From Phycisphaerae bacterium (GTDB taxonomy: Bacteria > Planctomycetota > Phycisphaerae > Sedimentisphaerales > Anaerobacaceae): a DNA stretch of 48,827 nucleotides. Within the stretch, counting starts at the first letter, position 1. Each line of letters begins with the position of its first letter. The DNA lies in assembly GCA_016782755.1 (NCBI GenBank), contig JADHXY010000002.1:1-48827 (forward strand), written 5' to 3'. Both the position numbers and the translations under genes were made by a program. The notes beneath the pieces were generated by a model. The model did not search any database, was not told the origin of the DNA, and worked only from the letters and a program-made list of their open reading frames with translations. Positions 1-48,827 of this stretch are shown here, piece by piece.

Positions 1-1
1 G

Positions 2-1666
2 GCTTTTACGCTCTGTTTTGCTTTGTTCGGCTCTTTGATTGTTGCGGTTGTAGCGGCACCGGCGTTGTGCACTTATCTGCTTAAAGCGGGCAGACACAAA
101 GAATTCATACTGGTGACAAAACTTAAAAAGTTTTATCGACCATTGCTTATATGGGCAATTAGTAATAGGAAAAAAGTTCTATGGGGTGTCCTTATTGCTT
201 TTGTTTGCAGCATTTCACTTATGCCATTACTCGGTACCGAATTCATCCCAACCCTTGAAGAGGGTTCAATCCTGATTGGCGTTGCTATGGCACCATCGAT
301 TTCACTTGAAAAAGGTGTCGAAGTAATCCAGGTCCTTGAAAAGAAAATCATGGCTTTTGGAGAAGTTGAAGAGGTGATATCTCGCGTAGGCAGGCCCGAG
401 GCAGGTAGCCATCCGCACCCTGTTAACTACGCAGAAATCCACATAGGGTTGAAAGAGCGGGAGAACTGGCCGACTTATAAAAGCAAGAAAGACCTGATTG
501 AAGCTCTGAACAAAACGCTATCGAATTATCCCGGCGTTCAGTTGAATTTCACTCAGCCGATCCAGAACGCCTTTGATGAGTTGCTCAGCGGTATCAAGGC
601 ACAGGTGGCTGTAAAACTTTTCGGTGAAGACCTGGTTGTGCTCAAATCCAAGGCCCAGGAAATCCGTAACTCCATTGACAATATCCCCGGCCTGGTTGAC
701 CTTGCCGTCGAGCAAAGCTTCGGTCAGCCGCAAATCCAGATCATAGCGGACCGCCAGGCGTGTTCTCGATACGGAATAAATGTTAGTGAAATCCTGGAGC
801 TTGTAGAACTGGCTATTGGTGGTGAGGTGATAGATAACATATATCTCAACATTCGCCGTTTTGGAATTCATGTTCGCTATCAGGAACCTTATAGGTCCGA
901 CCCTAAGGTTATCGAAGATTTGCTGGTCCATGCTGAAAATGGAAGTCTCGTGCCATTAAAACAGGTTGCTCAGATTAAAGAAGTAATCGGGCCTATCCAG
1001 ATAAATCGTGAAAAGAATCAACGACGCTGGGTTATCCAGGGCAATGTAAGAGGCAGAGATTTGGGAAGCGTTGTCGCCGATATCAAGAAAAGTATTGCCA
1101 ATAACATCGAACTGCCTCCCGGATATTATGTCGAATATGGCGGACAGTTTGAAAACCAGCAAAGGGCTATGGCTCGCCTTAAAATTATTGTGCCTATGGT
1201 CATCACTGTAGTGTTCCTGATACTGTGCCTGACATTCGGCTCTATAGGTCAGGCCCTGCTTATAATGATAAACGTCCCGTTAGCTTTGATTGGTGGAATA
1301 CTCGGACTTTTCCTTGCCCGAGAGTATTTGTCAGTCCCTGCAGCCATTGGATTTATCGCCCTGTTTGGTATCGCGGTACAAAATGGTATGGTCCTTGTAA
1401 GCTGTATAAATCAACTACGAACAGAGGGCATAGAAATCGAAGAGGCCATAATAACAGGAGCCCTTCAGCGTCTGCGTCCTGTATTAATGACGGCAACAAC
1501 TACGGTACTGGGGCTGTTGCCTCTGCTTTTGTCAAGTGGCATCGGTTCCGAAGTTCAAAGGCCATTAGCTGCTGTAGTTGTATTCGGTTTGATGTCAGCG
1601 ACTTTACTGACACTTTTTGTAATTCCAGCTTTTTACCAATGGTTTGCGATTAAAGTAAATGACTAA
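2..1666 (+). CDS. CusA/CzcA-type heavy-metal RND efflux pump, C-terminal half (5' end outside window)
   Basis: This is the inner-membrane pump subunit of a tripartite metal or cation exporter of the CusA/CzcA (HME-RND) family. The frame is open to the left edge, with seven codons before the first possible TTG at 23, so the gene begins outside the window. About 554 residues are visible against roughly 1,030-1,050 for the family. They cover the end of the first membrane half, the second periplasmic loop (GTEFIPTLEEGSI near its start, then porter-domain text such as GQPQIQIIADR) and the last membrane bundle (VVFLILCLTFGSIGQALL, RLRPVLMTATTTVLGLLPLL, ending LFVIPAFYQWF). The metal specificity cannot be read from this half. 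The small lipoprotein gene follows 23 bases later and is probably co-transcribed. Confidence 0.93.
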   Translation, partial: AFTLCFALFGSLIVAVVAAPALCTYLLKAGRHKEFILVTKLKKFYRPLLIWAISNRKKVLWGVLIAFVCSISLMPLLGTEFIPTLEEGSILIGVAMAPSISLEKGVEVIQVLEKKIMAFGEVEEVISRVGRPEAGSHPHPVNYAEIHIGLKERENWPTYKSKKDLIEALNKTLSNYPGVQLNFTQPIQNAFDELLSGIKAQVAVKLFGEDLVVLKSKAQEIRNSIDNIPGLVDLAVEQSFGQPQIQIIADRQACSRYGINVSEILELVELAIGGEVIDNIYLNIRRFGIHVRYQEPYRSDPKVIEDLLVHAENGSLVPLKQVAQIKEVIGPIQINREKNQRRWVIQGNVRGRDLGSVVADIKKSIANNIELPPGYYVEYGGQFENQQRAMARLKIIVPMVITVVFLILCLTFGSIGQALLIMINVPLALIGGILGLFLAREYLSVPAAIGFIALFGIAVQNGMVLVSCINQLRTEGIEIEEAIITGALQRLRPVLMTATTTVLGLLPLLLSSGIGSEVQRPLAAVVVFGLMSATLLTLFVIPAFYQWFAIKVND

Positions 1667-1689
1667 CAGATTTCTTAGGAGATTGTATT

Positions 1690-2139
1690 ATGAAAAAGAA
1701 AGTATTGAAATCGGTAACAATAATAGTCCTTGGGTTGTAGACTGCCGTTATCTCAGGTTGTGCTACGGACCGAGTAGACCTTGTAGATGCAGGTGTGCTC
1801 AGTTTAGAGCAACATACCACGGGAAAGGTCTACGTCGCCTGGAGCGATGCCTATGAAGATGGAGATGGCTTCGTGGTAACAGGTGTCCTAAGACACCGTG
1901 ACACTGTCGGCTTGCCCATCAAAACACATGTGGATATTACAATACAATCGCCTGATGGAACTATCATAGACGAATCTCGTTCGTCAGATGTCCATGTCTC
2001 CAGACGCATTACAGGTAGAGGCCAAAGCCTGCAACGATTCAGGGTATGTTTCCCCAGTATCCCAGCCGAAGGCTCTAAAGTCAGCATAGTCACACATGGC
2101 GGTTCTCACAACAATACAGAAAATAACGGTAACTCGTAA
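1690..2139 (+). pseudogene. Small lipoprotein interrupted by an in-frame TAG in the signal peptide
   Basis: An AGGAG ribosome binding site (about 1677-1681) precedes ATG 1690. The reading is MKKKVLKSVTIIVLGL, then TAG at 1738-1740, then TAVISGCATD and a continuous frame to 2139. The text on both sides of the stop makes one typical lipoprotein signal: Lys-rich start, hydrophobic core, then a lipobox ending in ISGC with Cys at 1759-1761. The mature part, about 126 residues, has beta-rich text (GKVYVAWSDAYEDGDGFVVTGVLR, VDITIQSPDGTII) and a polar His/Asn tail. I do not recognise the family. Its place after the efflux pump suggests an envelope role linked to metal export. Either the gene is dead through one nonsense change, or a restart at GTG 1795 makes a cytoplasmic form with no signal. 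Confidence 0.75.
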
Positions 2140-2170
2140 AAAAAACTTTTGTGAAGTTATAAATATTATT

Positions 2171-2673
2171 TCACAGCCACTCACCAACCGGTAATTGCTC
2201 TACCGCATGACGCAATACAGGATCGACGTTCGTATACACCTTGTTTGTCAGATTCGGCGATGAATGTTCCAACAACTTCTGTGTCACTGCTGTTGAAACC
2301 CCGTTTTGCGCAAGCAAAGAGCAGAATGTTTTTTGCAGATCATGAAACTTCAAGTCATCCAACCCTGCCTTTTTACAGATATTACGCCATTTCCTATGGT
2401 TGAATTTAGTCTTAAACAATTTCTCATGACCAACATCCAAACTGCAAACATATTTTGAAAGCTCTCTCATTACTTCTACAGATACCGGCCTTGAAGCCAT
2501 GCTCTTTTTAGTTTTCCTGCTGGTAGTTGAGATAGAGTTCTTCTCGAAGTCAATATCGCTGATTTTCAATGAATCAATGTCGCCACGTCTAAGGCCCGTA
2601 CCTAATGCTAACAGGATTCTAACTTTCATCGCCCCGTAAGGCTCTCGATCAAATTTGCATGCATGCCAAAAAT
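2171..2673 (-). pseudogene. Tyrosine recombinase (phage-type integrase), truncated and with a catalytic Arg replaced
   Basis: The frame reads the catalytic domain of a tyrosine recombinase. Box I Arg lies in GTGLRRGDI; box II reads FHDLQKTF where the family has H-x-L-R; the later His is in LLEHSS and the nucleophile Tyr in NKVYTNVDP. The box II Arg is therefore Gln: codon CAA, one G-to-A change from CGA. The longest ATG frame starts at 2629, but the upstream codons in the same frame still read as integrase (HACKFDREPYGAMKV), so homology reaches to about 2665 and then stops in low-complexity purine sequence. The arm-binding and core-binding domains are missing. This is a dead remnant, possibly a mark of an old site-specific insertion at the left side of the accessory region. 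Confidence 0.85.
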
Positions 2674-3060
2674 AGGGAGGGAAAAAAGGGAAAAGTTGTT
2701 AGTTTTTTTGGAATTTTTACGAATTATTTGTGAATTATTTGGAAAAGTTGTGTGTAAATTTGGGGAAAATCAGGGCATACTTGCGTTTTTGATTGATTCT
2801 CGATGAATCGGGATGTCGCTTCGCTTCATTTTGACGGGATTGGTTAGAAATCAGAGGTCAGAAAAAGACAAAAATATTTTGACAGGATGAAGCAGGATTT
2901 TTAAAAGATATATTTCACCACGGAGGCGCAGAGGACACGGAGAAAAAAAGATATCAGAGGTCAGAAAAAGACAAAAATATTTTTATCCCGCCAAGGCGCA
3001 GAGGCGCAAAGTTATTTTTCTCATGTACCGCATGGGCAAAAAATTTGCCCATCCTACCGG
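2674..3060. repeat. Left intergenic repeat cluster
   Basis: There is no convincing gene here; the stretch is a mosaic of repeat modules. AT-rich text with runs like GGAATTTTTACGAATTATT (about 2710-2750) is followed by GAATCGGGATGTCGCTTCG (about 2806-2824). A 31-base direct repeat starting ATCAGAGGTCAGAAAAAG occurs at 2850-2880 and again at 2953-2983. Two 'CGGAGGCGCAGAG'/'CCAAGGCGCAGAGGCGC' units follow, then a hairpin GGGCAAA-aaa-TTTGCCC at 3034-3050 inside a GTAGGATGGGCAAA-type unit. Most modules recur in reverse orientation at 46.4-47.35 kb. Confidence 0.8.
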
Positions 3061-3279
3061 GCTTAGAAATGTGGACAGTTTGTCATCCCCGAAGGAAAAA
3101 AAAGCTGCCACTAAAAAAAACAAACCAAAGCCTCCCATCAGTAATGCTATAAACCATCTTGATAACCAATTCCATTCAATAACAATTCTATCTTGATATG
3201 CTTTAGTAGAGACACTCAACGTGCAAAAAAAAGGTTTATTCCGAGTTCTTTCAGCGAGAGATATAAATTCGCCTATCAT
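2983..3279 (-). CDS. Possible small membrane protein, 3' end formed by repeat sequence
   Basis: This 98-residue frame has a polar N-terminus with KPFFCTLSVSTKAY, then a strong hydrophobic stretch (WFIALLMGGFGLFFLVAAFF, about residues 42-61). From about residue 72 the codons (VGWANFLPMRYM) are the translation of the dispersed repeat module at 2983-3060. A native small membrane protein may therefore have lost its own end when the repeat arrived. The ribosome binding site is weak. No family is recognised. Confidence 0.3.
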   Translation of the reverse strand: MIGEFISLAERTRNKPFFCTLSVSTKAYQDRIVIEWNWLSRWFIALLMGGFGLFFLVAAFFSFGDDKLSTFLSPVGWANFLPMRYMRKITLRLCALAG

Positions 3280-3356
3280 AATTATGCCCTAAACAGTTTA
3301 ATGATTCTTTTCATTTTTGGATTCCAGCGCAAATTTTAATCTGAATCGCAACATTT

Positions 3357-3705
3357 TTATCTGCTCCATAACACCTCGTGGGGTGTTCTATAGTTTGAAC
3401 ATTTTCGAGGTCTATTATTTAGCAAAGCCGCGGCTTTGTCAATCTCTTCCCCGCTGATACGAACTATACGGATCGGCAAAATAACAGCAAAACCCGACAG
3501 ACTTTTCCAACGCCTTAAATCCAGCGAATTCTTTGCCATTGTCAAAGGTCATTGTCTTGCGTTTTGACTTCGGAATAATCGCTGCGTTGTAGCGTTCATA
3601 CTTTCAGCACTTTTGTCATCAGTTTTGCCGACCAGAAGGTAGCGGCTCTTCCGCTCAACATGGGTGGAGACAAACGAGTTTGAGGTAAATTTATAGGCGT
3701 TTAAG
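3357..3705 (-). pseudogene. IS30-family transposase relic (copy 1, frameshifted and deleted)
   Basis: Reading leftward from about 3705, one frame gives THVERKSRYLLVGKTDDKSAES. After a shift of frame it reads IIPKSKRKTMTFDNGKEF and FADPYSSYQRG, which are IS30 DDE-domain blocks, with the second catalytic Asp in TFDNG. At QRG the frame breaks, and the next codons in another frame give GEEIDKAAALLNNRPRKCSN and YRTPHEVLWS to the stop at 3357. The usual segment between SSYQRG and the EEIDKA block, which carries the start of the DDE Glu helix, is missing. At least one frameshift plus one deletion make it non-functional. The bases after the stop resemble those after the second relic at 30.44 kb, so the element's right end is probably near 3300. 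Confidence 0.85.
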
Positions 3706-4329
3706 CATCAAAAGCCCCTTAATTATATCCTCTTTACTAAGATAACATTATTACAACATCACAGACTTTTACGCAACTATTAATCAGGTTGACGATGATT
3801 TTAATCTGTCCATATGGCGATATTATAATTAGTTATGTCAATTAAGACAAGAAGATGTATGCAAGCCATCCCAAAATCCCTAAAAAAGCCATTTATAGTA
3901 CTGAGAATGCTAAAAAATGAAGGTTTTGTGACCAGTTCTAATAAAAAAGCAAAGATCAATAACATTACACCGAGACAACAAAGAGGATTTTATCTCAATT
4001 GTCGACCTTTGCTTACAGGATACACCAAGTACATTCCTGTTGTGCTCCTTTTTTTCGGAACGTTGCCGATGCCAGAATTAAACTGAGAAAACTATATCCA
4101 GTGATTTAGCACAGCCAGAGTATTAGGTACGTAAGGGATGGGGATTTTCTGGTCCAATGAAGAATATGGGCATTGATTTTGATATTGATTTTTCTGAAAA
4201 TTGCTGTAAACTTCAATACAAGTCGAACTTGCATAATTTTATCAATCTTTGTAAATAAACAAGGTATGAATTTTTGAGAAAACAATTACTGTTAAGGTCA
4301 ATAAAATTAAATATGACTGAGATTCTGCC
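3706..4329. other. Gene-poor gap with no recognisable coding content
   Basis: This AT-rich stretch lies between the IS30 relic and the first propeller gene. An 83-codon frame at 3835-4086 (starting MSIKTRRCMQAIPKSLKKPF) has no plausible ribosome binding site and no family I know; it could be debris of another mobile gene. No clear promoter pair was found before the ATG at 4330. Confidence 0.4.
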
Positions 4330-5532
4330 ATGAAGTATGCGAGCAAGATAATCCTTTTAGTTATTGCTTTTGTCATTCTTTTGGCAATGATTTTAGTGAA
4401 AATCTCATCACATAAACCAAGGCATGAAATTAATAAAGAGGCAGTCGTTGATATTCAACGAGAAGGCTTAATAATCGGCAGGAAGAATGTTTGGTCCATG
4501 TTTCATGGAGGGCCGAAATTACAGGGACATACACAAAATGTTTTGTCAGATTCGTTGACGGTTCTTTGGAAATTCAAGACGAATGGTGACATTAAGTCGT
4601 CACCTGTAATCGAAGAAGGCTTGGTTTTTATTGGTTCGTCCGATGCGAATGTCTATGCGATTGACCTGGAAAATGGTAATCAGGTATGGAGTTATAAAAC
4701 CGCCGGTGCTGTCGAGGCAACAGCTTGTGTAGTGGATGGTTCGGTTTTCATAGGCTCGGCAGACAGTTTTCTGTATGCTCTTGATATGAAAACTGGAGGG
4801 CTTAAGTGGAAGTACGAAACCGGAGGGAAAATATTAGGCTCGGCAAACTGGATACGCAGCGATAATGAACAGGATATACAGATAGTTGTTGGAAGTTATG
4901 ATAGTCAATTGTATTGTTTGAATTCGAAAGATGGTAAGGTTGTATGGAGTTACAAAACAGACAGCTATGTTAATGGCACGGCTGCGATCTCTGATGGAAG
5001 AATAGTTTTCGGCGGATGTGACGGGATGATACATGTGGTGTCGGCAAAGGATGGTGCAGGGGTCAGGCAGATAGATGCGGGTGCATATATTGCTGGTGCA
5101 GCGGCTGTTTCTGGGGGCAATGCTTACGTGGGCAACTATGAAAATGCTTTTATAAAAGCGGATATCAAATCGGGGAAGATTTTGTGGAAATATACGGGGT
5201 CCGATGAGCCTTATTTTTCTTCGCCGGCTGTCACAGACGAGCGGGTGGTGTTTGGTGGAAGAGATAATCGAATTCACTGTTTAGAGACAGATAGCGGCAA
5301 CGAAGTGTGGACATTCCAGACGCTGGGAGATGTGGATAGTTCGCCTGCAATTTGTGGGGACAGGGTTGTTGTTGGCTGTGAGGATGGAAGGTTGTATATG
5401 GTGAGCCTTTCAGACGGCAGTAAAGTCTGGTCTTTTGAAATTGGCCAGGCTATCAGTTCATCTCCGGCTGTGGCAGGTGGTTTGGTTGTTGTTGGCTGTG
5501 ATGATGGGTATGTATATGCGTTTGGTCCGTAG
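4330..5532 (+). CDS. Membrane-anchored PQQ-like (BamB-type) beta-propeller protein
   Basis: This 400-residue protein has an uncleaved-looking N-terminal membrane segment (IILLVIAFVILLAMILVKIS, about residues 6-25) and a body of about eight blades. Each blade repeats a pattern such as SSPVIEEGLVFIGSSDANVY then AIDLENGNQVWSYKT. The repeats are regular to the end (DGYVYAFGP), so the propeller looks complete. Blades of this kind are called PQQ-like but are often structural; no PQQ-dehydrogenase active-site set is apparent, and a binding or scaffold role outside the membrane is more likely. It is the first gene of the long + strand run; the glycosyltransferase follows after 8 bases. The Shine-Dalgarno signal is weak (GAG about 9 bases before ATG). 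Confidence 0.85.
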   Translation: MKYASKIILLVIAFVILLAMILVKISSHKPRHEINKEAVVDIQREGLIIGRKNVWSMFHGGPKLQGHTQNVLSDSLTVLWKFKTNGDIKSSPVIEEGLVFIGSSDANVYAIDLENGNQVWSYKTAGAVEATACVVDGSVFIGSADSFLYALDMKTGGLKWKYETGGKILGSANWIRSDNEQDIQIVVGSYDSQLYCLNSKDGKVVWSYKTDSYVNGTAAISDGRIVFGGCDGMIHVVSAKDGAGVRQIDAGAYIAGAAAVSGGNAYVGNYENAFIKADIKSGKILWKYTGSDEPYFSSPAVTDERVVFGGRDNRIHCLETDSGNEVWTFQTLGDVDSSPAICGDRVVVGCEDGRLYMVSLSDGSKVWSFEIGQAISSSPAVAGGLVVVGCDDGYVYAFGP

Positions 5533-5540
5533 GGATAGAT

Positions 5541-6347
5541 ATGAGTGATTTTATGAGAATAGCTCAAATATTACCTGGTGTGGGAGATACATCTACATGC
5601 GTGAACTGTTTGCGAGACGCCGCTTTGCTTCGGGAATTTCGCAAACTTGGCCATGAAGTTCGGGTTGTCCCGTTGTATTTACCGTTTCGCCCTGAGGGGC
5701 AGGAACCGGCTGGTCAGGCCCTGTTTTTTTTTGGCGGGATAAATGTGTATTTGCAACAAAAATCAGTTATTTTTCGAAAAACTCCTCGCTGGCTTGACCG
5801 TATTTTTGATAATCAAAAACTTTTGGAATGGGCAAGCCGTAAATTTCAGATGGTCAATGCACAGGTTTTAGGCCAAACAACAGTATCAATGCTAAAAGGT
5901 CGGGATGGCTATCAAGTTAAAGAGTTTGACCGTCTGATTAGCTGGCTTAATAAAAAAGAGAATAGACCAGATGTTGTATGTTTGTCAAATGTGTTGTTAG
6001 CTGGGCTGGCAAAACCTCTTAAGCAGACAATCGGAGTGCCCGTTGTATGTTTGCTGCAGGATGAAGATAAATTTCTGAATGAACTTTCGCCGCCATATAG
6101 TCAGCAGGGATGGAATATTCTTGCCGACTGTGTTTGTGAGATCGATGGTTTTATTGCAGTTGGCGAACATTATGCAGATGTTATGAAAAAGAGGCTGGCA
6201 ATCGGACAGGAAAAAATGCATGTTGTTTGCGGTGGTGAGATAGTAGCTCAAAAAGGTGCGACCTGTAATATTGACAATCTCGCAGAGAAAATAGCATCTG
6301 TATTTACAATGATTTTGGAAAATTTTTCTGAGGGCGATCATGCTTGA
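5541..6347 (+). CDS. GT4-like glycosyltransferase, N-terminal domain only
   Basis: The start reads MRIAQILPGVGDTSTCVNCL then RDAALLREFRKLGHEVRVVP, the N-terminal Rossmann opening of a GT4 subgroup with a Cys-x-x-Cys-Leu-Arg-Asp-Ala signature. Later blocks (RPDVVCLSNVLLAGLAKPL, VPVVCLLQDEDKFL, DGFIAVGEHYADVMKKRL) also fit the N-domain and the linker. The protein ends at 268 residues, whereas GT4 enzymes are usually near 380-420; the C-terminal nucleotide-sugar-binding domain with its E-x7-E motif is absent. After VVCGGE only about 38 unrelated residues remain. It may be an in-frame deletion product without transferase activity, or a subunit reused for binding. Start 5541 has AGGGATAG before it; ATG 5553 is also possible. 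The stop overlaps the ABC ATPase start by 8 bases. Confidence 0.75.
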   Translation: MSDFMRIAQILPGVGDTSTCVNCLRDAALLREFRKLGHEVRVVPLYLPFRPEGQEPAGQALFFFGGINVYLQQKSVIFRKTPRWLDRIFDNQKLLEWASRKFQMVNAQVLGQTTVSMLKGRDGYQVKEFDRLISWLNKKENRPDVVCLSNVLLAGLAKPLKQTIGVPVVCLLQDEDKFLNELSPPYSQQGWNILADCVCEIDGFIAVGEHYADVMKKRLAIGQEKMHVVCGGEIVAQKGATCNIDNLAEKIASVFTMILENFSEGDHA

Positions 6348-7032
6348 ACTGATAAATATCAGGAAGGAATATCGATCACCAGTAGAAGATCGAAGTGTCG
6401 TTGTTTTGAACGATATAAGTCTAAAAGTCAGCGAGGGACAATCTTTGGCAATAGTAGGGCCATCTGGTAGTGGAAAAAGTACACTGCTTAATATCATTGG
6501 AACGCTTGACAGGCCCACTGCCGGGCGGGTGCTTTTCGATGATACGGACCTGGCAAAACTTGATGACCGTCAGCTTGCAAAAATGCGCAATGAGCAGATA
6601 GGATTTATTTTTCAGCTGCACCATCTTCTGCCGCAATGCAGTGTGCTTGAGAATGTGTTGATACCTACGCTTGTAGTGAAAAAAGCGACTTCCAGAAAAG
6701 CATTTGAGCAAAGGGCTGTTGGTTTGCTTGAACGTGTTGGTCTAAAAGATTTGCTGTATCACAGGCCGGCAGAGCTTTCGGCAGGCCAGAGGCAGCGGGT
6801 AGCAGTTGTCAGGGCTTTAATAAATAAGCCTAAATTGCTGCTGGCCGACGAGCCGACTGGGTCGCTTGATGCTGAGGCTTCAGAGACAATAGCACAATTA
6901 CTGGTAGAATTAAACAAAAGCGAAAATGTAACGTTGCTTGTTGTAACACATTCGAGCAGACTTGCTGAGTGTATGAGCCAGGTATTAGCGATCGAAGAAG
7001 GTAAACTTGTTAATAGGAAAAACCAAGAGTGA
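6340..7032 (+). CDS. ABC transporter ATP-binding protein (LolD/MacB type)
   Basis: This is a complete 230-residue ATPase of the family that powers FtsX-type permeases (LolD, MacB, FtsE). It shows Walker A GPSGSGKST (about residues 40-48), the Q-loop region FIFQLHHLLPQCSVLENV, signature LSAGQRQRVAV, Walker B LLLADEPTGSLD and the switch His in VVTHSS. The text IGFIFQLHHLLP is typical of LolD-like proteins. The last four bases overlap the GTG start of the permease (GTGA), implying coupled translation. The pair probably moves lipoproteins or other envelope molecules, or acts by mechanotransmission. No periplasmic adaptor gene lies beside it. Confidence 0.93.
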   Translation: MLELINIRKEYRSPVEDRSVVVLNDISLKVSEGQSLAIVGPSGSGKSTLLNIIGTLDRPTAGRVLFDDTDLAKLDDRQLAKMRNEQIGFIFQLHHLLPQCSVLENVLIPTLVVKKATSRKAFEQRAVGLLERVGLKDLLYHRPAELSAGQRQRVAVVRALINKPKLLLADEPTGSLDAEASETIAQLLVELNKSENVTLLVVTHSSRLAECMSQVLAIEEGKLVNRKNQE

Positions 7033-10000
7033 TAATATTGTCACTGATAAAAAAAAGTCTTACTTTTTATTGGAGAACCAACATAGGCGTGCTGCTGGCG
7101 GTTGTTGTTGGTACTGCTGTTCTGGCTGGCTCGCTTTTCGTAGGTGATTCGGTAAAACACAGTCTGAAAATGATGGTAGAAAAAAGACTTGGAAATACCG
7201 AATTTGCTTTGATGACTGGCGAGAGGTTCTTTACGAATGAGCTGGCAGAGAGATTGGCTGATAAGCTGGACGTTCAGACGGCAGCTGTGCTACAGGTCAG
7301 GGGGATGGTTGCAAACAGTGACGATACCATGCGGGCTAATAGAGTTGAGATACTTGGCGTTGATGCGAGATTTTATGAGATTACGGCATCAAGTAATAAT
7401 CCCTTTCAAAAAGGTGAGGATTCCGGTGTTATTATAAATGAATCGCTTGCCGATCAGATCGGAGTAAAAGTAGGTGATGATGTTTTGCTTCGAATCGCAA
7501 AGCCGTCTTTGATGTCACGAGAGATTGTGTTGACGCCGGAATCTGATTTGTCAATTGCTTTTCGATTAAAAGTAACCGCTATAGCCGATCAGTTACAGTC
7601 CGGGTTATTTAGTTTACAGGCGAACCAGATTTCACCGTTGAACGCATTTGTTCCGCTGCAATGGCTGCAGGAGAAATGTGGGCGTGATAGTCAGGCTAAT
7701 ATGTTGCTGGTCGCCTCGGATGAAGAAGCCAAGATAAGTACTGAAAAAGCAAATGAAGCTCTCAGAGAATGTTTACAGCTCGCTGATATGGGATTGGAAG
7801 TTCGTAGTGATGCTAAAAAAGATTCACTTGAGTTGCGTAGCAGCAGTGTATTTATAGATAGCGGGGTTGGAGATGTATCCATCGAAAGCGGCAAAGGAGC
7901 GGTTGGAGTTTTGACGTATTTTGTGAACCGATTGCGAGCGGGCAGGAAGATGACCCCATATTCTATGGTGACCGCCATGAGCAGGTCGGATAACAAAAAC
8001 AGTCTAATTCCCATGGATATGACCGATGATGAAATAATTATAAATCAATGGCTTTGCGATGATCTGGGTGTAAAGGCAGGCGATCCTATCGAGGTGGACT
8101 ACTTTGTTATTTCCAGCGGCAGGACACTTGTAGAAAAAACGGCTAAATTCCGTGTTCGCTCTGTAGTGCCTATTGAGGGGCTGGCGGCGGATGAGAATTT
8201 GATGCCCGATTTTCCTGGATTGGCAGAGATGGACAATTGCAGAGACTGGGACACGGGCATACCAATCGATTTGGATGAAATACGTGACAAAGACGAAAAG
8301 TATTGGGACCGTTTTGGCGGGACGCCGAAAGCGTTTATCACATTAAAGGCGGGGCAAAAAATATGGGCTAACAGGTATGGAAACCTAACGGCGGTGCGGT
8401 ATCCGTTAAACGAAAACAGCAGAGAAAAACTCACCCAAAGCCTTCTGAGTAGAATCGATCCTGCTGTGTCAGGATTATATTTTCAACCTGTGCGAACTAT
8501 GGGTATCAAAGCAAGTAATGAAGGCACCGACTTCGGCCAGCTTTTTGTAGGTTTTAGTATGTTTATTATTGCGGCGGCATTGGTTCTTTTGGGGCTTCTT
8601 TTTGTTTTTGGCGTCGAAAAACGCCGCAGCGAGATCGGAATATTGCTTGCGGTCGGTTTTGAAGAAAAAAATATCAAGCGAATGTTTCTGACCGAAGCGA
8701 TTGTACTGACTTTAATCGGCACCGTTTTCGGGATAGTGACGGGTTTAGTTTATACCAATGCCATGCTATATGGCCTCGGAAGTATTTGGCGAACGGCTGT
8801 AAGCAACTGGCGAATAGGTTTTTACGTAGAGTCAACAACCTTGTTAAAGGCTACTTTGATAGCCGTGGCTGTCTGCATGGCTGCAATATGGTTTGCTTTT
8901 CGTAAACAAATGCGTAAATCAGCCAGGCAACTTCTCGATGAAAACCTCGAATGGCAATTTCTGGCGACAAAACCTCTTTCAAAGGGGCGATTGGCATTGT
9001 CTGTGTCAGGATTTTTCGCTGCGGCTGCGGTAATATTTCTCATTCTTACGGGGAGAGGGGATGACGGTATTTCGGCAGGTGTTTTTTTTGGTGCGGGCGG
9101 ACTTTTGTTAATCGCTTCAATTGCTTTGACCCATGCATTGTTAAAAATATTCGCCGGCAGTATGATCAGACCTGCGGTTTCGATAGCTGCTCTTGCATGG
9201 CGAAACTCGTTGAGACGAAGCGGAAGAAGCCTTGCTGTTGTTACGATGCTTGCATGCGGAGTTTTTATTGTTATTGCCGTTGGAGCAAACAAACATGACC
9301 CATCAGCTTCTCTGCAAACACGTCAGTCCGGTACAGGAGGTTTTGACTTGATGGGCGAGTCTGCCATAGGTGTTTTATATGATCTCAACAGTAAATCCGG
9401 ACGAAAGTCGGTCGGTCTTGATGCAAATGAGACCGAAGATACCGAGATAGTACAACTGCGAGTTCGTGATGGTGACGATGCCAGTTGTTTTAATTTGAAT
9501 CGTGCACAGCAGCCACGCTTGCTCGGTATTGACCCGAAAAAACTGCAGCAGAGAAAAACTTTCTCTTTCACAAGGACAATAGAAGAAAACAAGTCAGCCG
9601 GTTGGAACTTGCTCGATCTTAATCTGGGAGATGACGTAGTTGCAGCGATCGGAGATGAAGCTACAATCAAATGGGGACTTGGTAAATCCGTAGGTGATGA
9701 GATTGTATATAGTAACGACAATGGTAAAAGGTTTCGTGTGCGATTAGTCGCTATGCTGAAGAACTCAATATTGCAGGGCAGTCTTTTAATTGCTGAAGAA
9801 GATTTCATCAGACATTTTCCAACCGAGGCTGGTTACAGGCTGTTTCTCGTTGACACACCAGCGGAAAAGGCAAAAAGTATTTCCGAGACACTATCAACAA
9901 GATTGAAAGATTATGGTCTGGAAGTGACTACTACTGCCCAAAAACTTTCTGCTTTTAGTGCCGTTGAAAATAGTTATTTATCGATTTTTCAACTGTTGGG

Positions 10001-10352
10001 GAGTTTCGGATTGATTCTTGGAAGTGTTGGTCTTGGTGTGGTTGTTGGGCGAAATGTTCTTGACCGCACCGGCGAGTTTGCAATGCTAAGGGCAATCGGG
10101 TTTAATAGGAAAGCTTTAAAACTGATGGTGTTCTATGAGCATGTTGGGCTTATGTTTTTCGGTTTGTTTCTTGGTAGCATAACGGCGTTAATAGCGATTT
10201 TTCCTGTTCTAAAAGAGTCAGTGACAGAAGTTCCCTACTTGTCATTGATATTATCAATAATGTCAATAGCTGTTAGCGGTGTTATATGGATATGGATAGG
10301 AACTTCTATCGCTTTAAGCGGCAAAATAATTGACGGGCTCAGGAGAGAATAA
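7029..10352 (+). CDS. Very large FtsX/MacB-type ABC permease
   Basis: This 1,107-residue permease starts at GTG 7029 inside the ATPase stop codon. A membrane segment near residues 18-36 precedes a large periplasmic region (about 40-500). A first FtsX-type bundle follows (GFSMFIIAAALVLLGLLFVF, KRRSEIGILLAVGF, about 505-640), then two further membrane segments (about 660-720), a second periplasmic region, and a final FtsX bundle (LGSFGLILGSVGLGVVVGRN, GEFAMLRAIGFNRKALKLM, about 985-1100). Both KRRSEIGILLAVGF and TGEFAMLRAIGF match the coupling region of this superfamily, so it is a fused two-half permease, as in the large single-chain members, rather than the 400-residue LolC/E type. The substrate is unknown. 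Confidence 0.88.
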   Translation: MIILSLIKKSLTFYWRTNIGVLLAVVVGTAVLAGSLFVGDSVKHSLKMMVEKRLGNTEFALMTGERFFTNELAERLADKLDVQTAAVLQVRGMVANSDDTMRANRVEILGVDARFYEITASSNNPFQKGEDSGVIINESLADQIGVKVGDDVLLRIAKPSLMSREIVLTPESDLSIAFRLKVTAIADQLQSGLFSLQANQISPLNAFVPLQWLQEKCGRDSQANMLLVASDEEAKISTEKANEALRECLQLADMGLEVRSDAKKDSLELRSSSVFIDSGVGDVSIESGKGAVGVLTYFVNRLRAGRKMTPYSMVTAMSRSDNKNSLIPMDMTDDEIIINQWLCDDLGVKAGDPIEVDYFVISSGRTLVEKTAKFRVRSVVPIEGLAADENLMPDFPGLAEMDNCRDWDTGIPIDLDEIRDKDEKYWDRFGGTPKAFITLKAGQKIWANRYGNLTAVRYPLNENSREKLTQSLLSRIDPAVSGLYFQPVRTMGIKASNEGTDFGQLFVGFSMFIIAAALVLLGLLFVFGVEKRRSEIGILLAVGFEEKNIKRMFLTEAIVLTLIGTVFGIVTGLVYTNAMLYGLGSIWRTAVSNWRIGFYVESTTLLKATLIAVAVCMAAIWFAFRKQMRKSARQLLDENLEWQFLATKPLSKGRLALSVSGFFAAAAVIFLILTGRGDDGISAGVFFGAGGLLLIASIALTHALLKIFAGSMIRPAVSIAALAWRNSLRRSGRSLAVVTMLACGVFIVIAVGANKHDPSASLQTRQSGTGGFDLMGESAIGVLYDLNSKSGRKSVGLDANETEDTEIVQLRVRDGDDASCFNLNRAQQPRLLGIDPKKLQQRKTFSFTRTIEENKSAGWNLLDLNLGDDVVAAIGDEATIKWGLGKSVGDEIVYSNDNGKRFRVRLVAMLKNSILQGSLLIAEEDFIRHFPTEAGYRLFLVDTPAEKAKSISETLSTRLKDYGLEVTTTAQKLSAFSAVENSYLSIFQLLGSFGLILGSVGLGVVVGRNVLDRTGEFAMLRAIGFNRKALKLMVFYEHVGLMFFGLFLGSITALIAIFPVLKESVTEVPYLSLILSIMSIAVSGVIWIWIGTSIALSGKIIDGLRRE

Positions 10353-10367
10353 AGGAATGGCATATAG

Positions 10368-11771
10368 ATGAAAAACTTTCTTATAGCAAGAGTAATACCA
10401 ATTTTTTTGGGAGTATTTGGAGCCTTTCTGATATTTATTTGGCTTAGAAGCGATGTTGCGACTGAATTTACGCTGCGACTGCCCGGGGAAGACGGCAGCT
10501 GGCGAAATGTGCTTACTGAAACCGAGCCGATAGAAATTAAAGGGGAACTAATTAAGTTTGATGGCACAACGGCCAATTTGCCCGGCGCATGGCCCCGATT
10601 TAGAGGCTCTAATTTTGATGGCGTCAGCCGTCAGGAAATGCAACTTGCCACCGGATGGCCCGAACAGGGTCCGCCGTTGCTTTGGTCCATCGATGTCGGC
10701 GAAGGATATGCAGGAGCTGCTGTTTTAGCGGGACGGGTCTATGTTCATGATTATGACCGTGAGAATAAATCTGATGTTATTCGTTGTTTGTCACTTGAGG
10801 ACGGTAAAGATATATGGAGCTATTCTTATCCGGTAAAAGTTAAACGAAATCATGGCATGAGCCGGACGGTCCCGGCAGTTACCGAAAAGTATATCGTAAC
10901 TTTGGGGCCAAAATGCCATGTTACATCTCTCGATTCGGTTACGGGCGAATTCAAATGGATGATAAATCTTGTCAGGGAATTTAATACCAAAGTTCCGCAG
11001 TGGTATGCAGGCCAATGTCCCCTTATTGATGACAACAAAGCGATAATAGCTCCGGGCGGTGATTCACTTATGATAGCCGTTGATTGCGAAACTGGGGAAG
11101 TTTTATGGCGAAGTCCTAATCCTAATGGCTGGAAAATGACACATTCCTCGATAATCCCTGCTGAATTTATGGGCAAACGAATGTATATTTATTGCGCAAG
11201 CGGAGCAGTGGTAGGGGTCGATGCTGATGACGGTACTATTTTATGGGAAACAACTGACTGGAAAATTCGCATTGCGAATGTGCCATCACCTGTTCTCGCA
11301 GGTGATGATTTGATCTTTCTTTCAGGCGGCTATAACGCAGGCAGTATGATGCTTAAGTTGAGTGTGGAAAACGAGAAAATAATTGCTAAGCCCCTTTTCA
11401 AACTGGCTCCGGAGGTGTTCGGATCTGCGCAACAGACGCCAATATTTTATAACGGTTATATTTATGGAGTTCGGCCAGATGGGCAATTAACATGCCTTGA
11501 TTTAACGGGAAAGGCCCTATGGACGAGCACAAGTTCTGAAAAATTTGGCCTTGGGCCTTATATCATTATTAATGACTTAATATATTTGATGAATGATTCG
11601 GGGCTGCTTACTTTAGCAAAGGCTGCGGCTGGTGGTTTTGTAAAGCTTGCAGAAGCGAAGGTTCTCGAAGGGCCAGATTCATGGGGGCCTATGGCCGTTG
11701 CCGGAGCTAGATTGATCTTGCGAGATATGAATCGAATGATATGTCTTGATATCAGCGAACATCAAAAGTGA
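10368..11771 (+). CDS. Membrane-anchored PQQ-like beta-propeller protein
   Basis: This 467-residue protein has one N-terminal membrane anchor (VIPIFLGVFGAFLIFIW, about residues 9-25) and a short spacer. Its domain then opens with AWPRFRGSNFDGVSRQE and GPPLLWSIDVGEGYAGAAVL, the opening shared with the 14995 and 21138 proteins here. Blades follow to the end (GPMAVAGARLILRDMNRMIC). It starts 15 bases after the permease stop and probably shares its transcript. The 'PQQ-like' label describes the fold; no cofactor site can be assigned by eye. Its context suggests an extracytoplasmic, membrane-tethered part of the redox or export assembly. Confidence 0.85.
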   Translation: MKNFLIARVIPIFLGVFGAFLIFIWLRSDVATEFTLRLPGEDGSWRNVLTETEPIEIKGELIKFDGTTANLPGAWPRFRGSNFDGVSRQEMQLATGWPEQGPPLLWSIDVGEGYAGAAVLAGRVYVHDYDRENKSDVIRCLSLEDGKDIWSYSYPVKVKRNHGMSRTVPAVTEKYIVTLGPKCHVTSLDSVTGEFKWMINLVREFNTKVPQWYAGQCPLIDDNKAIIAPGGDSLMIAVDCETGEVLWRSPNPNGWKMTHSSIIPAEFMGKRMYIYCASGAVVGVDADDGTILWETTDWKIRIANVPSPVLAGDDLIFLSGGYNAGSMMLKLSVENEKIIAKPLFKLAPEVFGSAQQTPIFYNGYIYGVRPDGQLTCLDLTGKALWTSTSSEKFGLGPYIIINDLIYLMNDSGLLTLAKAAAGGFVKLAEAKVLEGPDSWGPMAVAGARLILRDMNRMICLDISEHQK

Positions 11772-11776
11772 CCATG

Positions 11777-11805
11777 TTGACTTAGATAGCATTAAAAACT
11801 ATAAT
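11777..11805 (+). promoter_or_regulatory. Sigma-70-like promoter before the NHL/ferredoxin genes
   Basis: TTGACT (11777-11782) and TATAAT (11800-11805) are separated by 17 bases. This near-consensus pair lies 42 bases before ATG 11848, in the only gap of any size between the two blocks. It suggests that the NHL-ferredoxin-NapH-NuoEF genes form their own transcript. Confidence 0.7.
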
Positions 11806-11847
11806 GAATTTCATTCGTATTGACAGCACATATAAAGAAGGTGCCAA

Positions 11848-12882
11848 ATGGTAAAATTATCAGGTATAACAAAATCTGAAGTATTAGTAGGTCTGTTGGT
11901 GGCAGTTTCAGTTGGTATAGGTGTCGTTGCCCTTGTGCTTTTCGATACAACAGGTGGAAAAGGCAGCGGCCTAGATAAAGACTTCATCTACGATATAGGC
12001 GACAAGGTAAAGATAGACCCGAATCTGATTTTTTACACTGAATCTTCTGTACCTATAGTTACTGGCTTTAAGAAGTCTCACGCAATTGCAATTGACGCCA
12101 ATGGTACCATTTATGCAGCAGGCGACAAAGCCGTTCGTCTATTTGAAAGTAGCGGCAATTCACTTGGAGAAATCCAACTCGACAGCAATCCACGTTGTAT
12201 TACAGTAAGCAAGGACGGCAATATATATATAGGTATGAAAAATCATGTACTGGTGTACGACGCCAATAAAAAGCATTTGGCGAGTTGGCCGCATTTGAAT
12301 AGCGATGCTGTGCTTACCAGTATAGCTGTTTTGAAAAATGACATTTTTGTTGCTGATGCCGGCAACCGAATTGTTCTGCGCTATGATACTAACGGAAAAT
12401 TACTTAGCCGTATAGGCGGCAAAGACAATGACCGGAATATTCCCGGCTTTGTAATACCAAGTCCTTATTTCGATCTTGCTATTGCCGACGACGGCCTTTT
12501 ACGTGTAGTAAATCCCGGCAGACACCGGATTGAGGCTTATACCTTTGATGGCGATCTTGAATTCTGGTGGGGGATTTACTCTCCGAATATTGAAGGATTC
12601 TGCGGTTGCTGCAATCCTGTAAATTTTGTTATTCTCGAAGATGGCAGTTTTGTTACAGCCGAAAAGGGGCTGGTTCGAGTAAAGGTGTATGATATAGATG
12701 GTAATTTTACAGCCGTTGTGGCTGGGCCCGAGCAGTTAGTCAAGTCACATGAGGCGGAAATTTGCCAAATCCCTGCAAATTGTCAGGCTGGTGGTTTTGA
12801 TTTGGCTGTTGATAACAAGCAACAAATTCTCATATTGGATACGATTAAAAATGTTATAAGGACATTTGCAAAGACAAGGTAG
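11848..12882 (+). CDS. Membrane-anchored NHL-repeat-like propeller protein
   Basis: This 344-residue protein has an N-terminal membrane segment (VLVGLLVAVSVGIGVVALVLF, about residues 12-32), then NHL-type repeats: HAIAIDANGTIYAAGDKAVR, RCITVSKDGNIYIGMKNHVL, SIAVLKNDIFVADAGNRIV, FDLAIADDGLLRVVNPGRHR. Two Cys-bearing loops stand out: GFCGCCNPVNF (about 250-260) and EICQIPANCQAGG (about 307-319). They could bind metal or form disulfides outside the membrane. AGAAGG lies before the start. The next gene begins a few bases past the stop. It heads the block of Fe-S genes and may be a sensor or docking part for them; that role is inferred from position only. Confidence 0.8.
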   Translation: MVKLSGITKSEVLVGLLVAVSVGIGVVALVLFDTTGGKGSGLDKDFIYDIGDKVKIDPNLIFYTESSVPIVTGFKKSHAIAIDANGTIYAAGDKAVRLFESSGNSLGEIQLDSNPRCITVSKDGNIYIGMKNHVLVYDANKKHLASWPHLNSDAVLTSIAVLKNDIFVADAGNRIVLRYDTNGKLLSRIGGKDNDRNIPGFVIPSPYFDLAIADDGLLRVVNPGRHRIEAYTFDGDLEFWWGIYSPNIEGFCGCCNPVNFVILEDGSFVTAEKGLVRVKVYDIDGNFTAVVAGPEQLVKSHEAEICQIPANCQAGGFDLAVDNKQQILILDTIKNVIRTFAKTR

Positions 12883-12886
12883 GATA

Positions 12887-13126
12887 ATGGATGAATATTT
12901 CATGAAAATACAAAACCGCCGTCAAATGATAACAGGTACTTTTCGATATGCCGCATTGAGCGTAATCGGTTTTTTTGCGGGTTCGGCTGTTATAAAACGA
13001 CATAGATTGGTAAAGGAAGGCAAATGCATCAGTCGAGGGATATGCGGCGGCTGTGAACTCTACGAAGGTTGTCAATTGCCTTCAGCCTTGTCAAAAAAAC
13101 AATTTTTTTATAGAAAAAAACAATGA
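12887..13126 (+). CDS. Small Tat-signal Cys-rich membrane or periplasmic protein
   Basis: From ATG 12887 (AAGGTAGG just upstream, overlapping the previous stop) this is a 79-residue protein. NRRQMITGTFRYAALSVIGF carries twin Arg followed by a hydrophobic stretch, like a Tat signal or anchor. The remainder holds CISRGICGGCELYEGCQLPS: four Cys spaced C-x5-C-x2-C-x5-C. The four ligands could hold an Fe-S cluster or another metal. The longer TTG start at 12866 lies inside the previous gene and is less likely. Its stop overlaps the next ATG (ATGA). It sits directly before a Tat-signal ferredoxin and probably serves the same complex. I do not recognise a named family. Confidence 0.7.
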   Translation: MDEYFMKIQNRRQMITGTFRYAALSVIGFFAGSAVIKRHRLVKEGKCISRGICGGCELYEGCQLPSALSKKQFFYRKKQ

Positions 13127-13683
13127 CAATCGAGAAAAAAAGTAGACGAAAATTCTTGAAGGATGGACTTTGGGGCACTTGCTTAACGTGCCTGGCAGTC
13201 GTTGCGGGTGCTTTCGCATTTAAAAAACGCGACGACGAAAAGGTATGGCAATTGGACCCTAATAAATGTGTTGCCTGCGGGAATTGTGCCACTTATTGTG
13301 TACTGGAAGAGTCGGCTGTTAAGTGTGTGCACGCATATGCGATGTGCGGGTATTGTGATCTTTGTACAGGTTTTTTTGAGCCGGAACCAAGAGAGCTTGA
13401 TACGGGAGCTGAAAACCAGCTTTGTCCTACCGGGGCAATAAAACGCAGCTTTATTGAAGACCCGTATTATGAATACACAATTGACGAGCCGCTTTGTATC
13501 GGCTGTGGAAAATGTGTTGAGGGCTGTGTCGCTTTTGGAAACGGGTCATTGTTTTTACAGGTTCGGCATGACCGCTGTTTGAATTGCAATGAATGCTCTA
13601 TCGCAGCAGCCTGCCCATCGCAGGCCTTTAAGCGTGTTTCAGCCGATGAGCCGTATCTAATCAAAAAGGCAGGGCACACTTAA
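13123..13683 (+). CDS. Tat-exported 4Fe-4S ferredoxin (NapG-like)
   Basis: The 186-residue protein starts with KKSRRKFLKDGLWGTCLTCL, a clear Tat motif (S-R-R-x-F-L-K), so it should fold with its clusters in the cytoplasm and then cross the membrane or stay anchored. Cys blocks follow: CVACGNCATYC, CVHAYAMCGYCDLC, a lone C in QLCPTGA, LCIGCGKCVEGC, and CLNCNECSIAAACP. This is the layout of NapG/MauM-type periplasmic ferredoxins with up to four [4Fe-4S] clusters. It overlaps its neighbours on both sides (ATGA upstream, TAATG downstream), so it is translated together with the NapH-like membrane protein, its expected partner. Confidence 0.88.
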   Translation: MTIEKKSRRKFLKDGLWGTCLTCLAVVAGAFAFKKRDDEKVWQLDPNKCVACGNCATYCVLEESAVKCVHAYAMCGYCDLCTGFFEPEPRELDTGAENQLCPTGAIKRSFIEDPYYEYTIDEPLCIGCGKCVEGCVAFGNGSLFLQVRHDRCLNCNECSIAAACPSQAFKRVSADEPYLIKKAGHT

Positions 13684-15011
13684 TGTTACGCTTCGGTCAT
13701 ATCTCAATCTGTATCTTCATCTCCATTGTTTTATGCGGTGTTGTGTTTGGGGCCGAGCGATTTCCGCCGCCTGATTTTGATGAAAGCGGCCACGAACTGC
13801 CGTCAACAGATTATATAACCAACATCACACCCCGTCATACTATCTACAATTATTTAGACGTTGCGGTATTAGTGGCGGCTCTTTCATTGTCATCCTGGTT
13901 CGTCCTAAAAAAACGTTCAAGACGGTCGGTATTTATTTTAATGGTATTTTCATTAGTTTATTTCGGCTTCTGGCGGAAAGGTTGTATATGTCCAATAGGA
14001 GCTATTCAAAACTTTTCTTTATCAATTTTCGATCATAATTATGCCCTTTCAGTTACGGCGATCTTATTTTTGATATTGCCGTTGATTTTCACTTTGTTTT
14101 TTGGGCGAACCTTTTGTGCCGGTGTATGTCCGCTTGGTGCTATTCAGGATTTAGTAGTATTGCGTCCCATTAAAGTTCCATCGTGGCTGGAAAGCAGCCT
14201 GCGATTATTTGCCTATATATATCTTGCCGCTGCAATTCTTTTTGCCGCAACAGGCAGTGCTTTTATAATATGCCGATATGACCTGTTTATATCCTTCTTT
14301 CGCCTGTCGGGTCATCTGAATATGTTGATACTTGGTTGCTGTTTCTTAGTAATCGGAATGTTCGTAGCCCGTCCTTATTGCCGATTTATCTGTCCATACG
14401 GTGTTATCCTCAGGCAACTTTCCAGACTTTCTAAATGGAAAGTGACGATCACCCCGGATGATTGTATTAAATGCAAGTTGTGCGAAGATTCCTGTCCATT
14501 TGGAGCCATTACAAAACCGACTGTAGAATGGCCGCAAATCGGTTATACCAAAAGCAGGAAGTTATTGGCTTTGTTGATCCTTCTTCTGCCTGTGCTGATA
14601 TTTTTAGGCGGATTCGGTGGTTCAAGCCTTAACCGGTCATGGTCACGTATGCATGCAACTGTCAGATTAGCAGAGCGCATTTATTTAGAAAACCAGGGCC
14701 TGCTAAGCGAAACTACGGATGCGAGTTCAGCGTTCAGGGCAACTGGTGAACCCATAGAAGACCTCTATGACCAGGCCTCTGTAATAAGAAAACAATTTAA
14801 GTTTGGGGGCTGGCTGTTGGGATCTTTTATCGGTTTGGTTGCCGGCCTTAAACTAATAATACCATCTATTAGAAGACAAAGGACGGATTTTCAGGCCGAC
14901 AGTGCAAGCTGCTTAGCTTGCGGCAGGTGCTTTAAGTACTGCCCTAAGGAACAGGTCAGATTAAAAAGTTTAAGCGAAAAACAGGAAATCGCAGATGACG
15001 ACAAAATATGA
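13683..15011 (+). CDS. NapH-type polytopic membrane protein with 4Fe-4S clusters
   Basis: This 442-residue membrane protein belongs to the NapH/CcoG-like group that relays electrons across or within the membrane. It has the repeated signature WRKGCICPIGAIQNF, RTFCAGVCPLGAIQDL and RPYCRFICPYGVILR among about six membrane segments. A cytoplasmic cluster site DDCIKCKLCEDSCPFGAI follows, then another membrane segment, a periplasmic stretch, a last membrane segment (WLLGSFIGLVAGLKLII) and a C-terminal site SCLACGRCFKYCPKE. Its three-fold CPxGA motif differs from the usual two of NapH. It directly follows the NapG-like gene with a one-base overlap, so the two probably form one electron-transfer module. 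Confidence 0.88.
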   Translation: MLRFGHISICIFISIVLCGVVFGAERFPPPDFDESGHELPSTDYITNITPRHTIYNYLDVAVLVAALSLSSWFVLKKRSRRSVFILMVFSLVYFGFWRKGCICPIGAIQNFSLSIFDHNYALSVTAILFLILPLIFTLFFGRTFCAGVCPLGAIQDLVVLRPIKVPSWLESSLRLFAYIYLAAAILFAATGSAFIICRYDLFISFFRLSGHLNMLILGCCFLVIGMFVARPYCRFICPYGVILRQLSRLSKWKVTITPDDCIKCKLCEDSCPFGAITKPTVEWPQIGYTKSRKLLALLILLLPVLIFLGGFGGSSLNRSWSRMHATVRLAERIYLENQGLLSETTDASSAFRATGEPIEDLYDQASVIRKQFKFGGWLLGSFIGLVAGLKLIIPSIRRQRTDFQADSASCLACGRCFKYCPKEQVRLKSLSEKQEIADDDKI

Positions 15012-16719
15012 CAATCAAAACTCCGATAAGAGCATGAAGGCATCCTGGTATGAGGCAGCTAAAGGTGGCGCTGTTGTAGCAGGTGTATTTTCCGTGATAA
15101 TACTTGGGTTGCTCGTCTTAAATTATCTGCAAAAAGAATTACTTGACCCCGTGCGTGCAGAGAGACTGGAGAATCTGAAGGTAACACTTATTGAACAACC
15201 TAAAAACGAACAGTTAATAAATACTATTCGCGAACTCGACCTGCAACTGAGGAAAGATAAAATTCGCCGTCTTCAATTCTCACAAAAAGGAGGTCTGTTA
15301 CTGCTTGGGGCTGTTGGGGTCTTTCTTATTGGAATAAAATCAGCCAAAGCATTCAAAGCAAAGCTGCCTCATCCAACGGCTGTTACCGATCAACAGGCTC
15401 GACAAATCCGGCAGGCTATATTAGCACGTTGGGTTACAGTTGCAAGTTTGGCTGTTTTAGTTTTAGCCGTTTTGTTCTTTATTAATACCCCCCCAATTGA
15501 TTTTGCAGGGGCCGTATCATCCTATCTTTCTGATGAAGAAATCGCCAAAAACTGGGCCAGTTTTCGAGGGCCTCAGGGAAGCGGCATAAGCGCGTACACT
15601 AATATCCCAACTAAATGGGACGGCAAGTCGGGAGAATCTATTATATGGAAAACCGCTGTGCCATTGCCTGGTCATAACTCACCGGTAGTCTGGGGCGATC
15701 GCGTTTTTCTCACAGGCGCGAATAAGCAGAAGCGTCAGGTTTATTGTTTTGATGCGATTTCGGGAAAGTTGTTGTGGCAGGCTGATATGATAAACCCTGC
15801 TTCGGCTGCCGACAAAACACTCGATATGTATGAAGATACCGGTTACGCTGCATCGACCGTTGCAACGGACGGCAGAAGGGTATGTGCAATTTTCCCTACT
15901 GGTGATGTCGGGTGTTTTGATTTTGAAGGCAAAAAGCTATGGTCGAGAAATTTGGGAACACCTGACAGTATGTATGGATATGCTTCTTCGCTTGCTATGT
16001 ACCAAAATCTGCTTTTAATTCAGTATGACCAGGCAACTGCTGATGATAATAAATCAAAAATGATAGCTTTAGATACTTTTTCAGGTGCGACAGTTTGGGA
16101 AACCAAACGCCCGGTTCCTGGTTCCTGGACATCGCCAATAGTAATCAAGATCGGCGGCCAGAGTCAACTAATCACCTGTGCCGAGCCATGGGTAATAGCT
16201 TATAACCCATCGAACGGGGTCGAACTGTGGCGTGTAGAGTGTCTTGGAACAGATGTCGCTCCTTCGCCGATCTATGCAGGCGGTTTGATATTCGGTATAC
16301 ATTCCTATAACTCGCTGGTCGCAATAAAACCTACAGGTCAGGGCGATGTAACCAAAACCCATATTGCATGGAAAGCAGCCGACAACATCCCAGATATTTG
16401 TTCGCCGGTCAGCAACGGTAAATTGATATTTCTACTTGAATCCTATGGAAAACTTACCTGTTATAATGTTAGTGATGGTACAAAGCTTTGGGAAGAAGAT
16501 TTGAAGACAAGCTTTACGTCCTCGCCGAGCCTGGTCGGAGACCGGCTGTACCTGCTAAGCGAAAAGGGAATTATGTCTATTGCGAAAGTTGGAAGCGAAT
16601 ACACGGAAGTGGCTAAAAGTTCCTTAGGTGAAAAATGTTACGCTTCACCGGCTTTTTCTGACGGACGTATTTATATCCGAGGTGTCGAAAATCTCTATTG
16701 CATTGGTGATAAAAATTGA
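14995..16719 (+). CDS. PQQ-like propeller protein with an N-terminal membrane domain
   Basis: This 574-residue protein has membrane segments near residues 25-45, 98-115 and 145-163, with a charged helical stretch (about 50-95) between the first two. A propeller then opens with WASFRGPQGSGISAYTNIPT. Blades run to the end (ASPAFSDGRIYIRGVENLYC). AGGAAA lies 9 bases before ATG 14995, which is inside the NapH-like gene (17-base overlap), so the two are coupled. Compared with the single-anchor propellers nearby, the three-segment membrane part suggests direct contact with the NapH-like subunit. No cofactor site is evident. Confidence 0.83.
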   Translation: MTTKYDNQNSDKSMKASWYEAAKGGAVVAGVFSVIILGLLVLNYLQKELLDPVRAERLENLKVTLIEQPKNEQLINTIRELDLQLRKDKIRRLQFSQKGGLLLLGAVGVFLIGIKSAKAFKAKLPHPTAVTDQQARQIRQAILARWVTVASLAVLVLAVLFFINTPPIDFAGAVSSYLSDEEIAKNWASFRGPQGSGISAYTNIPTKWDGKSGESIIWKTAVPLPGHNSPVVWGDRVFLTGANKQKRQVYCFDAISGKLLWQADMINPASAADKTLDMYEDTGYAASTVATDGRRVCAIFPTGDVGCFDFEGKKLWSRNLGTPDSMYGYASSLAMYQNLLLIQYDQATADDNKSKMIALDTFSGATVWETKRPVPGSWTSPIVIKIGGQSQLITCAEPWVIAYNPSNGVELWRVECLGTDVAPSPIYAGGLIFGIHSYNSLVAIKPTGQGDVTKTHIAWKAADNIPDICSPVSNGKLIFLLESYGKLTCYNVSDGTKLWEEDLKTSFTSSPSLVGDRLYLLSEKGIMSIAKVGSEYTEVAKSSLGEKCYASPAFSDGRIYIRGVENLYCIGDKN

Positions 16720-19070
16720 TGGATAAGCTGGATTTAACATTTGTGGATATGGCCGTCGAACAAATCGGAACGGGCCGGGAAAAAGTCCTTGAGATTGCCC
16801 AATGCATACAGGAACATTTCGGATATCTGCCCAAAGAAGCTCTTGAGCGGGTATGCGAATTGACAGATATAACGCCGGCGTCGATTGTCGGAGTTACGAC
16901 TTTTTACGATCAGTTTCGGCAGCAACCAGCTGGCAAGCACATAATAAAAATTTGCATTGGAACAGCCTGTCACGTTAAAGGAGCTGGACAGATTTATGAG
17001 GCATTTCAGCGACACCTCGGTATCGCCGATGACGAGGACACAGATTCGGAAAAAATGTTTACTGTTGAGAAGGTGGCCTGCCTCGGCTGTTGTATGCTCG
17101 CCCCGGCGATACAGATTGATGACATTATTTTTGGGCACCTGACAAATGAACATGTCCCGATGGTAATAAGAGATTTCCTCGAGCAGGAAAAGGCTCGAGA
17201 GCGGCAGGTCAGTAAGCAGGAATATACAAAAAGCGTCAAATACCTTGGTGAAATCCGGATATGTCTTGATTCGAGTTGTGTCGCAAGTGGTAGTGGGAAG
17301 GTATATAACGCATTAAAAACAGCCGTCGAACAATCTGGTGTGGCGGTTGTGGTAAAAAATGTGGGATGTTCCGGCATGTCGTTCCTGGCGCCTCTTGTGG
17401 AAGTCGTTTCAGTGGACGGAGCCTCATTTCGCTATGCGAGAATCCAGCCTCAGGATGCCATGGCGATTGTCTTGAGGCACTTTAAACCGAGGCAATTCGG
17501 ACAAAAAATCAAAAATACTGTTTCTGACATGCTTGATAAGATACTTACCGACAGGGCATGGGAACCTGTGACGCGCTATTCGATAGATGTGCGGGATCAA
17601 CCGGTGGCGGTATTTCTGGAGAAGCAAAAACATCTGGCTACTGAACACTGCGGGGATATCGATCCTGTCGACCTTGATGAATATATTCGCAACGATGGAT
17701 TCGAGGCGCTGCGTCATTGCATAACTGGGTTGAGTCCCGAAGAAATTATCAGAGAGATTGAACACAGCGGGCTTCGTGGAAGAGGTGGAGCCGGCTACCC
17801 CACATATCTTAAATGGTCCGCTGTATGTGATAGGAAGTCGGATAAGAAATACGTAATTTGCAATGGCGATGAGGGTGATCCAGGCGCCTTTATGGATCGT
17901 ATGCTGATGGAATCTTATCCCTACCGCATAATTGAGGGTGTAACGATGGCTGCATACGCTGTCGGGGCGGATGAAGGTTATTTTTACATTCGAGCGGAGT
18001 ACCCACTCGCAATTAAACGAATGACTGAGGCGATAAACAAGTGCTGCCGGCGTGGTTTTCTCGGGAACCATGTATTGGATAGCAAATTTTCATTGAATCT
18101 TAAGATTATTGCTGGCGCAGGAGCCTTTGTGTGCGGCGAAGAGACTGCGCTTATGGCCAGCATAGAAGGCCGCCGCGGTATGCCACGGTTAAGGCCTCCC
18201 TATCCAGTTGAAAGCGGACTTTGGGGAAAACCAACACTTATTAATAACGTAGAAACCTGCGCGGTGATGCCATGGATTATACGCAATGGCGCTGCAGCAT
18301 TCGCCAAAATAGGAATGGGTAGCAGTAAGGGAGCGAAAGTATTTGCGCTTGCGGGCAAGGTCGCTCGAGGGGGACTTATTGAAGTTCCCATGGGTATTTC
18401 AATAAGGCAGATTGTAGAAGATATTGGTGGTGGAATTGCCGAGGGCAAAAAATTTAAGGCTGTGCAGATTGGAGGGCCTTCCGGTGGCTGTGTGCCTGCT
18501 GAATTATCTGATATCCCCATCGGGTTTGAATCGCTAAATGACGTCCATGCGATGATGGGTTCCGGCGGCATGGTTGTACTGGATGAGTCGGACTGTATGG
18601 TTGACATAGCAAAGTATTTTCTTGAGTTTACACAGAATCAGTCCTGTGGAAAATGTACTTTCTGCCGCATAGGGACTCGGCGAATGCTTGATATTCTTGA
18701 GAGGCTCTGCGAAGGCAATGGCAAGAACGGTGATATCGAAGAATTAGAAAAATTGGCACAGATGGTGAAAAAAGCAAGTTTATGCGGTCTTGGAACAACC
18801 GCTCCTAATCCGGTTCTTTCAACAATCAGATATTTCAGGGATGAGTATGAAGCTCATATCGAAAAACGCTGCCCTGCCAGCAAATGTAAAGCACTGATTA
18901 CATATTCGGTTACAGACGACTGTATCGGGTGCACTTTGTGCTCGCAGCATTGCCCTGCTGATGCTATCGAGATGAGACCTCATGAAAAACACGAGATAGA
19001 CAGCGAAAAGTGTATCCGCTGTAATACATGCAAAAGCATATGTCCAACTGACGCGATAAAGGTTGAGTAA
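16719..19070 (+). CDS. NuoE-NuoF-ferredoxin fusion (NADH-oxidising diaphorase subunit)
   Basis: This 783-residue fusion resembles HydB/HndC-type NADH dehydrogenase subunits. NuoE-like thioredoxin fold (about 1-155): cluster Cys in CIGTACHVKG and ACLGCCMLAP. Second thioredoxin-like ferredoxin (about 170-250): CLDSSC and VGCSGMSFLAP, where the usual fourth Cys is Ser (codon 17379-17381). NuoF (about 330-690): FMN/NADH sites GRGGAGYPTYLKW and NGDEGDPGAFMDR, GAGAFVCGEETAL, and cluster N3 SCGKCTFCRIGTRR with CGLGTTAPNP. C-terminal 2x[4Fe-4S]: CIGCTLCSQHCPADAI and CIRCNTCKSICPTDAI. It should oxidise NAD(P)H and pass electrons to Fe-S partners. No hydrogenase or formate dehydrogenase catalytic subunit is present. 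ATG 16719 overlaps the previous stop (TGATG); TTG 16716 is unlikely. Confidence 0.93.
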   Translation: MDKLDLTFVDMAVEQIGTGREKVLEIAQCIQEHFGYLPKEALERVCELTDITPASIVGVTTFYDQFRQQPAGKHIIKICIGTACHVKGAGQIYEAFQRHLGIADDEDTDSEKMFTVEKVACLGCCMLAPAIQIDDIIFGHLTNEHVPMVIRDFLEQEKARERQVSKQEYTKSVKYLGEIRICLDSSCVASGSGKVYNALKTAVEQSGVAVVVKNVGCSGMSFLAPLVEVVSVDGASFRYARIQPQDAMAIVLRHFKPRQFGQKIKNTVSDMLDKILTDRAWEPVTRYSIDVRDQPVAVFLEKQKHLATEHCGDIDPVDLDEYIRNDGFEALRHCITGLSPEEIIREIEHSGLRGRGGAGYPTYLKWSAVCDRKSDKKYVICNGDEGDPGAFMDRMLMESYPYRIIEGVTMAAYAVGADEGYFYIRAEYPLAIKRMTEAINKCCRRGFLGNHVLDSKFSLNLKIIAGAGAFVCGEETALMASIEGRRGMPRLRPPYPVESGLWGKPTLINNVETCAVMPWIIRNGAAAFAKIGMGSSKGAKVFALAGKVARGGLIEVPMGISIRQIVEDIGGGIAEGKKFKAVQIGGPSGGCVPAELSDIPIGFESLNDVHAMMGSGGMVVLDESDCMVDIAKYFLEFTQNQSCGKCTFCRIGTRRMLDILERLCEGNGKNGDIEELEKLAQMVKKASLCGLGTTAPNPVLSTIRYFRDEYEAHIEKRCPASKCKALITYSVTDDCIGCTLCSQHCPADAIEMRPHEKHEIDSEKCIRCNTCKSICPTDAIKVE

Positions 19071-19071
19071 A

Positions 19072-20559
19072 ATGGCCAAACTTGTAATTGATAATATTAA
19101 TGTTGAAGTTGACAGTGGCGAGACTGTACTTGATGCTGCCAAAAAGATTGGAATCGAAATACCTACAATGTGTTTTTTGAAGGAATATAAGGCTTTAACC
19201 AGTTGTATGATATGCGTAGTAAAAATCGAAGGTGTCGAATCATTGATGCCTGCCTGTGGGACAATTGCAACAGATGGGATGAAAGTAGAAACATCTTCTG
19301 AGGAGGTTTGTCAAGCCAGGAAAGTTGCCCTGGAATTGTTGTTAAGCGACCACCTTGGTGACTGCATGGGGCCGTGCCAGGTTATCTGTCCTGCAGGAAT
19401 GAACATTCCGTTGATGATTAGGCAGATTAAAGCGGGCCGATTAGAAGATGCAATTGTAACGGTAAAACAGGATATTGCTATGCCAGCAGTATTGGGCAGG
19501 ATTTGCCCTGCCCCGTGCGAAAACGGATGCAGACGTGCGAAGTTCGATCAACCAGTTTCAATTTGTCTATTGAAACGATATGTAGCAGATGTTGATTTGT
19601 TCTCGGCTCAACCATACCAGCCTGTATGTGAACCGAAAAAAGATAAACGCATCGCTATCGTCGGGGCTGGACCAGCCGGCTTATCCGCTGCTTATTATCT
19701 GCTCCAGAAAGGATACACTTGTACCATCTATGACGACCATGACAAGCCGGGGGGAATGTTGCGATATGCTGTTTCGCGGGATAAACTGCCGGAAGATGTC
19801 CTAGACAAGGAAATAGCTCTTATAGAAAAACTCGGTGCAAAATTTCAGGGAAAAACAAAAATTACTTCGGCTAAAGAGTTGCAGGAAGACTTCAATGCGG
19901 TTTTAATAGCCGCTGGTCAGACCGAACTGGCCGATAGAGATTTGATGGGCGTATTTGCTATACCCAACACTGCTGCAAGGCAGAAACTTGCCGTGCGTGC
20001 GGTCGCAGAAGGCAAAAAAGCAGCTATCGCAATCGATGAGTTTCTATCAGGCCGTAATGTAACAGGCCCGCAGAAAAAGTTTAATAATCGTATTGGTAAA
20101 TTGCAGGAGAATGAGATAGATAACTTTATGTTGCTGGCGGATCACTCTTCACGTGTATCGCCGTTACGCAAGAGTGAAGGATTTACTGACGAGCAAGCTA
20201 AACAGGAATCCGGTCGTTGTCTGCATTGTGACTGCCGCAAAACCGATAGTTGTAAACTAAGACAATACAGCCAGCAGTATCAGGCCAGGCAGAACAGATA
20301 CAAGGGCAAAAGAAATTTGTTCAGCCAACAAATTCAACATCCCTGTATAATTTATGAACCCGGTAAATGTATAAAATGCGGTCTTTGCATCCAGATCGCC
20401 TCTGAGGCAAAAGAAGAATATGGCCTGACATTCATAGGCCGAGGCTTTGATGTAAAGGTAGCTGTTCCATTCGATAAATCTCTCGCCGAAGGGCTTAGCC
20501 GTATCGGTCATAAATGCGTCGAAGCCTGCCCGACGGGTGCGATGGCTTTGAAAGATTAG
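19072..20559 (+). CDS. [2Fe-2S]-GltD-like flavoprotein fusion lacking the NAD(P)H domain
   Basis: This 495-residue protein begins with a NuoG/HydA-type [2Fe-2S] domain (Cys in IPTMCF, TSCMIC, MPACGT). The GltD N-terminal Fe-S domain follows (DCMGPCQVICPAGMNIPL, GRICPAPCENGC), then an FAD domain with GAGPAGLSAAYYLL (Gly198) and PGGMLRYAV. In GltD an NAD(P)H domain of about 130 residues with its own GxGxxG comes next. Here IAAGQTELADRDLMGVF jumps straight to the last FAD segment (KLAVRAVAEGKKAAIAIDEF), and the usual A-G-G-D is AIPN. A Cys-rich tail follows (CLHCDCRKTDSC, CIKCGLCIQIAS, CVEACPTGA). It probably relays electrons to or from the NuoEF fusion rather than binding NAD(P)H itself. ATG 19072 has AAGG upstream; TTG 19063 is an alternative. 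Confidence 0.85.
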   Translation: MAKLVIDNINVEVDSGETVLDAAKKIGIEIPTMCFLKEYKALTSCMICVVKIEGVESLMPACGTIATDGMKVETSSEEVCQARKVALELLLSDHLGDCMGPCQVICPAGMNIPLMIRQIKAGRLEDAIVTVKQDIAMPAVLGRICPAPCENGCRRAKFDQPVSICLLKRYVADVDLFSAQPYQPVCEPKKDKRIAIVGAGPAGLSAAYYLLQKGYTCTIYDDHDKPGGMLRYAVSRDKLPEDVLDKEIALIEKLGAKFQGKTKITSAKELQEDFNAVLIAAGQTELADRDLMGVFAIPNTAARQKLAVRAVAEGKKAAIAIDEFLSGRNVTGPQKKFNNRIGKLQENEIDNFMLLADHSSRVSPLRKSEGFTDEQAKQESGRCLHCDCRKTDSCKLRQYSQQYQARQNRYKGKRNLFSQQIQHPCIIYEPGKCIKCGLCIQIASEAKEEYGLTFIGRGFDVKVAVPFDKSLAEGLSRIGHKCVEACPTGAMALKD

Positions 20560-20933
20560 CTTAACAGCTTGCCTGCTTTTTCAGCGGCATTGGTAATGTT
20601 TTCCTCTGTTACGGCGGTCTTACCCTTTTCCATGCCCATATCTGTAATTCGGATATGCTGAAAATTTTCAAAACCTGCATTTTCAAGACATTTCTTTACA
20701 CAGTCCACACCGCAACCATCTACTACAAGTATTTGTGAGGCAGATTTGGTTGCTTCTACAATCGCTCCAACTTTTCCAGCGACTCCAGCCATGCAAAACA
20801 TTTTCCCTGCACCCTCCTTGGTGAGTTTTCTTGCCGTTCTGTCAGAGATTTCGCCGACATCGGCAGCCCCTGAACAGGAAAAGATCAATTTTGATGCGGG
20901 ATCACAAACAGAACCTGTTTCATTGCCGGACAT
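20556..20933 (-). CDS. DGC-domain (putative zinc-binding) protein
   Basis: This 125-residue cytoplasmic protein has the pattern of the DGC family: an early Cys in LIFSCSGAADVGEISDR, a middle Cys in KMFCMAGVAGKVGAIV, then VVDGCGVDCVKKCLENAGF with the D-G-C signature. Those Cys residues probably bind zinc or an Fe-S or other redox centre; the biochemical role of the family is not established. A very strong ribosome binding site (AAAGGAGGT) lies before ATG 20933. It is the only minus-strand gene in the redox block, ends 4 bases inside the preceding + gene and is divergent from the next propeller gene. DGC genes often sit near redox or metal genes, which fits. Confidence 0.85.
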   Translation of the reverse strand: MSGNETGSVCDPASKLIFSCSGAADVGEISDRTARKLTKEGAGKMFCMAGVAGKVGAIVEATKSASQILVVDGCGVDCVKKCLENAGFENFQHIRITDMGMEKGKTAVTEENITNAAEKAGKLLS

Positions 20934-21070
20934 TTGGCCACCTCCTTTAAAAGTATCGTTTTTTTTGCAACAAAGTCATATTTTTGAATTTTTCATCGCA
21001 CATTGTATGTCCAATTGTCGTATGTGCAATCTGCAGAACAGGTCATTCCAATGGCAGTTTTAAGCCAGAA

Positions 21071-21099
21071 TTGACTTTTCTGGCCAAGATTGGTATAAT
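21071..21099 (+). promoter_or_regulatory. Sigma-70-like promoter before the double-propeller gene
   Basis: TTGACT (21071-21076), 17 bases, TATAAT (21094-21099), in the 204-base divergent gap between the DGC gene and the propeller gene; ATG 21138 is 38 bases downstream. It matches the pair at 11777-11805 in both boxes and spacing. It probably drives the propeller gene and possibly the terpenoid operon after it. Confidence 0.7.
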
Positions 21100-21137
21100 G
21101 CCACGAAAATTTTCCTACCATATATTAAGGAGTCTCT

Positions 21138-23588
21138 ATGGAAACACAAAGAAAAATGACAAAATATTTACTGATTATAGCATTTTTATTAATATTAAGC
21201 GGCATTCATACAGTTGCATGGGCCGCTGACTGGCCCAACTGGCGTGGGCCGAACTATAATGGAATATCCGCAGAAAAGGACTGGGACCCGCTAAAGATAA
21301 AAGACGGCACAAAGCCATTGTGGCAGACTTCGATCGGGATTGGTTTTTCAGCAATTTCTGTAAGCGATGGTCTGGCTTATACAATGGGCAACACCGGTAC
21401 CAAGGGTGAAGATGAAAGCAAACACAATGACATCATCTTCTGCTTTGATGCTGAAACCGGCAAAGAGGTGTGGAGGCGCATTTATCCTCAACCATTGGAT
21501 CCAAAATATTACGAGGGAGGCTCATTAGCAACTCCCACGATTGACGGTGACAAAGTTTATACTATCAGCAAGGATGGAAAAGTCTTCTGCCTTGATGCCA
21601 AAACGGGCAACGTGGTTTGGAACAGAGATATATCATCAGAAGAATTTGGCATTAAACGCACCACTTGGGGCCATTCTGGTTCACCATTAGTTATCGATAA
21701 TATGGTTATTTATAACGCAGGCGGCATGGGGGTTGCTCTTAATAAAGACAACGGCAGTTTGATCTGGGAAGGCGACAAGGAGCCGGGCGGATACGCAACT
21801 GTGGTGCCTTTCATGACAGGTAATCAAAAATGCATCGCACTGTTTGGATTCAAAGATATTATTGGATTAGTCGCGGAAACTGGAAAAGAGTTGTGGAGGT
21901 TTCCCTGGAAGACAAAACACGATGTCAATGCCGCCGACCCGATTATTGTAGGCAATAAGATATTTATATCCTCCGGATACGGGATCGGCTGTGCGCTGTT
22001 GAAAATCGAAAACGCAAATGTCACCGAAATATGGCGCAATAAGAATATGTGCAATAAAATGAACGGTTCCGTATTTTTGAGGGGCTATATTTACGGCGTG
22101 GACGAAGGTGGTGAACTGAGATGTCTGGATTCTGAAACGGGTGATATTGTCTGGGCACAAGGTGGATTTGGCATGGGAAGCCTTATGGTTGCCGACGGCA
22201 AACTAATCGTTCTGGGTGAAAATGGCAATTTAGTTATCGCTGATGCGACAGCCGACGGCTACAAGGTTATTTCTGAAGCGAAGATCCTTTCTCCCAGGTG
22301 TTGGAGCGTTCCTGTTCTGGCTAACGGCAGAATTTACGCCCGCAACGCCGGCGGAGATATGGTTTGTTTAGATGTCAGCGAAAATGCAGTTACAGCAGTA
22401 CCGACTTCGACAGGAAACAACTGGCCTCAGTGGCATGGCGCAAATCGTGACGGCAAATCAAATGAAAAGGAACTTTTGAAGAAATGGCCTGAGCAAGGCC
22501 CAGAACTTTTGTGGTCAACAAAGGAGTTAGGAGCCGGCTTTTCAACGGTTTCTATTGCAGATGGTCTTATCTACACAACGGGGATGAAAGACAAAGAGGG
22601 AGTGCTTTTTGCTTTCGACCTCCACGGTAAATTAAAATGGAAGCAATCATACGGCATCGAGTGGACAAAGTCGTATCCGGGTACGCGATGTACCCCAACC
22701 GTAGATCAGGGCAATGTTTATGTTATAAGTGGTGTAGGTGCGGTTAGCTGCTTTGATGCAAAAACAGGTAATAAAAAATGGACAGTAGATGCCTTAACAG
22801 ATTTTGAAGGTAAATACGGCAGCTGGGGAGTTGCTGAATCACCGCTTATTGTCGGCAACAAATTAATTTGTACGCCCGGTGGCCAGAAAGTATCGTTAGT
22901 TGCACTTGACAAAAAAACCGGTAAAGTTTTCTGGACAGCAAAAGGAAACGGTGAAGGAAGCGCTTACTGCTCCCCACTTCTAATTGAAAAAAAGGACAAA
23001 AAAATTATCGTTACTATGCTGGAAAATTTTATTATAGGTGTTGATGCAGCAAACGGAAATATCCTCTGGGAGTATGACTGTAAAAATTATCAGGGCAAAC
23101 CAAAAGACGTTAATCCGAATACACCGGTATTTTACAAAGGGTATATATACATTACAAGCGGTTACGGCAAAGGAGGAGCAAAGCTGAAACTTTCCGATGA
23201 CGGCACAAAAATCGAATCACAGGAATGGTTAAATCTCACACTTGACTGTCATCACGGCGGAGTTGTTCTTGTTGACGGCTATATATACGGAACCAACCAC
23301 AAGGGAAACTGGATTTGCCTCGACTGGAAAGACGGTAAAGTGATGTATGACACAGAAGGCATCGGGAAGGGCTCGGTAACTTACGCTGACGGCATGCTGT
23401 ACTGCTATGAAGAAAAAGAAGGCACAGTCGGGCTGGTGAAGGCGACTCCTGAAAAATTTGACATTGTCAGCTCTTTCAAGGTTCCCAAAGGTACAGGGAA
23501 GCATTGGGCTCATCCGGTAATTTTAGACGGCATACTATATATCCGCCATGGCGATACTTTGATGGCTTATGATATAAAAGCAAAATAA
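21138..23588 (+). CDS. Secreted double PQQ-like propeller protein
   Basis: This 816-residue protein has a cleavable signal peptide (KYLLIIAFLLILSGIHTVAW, cut likely after AWA) and AAGGAG before ATG 21138. The mature part is two full propellers in tandem. The first opens WPNWRGPNYNGISAEKDW (about residue 31), the second WPQWHGANRDGKSNEKELLK (about residue 427). Each proceeds through the same order of blocks (GFSAISVSDGLAYT against GFSTVSIADGLIYT; then the G-x-Y-Y/W-G blade series), so the protein arose by internal duplication. It has no anchor and should be periplasmic. Only one base separates its stop from the TTG codon before the ferredoxin gene, so it is also linked to the terpenoid operon. 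Confidence 0.88.
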   Translation: METQRKMTKYLLIIAFLLILSGIHTVAWAADWPNWRGPNYNGISAEKDWDPLKIKDGTKPLWQTSIGIGFSAISVSDGLAYTMGNTGTKGEDESKHNDIIFCFDAETGKEVWRRIYPQPLDPKYYEGGSLATPTIDGDKVYTISKDGKVFCLDAKTGNVVWNRDISSEEFGIKRTTWGHSGSPLVIDNMVIYNAGGMGVALNKDNGSLIWEGDKEPGGYATVVPFMTGNQKCIALFGFKDIIGLVAETGKELWRFPWKTKHDVNAADPIIVGNKIFISSGYGIGCALLKIENANVTEIWRNKNMCNKMNGSVFLRGYIYGVDEGGELRCLDSETGDIVWAQGGFGMGSLMVADGKLIVLGENGNLVIADATADGYKVISEAKILSPRCWSVPVLANGRIYARNAGGDMVCLDVSENAVTAVPTSTGNNWPQWHGANRDGKSNEKELLKKWPEQGPELLWSTKELGAGFSTVSIADGLIYTTGMKDKEGVLFAFDLHGKLKWKQSYGIEWTKSYPGTRCTPTVDQGNVYVISGVGAVSCFDAKTGNKKWTVDALTDFEGKYGSWGVAESPLIVGNKLICTPGGQKVSLVALDKKTGKVFWTAKGNGEGSAYCSPLLIEKKDKKIIVTMLENFIIGVDAANGNILWEYDCKNYQGKPKDVNPNTPVFYKGYIYITSGYGKGGAKLKLSDDGTKIESQEWLNLTLDCHHGGVVLVDGYIYGTNHKGNWICLDWKDGKVMYDTEGIGKGSVTYADGMLYCYEEKEGTVGLVKATPEKFDIVSSFKVPKGTGKHWAHPVILDGILYIRHGDTLMAYDIKAK

Positions 23589-23604
23589 GTTGAAAAGGCT
23601 GGAA

Positions 23605-24417
23605 ATGATTCTTTTTTGTAATTGCGGCTATTCAGAAATTATCGACCATAGTATTAGGGCTGATATATTAGATAAGCTCGCAGATACAGGGTGTGATTTT
23701 GAAGTGGTTCAGGATTTATGTGAATTAGCTGCGAAAAAGGATCCTAAGTTTAAACGCTGGGCACAAGCTGATTCGCTGACAATTGTCGCCTGTTACCCTC
23801 GGACGTTAAAATGGCTTTTCAGTTTAGCAGATGCCGAGCTGGATACTGAGAAAACCCAATTTCTTAACATGAGGACAAGCACTGCTGAGGAAATTCTTGC
23901 ATCCTTGCTTGGCAAAAAAACTCCTGTCGAGGATAAACGAAAAATTCAACTTGAAGAAAAGGGAGATTGGATACCATGGTTTCCGGTAATTGACTATGAC
24001 CGATGCAAAAATTGCATGCAATGCCTCAACTTTTGTCTTTTTGGAGTTTACGAACTTTCTGAAAATGAGCAGGTTCAGGTAACCAATCCTGCCGGCTGTA
24101 AGACGAACTGTCCAGCCTGCGCGAGGCTATGTCCTCACAATGCAATTATATTCCCAAAATACCCCGACAGTCCAATCAACGGCGATGATGTTGATGAGAG
24201 CAAAAAAACGGAACTGAATCCTGATGAGATTTACAAAAGACTTAAACGGCGAAGCAAAACTAAAAAACGATTTGAAAAAGATAGAGCGGGTCGGGAGGAA
24301 ATAGATTTGACGAGGCTTAAAGATCAGTTGGGAATTCCTTCGGAGGTTTTAGAGTCTCTAAAACCCTCAGATGTGACTGAATTGCGGAAAAAGTCGGAGA
24401 AGAAGAACCGTGAGTAA
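23605..24417 (+). CDS. 4Fe-4S ferredoxin-type protein heading the terpenoid operon
   Basis: From ATG 23605 (GAAAAGG 6 bases upstream) this is a 270-residue protein; TTG 23590 would add five residues. The N-terminal part (about 1-110) starts [14 protein letters not shown] and has [12 protein letters not shown], resembling a small domain seen ahead of ferredoxins but not one I can name. A ferredoxin domain follows: [18 protein letters not shown] and [17 protein letters not shown], two [4Fe-4S] sites. The C-terminal third is highly charged and helical ([14 protein letters not shown]). The stop overlaps the radical SAM start by 8 bases. It is the natural electron donor for that radical SAM enzyme. 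Confidence 0.85.
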
Positions 24418-25948
24418 ACAACGACTAAGGCCCCTGGTAGTTCTTGTCGCCGACAGGACACTCAGTGCTGACTATAAAATATTGTTTGAGGGCATCTTTG
24501 CCACTATGCAGACTACGCATGTCCCCGAAGTCGCAATGAGACACTTTGTTTCGCCGCGAGTTGCCGTTGACAGTGATGGCCGTGCAAAAACAGCACCTTT
24601 GGGATTACGCCGAGTTGAATCTGCACTTCTTGAGTTCACCGATCTGACAGAACAAGATATTGTTTGCACAACACCAGAAGCTTTGCTGGACTTGTTAGGC
24701 CCATGGGTTAAAGTTGTTGCTTTTAGTTCCAGCGATCCGCTCGGAAAAGGTATGAGCAATACCACGACAGATAATTTCTGGGACGGCGAGCTTTATACCA
24801 GGTACTGGACAAGAAATATGCTTGAGAAGATTCTTGCAGCAAAGAAAAAATATCAATTTAAAGTTGTTGCAGGCGGTGCGGGGGCATGGCAGCTTGTTCG
24901 TTATGACGATGAAATCGCGAAAGAGTGCATCGATGTGATTTTTGAAGGTTATTTTGAGGAACTCGGGCCTGGGCTTTTTACTGACATCTTAAACGAAAGG
25001 TCCGTGGAAACACATATCTGTGAAAAAGGCTCGTCGGTTGAAAAAGTGCAGCCAATAAAACATGCTTCTACCCTTGGCATTATAGAGCTTTCTCGAGGCT
25101 GCGGAAGAGGATGCAAATTCTGTACGATGGCTGGAAAGAAAATGGAACATCTTTCGCCGGATACAATTATAGCTGACCTGCAAACAAACGTCGCTAATGG
25201 CGTAACTTCCGTCGTCAGTGGCAGTGAGGATTTCTTCAGATATGGCGCAAAAGGACTAAAGCCGGATTTCGATAAACTCCAGGATCTTCTCGAGCAGATG
25301 CGAAAAATCAAAGGTCTATCTTTTATGCAAGTAGATCATGGCAATATTACAAGTGTGATGCAGTTGTCAGACGAGCAGCTAAGAGAAACCAGAAGGCTGC
25401 TTTCATGGAACAAAAAAACTGATTACCTCTGGGTTAATATGGGTATTGAAAGTGCTAACGGACAACTGGTCTCTGCTAACTGTCCCGGCAAAATATCACC
25501 ATTTGACCCGGATGACTGGGAGCATCTAATACGTCAGACCGCCGAGCGTATGAAAATGACCGGCTTCTTTTCTGTGTTCAGTTTGATTTTAGGCCTTCCA
25601 GGCGAAACACCTGATGATATCAAAAAAACTCTCAAGCTTGTTCGATATCTCGGAAAGCAAAATGCGGTAATTTTCCCGGTCTTTTATGAGCCTTTATATG
25701 ATGGGCAGAAACCCTTTACAATCGATGATATGCGAATCGACCACCTTGAGTTGTACAGGACGTGTTATGAGATAAATTTCAAAATGGTTCCACGATTATA
25801 CTGGGATAATCAGCGAGCCGGCGGCGTATCATGGCTCAAACGAGTGGCTATACGCATCTTAGGCAAAACGGAAGTTGCTGCATGGAGAAATAGTTTTAAG
25901 AAAATTCAAAAGCAACTTCAAAACAGCCAGACTGTTGGAGAAAATTAA
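24410..25948 (+). CDS. Radical SAM enzyme, cobalamin-binding-like N-terminus
   Basis: This 512-residue enzyme starts at GTG 24410. The radical SAM cluster motif is [20 protein letters not shown] with Cys231, Cys235 and Cys238; later blocks ([38 protein letters not shown]) are those of the B12-binding-type Elp3/MiaB-like barrel. The N-terminal 200 residues ([37 protein letters not shown]) have the outline of a B12-binding Rossmann domain, but a D-x-H-x-x-G cobalamin motif is not visible, so cobalamin use is uncertain. The substrate is unknown. Its place between a ferredoxin and a DUF116-polyprenyl synthase suggests a reaction on an isoprenoid or on the co-substrate of the pathway. Confidence 0.88.
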
Positions 25949-25950
25949 AA

Positions 25951-27624
25951 ATGTCTGACAATAGCATAAATAAAACCGACTCGAAATCCAGGCAGGAAAA
26001 AATACCGCACTCTAAGGATATGCGCGACAAGCTCGCCGGCTTTGCTGAAGAATATGTCCGCGAAAAGAAACTTGTTGGTCCTTTGCCGCTCGGTCAATTG
26101 CAAAAACACTGCCATGCGATAATAAAAGATAGGAAAATAAACAGCTCTTACATTGATTTTTTAGCTGTTCTTATAAATAACGAAGTATGGCGTGAAGCTG
26201 TAGCAGCCACTCCTTACGAGAAACGGCTGCTTTTGCTGCCAAAATGTTTGCGTGACAACGAAAACTGTCCGGCAGATTTTGACCAGTTGGGGCTGGCTTG
26301 TGAAAATTGTGGTAGCTGTCCAATCGGTGACATAAAATCACAGGCTGAAGAACTCGGGCTTATGGTTCTTATTGCTGAGGGTTCACCCATCGTAATGTCA
26401 CTTATACAGACAGGGAAGATTGAGGCAGTTATCGGGGTTAGCTGCCTTTCTGTACTTGAAAAAACATTCCCTTATATTGAAGCTGGAGCCGTGCCGTCTC
26501 TGGCGATCCCACTATTATACGATGGTTGCGTCAATACCAATGTAGATGTTGATTGGGTGCTCGATGCTATTTATGAAAAAAGCAATGACGGTAAAAGCCG
26601 GCTTGACTTGCGGGATTTACGTGACAAAGTAAACAGCTTGTTCGAAGAGGATTCTTTGAAAACATTTTTGGCATTAGGTGCAAGTCAAACTGAAACCCTG
26701 GCGTTGCGGTGTCTTTCAGGTGATGGTAAAAGATGGCGTCCCTTGCTGGTAGTGTATGCACACAAGGCAATAGCGGTTGAAGCTGATAACGACCTTTGCA
26801 GGGATCTTTTTAAAACTGCAATTGCAGTAGAATGTTTCCATAAGGCCTCTTTGATACATGACGACATAGAAGACGGAGATCTTTTGCGATATGGCAAAAG
26901 GACGATGCATGCTGCATTTGGGATTCCAATTGCGCTGAATGTTGGTGATTTTTTGCTTGGAGAAGGTTACCGTCTTCTGGCGGAACTCGAACTGTCACAA
27001 GATATAAAAGCGAAAATGTTAAAGGTGGCCGCCCAGGGACACAGGCAGCTTTGCCTCGGACAGGGCATGGAACTCGGGTGGGTCAGAAATCCGAAGCCTT
27101 TGTCAATTGCGCAGGTAATTGATATCTTCCAGAAAAAGACATCGCCTGCGTTTGAAGTAGCGTTAAAGCTGGGCGTATTATCAGCAGGCAAAAAAACGGG
27201 TTTGGATGCACTTATAGAAAAATATTCAAATGCCCTTGGGATCGCCTACCAGATTAAAGACGATATAAACGATTTTGATTCGAACACGGATTTTGATGAT
27301 GTTGCAAGGAGTCGGCCTTCAATATTGCTGGCGATTGCGTGGGAAAAAGCTCAAAGTAAGGACAGGCAACTGCTTGAGTCACTTTGGCAAAACCATCGGC
27401 AATCTGAGACCGTCGGAGAGTCGGTTGCAGAAACCGCTACCAGGCTGAGAGTTAAAACAATTGCGATGAAATTGATGGAGACTTATAAACACAGGGCAGT
27501 CTCTTGCCTTGAGTCGACCGAAGACATTTCGTTTAAAGGTTTGCTGAGGAGAATCATTAGTAAAATATTCAATGAAATCGACATTCTGGACTGTTGCAAT
27601 GACTATAAGACTGGAAATGATTAG
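25951..27624 (+). CDS. DUF116-polyprenyl diphosphate synthase fusion
   Basis: The 557-residue protein joins two families. Residues about 20-210 are DUF116, with the Cys set LPKCLRDNENCPADFDQLG then ACENCGSCPIGDIK and VSCLSVLEK, a likely Fe-S or metal site. Residues about 235-535 are an all-helical trans-prenyl synthase: first Asp-rich motif HDDIEDGDLLRYGKRTMH (Asp304, Asp305, Asp308), second QIKDDINDF (Asp437, Asp438, Asp441), with RPLL near the start and GQGMELGW between them. It should extend allylic diphosphates with IPP. The residues before the first DDxxD that set chain length (VECFHKASLIHDD) do not allow a safe prediction by eye. It starts 2 bases after the radical SAM stop. DUF116 proteins commonly neighbour radical SAM genes; direct fusion to a prenyl synthase is notable. 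Confidence 0.92.
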   Translation: MSDNSINKTDSKSRQEKIPHSKDMRDKLAGFAEEYVREKKLVGPLPLGQLQKHCHAIIKDRKINSSYIDFLAVLINNEVWREAVAATPYEKRLLLLPKCLRDNENCPADFDQLGLACENCGSCPIGDIKSQAEELGLMVLIAEGSPIVMSLIQTGKIEAVIGVSCLSVLEKTFPYIEAGAVPSLAIPLLYDGCVNTNVDVDWVLDAIYEKSNDGKSRLDLRDLRDKVNSLFEEDSLKTFLALGASQTETLALRCLSGDGKRWRPLLVVYAHKAIAVEADNDLCRDLFKTAIAVECFHKASLIHDDIEDGDLLRYGKRTMHAAFGIPIALNVGDFLLGEGYRLLAELELSQDIKAKMLKVAAQGHRQLCLGQGMELGWVRNPKPLSIAQVIDIFQKKTSPAFEVALKLGVLSAGKKTGLDALIEKYSNALGIAYQIKDDINDFDSNTDFDDVARSRPSILLAIAWEKAQSKDRQLLESLWQNHRQSETVGESVAETATRLRVKTIAMKLMETYKHRAVSCLESTEDISFKGLLRRIISKIFNEIDILDCCNDYKTGND

Positions 27625-28483
27625 TGCTGTGAGCCGTTCTAAAGTGGTAATGGAAGATTCAATTTCCTCGGTCATTAATTTTCTAACAGCAGCCATTAAC
27701 CCTGATGGCGGTTTTAAAGGACGCGACAAGCAAAGCGATTTATACTATACCGTTTTTGGGCTTGAAGCTTTGCTCGCTTTAGACGGTACTTTTCCACGAA
27801 ACCAAATCTTCAATTTTATTCAGGAATTAACAAAGAAAGACCCCATAGATTTAGTTCATCTGGCATCGCTTATACGCTGCTATGCCAACCTTTCAGAAAA
27901 TGATATTGAAAAAAGCCTTCGCGACAAGTTTGTAAAGGACATTGAAAGGTTCCGTAGTAAAGATGGCGGATTCGCTAATGACATAGGTGCTGAGCATGGT
28001 ACAGCGTATAGCTGTTTTTTTGCCTTGACTGCTTACCAGGACTTACAGATAGATATACCGAACCAAACCATGGTTGTACAATGCATTCAGGCCTTATCGA
28101 TTCCCGATGGTGGCTTTACCAACAATATCAAAATTAACACTGCCTCGACTAACGCGACCGCTGCGGCTATGATAGTCTTAAATCATCTGAGCCAATCATC
28201 GGATAAAAAAAACGCAGACTGGTTATTTGCTCAATGCACTTCGGATAGCGGCTTTCTTGCAATGCCGATGGCTCCAGTACCTGATTTGCTTTCAACTGCT
28301 ACCGCTTTACACGCACTGGCAGTTACAGGGTTTGAAATTGATACATTTAAGGAGAGGTGTTTGGATTTTGTCGACAGCCTCTGGTGCGGCAAAGGAGGCT
28401 TTTACGGCAATTGGACCGATGCTATTGTTGATTGTGAATATACCTATTATGGCTTGCTGGCCTTGGGGCATCTCGGAAAATGA
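27617..28483 (+). CDS. Prenyltransferase/terpene-cyclase-repeat protein
   Basis: From ATG 27617 this is a 288-residue protein; the frame is open from 27572, and the start is uncertain because all candidates lie inside or near the end of the preceding gene. It is an alpha-alpha toroid of prenyltransferase/squalene-cyclase repeats: NPDGGFKGRDKQSDLYYTVF, SKDGGFANDIGAEHGTAYSC, IPDGGFTNNIKINTASTNAT, GKGGFYGNWTDAIVDCEYTY. This size and the GGF repeats match the beta-subunit fold of protein prenyltransferases, but bacterial members of this kind are mostly uncharacterised. Its 3' end overlaps the cyclase start by 4 bases (ATGA). It may act as a partner subunit of the cyclase or as a small cyclase of its own. 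Confidence 0.85.
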   Translation: MISAVSRSKVVMEDSISSVINFLTAAINPDGGFKGRDKQSDLYYTVFGLEALLALDGTFPRNQIFNFIQELTKKDPIDLVHLASLIRCYANLSENDIEKSLRDKFVKDIERFRSKDGGFANDIGAEHGTAYSCFFALTAYQDLQIDIPNQTMVVQCIQALSIPDGGFTNNIKINTASTNATAAAMIVLNHLSQSSDKKNADWLFAQCTSDSGFLAMPMAPVPDLLSTATALHALAVTGFEIDTFKERCLDFVDSLWCGKGGFYGNWTDAIVDCEYTYYGLLALGHLGK

Positions 28484-30372
28484 CTATAGACATCAAAAAA
28501 AACACTCTTGAAAAATGCATCCAGAGACTGGAAAAACGTTTGCTTGAATCCAGAACACCGCAGGGGTTTTGGCAGGGATGTTTATCAAGCAGCGCCCTTT
28601 CTACCGCCACAGCCGTTTTCGCCTTGGCAATGGTCGATGAAAAAAAATATGAATCACGAATTCAGCGAGGACTAAAATGGCTTCGTGATAACTCAAACAG
28701 CGATGGGGGCTGGGGTGACACACCGCTAAGCCTTAGCAATATCAGCACAACGATGCTCTGCTGGGCAGTTTTTAAGCAGGCCGAGAGCTTATCTGGATAC
28801 GAAAAAACAGTAGCTGATACAGAGAAATGGCTTATAAAAAATGCTGGCAGTCTCGAACCTAAGCAATTGCTAAAGACTGTCAATGCAAAGTATGGCAAAG
28901 ACAGAACCTTCTCTTCGCCTATTCTGATGATGTGCGCTCTGGCGGGCAGGTTAAATGGGGCTGAAGATATTTGGAAATTGCTCAAACCTCTACCGTTTGA
29001 ACTGGCAATTATGCCACATGAGTTTTATAAATTTCTGCGATTGCCAGTAGTAAGTTATGCATTACCCGCATTAATAGCCATTGGTCAGCTTCAATTCCAC
29101 CGTCGCAAACCTGCAAATCCGATTACCAGACTTCTAAGACATTTAACACAGGACAAAACTTATAACATACTAAAAAAAATGCAACCGGAAAATGGTGGCT
29201 TTCTCGAAGCCGCACCATTAACAAGCTTTATAGTTATAAGCTTGGCCGCTACAGGAAAAAAAAATAGCATCGTCGCAAAAAGGGGAATCGGGTTTCTCCT
29301 GGATTCGGTAAGAGAAGATGGCAGTTGGCCCATTGATACGAATCTCGCCACATGGGTAACAACGCTTTCCATAAATGCTCTTGCTGGAAATCCTGATTTT
29401 AAGAATATTCTCCCAACTAAGGAACGCAAAGATTTACAGCAATGGCTTCTTATTCAGCAGCATCGAAAAGTACACCCCTACACCAACGCCGCTCCAGGAG
29501 GTTGGGCATGGACCGATGCGCCCGGAGCGGTCCCTGACGCTGATGATACTGCTGGTGCGCTTATTGCACTTTACAATCTTGATTTGGTTGATGACAATGT
29601 GACCGAAGCTGTTAAAGTAGCTCTCGAATGGCTTTTGGACATACAGAATAAAGACGGTGGAATACCGACTTTTTGTAAAGGATGGAATAAATTACCTTTC
29701 GATCGCAGTGCTGCTGATATCACCGCCCATGTAATAACCGCTATGAAACTATGGTTAGATTTTTTACCGGCTTCTATGCAGAGACCAGTGGGAGTTGCAA
29801 TTAAAAAAGCTCTTAGCTACCTCCAGAAAACACAACAAGACAATGGTTCATGGCTTCCCTTATGGTTTGGCAATCAGTTTGAATCTCAGCAGCAAAATCC
29901 TGTTTATGGAACAACTAAAGTTCTAACATCTCTGTCCCAGCTCATCAACACTGATAGCAATATCTCCGAAAGGATGTTTTCTAAAGCTGTTAAATGGCTT
30001 CTGGAAGCACAAAATCATGATGGTGGATGGGGTGCAGGTAAATCAATAATATCATCTATAGAAGAGACATCGCTCGCCGTAGATGCTCTTGCTAGCCTTA
30101 TAAACCAGTTAGCCCAGCACTCAAAAACGGCGTGCGATTTGTTCCACAATCTTGAGCAAATGCGATCGGCGGTCTTAACAGGAACAGCTTGGCTCATAAA
30201 AAAAATAGACAACAGCGATATCACTGCTGCTCCGATTGGTTTATATTTTGCTCGACTTTGGTATTTTGAAGAGTTATATCCTGTTATTTTTGCATTATCT
30301 GCTATGAAACGAATAAACTTAGAAAGCTACTTTAGAAGCGTACCAACCCTTCATAATACCATTTCACCTTAA
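28480..30372 (+). CDS. Squalene-hopene-cyclase-type class II terpene cyclase
   Basis: This 630-residue enzyme has the two-barrel class II cyclase layout. QW-like repeats are GLKWLRDNSNSDGGWGDT (about residues 63-80), KKMQPENGGFLEAAPL, GIGFLLDSVREDGSWPID, ALEWLLDIQNKDGGIPTF, TQQDNGSWLPLWFGNQ and AVKWLLEAQNHDGGWGAG. The catalytic acid motif is present as PDADDTAGAL with Asp353, Asp355 and Asp356 (family D-x-D-D-T-A). The LWFGNQ-type segment also matches squalene-hopene cyclases. The length is close to that family (about 630-680). The substrate may be squalene or another polyprenyl compound made by the synthase in the same operon; no squalene synthase gene (hpnCDE or sqs) is in the window. It is the last gene before an IS30 relic 14 bases away. 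Confidence 0.92.
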   Translation: MTIDIKKNTLEKCIQRLEKRLLESRTPQGFWQGCLSSSALSTATAVFALAMVDEKKYESRIQRGLKWLRDNSNSDGGWGDTPLSLSNISTTMLCWAVFKQAESLSGYEKTVADTEKWLIKNAGSLEPKQLLKTVNAKYGKDRTFSSPILMMCALAGRLNGAEDIWKLLKPLPFELAIMPHEFYKFLRLPVVSYALPALIAIGQLQFHRRKPANPITRLLRHLTQDKTYNILKKMQPENGGFLEAAPLTSFIVISLAATGKKNSIVAKRGIGFLLDSVREDGSWPIDTNLATWVTTLSINALAGNPDFKNILPTKERKDLQQWLLIQQHRKVHPYTNAAPGGWAWTDAPGAVPDADDTAGALIALYNLDLVDDNVTEAVKVALEWLLDIQNKDGGIPTFCKGWNKLPFDRSAADITAHVITAMKLWLDFLPASMQRPVGVAIKKALSYLQKTQQDNGSWLPLWFGNQFESQQQNPVYGTTKVLTSLSQLINTDSNISERMFSKAVKWLLEAQNHDGGWGAGKSIISSIEETSLAVDALASLINQLAQHSKTACDLFHNLEQMRSAVLTGTAWLIKKIDNSDITAAPIGLYFARLWYFEELYPVIFALSAMKRINLESYFRSVPTLHNTISP

Positions 30373-30385
30373 ATACATTTTTCAA

Positions 30386-30472
30386 AGATCTCGAAAATGT
30401 TTAAACTATCGGACACCCCATGAGGTGTTATGGAGCGGATAAAAATGTTGCGCTTCAGATTAAATTCTGGGG
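30386..30472 (+). pseudogene. IS30-family transposase relic (copy 2, 3' end only)
   Basis: The codons 30386-30442 read RSRKCLNYRTPHEVLWSG and stop, the C-terminal end of an IS30 transposase. They match the end of copy 1 at 3357-3410 except for a few changes. The next 30 bases (AAATGTTGCGCTTCAGATT and on) also match the bases after the stop of copy 1, so this is the right end of the element. Everything upstream of the last 18 codons is gone, cut directly after the cyclase gene. The relic points right; copy 1 points left. Confidence 0.8.
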
Positions 30473-30481
30473 AATGAATTT

Positions 30482-30838
30482 ATGACAGATAACAATAACT
30501 CAAGTTTCAAAGACGAAGACAATAACCAAGAAATTATTGGCTCTCAAGAGAATAAACAAAACTCATCTTTGACGCGGTTGCCGAAATGGTATAAAGCTTT
30601 ACTGATTTGTTTTATAGCTTTGCCTTTTTCATTTATGCTTGGACCTTTTGCTTTGGTAGGTGCTATTGGCTTGCTTATAGTTTTGATAATTACATTTATC
30701 CTTGGCATTAAGTCATTAATGCAAATAAAGCGTAGCAACCGCACTCCTCAGTTTAGCCGCAAAATCAGAGAGAATGATAAGAGATATATTAGGAACTGGG
30801 TACAAGGCTGTCATTTTGAATGGATCAATCCAAGATAA
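30482..30838 (+). CDS. Small membrane protein, unknown function
   Basis: This 118-residue frame has a polar Asn/Gln/Glu-rich N-terminus (about 1-38), two close hydrophobic stretches (ALLICFIALPFSFMLGPFAL, GLLIVLIITFILGIKSLMQI, about 40-80) and a basic tail. The hydrophobic pattern is protein-like. No clear ribosome binding site precedes ATG 30482, which lies just after the IS30 right end. No family recognised. Confidence 0.5.
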   Translation: MTDNNNSSFKDEDNNQEIIGSQENKQNSSLTRLPKWYKALLICFIALPFSFMLGPFALVGAIGLLIVLIITFILGIKSLMQIKRSNRTPQFSRKIRENDKRYIRNWVQGCHFEWINPR

Positions 30839-30880
30839 ACGGGGAAAGCGGCGGCTGGTTAATAAAAGCAAAGGTGCTGA

Positions 30881-31150
30881 ATGAGTAATAAAGCAATTTA
30901 CAAGCACAAAACAAGTGGCGATTTATTTGCCATTGAGACCAATGATCAGGGCAATGTAATATCCAGCAGCGGGCCATTACTGTTCAAAGACCTTGACCCG
31001 AAAAAGCTGGACTATGATAATTACTGGGATAATGATATAAAGGCGCATCTAAGTGAATTTGTGCTGTTAACGAAAGCTGAATATGAAGAACTGCTGAAAA
31101 AAGATGGATTCTTTATTCAAGAGACTCAGCGATCTTTTTTTGAATACTGA
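30881..31150 (+). CDS. Small soluble protein, unknown function
   Basis: This 89-residue acidic protein has AAAGGTGCTGA before ATG 30881. The text (IYKHKTSGDLFAIETNDQGN, LLFKDLDPKKLDYDNYWDND) suggests a small beta-then-helix fold. It lies 14 bases before the next small gene and probably shares a transcript with it. No family recognised. Confidence 0.55.
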   Translation: MSNKAIYKHKTSGDLFAIETNDQGNVISSSGPLLFKDLDPKKLDYDNYWDNDIKAHLSEFVLLTKAEYEELLKKDGFFIQETQRSFFEY

Positions 31151-31164
31151 GGAGTAAATATAAA

Positions 31165-31530
31165 ATGAGAATTGCCAAAAGATATTGGGTGTTTATTTTG
31201 ATTCTGAGTTTGATTTCAGCAGGCGTAGGATGGTTTTGGGGAACTGGAGCACAGGATCTATACAAGAGTAATGTTGATTTTAAAATGTTCAGCAACGGTG
31301 TCGAAAATCCTGACTGGCTTGGTGGGCTTTTAGGAACTATCTTTGGTGTTATGGTTGGTGTATGCTACGCGATTCGATTAATTAATTTCGTACATAACGG
31401 TAATCATGGCGGATATGTCTTGGGCAAAGTTGTCTTGTGGGGAGTACTGGCAGGTTTGATTTGCTCAAGCTTAGTACATATTTTTTTGATGCTCTTCTCT
31501 TGTACATTTAATATTAATGATCGTACATAA
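31165..31530 (+). CDS. Small polytopic membrane protein, unknown function
   Basis: This 121-residue protein follows GAGGAGT (about 10 bases before ATG 31165). Hydrophobic stretches are YWVFILILSLISAGVGWFWG, LLGTIFGVMVGVCYAIRLI and VVLWGVLAGLICSSLVHIFL. The end (NINDRT) overlaps in another frame a 45-codon frame that holds one more membrane segment. The two could be one about 165-residue protein split by a frameshift, or two coupled genes. Confidence 0.6.
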   Translation: MRIAKRYWVFILILSLISAGVGWFWGTGAQDLYKSNVDFKMFSNGVENPDWLGGLLGTIFGVMVGVCYAIRLINFVHNGNHGGYVLGKVVLWGVLAGLICSSLVHIFLMLFSCTFNINDRT

Positions 31531-31654
31531 AGAGAGAATGCCGTTTGCGATTCTAATGGGGATTCCTTTTGGGATTTTAGCTGGTTCTATTTTAGGAGCA
31601 ATTAGTGGCAGTATTATAAAGAAATGTGATCCTATAGAAGTGGTGGAAGATTAA
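31517..31654 (+). CDS. 45-residue single-pass membrane protein (short frame)
   Basis: ATG 31517 (or ATG 31538, preceded by AAAGAGAG) opens a frame ending at TAA 31652-31654, which overlaps the next ATG by one base (TAATG). The product has one Gly-rich membrane segment, ILMGIPFGILAGSILGAISG, then a short basic and acidic tail. It overlaps the previous gene by 14 bases. The tight junctions suggest it is translated, either as a small protein or as the displaced end of its neighbour. Confidence 0.45.
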   Translation: MIVHKERMPFAILMGIPFGILAGSILGAISGSIIKKCDPIEVVED

Positions 31655-32880
31655 TGCAGCTTCTTGATTGGATAACATTGATGCCGGTGTTTTTGAAATG
31701 CTTAGGCAAGCTTCCCGCTTCTCACTTGTGGTATTTGGCAAAGCAATTTAGAAATGAACATCCTCACCATCACAATAGCAGGATGTATGTAAATACTTTT
31801 TTTCCGCCTTATCCATCTAAGCCATTTGATAGGTTTCTTGATACCGTCATAGAAAGAAAACGCGTCCCATATTCAACTTATTTTGCGGTTACGGATAAGT
31901 GCCCATTTAATTGCCCTCATTGCAGTTACGGCTTGCACAAAAAAGGAAGTCTTGGTACAGAGCAGGCTCTTAATGTCATAGAGCAGATAAAATCACTGGG
32001 TACGGTAACCATTGGATTTACCGGCGGCGAGCCTCTATTAAGAGAAGATATTGTTGAATTGGTGGGCTCTGTGGGCGATCAAGTTGCTACCATGATGTTT
32101 ACAACAGGACATCGCTTGAATAAAGAACTCGCTGGCCAGCTTATGGGTGCAGAGTTAGATTGCATGATGATAGGTATCGAATCAGATGATTCAGCTGAGC
32201 ATGACAAAGTTAGAGGCGTAAATGGTTCATTCGACGAAGCTATTAAGGCTATAGGCCTGTCACTTGAAGCTGGGCTTTATACCGCAATATCGACTGTTGG
32301 CACGAAAGAGAGGATTAAAAATGGTCAGATACAAAGATTGGCCCAACTTGCAGAAACTTATGGTGTGCATGAGTTTCGGATACTTGAGCCTATTCCGACG
32401 GGTAGTTTTTATAATCAAAAGGACGAAGTCTTATCAGCAGCTGAATCAAAAGAGCTTACAGATTTTCATAAACAATGGAATCGCAAAAACAATGGCCCTG
32501 CGATATATAGCTTTTCCTATTTGGAATCGGATGAGATGTTTGGTTGCGGAGCGGGCTTTCATCATTTATTTATCGATGCAATAGGTAATGTCTGCCCATG
32601 TGACCTTACGCCATTATCATTCGGCAACGTGCTTGAAGAACCTCTTGAAAAGATATGGATCAAGATGGGGGAAATCTTTGATTTACCTCGTTGCGGATGC
32701 CTCATGAAAGAGATATGCAAAAAAACGAGCGTTTTGAAGGATAGCCAGCAACTACCTTTAGATTCGGAAAAGAGTTTTGATTTATGCCGAGCCGTTAACA
32801 ATAGCGACAAATTGCCTAAGGTCTACAAAAACCTATTCAAGGACCGAAAACCAATAAGTCAGCCATTGAACCAGCAGTGA
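31654..32880 (+). CDS. Radical SAM/SPASM-like enzyme
   Basis: This 408-residue enzyme has the motif FAVTDKCPFNCPHCSYG with Cys83, Cys87 and Cys90, then the usual glycine-rich block IGFTGGEPLLRED and a helper motif MMIGIESDDSAEHDKVRG. The C-terminal part has a SPASM-type Cys set: FGCGAGFHHLFIDAIGNVCP then C in PCDLTP, and RCGCLMKEICKKT, probably holding an auxiliary [4Fe-4S] cluster. The overall look resembles MoaA/PqqE/HpnH-type proteins. Substrate unknown. It overlaps the short frame upstream by one base, and its end overlaps the convergent UbiA gene by 44 bases. Proximity to UbiA and the cyclase makes lipid or quinone modification a reasonable guess. Confidence 0.85.
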   Translation: MQLLDWITLMPVFLKCLGKLPASHLWYLAKQFRNEHPHHHNSRMYVNTFFPPYPSKPFDRFLDTVIERKRVPYSTYFAVTDKCPFNCPHCSYGLHKKGSLGTEQALNVIEQIKSLGTVTIGFTGGEPLLREDIVELVGSVGDQVATMMFTTGHRLNKELAGQLMGAELDCMMIGIESDDSAEHDKVRGVNGSFDEAIKAIGLSLEAGLYTAISTVGTKERIKNGQIQRLAQLAETYGVHEFRILEPIPTGSFYNQKDEVLSAAESKELTDFHKQWNRKNNGPAIYSFSYLESDEMFGCGAGFHHLFIDAIGNVCPCDLTPLSFGNVLEEPLEKIWIKMGEIFDLPRCGCLMKEICKKTSVLKDSQQLPLDSEKSFDLCRAVNNSDKLPKVYKNLFKDRKPISQPLNQQ

Positions 32881-33673
32881 TTAAGAATATCTCTACATAA
32901 ACGTAACGTATAGCAACAGCGGGCTTATGGAATGTTGAAGCAATTGCCAGGATGATAGCTGCTATAGATGCAACCAAATAAATCTGTTTACAATATCCAA
33001 GCATAAATGGCAGCAGTATTACTATGCTTCCAACCACCACAAACACTCGTGACATGATGATAAATCTTTTATCCTTACAGTAATTTAATCCTTCACCTTT
33101 TATTTTCCTATCACCTTTCACGTCACGGATATCTTTCAGCATTTCATATCCTAAAGATGACAAAAACAACCAGACAGGATGTATATAAAGCACGTTTAAG
33201 CGTGGTGTTTGCATTGATTCCGTCAGTGTAAATGCTAACGGATATAGCGAAGTCATAAGTATGGCTACGAGTACATCCTTAAAAATACCGATTCTTTTCG
33301 ACAGCAGATCGTAGCAAACCAGCAAGCTGGCAATAGCAGCGATTACAAGAAAAAATGCTAAACCACAAAATACTCCTAATACCATACCTGTGACAAAAAG
33401 AACTATTGACCAGGTCAAAGCAGCTTTTCTTTTTACCCTTCCAGCTGCCAACATTCGACCTGGACAATTTATCTTATCAATCTCTATGTCGCATACATCA
33501 TTGAAAACATAACTTGCAGAAATTATACTTAGCAGTGAAAAAAAAGACAAAACCACTTTGTCAAGAATAGAGGCGAGATTTCCTCCCGTAAGATAAGATA
33601 ATATAACTATAAAGCCCGCAGCGAGAGGCACCGAATAGTATAAACGCATAAGTCTAAGTAAGGCTAAAGTCAT
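32837..33673 (-). CDS. UbiA-family prenyltransferase
   Basis: This 278-residue, multi-pass membrane protein attaches prenyl chains to aromatic or other acceptors. It has both Asp-rich Mg-diphosphate motifs: VFNDVCDIEIDKINCPGR (N-D-x-x-D-x-x-x-D, about residues 57-65) and DIRDVKGDRKIKG (about 182-194). About eight hydrophobic helices are visible (YYSVPLAAGFIVILSYL at the start). The acceptor cannot be told by eye; UbiA, MenA, heme-O, chlorophyll and geranylgeranylglyceryl-phosphate synthases all share this plan. Its start overlaps the methyltransferase stop by 4 bases (ATGA), so the two form an operon. Confidence 0.92.
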   Translation of the reverse strand: MTLALLRLMRLYYSVPLAAGFIVILSYLTGGNLASILDKVVLSFFSLLSIISASYVFNDVCDIEIDKINCPGRMLAAGRVKRKAALTWSIVLFVTGMVLGVFCGLAFFLVIAAIASLLVCYDLLSKRIGIFKDVLVAILMTSLYPLAFTLTESMQTPRLNVLYIHPVWLFLSSLGYEMLKDIRDVKGDRKIKGEGLNYCKDKRFIIMSRVFVVVGSIVILLPFMLGYCKQIYLVASIAAIILAIASTFHKPAVAIRYVYVEIFLITAGSMADLLVFGP

Positions 33674-34542
33674 TTCTGTGCTATCCCCGCTAAATATCGA
33701 TGGGTTACAGTAATTCCATTATGGGCCATGTGTTTTTCTTCGATAATCTCGGCAAATCTTTTAAAGATTTGTTCTTCATCTTCTTCGTCAGAAGCATACT
33801 CAAAACCTGCAGCTGCCCCCGTAGCCCTGAGTCTATTGATTGCTGCTTTACCAGAATCCACTGTGTAGGATTTATTGCCATTAGCAGAATACGATGTTTT
33901 TAAGTTTAGCATTCTGAACATCACACGAAGAATCCAGGAATTAGGCAGGAATTTGAAACGCATCAGATTACGCAATTTTCCCGGATGTTCTGCAAAAGTC
34001 AGAAATGAACAATATATAATCTCTCTTAGTGAAAAAAGAGAATTGTCGATAATAGCCACTTTGCCTCCTGGCTTAAGGACACGTTTTATTTGCCGAAGTA
34101 CCGTGAAAGGTTTGGAATAGCCTAAGCCCCAACAGCAAGCAATGATATCGACGCTGGAAGAATCCTGTTTTTTCAGGTACTCCAGGATATCAGCCTGAAT
34201 AAAATTACAATTATGATCATAGTTTTTTCGAGCTTGTGTGAGCATGCCTTCTGAACTATCTACCCCAACTACCGTATTTTGTGTTTTCTCTGCTATCAGG
34301 TTGCTCGCAAATCCAGTTCCACAGGTAAGGTCTATACAGATATCATCTTGCTTTGGATTTAATTTGTTTATGAGTGACTCGGTTAGGTCACGCATGTGGC
34401 CAGTCCATGTTTCATCATAATTATCGCTGATCCGGTCATAGCTTTTTTTAACCAAGCCACTGCAATCTGCGGGCTTTATAAAGAAAAGATAAGCAGTTCG
34501 AGCCATCATCCTGAAAAAATGTTTTCGAGGTTTTTTGTTCAT
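33670..34542 (-). CDS. SAM-dependent methyltransferase (UbiE/class I type)
   Basis: This 290-residue class I methyltransferase has motif I IDLTCGTGFASNLIAEK (about residues 69-85), the acidic post-I loop VVGVDSSEGML, motif II region VDIIACCWGLGY and motif III LKPGGKVAIIDNSLF. The N-terminus is basic with FFRMMARTAYLFF. It is translationally coupled to the UbiA gene (4-base overlap), which makes a quinone- or lipid-type methylation after prenylation the likely reaction, by analogy with UbiE and MenG after UbiA and MenA. Confidence 0.87.
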   Translation of the reverse strand: MNKKPRKHFFRMMARTAYLFFIKPADCSGLVKKSYDRISDNYDETWTGHMRDLTESLINKLNPKQDDICIDLTCGTGFASNLIAEKTQNTVVGVDSSEGMLTQARKNYDHNCNFIQADILEYLKKQDSSSVDIIACCWGLGYSKPFTVLRQIKRVLKPGGKVAIIDNSLFSLREIIYCSFLTFAEHPGKLRNLMRFKFLPNSWILRVMFRMLNLKTSYSANGNKSYTVDSGKAAINRLRATGAAAGFEYASDEEDEEQIFKRFAEIIEEKHMAHNGITVTHRYLAGIAQK

Positions 34543-34732
34543 GGCTCAATTTTATCCAACTTTGGTCGAATTTCAAGCTAAAGAATTGTATAAGATTATA
34601 TTCTAAAAAGCCTTAGCGAAAAAATCGTCGAAAAGCACCTCGATTTTCACATCTCATTCAGCTATAATGTTCTGACTTTGCTTGATTTTACAATGAAAAG
34701 TCAAAGTTTGTATGAAAATATAGCCAACTATT

Positions 34733-34768
34733 ATGCTTTTGGCCATGCTGCCAGGATGGATGAATTGT
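34733..34768 (+). pseudogene. Scrap of a transposase/integrase N-terminus (copy A)
   Basis: The codons MLLAMLPGWMN resemble AMLLMMLAGWIN at 35660-35692, the opening of a transposase type common in these genomes (AGWMNRQQQ). Only about 11 codons remain before the zinc-ribbon gene begins. Confidence 0.4.
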
Positions 34769-34771
34769 AAG

Positions 34772-34967
34772 ATGGAAGACCATGAACCAAAATATTTTGA
34801 TGATGATGGGACTGAGATTAATCCAGACCTTATCTCCAAACCTGACTTGTGTGTCATGCAAAAAAGATGGACAGCTTGGAGAAGAAGAAATTCTATGCAA
34901 TCTGACAAGGGCCGATCAGCAAGGCGAAGAGGAGTTTCATTGTGAGGCATACGGGCCTAAAGAGTAA
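34772..34967 (+). pseudogene. Small zinc-ribbon-like protein with a 2-base frameshift
   Basis: The frame from ATG 34772 reads MEDHEPKYFDDDGTEINPDL then ISKPDLC. A second frame continues as CVSCKKDGQLGEEEILCN, LTRADQQGEEEFHC and EAYGPKE, stopping at 34967. Joined at the shared Cys near 34850, they give one acidic protein with a C-x-x-C and a later Cys pair, like a small zinc ribbon. The break is in GACTTGTGTGTCATGC; restoring one TG unit (TGTGTGTC) puts the frame right, so slippage in a TG run is the likely cause. Confidence 0.65.
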
Positions 34968-34977
34968 ACTGGAAAAC

Positions 34978-35361
34978 ATGGCGAAGCATAAATGGACATT
35001 TAAATCTCGGTTTCGAAGAGAAGCTTACAGCTGGAATGGGACCGCTCTTGCTTCCAAACGAATGAGGGAAGCCGTCAGTGAGATTAAAAAAGTAGCCAAA
35101 AAAGATTCGGCTCTCGCAGGCCAAGGTGTCATCGAATTATTTGTTCGTCTTTACCCTGCCTTGATGCAAATCGACAGTTCCTCAGGAGCATTAGGAACCG
35201 CTATGAACAAAACTATCGATTCCCTTATGCCTATTCTTATAAAAGCTGATTGGGACATGAATACCAGGGGTAAACAACTGGACAAACTCTATGATGCTAT
35301 TATTGAGGATGGATGGGGAACCTTTGATAGCTTGCGGGATTATTGGGGAAGGTGTAGATAA
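34978..35361 (+). pseudogene. Conserved hypothetical protein, C-terminally truncated
   Basis: From ATG 34978 the frame reads MAKHKWTFKSRFRREAYSWN and continues, helical and orderly, through ELFVRLYPALMQIDSSSGAL, GTAMNKTIDSLMPILIKADW and AIIEDGWGTFDSLRDYWG. It then ends after two or three stray codons. It resembles the N-terminal part of a longer family (proteins of about 400 residues, DUF6880-like by memory, not verified). At 35345-35361 the sequence changes in another frame to a RecQ-type HRDC domain, so the missing part was replaced by a joined fragment. It could still make a 127-residue protein. Confidence 0.6.
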
Positions 35362-35611
35362 GGAACTGTTTGAGGCCTTAAGAAAATTGCGATCAAAGAT
35401 TGCTGGCAAAAAGAAAATTCCCGCGTATGTAGTTTTTGGTGATGCCGCACTTAGAGATATGGCCAGGAAAAGACCAGCCTCTCTTGGTATCTTTCTTAAT
35501 GTCAAAGGAGTGGGTGAAAAGAAGTGCAAAAAATACGGAGAAACGTTTATTGCTGCTATTAAAGATTACTGTTCTGAGCATTCATTGGGTATGGATGTAG
35601 AGGGATATTAA
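35351..35611 (+). pseudogene. RecQ-type HRDC domain, 3' fragment
   Basis: The frame GVDKELFEALRKLRSKIAGK, KKIPAYVVFGDAALRDMARK, RPASLGIFLNVKGVGEKKCK and KYGETFIAAIKDYC is a full HRDC domain, normally the C-terminal DNA-binding domain of RecQ helicase. There is no helicase domain upstream; it is joined directly to the preceding truncated gene. No start codon or ribosome binding site of its own is apparent. Confidence 0.8.
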
Positions 35612-35638
35612 GTTGATTAAATTGTACCCGGAGCCCAA

Positions 35639-35723
35639 ATGAAAACCAAACCTTATGCAATGCTATTGATGATGCTGGCAGGATGGATAAATCGGTAACA
35701 GCAGGAAGCGATCAATTATCTCG
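35639..35723 (+). pseudogene. Scrap of a transposase/integrase N-terminus (copy B) with a stop codon
   Basis: ATG 35639 opens MKTKPYAMLLMMLAGWINR, then TAA at 35696-35698, then QQEAINYL. Read through the stop, it is the start of the AGWMNRQQQ-type transposase; TAA sits where a Gln codon (CAA) is expected. The rest of the gene is missing. Confidence 0.55.
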
Positions 35724-35814
35724 TTATCCTTCGGACCATTTTCCGCTTACAGCGACAATTCGTGTTCCTTTGGAAAACTATACGATGATAAAGATACAGG
35801 ATGAAAATTTATAA
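35719..35814 (+). pseudogene. Endonuclease/exonuclease/phosphatase family C-terminal scrap
   Basis: In this frame the codons read SRYPSDHFPLTATIRVPLEN to TAA 35812-35814. The P-S-D-H-F-P block holds the conserved Asp-His pair at the end of the EEP fold. Only about 31 codons remain. Confidence 0.55.
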
Positions 35815-35818
35815 GGGG

Positions 35819-38800
35819 TTATTTTATATGAAATGGTTTTTTTGGGGTTAGGAAGTATAGGTATTTTTTTGTGTCTTTGGTTTTTGTTTTGAATATTGAT
35901 TGGGCGGCCTGGGCGTAGAGTTCGAGCTGCTTTTTGTATTTTTCCGCTCGTTCAGGAATTTGCTGTTCAGTGATGCGATCTGTTTTTATGTCGATGACGG
36001 TTAGCTGGTTGTCTTTGATGGCGAGGATATCGATTATTCCCTGGAGTATTACCGTTTCGTCGGGAGTTGGGTTGGTGTTATTGGTGAGTTGGGCGGCTGG
36101 GACGGCAGTGGTGAATTGCCACTCGCGGTAGATTTTGTCGGCTGAGAGTATTTGTTTGCCGAGGGGGGATTGGAAAAAAGCTGCGATGCCGTCGATATTT
36201 ATCAATGATTTTGTTTCGGGGCGAATAAGGTCCTGCTGCGAGAGCTGTTCGAGCTTTGCGGTTATGGTTTCTGGGGTGATTGGGGTTTGGAGGTCGAGTT
36301 TTGCTATTAGAAGGTGGGTTGCAGTTCCGATGGCAGCGGCAGAGTCGGCGGAGTGAGCTGCGGGGATATTTGCCGGGGTGCGGTGTTCGTAGGTCGGCTG
36401 AGTTTGTTTTGTTAGTTCTGTGACGGTGTATTTTGCGGGAAGTTCTGTTGCGGCTGAATAAGGGTATTTGTAGTTTACGGATTTTTTGATTTTTTCGAAG
36501 ATTTGCTTTGTTTTTTCTGCGGAGGCTTCTGGTGCGGGAGTTTGGCAAAAGTTTGTTTTTGCGGCTGAGAGAAGTTTTTCGAATTCGTTATCAAGTTCGG
36601 TGAGTTGGTCGGCTGGGTAGAAGCTGGGTGAGAAGGTGTCATAGTTTTCGCAATCGTTTTCGAGGCCGGTATTTAGCTGCTGGTGGAGGGAGCGGGATTT
36701 TGCGAGTGAGAGGAGGAGCCATTGGAGGTGATTTTTGCAGCTGGTGATCTGGAAGTCGGGGAGCGTGGCGGATTCTATATATAAGCCTTCGGCGGCCCGT
36801 TGTGAGCAGAGCTTGCGGCTTTGTGAGCCGATGAGTATTAGTTTGTGCTGCGGGCGGGTGAGTGCGACGTAAAGGATTCGCATTTCTTCGGCGAGGGAGG
36901 CGTGGAAATGTTTGTCGCTGATGAGCTGGTAAAGGGGTGAGTTTATTTTGAGATTCGATTCTTTTTCAATGTGCTGCATGCCGAGGGTGAGTTGGTTGTC
37001 GATGAGGATGTCGTTTTTTTCGGGGCTTTTGAAGTTGGTGTCAAGCTCGACGATGAAGACGACTGGGAATTCGAGGCCCTTGCTTTTGTGTATGCTCATG
37101 ATCCGGACGGCGTCTTTTGATGATTGTGGCGGTTCGGCTGATGACCAGTCCTGCTGTTTTTCGCGGAGCTTTTCGAGGAATTCGATGAACCTTGCAAGGG
37201 ATGGGCAGGAAGCGGAGCTGACGAAATTTTCGAACTGGATGGCTCTTTCGTGGAGCTTTAGGAGGTTTGCTTTTCTGGCGGCTGGGTTGGGGAGTGCGGA
37301 GACGAAGCCGAGGATATTGGTCTGAGTGTAAATCTGCCAGATGAGGTCGGCTATGATGGCTCTTCTTGCGGTTTGCTGCCATTTTTTTATCGTGGCGATA
37401 GCGGCGCGGAGTCTTTCGGCGAGTTCGCAATCATGGGCAGCAAATTCGACGGCGGATTGGTAAAGGTCGGCGGCTGAGATTTTTTTTGTATTGAGGGCAA
37501 GCTCGGTAAGATCGGAATCGGTGAAGTTGAAAAAGGGGCTTCTTAAAACGGAGGCAAATTCAATATCTCTTTTTGGGTTGTCGAGGACTTTTAGCAGGGC
37601 GAGGATGTCGGTGATCTCGGTGGTTTCGAAAAAGCCGGTCGAATCGGAGCAGGTGACGGGAATGCCGTAGAGATTGAGGGTTTCGATGTAGTCATTGACC
37701 TTTTTTGAGGGTGAACGCATTAGTATGGCGATATCGGAGTATCGGGGGGGGCGGTATTGGTTGAGATTTTTATCGAAGATGTTGAATTCGCAATTTTTTA
37801 CGATTTGATTTATTCTGCGGGCGGTAAATATTGCCTGTCGTTGTCGGTTTGAGGCGGCGGCTATGTCGTCAGGCTGGTCGGTATCTGTGGAAGAGCGGGA
37901 GTTTGTTTTTTCGAGTATGCAGAGTTCGACTGCGGGTGTCGGCTGGTCGGGTCGGGGTGCGGATGAGGGTGTCATTTTTGCGTTCTCATCGTAGTCCAAG
38001 CCGGCTATGGATTTTGTCATTATTTTTTCAAATACGGTGTTGGCGAAGTTTAGTATTCCGGGGTCTGAGCGGAAATTCTGGTTGAGGTCAACGCGTTGGG
38101 CGGTTGAGTTGGGAGATGGAGTCGGTGAAGCTTCTTTCAGGTGATCGAGGAAAATTTGCGGCTCGGCTCCCCTGAAACCATAGATGCTTTGTTTTACGTC
38201 GCCGACGGCAAATAAATTGTTGCCGCTTCTGACCATGTCGATTATTAATTTTTGTACGGGGTTGATGTCCTGATATTCATCGACGAAGATATATTTATAG
38301 TTGTTTCGGAGTTCGAGTGCGACTTGTGAGGGCTTGCAGATGTCTGGATTTGAGATGTCGACGGTGAGAAGTTTCAGGGCGAGGTGTTCGAGGTCGGCGA
38401 AGTCCACGCATCCGAGCTGTTTTTTTCGTGCGGCGTAGGCGGCGTTGAATATTTTTACTAATTCGACGATTAGCCTTGTCTGGCCGGGGATCGAATTTTG
38501 CATTTTTTGAAGGTATTGGGTGTTGAGGGTTGCCAGGTCGGCGAGGGCCTTGAATTTGTCGACGGCTTCTTTTAGGATTAATTTTAGGATGTCGGCAAGT
38601 TCGGGGTCGATGTCTTTTGGGGCGGATGTTCTGGCGATGTATTGGGTGATGATGTCGGCGCAGGATTTGAGGTCGTTTTCTTTTAGTTTTTGGCGGGCGG
38701 CGTAGAGAGGGTCTGTTGCTTTTTGTGATTTTTGTATCCATTCGTTGTCACCTCCTGCGGAGAGGTATATTTCAAAGGCGTGCTCACACTGGCGGATTAT

Positions 38801-39460
38801 CTGGTCGATGTTTTTTTTCAGCTGAGAGGTTTGCATGTCCTTGAGTTTCGCTTGTGCGGCTGGCGTGGTGAATTCGAGAGCTGAGTTTAGCCAGTTTTGC
38901 GCAGAAGGCAGATTGTCGAGGAATTCGCTGATGTTCAGGATATTGTTAAGAAAGCCGGAGTCGGAGTCGGGGTTTCTGCCGTCGAGCAGTACGAGCATTG
39001 CCTGTGCGAGGTCTGGTCGCTGCCATGCGGTTTCGATTGTTTGTTCGAGGCAGTGGGAGCGAATGAGGGTTCTTTCGTCGGTGTCTATGACTTCGAAGGC
39101 GGGGTCGATGTCGAGTTTTGTAAAATACTCGGTGATTATTTTTTTGCAGAATGCGTGTATCGTGCTGATGTCGGCTTGGGGGAGCAGGAGCAGTTGGTAT
39201 TTGAGGCGGGGGTTTTTGGTTTTTGAGTACAGTTGTTTTACGGTTTTACTGATTCGGGTTTTCATTTCTTCGGCGGCTGCCTCTGTGAAAGTCATAACGA
39301 GCAGCTGGTCGGGGGAGGTGTTTGTTTGTGCGAGGATGTCGGCGCATCTTTGCGAAAGGACGAAGGTTTTTCCGGTTCCCGCCGATGCGGTTACGAGCAT
39401 ATCCGAGCCGGTGGAGCAGATGGCTGTTTGCTGTTGTTTTGTGAAATTATCTTTGGTCAT
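35819..39460 (-). CDS. addA: ATP-dependent helicase-nuclease subunit A (AddA/RexA)
   Basis: This 1,213-residue protein has UvrD-type helicase motifs in order: Q-motif TKQQQTAICSTGSDML, Walker A VTASAGTGKTFVLSQRC (about residues 22-38), motif Ia VMTFTEAAAEEMK, Walker B YIFVDEYQDINPVQ, FAVGDVKQSIYGFRGAEP, motif V/VI SIHKSKGLEFPVVFIVEL and LYVALTRPQHKLIL. The C-terminal nuclease has GIIDILAIKDNQLTVIDIKT with the D and D-x-K residues of the PD-(D/E)xK fold. With AddB it resects double-strand ends for RecA loading. Length is normal (about 1,200). It overlaps addB by 14 bases. Codons are C/A-rich because the gene lies on the strand opposite to the G+T-rich one. Confidence 0.93.
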   Translation of the reverse strand: MTKDNFTKQQQTAICSTGSDMLVTASAGTGKTFVLSQRCADILAQTNTSPDQLLVMTFTEAAAEEMKTRISKTVKQLYSKTKNPRLKYQLLLLPQADISTIHAFCKKIITEYFTKLDIDPAFEVIDTDERTLIRSHCLEQTIETAWQRPDLAQAMLVLLDGRNPDSDSGFLNNILNISEFLDNLPSAQNWLNSALEFTTPAAQAKLKDMQTSQLKKNIDQIIRQCEHAFEIYLSAGGDNEWIQKSQKATDPLYAARQKLKENDLKSCADIITQYIARTSAPKDIDPELADILKLILKEAVDKFKALADLATLNTQYLQKMQNSIPGQTRLIVELVKIFNAAYAARKKQLGCVDFADLEHLALKLLTVDISNPDICKPSQVALELRNNYKYIFVDEYQDINPVQKLIIDMVRSGNNLFAVGDVKQSIYGFRGAEPQIFLDHLKEASPTPSPNSTAQRVDLNQNFRSDPGILNFANTVFEKIMTKSIAGLDYDENAKMTPSSAPRPDQPTPAVELCILEKTNSRSSTDTDQPDDIAAASNRQRQAIFTARRINQIVKNCEFNIFDKNLNQYRPPRYSDIAILMRSPSKKVNDYIETLNLYGIPVTCSDSTGFFETTEITDILALLKVLDNPKRDIEFASVLRSPFFNFTDSDLTELALNTKKISAADLYQSAVEFAAHDCELAERLRAAIATIKKWQQTARRAIIADLIWQIYTQTNILGFVSALPNPAARKANLLKLHERAIQFENFVSSASCPSLARFIEFLEKLREKQQDWSSAEPPQSSKDAVRIMSIHKSKGLEFPVVFIVELDTNFKSPEKNDILIDNQLTLGMQHIEKESNLKINSPLYQLISDKHFHASLAEEMRILYVALTRPQHKLILIGSQSRKLCSQRAAEGLYIESATLPDFQITSCKNHLQWLLLSLAKSRSLHQQLNTGLENDCENYDTFSPSFYPADQLTELDNEFEKLLSAAKTNFCQTPAPEASAEKTKQIFEKIKKSVNYKYPYSAATELPAKYTVTELTKQTQPTYEHRTPANIPAAHSADSAAAIGTATHLLIAKLDLQTPITPETITAKLEQLSQQDLIRPETKSLINIDGIAAFFQSPLGKQILSADKIYREWQFTTAVPAAQLTNNTNPTPDETVILQGIIDILAIKDNQLTVIDIKTDRITEQQIPERAEKYKKQLELYAQAAQSIFKTKTKDTKKYLYFLTPKKPFHIK

Positions 39461-42400
39461 CGGCTTGTCCTGTTAGTAACTGAGATTTGGTGACGTTTTT
39501 TAGATTGTTGTAATTGTTTATCTGCCAGTCGAATCTGCAGAGGCTTTTGTATGGGCAGTGTTTGCATGCGGTGGCGGCGGAGAGTTTGTATGGGTTGATG
39601 TCGATACAGCCGGAGATTATTTTTCGGGCGAGTGATTTTATTTTTTGTTCTGTGATGGCTAAGAAATTTTGAAAATCTTCCGGAGTGAGTGCGCCGCTGG
39701 TATTATAACGTGCCAGTTCTTTGAGGTTCCTGGTATAGCTGATGTTGTAGCAGGGGCTTGGGTTTGAAGTTATTTGGTTGTCGATGGAGTTGACGAGGTT
39801 GGAGTTGTAAATTCCGTTTGCCCTGTAGTCAAATTCGGCGGAGGATTTCTCTATTTTACTGATCTCGGTTTTTTTGGGTGAGACTTCGATAGGTACGAAG
39901 AAAGCGGCTGCGACGAGGTCAAAGTTTTTTTTACTTTTGGCGGCTGCGAGCAGATAGATAGCTAATTGAAGATTGAGGGCGTTGGCGAAATTGCTCCATG
40001 AGAATGTTTTGCCTGTTTTTTTATAATCGATGATAAGTGCGTATTTTTTGCCGTTGATCTCGGCGGTGTCTATTCGGTCTATTTTACCTGTCAGGAATAT
40101 TTTGGAATTTTGGTCATTAAGAACTATCTGGCCGAGCGGATCGTTTTCGGAGCCGAAGGCAGCTTCTGAGGATTGGGGTCTGAAGGATGAAACTGTTATC
40201 ATTTGTTTTATAGCAAGGACTGCTTGTTTTATGTTTTCGTTTGCTTTTTCGATAATGAAGAAGTTGTGTGCTCTGTGGTTTTTGAAGGCGTTTATAAAGG
40301 GGTCGCTTTCTATGAGGTCGGACATGATGGTGTCGGTCATTTTTTCAAGGTCGGAGTCGTCTATTTTTGTTATGTCACTTTTTTCTTTGAGCAGTTTTGT
40401 AATGAGTTTGTCGAGCAAGTCATGGTATAGAGTGCCGAGGTCGAGGGGTCTGAGTTTGAATTCGGGGCGTTCTTTTAATCTTAGAATGTGGTTGGCAAAA
40501 TATTTGTATGGACACTTTGCAAAATTTCCCAGAGCGGTGGCAGAAGTTTTGAGTCCGTTTGCAAAGAGTTTGTCGGTGATGGTTTTGTTTAGTTCGGCAG
40601 CGTTTTTGTAATTTACGGCTCTGTCGGCTACGGTGGCGGCTTGTGATAAAAGTTCATCGTTTTTTATGAGCTGCATGAATAGTGATGGATCGGGCTGATG
40701 ATCCGGGGGTGAAATAGTGCATTTGAGGGCAGCGGTTGCGAATTCGGTTAGTTGAGTTTTGGTGTATATGTTTTGCGGCTGGTTTGGTTTGGCAAATGCG
40801 GGTTCAATTGTCAGGTCTGTGAAGAGATTTATCAGTTCGGTTACGTGGTTTGATAGGAATTGTTTCGCTCCTTTGTAGTCTGAGAGCGGGTAGGTAATGT
40901 AGAGGTATTTGGCTGGGCGGGTGAAAGCGATGTAGCTGAGGTATTTTTGCTGTAGTATCTGGTCGGCAGTGGATGTCTGGAAGTCAAGGCCGCAATCGAA
41001 AGCGATTTTACGATCGCGGTCGGTTAGCAGCGAAGATTTGTTCAATGGTAGTGGGAAGTTTTTTTGGCCGGTTCCGACGAGGAAGACGGCGGAGAGGTCG
41101 GGGTGCCTGCTTCGTTCTATTGAGCCGACGAGTACCTGGTCGAGTGTTGGTGGGATGAAGGCAATAGTTATTTTTGAGAGTGAGGAATTTAGTATTGCGG
41201 CGAATTCGTTTGGCGAGGCCTGATAGTCGGCGAAGATTTCGCATAACTGGTCGCAGCAGGTTAGAAGCTTTTCGAAGAATTGCTGATGCTCGTCGGCTTG
41301 CAGGAAGTCTGCGGCATCTAAGGCCTGCTGATGCCAGGTATCGAGGGAATCTTTGAGGTGTACCTGTTCGAGAAAAGCCATTAACGAATCGCCGAAGATG
41401 CGGGCGGTGATTTTATTATTTTGAGGAGTTAAGTTTTCGGATAAGGACTTCAGTGGTTTGATAGCCCTTTTTCTGAGCGAGTTAACTTTTTTCTCATCGA
41501 AAGACGGTTTGGCGGGGTCGTCGAAATTCCAGCTTCTTTCGCTAAGAAAGTCTCTTGTTGTAAGGCCGAAAGCGATGCAGTAATTTTCAATGGTATTAAC
41601 TTCGTCTTCATCGAGGCCGGCGAGTGTGCTTTTTAGATAGGTGATAATCTCGGTGGCGGAGGGATTTGCGGCGGATATGTGGAGTGCCGATCTTATGAAG
41701 AATGCCGCGGGATGAGTGCTGAGCGGTTTCGGTTTGTCGATGAAGAAGGGGATTTGGTAATCTCTGAAGACGGCTTTGATGTAGTGAGAATATGCATCTA
41801 TGTCGGTAACGATGACGGCGATGTCGCGGTAGCGGAGATTTTTTTGTCTGACCATTTTGGATATTTGGTCGGCTGTGAAGTTTATTTCTGCTCTTGCGTC
41901 CTGTGTTTCGAGGATTTTTATGCCTTCGTGGTTCTGCAGCTTTTGCGAAAAATCTGTAAAGATATTGTTTTCGATGTGTGCCAGCGGTTTTGATGAGGCA
42001 AAGCGTTTTGGTTCGGAGAGGAGGATGTCGGGTGAGGTGGGGATGTTCATATCTTCGGCGATCTTTAATAACTGGTGGTAGGTTTTTATTGTCGGGTAAA
42101 AAATTCCGGACTGGATTAGCTGGTCTTCGGATATGTCCTGATGGCAGAGGTCGGCGGGGTTGAGGCAGAGTGAAATTTTTGTGTTTTTACTGTTTTTTAT
42201 CAGCTCGGAAAGAACGGCAGTTTCTATGACGTTGAAGCCTGAGAAGCCGTCGACCCAGATATTTGCATTTTTGAGGAAAGTGGCGTTTTTTATGTTTGCA
42301 CATATGCGGTTAAGCTCGATATCGGGGTCGGTGAAGCGGTTTTCAATGAAGCGGTGGAATTTGTCGAGAACCAGTGCGATGTCTGAATATTTCAACGATG

Positions 42401-42854
42401 TCAGAGAGTCGGGGTTTTGTCTGGTTATGGCTTGTATCTGTTCTTTTGCCTGTTCGATGTCGGGGGTGCTGCGTTTTAGTTCTTTTATGGCAGCAGTGAG
42501 TTTTGAGACGAGATTCGGCAGGCTTGCGGTGGGTTTGAGGAGTTTTAGTTCTGAGGCGGACTCGAGGACGATTCGCGAGAGTATCATCTGTTCTGTGGTG
42601 TTGTTAATGGATGGGAGGTTGCGGTCGCTGAGCTTGTGCTGCAGACGGTTGAAGGAGAGGACGTTTAGGCGGTGGTATCCGTCGATATTGGGATATGAGA
42701 GTATCGCTTTTTCGGCCTGGTATGTTGCCTGTTCGGGTACGAGTAATACCAAGGGGGTGCTGTCGTTTTTTTCGGAAAGTGCGGCTGCTATCTGGCTGTA
42801 ACAGAGGGTTGTTTTGCCATAACCGCTTTTTGCGAGTATGAATTGTAACGACAT
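39447..42854 (-). CDS. addB: ATP-dependent helicase-nuclease subunit B (AddB/RexB-like)
   Basis: From ATG 42854 (GGAAG about 7 bases upstream) the protein has 1,135 residues; the open frame reaches 42902 but those first 16 codons lack a ribosome binding site. The N-terminus MSLQFILAKSGYGKTTLC is the AddB-type P-loop, here A-K-S-G-Y-G-K-T. The C-terminal nuclease shows GKIDRIDTAEINGKKYALI then IDYKKTG (D and D-x-K). The Fe-S staple Cys are KCPYKYF upstream and ATACKHCPYKSLCRFDW downstream, as in AddB. Family length about 1,100-1,170. Function: second subunit of the end-resection enzyme. Confidence 0.9.
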   Translation of the reverse strand: MSLQFILAKSGYGKTTLCYSQIAAALSEKNDSTPLVLLVPEQATYQAEKAILSYPNIDGYHRLNVLSFNRLQHKLSDRNLPSINNTTEQMILSRIVLESASELKLLKPTASLPNLVSKLTAAIKELKRSTPDIEQAKEQIQAITRQNPDSLTSLKYSDIALVLDKFHRFIENRFTDPDIELNRICANIKNATFLKNANIWVDGFSGFNVIETAVLSELIKNSKNTKISLCLNPADLCHQDISEDQLIQSGIFYPTIKTYHQLLKIAEDMNIPTSPDILLSEPKRFASSKPLAHIENNIFTDFSQKLQNHEGIKILETQDARAEINFTADQISKMVRQKNLRYRDIAVIVTDIDAYSHYIKAVFRDYQIPFFIDKPKPLSTHPAAFFIRSALHISAANPSATEIITYLKSTLAGLDEDEVNTIENYCIAFGLTTRDFLSERSWNFDDPAKPSFDEKKVNSLRKRAIKPLKSLSENLTPQNNKITARIFGDSLMAFLEQVHLKDSLDTWHQQALDAADFLQADEHQQFFEKLLTCCDQLCEIFADYQASPNEFAAILNSSLSKITIAFIPPTLDQVLVGSIERSRHPDLSAVFLVGTGQKNFPLPLNKSSLLTDRDRKIAFDCGLDFQTSTADQILQQKYLSYIAFTRPAKYLYITYPLSDYKGAKQFLSNHVTELINLFTDLTIEPAFAKPNQPQNIYTKTQLTEFATAALKCTISPPDHQPDPSLFMQLIKNDELLSQAATVADRAVNYKNAAELNKTITDKLFANGLKTSATALGNFAKCPYKYFANHILRLKERPEFKLRPLDLGTLYHDLLDKLITKLLKEKSDITKIDDSDLEKMTDTIMSDLIESDPFINAFKNHRAHNFFIIEKANENIKQAVLAIKQMITVSSFRPQSSEAAFGSENDPLGQIVLNDQNSKIFLTGKIDRIDTAEINGKKYALIIDYKKTGKTFSWSNFANALNLQLAIYLLAAAKSKKNFDLVAAAFFVPIEVSPKKTEISKIEKSSAEFDYRANGIYNSNLVNSIDNQITSNPSPCYNISYTRNLKELARYNTSGALTPEDFQNFLAITEQKIKSLARKIISGCIDINPYKLSAATACKHCPYKSLCRFDWQINNYNNLKNVTKSQLLTGQADDQR

Positions 42855-42918
42855 ATAAATCTTCCATGAATTTAATCGATTTGCTTTGGTTAGTTTTAAC
42901 AAAAAAGTGGGGATTTTG

Positions 42919-42947
42919 CAATTTATGATAGAAAATTTAAATTATCA
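42919..42947 (-). promoter_or_regulatory. Possible promoter for addB-addA
   Basis: On the minus strand TTGATA (42947-42942), 17 bases, then TAAATT (42924-42919). It lies about 65 bases before ATG 42854. The -10 box is only a fair match. Confidence 0.4.
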
Positions 42948-42995
42948 AAAAATTCTATCAACAAATTCGTAACCAGCTTCGCTGTTATTATTGAA

Positions 42996-43122
42996 AGCCC
43001 GATGAGACGGAGTTCCGGTCTGAGCATTATTAAGGATCGAAAGGAGGTGTTGCGTATGGGAATTTGGTTTTTGTGTTTTTATTAATTTTGTATCAATTTT
43101 TTTAGCAAGAAAGAGGTGAAAA
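42996..43122 (+). promoter_or_regulatory. Leader region with a hairpin and a 9-codon frame
   Basis: The divergent gap between addB and the Cys-rich gene holds an imperfect hairpin (AGAC-GG loop CC-g-GTCT, about 42999-43015), then AAAGGAGGTG (43040-43049) and a tiny frame ATG 43056 to TAA 43085 reading MGIWFLCFY. The strong Shine-Dalgarno before such a short frame suggests a leader peptide. The real gene's own GAAAGAGGTG lies at about 43109-43118. Confidence 0.35.
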
Positions 43123-43458
43123 ATGTGTTTTAAGAAATGTTTAATAATTTTAGCTGTGATTGGTGTTTTGCTGGGCTTTAGTCTTTCAGCGAGTGCTTGC
43201 GGGTTAGCTACCGATAGTTCATCGGGAGGCAGCTGTGAATGTTTGGGTATATGCAGCGGGGCGCTAACTGTCTCGTATTCATACAGCTGCTCAGGGAGTT
43301 GTGATTGTGATTTGTCCTGCGCAAATGTTGGCGGCGGCAATAACATAGCGCAAAGAGTTTATCCCTGTTTTGAGTCTATTTGTGAATTTCCGTCTGACTG
43401 TTCGTTTGGACGTCCAATAACTTATTACGGTGATTCGACAAGTTGCAGTTGTATTTAG
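43123..43458 (+). CDS. Small secreted Cys-rich protein
   Basis: This 111-residue protein follows GAAAGAGGTG. The N-terminus (KKCLIILAVIGVLLGFSLSA) is a signal peptide ending ASAC, which may be a weak lipobox or an ordinary cleavage site. The rest is Ser/Gly/Cys-rich: counting from that Cys there are 13 Cys in about 86 residues, with blocks such as SCECLGICSG, YSCSGSCDCDLSCANVGG and STSCSCI. It should be held by disulfides or bind metal outside the cytoplasm. No family recognised. A stem-loop follows before the next gene. Confidence 0.75.
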   Translation: MCFKKCLIILAVIGVLLGFSLSASACGLATDSSSGGSCECLGICSGALTVSYSYSCSGSCDCDLSCANVGGGNNIAQRVYPCFESICEFPSDCSFGRPITYYGDSTSCSCI

Positions 43459-43475
43459 GTGAGGTAAATAGCTGG

Positions 43476-43503
43476 ATGGGGAGGCGAGAAATCGTTTCCC
43501 CAT
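43476..43503 (+). other. Perfect 12-bp stem-loop with a GAAA tetraloop
   Basis: ATGGGGAGGCGA, GAAA, TCGTTTCCCCAT: all 12 pairs form (10 Watson-Crick, two G-U in RNA) closing a GNRA tetraloop. No U-run follows, so it is not a classic terminator. It lies 17 bases after one stop codon and 45 bases before the next start, so it may protect or separate the two parts of an mRNA. Confidence 0.75.
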
Positions 43504-43548
43504 TCGGTGTTAATAAAATCGATTGAGAAATTGCCGGGGAGCAAATGT

Positions 43549-45033
43549 ATGAAAATAGAAAGAATAAACGAAAGTTTTGTTAAATGCCTTTTGCTTTGCA
43601 TGATAAGTTTTTTGTTTGCAGGAGGTGATGCGTGGTCGGTAACAATTGGCGAACTCAAACAATTATCCGTTGAGAACAGCGATGTTTTAAATACTGCTCG
43701 GCTGAGCTATGTTAAGGAGCGTACGGACAAGAGGGGATTGAATGCTAAACCGGACGATCCTTATTATCTATTTCAAAAGATAGGTCAGCATACGAAAGTG
43801 AAGGTTGATGCTGTGGTGGATGGGCAGGGGCAAAGGGTTAAAAAAATAACCACGGATTTGCGAGATGTAGAGAAGCTGCTGAAAGACAATGATCTGCCGA
43901 TGGAACAAAAGATGAATGTTTCGTTGTCTAAGAGTATGGTTTATGAGAATAATTATGAGATGGAATTTACTCAAGCGAGTGTTTTAGGGTATGACAGTGT
44001 CGGTTTGTTTGCGGCGCCGGGGCCGCCGAGACACTCGACGAGGGTGCTGGATTTTGGGACGGTAGAGCCGAGGTGGCTGGAAGAGGAATACGGTGCGGAG
44101 TTGAGAGAAATTGAGCGGGATGGAAAGCAGGTTACGCAAATCAGGTTTGTAAAAGAAGGGCAAGCCAGGATCGAGGGTGTTGCGGAAATAGATGAGTCGT
44201 TAGGGTATCGTTTTCGAAATTTCAAGCTCTTTCGAGACGGTAAACTTGTTCAGGAGAAGGTGGCAGATGATTACAGGATGGTTGGCGGAGCGGTATATCC
44301 TTTTTCGTACGTGGAGCGTTTCTATGACGAAGCGGGAGAAGTTCTGATCGAAACCCGATACGATATCGAAAGTGCGGAATTCGGGGTCGAGCTGAGCGAT
44401 GAGGATTTCAGGCTGTTAATTCCGGAGGGGGCGAGGGTTATGGATACGGTGTTGACGAAGACAACGCATACGATATCAGGTGATCGTTATATGGGGATTG
44501 GTGATCTGTTTGATATTGAGAGCCGCAAGATAGCCGATGAGATGATAGAAGATTTTGGGGCGGAGGATATTGAGGTAGTCAAGGAAGAGATCGCCAGGAT
44601 TTTTTTGCCGGATGCACAATCAGCACGAAAGAAAGGTGATGAGTTTGTTTTTGATCTTGGCAGCAGTGAGTTTATAAAAATCCGGACAGAAGGTGATATT
44701 GAGGGAGAAGATTTTTGCAGCAGTTTGTTGCAAACAGGTCGTGGCGATATTGCATGGAACGGGCGTTTGGTGGTTTTTGGCGGGAGTAAATTTGTCGGCT
44801 GGGCTAAGAGTTGTAAGGAGGGAGTTGAATATAGCCGGAACGAATGGGTTGGGTTATGTGAGTTTTCGGAGAATATCAAATTGCCTTGCTCGGTTCTGGT
44901 TATTGGCAGGGATGGTTTTAATTACAAGGTTGTTGTCGAAAGAATAGAAGGCGATGGGATATATGTTTCTGTTGGTAAGTTCGATAGCAGAAAAACGGGG
45001 CAGTATCATATGCTTGAGACTGCAAATTTTTAA
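43549..45033 (+). CDS. Exported protein of unknown function
   Basis: From ATG 43549 (GGGGAG 9 bases upstream) it has 494 residues; the frame is open from GTG 43507, but that has no signal. The N-terminus has a signal peptide (FVKCLLLCMISFLFAGGDAW). The body is rich in charged beta-type text (TRVLDFGTVEPRWLEEEYGA, GQARIEGVAEIDESLGYRFR, ERFYDEAGEVLIETRYDIES) that recalls exported lipid- or outer-membrane-sorting-like folds (LolA/LolB style) but is not clearly one. The C-terminal 150 residues contain three spaced Cys (EDFCSSLLQ, WAKSCKEG, LPCSVLV). It is probably co-transcribed with the next gene, 22 bases downstream. Confidence 0.75.
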   Translation: MKIERINESFVKCLLLCMISFLFAGGDAWSVTIGELKQLSVENSDVLNTARLSYVKERTDKRGLNAKPDDPYYLFQKIGQHTKVKVDAVVDGQGQRVKKITTDLRDVEKLLKDNDLPMEQKMNVSLSKSMVYENNYEMEFTQASVLGYDSVGLFAAPGPPRHSTRVLDFGTVEPRWLEEEYGAELREIERDGKQVTQIRFVKEGQARIEGVAEIDESLGYRFRNFKLFRDGKLVQEKVADDYRMVGGAVYPFSYVERFYDEAGEVLIETRYDIESAEFGVELSDEDFRLLIPEGARVMDTVLTKTTHTISGDRYMGIGDLFDIESRKIADEMIEDFGAEDIEVVKEEIARIFLPDAQSARKKGDEFVFDLGSSEFIKIRTEGDIEGEDFCSSLLQTGRGDIAWNGRLVVFGGSKFVGWAKSCKEGVEYSRNEWVGLCEFSENIKLPCSVLVIGRDGFNYKVVVERIEGDGIYVSVGKFDSRKTGQYHMLETANF

Positions 45034-45055
45034 TTTATAATTGGAGAGCATCTTA

Positions 45056-46183
45056 ATGGGAATCGGGAAAAATTGTTCAGGACTTATTTTTGTATTACTA
45101 ATCGGTTTGGTACCGTGTTTTGGGGAAGCGGTCGAAGGAGAGATTGATTGCGGGACGATAAATGTGGGTCAGGCTAAGGATGTGAAGTTTGAAATTGTTA
45201 ACGATTATAATTCTGCGATGGTGATAGATAGTTTGTCGGCTTGCTGTGGTAACGAGAAGCCGACTATCAGCTCAATGAGGATACCGGCAGGCGGCAGAGC
45301 AGAGCTTGTTCAGTTAGTGAAAAGGACCAAGCCGGGGAAGTTTAGTATTACTTCGAGGGTCGGGATCAAAGAACCGGAAGAAAAGAGGTTATCTTTTAAG
45401 ATAAATGGTGTGGCGGTTGAGCGAGTGGTGGCGATGGTCGGCTGGGAAGAGGGAGCGTTGAAAAAAGCAGGTGGTCAGAATGGAAAATTTGAGCTTGGGA
45501 CAGTCGGCTATGATCAGGAGTATCTTTTTATAGAGCTTTTTGATAAAAACGGTGATTTTGACCTGGAAGGGGCGATTTCTGATGTCAAGTCGATGTATTT
45601 TTCATTGGATAAGATGATTGTCAAAGAGATAAAGGGGAAAGAAGATTTACATGACAAGAAGCCTGATTGCAGTAAGGAAGGGGAAATCTCTTGCTGCAGG
45701 TTTGGCGAAAAGCCTGAGAGTTTTGTTGCGACAGAGAAGCGGCTTTTTGTGCGGCTTAAGGCGAATAGTCGGCTGGCGAAAGGGCGGATTAGCGACGATA
45801 TTGTGGTGGAGTTTAAGGATGGCAGTTGCTGTTATGTTCCGATTGTTTTTCGCAGTGTCGGTGATGTTTACGGGGAAAGCGGTTCCTTGAATATGGGTAA
45901 AATTCTCGATGGCGGTAAGATTGAGAAGCGATTTAAGATTTTTTTTGGTAACGGGATTAAATGGGAAAGTGTCGGATGGAAGGCAGATGGGGTGCTCGTT
46001 AATGGTATTGCGATAGCGGTTGAGGAAGAAAACGAAACGAGCGAATATATTGAATTTACGATTGGGATCAATGTGGATCGTTTGGAGATGTTAGAGGGAG
46101 GATTTGTTAGTTCAAAGATTTACTTTTTCGAGAAGGGGCAAGAGGCTGAAAGTGTGCGGCTTTTGATTTACGGCTATAGGTGA
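45056..46183 (+). CDS. Exported protein with a DUF1573-like domain
   Basis: From ATG 45056 (GGAGAG 9 bases upstream) it has 375 residues, starting with a signal peptide (CSGLIFVLLIGLVPCFGEAV). Residues about 25-115 read as a DUF1573/ASH-type immunoglobulin-like domain: IDCGTINVGQAKDVKFEIVN, then SLSACCGNEKPTISSMRIPA, where the family has a conserved Cys. A second similar domain seems to lie near the C-terminus (GSLNMGKILDGGKIEKRFKI). A Cys-rich loop (KKPDCSKEGEISCCRFG) lies between. TTG 45041 is a less likely start. An IS3 fragment begins right after the stop codon. Confidence 0.75.
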   Translation: MGIGKNCSGLIFVLLIGLVPCFGEAVEGEIDCGTINVGQAKDVKFEIVNDYNSAMVIDSLSACCGNEKPTISSMRIPAGGRAELVQLVKRTKPGKFSITSRVGIKEPEEKRLSFKINGVAVERVVAMVGWEEGALKKAGGQNGKFELGTVGYDQEYLFIELFDKNGDFDLEGAISDVKSMYFSLDKMIVKEIKGKEDLHDKKPDCSKEGEISCCRFGEKPESFVATEKRLFVRLKANSRLAKGRISDDIVVEFKDGSCCYVPIVFRSVGDVYGESGSLNMGKILDGGKIEKRFKIFFGNGIKWESVGWKADGVLVNGIAIAVEEENETSEYIEFTIGINVDRLEMLEGGFVSSKIYFFEKGQEAESVRLLIYGYR

Positions 46184-46186
46184 GAG

Positions 46187-46351
46187 GTTGCGAGAGAAGT
46201 TTTGCGTTATCTTTTTGCTGTTCGAGGTTGTCCGAAGTATATCCATACCGACAACGGGCCTGAGTTTGTATCGAAGGCGGTGCAGAAGTGGCTTGAAGTG
46301 TCGGGTGTGGATACGCTGTATGTTGCGAATCGCTGGCGGAATGGATATGTT
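46187..46351 (+). pseudogene. IS3-family transposase (OrfB) fragment
   Basis: The frame reads EVLRYLFAVRGCPKYIHTDN, GPEFVSKAVQKWLEVSGVDT, LYVANRWRNGYV. The HTDNGPEF block holds the second catalytic Asp of the DDE domain. The third acidic residue, expected just after N-G-Y-x-E-S, is missing because the sequence changes at NGYV to unrelated bases. There is no start and no N-terminal part. It abuts the preceding gene's stop codon. Confidence 0.8.
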
Positions 46352-46648
46352 CATCAACCAAGCCGCCCAGCAATTTGTTCTGTTCACAGGCGAGAAAATC
46401 AATACCGAAACTTTGCGGAATATTCTCAAAAAATCCTAAAAATGGAGCAAAGCGACATCCCGATTCGTCGGGATACAGGATAAAGAAAAACATATCATTC
46501 CTGTGCAGGCAGGAATCGATATCTTCAAAATTCTGGATCCCCGCGAAAGCCGGCGCCATAGGTTGTACCGAATCCAGACTCTCTAAGTCAACTGAACTGT
46601 TATCAAACAAAATCCGACACCAAAACCCAAATCTTTATAAAATTTTCA
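46352..46648. repeat. Intergenic mosaic with dispersed repeat units
   Basis: A unit ATGGAGCAAAGCGACATCCC near 46442-46461 recurs at 47190-47209 and, inverted and diverged, near 2806-2833. Near 46500-46560 the text TTCCTGTGCAGGCAGGAA forms a hairpin and is followed by TGGATCCCCGCGAAAGCCGG, a type of intergenic repeat known in many bacteria. No convincing gene is seen. Confidence 0.6.
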
Positions 46649-46676
46649 TTGCTAGCAGATAAATAAAGAGTACAAT
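46649..46676 (+). promoter_or_regulatory. Possible promoter of the small anchored-protein gene
   Basis: TTGCTA (46649-46654), 16 bases, TACAAT (46671-46676), 50 bases before ATG 46727. Confidence 0.45.
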
Positions 46677-46726
46677 ATTTTTTGTGTTTATTTTAGAATA
46701 TTACTGATACTTGGAGGCAATTGAAT

Positions 46727-47038
46727 ATGTCAAATAAGAAATTATCTAAATATACTTTTCTCGCTCTTTTTAGCATAGTTATCTTATGTTTTTCATTTAT
46801 GATTGGCAGAAATTCCTGGTTGATTCAAAAACCAAACTTTTTGCTTGATTCAAAAGAAAAGTTCTATATACAAAAAGCAAAAGAATCATTAATCCAGGAA
46901 GGTATAACTCAAAAAAGATTAAGCGATCCTTGGGTCAGAAATGCTGTTATTGTAGATTTTAAAGATAACTCTGGCTTCAGCGGCCCTAGGGTGATCCTTG
47001 ACAAAATAAGTGGAGAGTGCCTCCAAGGTTCTTGGTAG
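46727..47038 (+). CDS. Small membrane-anchored protein, unknown function
   Basis: From ATG 46727 (GGAGG at 46713-46717, good spacing) it has 103 residues: one N-terminal membrane segment (YTFLALFSIVILCFSFMIG, about 9-27), then a charged helix and a small domain (SLIQEGITQKRLSDPWVRNA, VIVDFKDNSGFSGPRVILDK). The ribosome binding site and promoter support a live gene. No family recognised. It lies between two repeat-rich gaps. Confidence 0.65.
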   Translation: MSNKKLSKYTFLALFSIVILCFSFMIGRNSWLIQKPNFLLDSKEKFYIQKAKESLIQEGITQKRLSDPWVRNAVIVDFKDNSGFSGPRVILDKISGECLQGSW

Positions 47039-47040
47039 AG

Positions 47041-47400
47041 GTTCAAAGCCCAGTAGGATTGGCAATTTTTTTGCCCATGCGATACATGAAATAATAACTT
47101 CGCGACTCTGCGCCTTGGCGGGGTAAAAATTTAATCCTGTTTTATCTTGTTAATCCCGTTCGACTTTGCTCAGGGCAGGCTCTGTCAAAATGGAGCAAAG
47201 CGACATCCCGATTTATCGGGAATCAATCATTTACGCGGGTAGCGTAAAAAAATTTGTAAAAAACGCACAACTTTTCCAAAAAATTCCAAATAATTCGTAA
47301 AAATTCCAAAAAAAATCACTATTCTTCCCCCTTTTTTGCCCTAAATTCCAAAATTATCACCCCCCCCTGCACAAATGATCTATCAAAATCGCACGTAACA
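47041..47400. repeat. Right intergenic repeat cluster (inverted relative of the left cluster)
   Basis: Read on the minus strand, this stretch carries the modules of 2674-3060 in the same order: low-complexity TTGGAATTTTTACGAATTATT, then the CGGGATGTCGCTTTGCTCCA unit, then CCGCCAAGGCGCAGAG, and GGCAA-TTTTTT-TTGCC within a 'GGATTGGCAATTTTTTTGCC' unit near 47055-47075. No gene is present. A run of C (CCCCCCC, about 47361-47367) lies at its right side. Confidence 0.75.
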
Positions 47401-47481
47401 TAATAGGTAAACCCCGAAGGATTGGAGCTTTTGGCACGTTGTTCAAGCCATCGGAATGTTGAAAAAAAAGTAATCTTTTGT

Positions 47482-47510
47482 TTGTTAGCAAAACGGGTTG
47501 TGGATATAAT
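47482..47510 (+). promoter_or_regulatory. Sigma-70-like promoter of argG
   Basis: TTGTTA (47482-47487), 17 bases, TATAAT (47505-47510). The -10 box is exact and lies 44 bases before ATG 47555. No arginine-repressor box was recognised by eye. Confidence 0.6.
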
Positions 47511-47554
47511 GCTTTTTGTTATATGCGATTTTTGATAATGATAAGGACAAGGTA

Positions 47555-48784
47555 ATGGCTGAGAAGAAAAGTAAAGGTGAGAAGGTAGTATTGGCTTATA
47601 GCGGTGGTTTGGATACGAGTGTTATTTTGCCGTGGCTGAAGGAAACTTACGGCTATGAGGTTGTGGCTTTTGCGGCTGAGCTTGGTCAGGGGGATGAGCT
47701 TGTTGGGATTAAGAAGAAGGCACTTGCGACTGGGGCTGTGAAATGCATTGTAAAAGACCTGCGAAAAGAGCTTGTAGAAGATTATATCTGGCCGATGCTC
47801 AAATCGGGTGCAATTTATGAGCATGAGTATCTGCTTGGTACGAGTATCGCCAGGCCGCTAATAGCAAAACATCAGGTTGAGATAGCACATGCAGAGGGAG
47901 CGACGGCTGTGGCTCATGGGGCTACGGGCAAGGGTAACGATCAGGTTCGCTTCGAGTTGACGTTTATGGCGCTGGACCCGTCGTTGAAGATAGTGGCACC
48001 GTGGAAGGATACTAATTTCACGCTTACCAGCCGTGAGGCGGCTATTGATTATGCTAAGCAGCGCAAGATTCCGGTCGATCAGACGAAGAAGAAGATATAT
48101 TCGCGCGACCGTAACCTGTGGCATATCAGCCATGAGGGGGCGGACCTTGAAAACCCGTGGAACGAGCCGAAGGACAAGCTCTTTGTGATATCAAATCCGA
48201 TATCGAAGACACCGGACAAAGCTGATTACGTTGAGATAGGTTTTAAGGAAGGGATTCCGGTCAAGCTCAACGGAAAGAAAATAAGCGGAGTAAAGATGAT
48301 TGAGGAACTCAATCGCATTGGCGGCAAGCATGGGGTCGGGCAGACTGATATTGTGGAGAATCGTCTTGTGGGGATGAAATCGCGCGGTGTTTATGAGACT
48401 CCGGGCGGGACGATACTCGTGGCTGCACATCGGGGGCTTGAGAGCCTTACGCTCGAGCGGGAGACGATGCATTATAAGCAACAGGTGGCTTTGAAATATG
48501 CTGAGATGGTTTATTACGGCCAGTGGTTCTGCCCGCTGAGAGAGGCGATTGATGCTTTTGTGGATGTTACGCAGAGGAATGTTACGGGGACAGTGCGGAT
48601 GAAGCTGTTTAAGGGGCGATGCAGCATTGCAGGGGTGAAAAGCCCTAACAGCCTGTATCAGATGGATCTGGCGAGCTTTACTATGGGTGCCGAATACAAT
48701 TCGGCAGATGCTACGGGCTTTATACGCTTGTTCGGCTTGCCGATGCGGGTAGCGAATCAGATCGAAAGAAATAAGAAGAAATAA
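47555..48784 (+). CDS. argG: Argininosuccinate synthase
   Basis: This enzyme joins citrulline and aspartate with ATP in arginine synthesis. From ATG 47555 (AAGGACAAGG upstream) it has 409 residues, the usual length. The PP-loop [20 protein letters not shown] is near residue 11-30; other family blocks are [15 protein letters not shown] (about 120-134), [20 protein letters not shown] (about 187-206) and [19 protein letters not shown] (about 277-295). The frame extends to 47516 but those codons have no ribosome binding site. The base composition is strongly G+T on this strand, as in the addAB region. This is a housekeeping gene outside the accessory block. Confidence 0.97.
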
Positions 48785-48811
48785 AAACGTTTTTTTACGA
48801 AAGGATACGCC

Positions 48812-48827
48812 GTGTTAATACCTGCAT
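48812..48827 (+). CDS. First codons of a following gene (cut by the window end)
   Basis: GTG 48812, preceded by AAAGGA at about 48799-48804, reads MLIPA before the window ends. HisA proteins often begin in this way, but five codons cannot support a name. Confidence 0.3.

Follow-up and report, generated by a model that had tools for sequence, protein, structure and literature searches.

The protein that we call GltDt is, on our reading, the A-type subunit of an electron-transfer enzyme of the Bfu family that has lost its NAD(P)H-binding domain. The larger finding, absent from the original prediction, is the conserved membrane and periplasmic operon around the pair formed by GltDt and its NuoF-like partner. 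We consider the chances slightly better than even (roughly 0.55) that a Bfu-type enzyme has here had its third partner switched from NADP(H) to a trans-membrane Fe–S conduit, with GltDt acting as an Fe–S wire that carries a relic flavin domain, a reading built on sequences and gene order. The features concerned, all within the 48,827-nucleotide stretch of DNA that was analysed (the window), are collected in Table 1; "short members" are relatives of GltDt that share the missing domain.

Table 1. Positions in the window of GltDt, its motifs and the surrounding genes
Feature	Position	Strand	Remarks
Truncated BfuA/StnC-type subunit (GltDt)	19072..20559	+	495 aa from ATG; TTG start at 19063 also possible
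[2Fe-2S] ligands C34, C45, C48, C62 of GltDt	19171..19257	+	each in 68/69 short members; remaining row without N-terminus
H94, C98, C102, C106 of GltDt, His-Cys cluster region/first GltD cluster motif	19351..19389	+	alignment
C145, C149, C153 of GltDt, second GltD-type cluster motif	19504..19530	+	68, 68 and 69 of 69 short members
FAD P-loop GAGPAG, GltDt residues 198-203	19663..19680	+	GxGxxG in 67/68 short members
Deletion junction, GltDt residues G282-F295 (GQTELADRDLMGVF)	19915..19956	+	about 150 NAD(P)H-domain residues absent
AIPN at AGGD position of GltDt	19957..19968	+	alignment
C383, C386, C388, C394 of GltDt, further Fe-S motif	20218..20253	+	69/69 short members
C433, C436, C439, C486 of GltDt, one [4Fe-4S] cluster of the C-terminal ferredoxin fold	20368..20529	+	alignment
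NuoE-NuoF fusion (BfuC+BfuB)	16716..19070	+	NADH/FMN site, [2Fe-2S] C1, clusters B1-B4 with B2 His
PQQ_C, membrane-anchored PQQ-like beta-propeller protein	14995..16719	+	three hydrophobic segments
NapH-like membrane Fe-S protein	13683..15011	+	two [4Fe-4S] motifs, CxxxCP motifs, seven hydrophobic segments
FeS186 ferredoxin	13123..13683	+	Tat-like RRKFLK leader, 19 Cys, probably four [4Fe-4S] clusters
NHL-repeat protein, core operon member	11848..12882	+	invariant vicinal Cys pair
PQQ_B beta-propeller protein, core operon member	10368..11771	+	synteny
ABC ATPase and MacB/FtsX-like permease, accessory	6340..10352	+	directly downstream of GltDt in several Armatimonadota
PQQ_A beta-propeller protein, accessory with ABC genes	4330..5532	+	
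PQQ_D double beta-propeller protein, accessory	21138..23588	+	
Ferredoxin-like protein, radical SAM protein, DUF116-polyprenyl synthetase fusion, accessory	23590..27624	+	

Three lines of evidence agree that the second Rossmann domain is missing, as the original prediction had claimed. The Pfam matches are Fer2_4, Fer4_20 and a Pyr_redox_2 match confined to the first ~110 of its 291 positions, and the resulting domain order is [2Fe-2S], GltD-type [4Fe-4S], FAD half-domain and C-terminal Fe–S part, without an NAD(P)H domain. The best PDB matches are StnC (8oh5), a Caldicellulosiruptor homologue (9bov) and NfnA of Thermococcus sibiricus (9n5u); the alignment runs to about residue 287 and picks up again at about residue 462 (9bov), skipping the stretch of StnC-type proteins that holds the NADP(H) domain, and passages of PMC10482914 describe an NADPH site in StnC. 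Finally, the AAG and VFA motifs that flank the gap lie 12 residues apart in GltDt, against 164–187 residues in 12 full-length relatives. The uninterrupted reading frame (19063 or 19072 to 20559, from the open reading frames of the window) and the intact FAD motif were likewise described correctly. AIPN does stand at the AGGD position, but the Asp of that motif is itself present in only 31 of the 68 short members, as compared with 11 of the 12 full-length ones. A small DGC-domain protein follows GltDt immediately on the opposite strand (20556–20933).

Plain GltD, with which the protein had been compared, was rejected as a comparator: the Stn/PRK12814 type fits far better in both the NCBIfam and the PDB matches. 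The top NCBIfam match is PRK12814 (NF009454), a full-length family annotated as a putative NADPH-dependent glutamate synthase small subunit. GltDt matches it in two stretches, over the first 290 residues and at the C-terminus, for which it is the closest family, and stays below its cut-off (419.6 against 916 bits); the scores against the GltD/GltA families TIGR01316–01318 are also below the cut-offs (145.2/471.75, 124.7/447.7 and 107.8/482.95 bits). Since GltDt should be compared with the A-type subunits of Stn and Nfn-Bfu, its terminal Fe–S domains are ancestral, inherited from the Stn/PRK12814 type and not, as had been proposed, added at both ends. Their ligands are conserved to a high degree. 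H94, C98 and C102 are found in 69/69 short members and C106 in 68/69; in the C-terminal ferredoxin fold, C433, C436 and C439 are found in 69/69 and C486 in 67/69, with two rows stopping before it, while the ligand set of a second cluster in that fold is incomplete.

Judged from the aligned relatives, the NAD(P)H domain was lost long ago and not by a recent deletion. The gap is common to 68 short members, the window included, in which the distance from AAG to VFA is 6–49 residues (median 33), and since all short relatives share it, it is due neither to chance nor to an assembly accident. Both events that could have undermined the original prediction, a recent deletion and an assembly error at 19.92–19.95 kb, were thereby rejected as causes of the domain loss. 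The 82-row alignment behind these counts left out proteins that scored below 340 bits, had fewer than 430 residues after trimming or were near-identical to others, among them L007 and the fragments L052–L054; L030 belongs to neither class, and L045 is counted among the 69 short members and not among the 68. One genome (G017; L007/L055) has a 633-aa GltDt homologue with a C-terminus unlike the family after residue 406, perhaps through a frameshift in that assembly.

The extent of the loss varies in a way that suggests a graded dismantling of the NADP(H) site. A basal operon member with the BfuCB fusion and PQQ_C (L072) has kept the domain with a decayed motif, its GxGxxA reading GLDAAA; in most members the domain is gone; the window copy is shorter by another ~20 residues, the strand GI.VD..T.QT, and lacks AGGD, and in two others (L083 and L084) the strand ahead of AGGD is missing in a similar way; in L086, finally, the P-loop and three of the cluster Cys are gone, yet the operon is kept. 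On the other hand, all 18 ligand Cys are intact in 65/68 short members, the exceptions being two that end ahead of the last Cys (L022 and L042) and L086, the only one with substitutions. Two further positions were transferred from StnC using the alignment to the PDB matches and PMC10482914, parts of which report very low activity for StnC R239A. The lysine cluster ligand K170 is kept in 63/69 short members, and the R239 position is Arg in only 10/69 short as opposed to 12/12 full-length members, with Lys in GltDt.

We built two quick trees, one of 81 rows and then one of 46 rows, the latter omitting, among others, the long rows L085, L086, L028 and L030. In the 46-row tree, rooted on the full-length relatives, the operon clade has a support of 99; at its base branch the short L080 and then L072, and 37 short members group at 98. 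A single clade of short forms is not rejected by these sequences (p-AU 0.553), so that the NAD(P)H domain may have been lost only once, but the tree itself, with the short L080 outside L072, does not show this.

By prediction, the FAD half-domain is able to fold without the NAD(P)H domain. AlphaFold2 models built on 18 alignment rows reached a mean pLDDT of 82.4 for GltDt and 84.4 for the short relative L033, whose FAD half-domain is predicted with high confidence. The L033 model aligns with 9bov_A over 500 residues (Z 39.9, 2.9 Å) and with NfnL (5jfc) over 253 (Z 29.9, 1.6 Å); as its residues 98–351 cover residues 48–472 of the NfnL chain, ~170 NfnL residues are without a counterpart. The window model superposes on NfnL over 228 residues, also at 1.6 Å. 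The junction (residues 281–310) has low model confidence in GltDt and is confident in L033.

The neighbouring gene, taken earlier for a NuoF that binds NADH, keeps the NADH/FMN site as claimed but actually encodes a NuoE–NuoF fusion with a bifurcating-type core. It consists of NuoE (BfuC), the thioredoxin-like N-domain of BfuB, the FMN domain with the loop LRGRGGAG, and two C-terminal [4Fe-4S] motifs, and its best PDB match is of the StnB/HydB type. Among 54 fusions, the window included, the ligands of C1, B1, B2 (four Cys and a His), B3 and B4 are kept in 53–54, those of C1 (C80, C85, C122 and C126) and the B2 His (H714) in every one; the alignment was restricted to rows that span at least ~700 residues of the query. 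In B5, the N-terminal [2Fe-2S] cluster, the fourth Cys is present in 42/54 fusions and replaced by Ser in 12/54, including the window, and the position of the first is variable, too. GltDt has the ligands of the minimum clusters of a BfuA, A1 and A2 (C34/C45/C48/C62 in 68/69 and H94/C98/C102 in 69/69), the mapping of these sites to A1 or A2 being ours. The fusion form of BfuC and BfuB goes unmentioned in the main text of PMC9304861. At three loci (L065, L110 and L111), genes are inserted between the fusion and GltDt, at L065 (11793–12914) one for a radical SAM protein.

The fusion and GltDt close an operon with a conserved order: beta-propeller, NHL, Tat-type ferredoxin, NapH-like protein, beta-propeller, BfuC-B fusion and truncated BfuA. 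In 45 other genomes, with each gene counted only at loci whose upstream DNA reaches far enough, the short form is adjacent to BfuCB in 42/45, PQQ_C in 40/44, the NapH-like gene in 38/43, FeS186 in 35/41, NHL in 33/39 and PQQ_B in 28/36; the three genomes without an adjacent BfuCB have the fusion elsewhere, beside the PQQ_C, NapH-like, FeS186 and NHL genes. None of the 19 full-length loci has NapH-like, FeS186 or NHL neighbours, and the fusion and PQQ_C occur only at L072 among them. Presence and absence tell the same story: GltDt and the NapH-like protein are found in the identical 28 of 60 relatives (own genome included), and the fusion (E 1e-200) in 26 of these 28 and in 0 of the other 32, the two misses (G032 and G056) having a mere piece of the fusion at a contig end. 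The cluster Cys of FeS186 are conserved in 36 homologues and the motif Cys of the NapH-like protein in 41/41. We call the latter NapH-like only, as it scores 45 bits against TIGR02163 (cut-off 213); a PDB sequence search with it gave nothing at E 0.001, and its seven segments come from hydrophobicity only. The heme motif CxxCH is absent from the eight window neighbours checked.

The surroundings of the operon offer some observations of their own. The pair C254–C255 of the NHL protein is invariant (29/29) and possibly a redox-active disulfide. Positions 23590–30372, after the operon, encode a ferredoxin-like protein, a radical SAM protein, a DUF116-polyprenyl synthetase fusion, a prenyltransferase-type toroid and a squalene-hopene cyclase; the radical SAM protein occurs in 11/60 relatives (own included), all within the 28 GltDt genomes, and parts of the set lie near the operon at four other loci (L065, L082, L115 and L117). 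Perhaps a terpenoid pathway is linked to the operon. Farther away (35819–42902, reverse strand), a UvrD-like helicase with a PD-(D/E)XK nuclease domain beside a 1151-aa frame looks like an AddAB-type pair. The genome itself and most relatives (21/23) have Rnf/Nqr genes, and no match to the 49-kDa subunit of complex I was found in the own genome at 85% completeness; given these Rnf/Nqr-type genes and the lack of a complex I match, NADH/ferredoxin chemistry is likely to be present there.

The short form is widespread, occurring in 28/60 related genomes (own included), and a scan of a genome collection gave 23 loci, some from the same genomes as the 60-genome set. Of 294 genomes sampled from Planctomycetota, 37 match the GltDt profile at E 1e-60; in 20, counting the own genome, one unbroken match covers the complete model, which marks the protein as a short form. 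For Armatimonadota, the phylum of the Chthonomonas locus, the figures are 37/201 and 27. A locus titled Deltaproteobacteria (L046) was placed in Myxococcota by the tree tool; 122/297 genomes of its phylum match the profile, two with short forms over the whole model, the other listed matches being partial and many of them longer GltD-type proteins. Two loci titled as of the Actinomycetes group (L034 and L037) sit inside a planctomycete family (f1), either as mislabelled bins or through transfer.

Put together, GltDt would be the A-type subunit of a Bfu (HydABC/Stn-like) enzyme and would descend from an A subunit of the Stn/Nfn-Bfu type that was linked to NADP(H) and then lost its NAD(P)H domain. 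Electrons would pass between NADH and ferredoxin at BfuCB and a conduit of the NapH-like protein and FeS186 by way of the GltDt clusters, the third partner having presumably changed from NADP(H) to one in the membrane or periplasm; the direction is a guess, the likelier one being outward, with NADH and reduced ferredoxin oxidised together. The flavin domain may then be a relic or structural element without hydride transfer; its erosion is furthest advanced in the window copy and L083–L086. Ligands that stay conserved while the flavin side decays are what one would expect of a subunit that needs its clusters and not hydride transfer. The earlier idea of a flavin or Fe–S relay that no longer binds NAD(P)H is supported as regards the absent domain and the kept Fe–S ligands; FAD may still bind, with the P-loop kept but the residues near the isoalloxazine relaxed. 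Some observations speak against our reading. Synteny as seen in these genomes shows functional linkage, not a physical complex; a P-loop in 67/68 short members would seem to exceed the needs of a pure relic; and the Rnf/Nqr genes provide another outlet for ferredoxin and NADH. Still more tentatively, and at somewhat less than even odds, the operon may define a new trans-envelope class of Bfu-type bifurcating enzymes in at least Planctomycetota and Armatimonadota, in which GltDt as an Fe–S adaptor would couple NADH and ferredoxin via the NapH-like protein to an exported multi-cluster ferredoxin and beta-propellers. A widespread and uniform operon would then direct the third branch of Bfu to a membrane/periplasmic Fe–S chain and give a concrete electron outlet, or inlet, to bacteria mostly known from assembled genomes.

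The flavin may, of course, still be at work. FAD could be bound, and its face, bared where the NAD(P)H domain used to be, could serve for the docking or one-electron gating of another protein, for instance the cytoplasmic ferredoxin domain of the NapH-like protein, making GltDt a real flavin relay. In favour of this, the acidic residue after beta-2 is conserved as often as GxGxxG (both 67/68), GG in 66/68 and R231 in 60/68 short members, and the confident half-domain of L033 superposes closely on NfnL. We nevertheless find this rather unlikely: the R239 equivalent is something other than Arg in 59/69 short members, the AGGD Asp is kept in only 31/68, the strand before it is lost in the window, L083 and L084, and L086 has dispensed with the P-loop and three cluster Cys without losing the operon. 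Far less credible, to the point of being nearly negligible, is an assembly error or decaying pseudogene at 19.92–19.95 kb: while the window copy is ~20 residues shorter than most relatives, lacks AGGD and falls in model confidence at the junction, the gap is found in all short relatives, the frame is open, the Fe–S ligands are intact and L083 and L084 show a similar extra loss.

Other doubts concern the enzyme rather than the subunit. Sequence cannot reveal bifurcation, and a simple NADH dehydrogenase, in which BfuCB and GltDt feed the membrane Fe–S proteins, would give the same operon logic. We think this improbable as B2–B4 and the B2 His, kept in 53–54/54 fusions, are absent from non-bifurcating homologues according to Schut et al. 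2022 (PMC9304861). B5 has Ser as its fourth ligand position in 12/54; the StnB passages of PMC10482914 list no B5 either, and Stn bifurcates. It is similarly doubtful that BfuCB and GltDt form a soluble enzyme with which the NapH-like, ferredoxin and propeller genes are merely co-regulated. GltDt does lie apart from the remaining operon in three Armatimonadota, and the L061 and L063 genomes carry the NapH-like gene on a different contig, but the shared presence in 28/60 genomes holds even when the genes are unlinked, and no other candidate third partner is equally conserved beside the pair.

A flavin domain without its nucleotide-binding counterpart has a parallel in HdrA, whose TrxR-type FAD domain likewise has no functional NAD(P)H site; the domains of HdrA are, however, arranged otherwise, and its FAD is the bifurcating flavin. 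For Bfu enzymes, the accessible part of one survey (PMC9304861) gives a third substrate that is cytoplasmic or, in Nuo-Bfu and Mbh-Bfu, a proton-pumping membrane arm, and lists 17 BfuB clades without an assigned function; because our comparison stops at its main text, the GltDt clade may be among the unnamed ones. Neither the operon nor a BfuA without the NADP domain is described in the portions seen of PMC9304861, PMC10482914, PMC11406978 and PMC11266412, and on truncated GltD, NapH- or propeller-linked Bfu, and Bfu in these phyla, the open-licence literature gave no description of this system.

Among the closest known systems is the Sporomusa StnABC, whose StnC (8oh5; 9bov from Caldicellulosiruptor) arranges its [2Fe-2S], GltD [4Fe-4S], FAD domain, Cys-rich linker and C-terminal ferredoxin fold as GltDt does, has a BfuB/BfuC pair of the bifurcating type as partner and shares the K170 ligand. 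Unlike StnC, GltDt has no NAD(P)H domain and no FdhF-like C-terminal half, has not kept R239 and has an incomplete ligand set for the second C-terminal cluster; its BfuC and BfuB are fused, and the system is linked to membrane and periplasmic Fe–S proteins. The Nfn-BfuA of T. sibiricus (9n5u) has a similar architecture and, like GltDt, retains the ligands of only one C-terminal cluster out of two, being without A4 according to parts of PMC9304861, but it has kept the NADP(H) domain and uses NADPH. The GltDt system also resembles Nuo-Bfu, for which the same survey, as far as available, proposes that a Bfu core feeds a quinone-linked membrane partner and counts Planctomycetes among the hosts; whereas Nuo-Bfu is described there as a 14-gene complex of the complex I type, the GltDt operon has a NapH-like protein, a Tat-type ferredoxin and beta-propellers instead.
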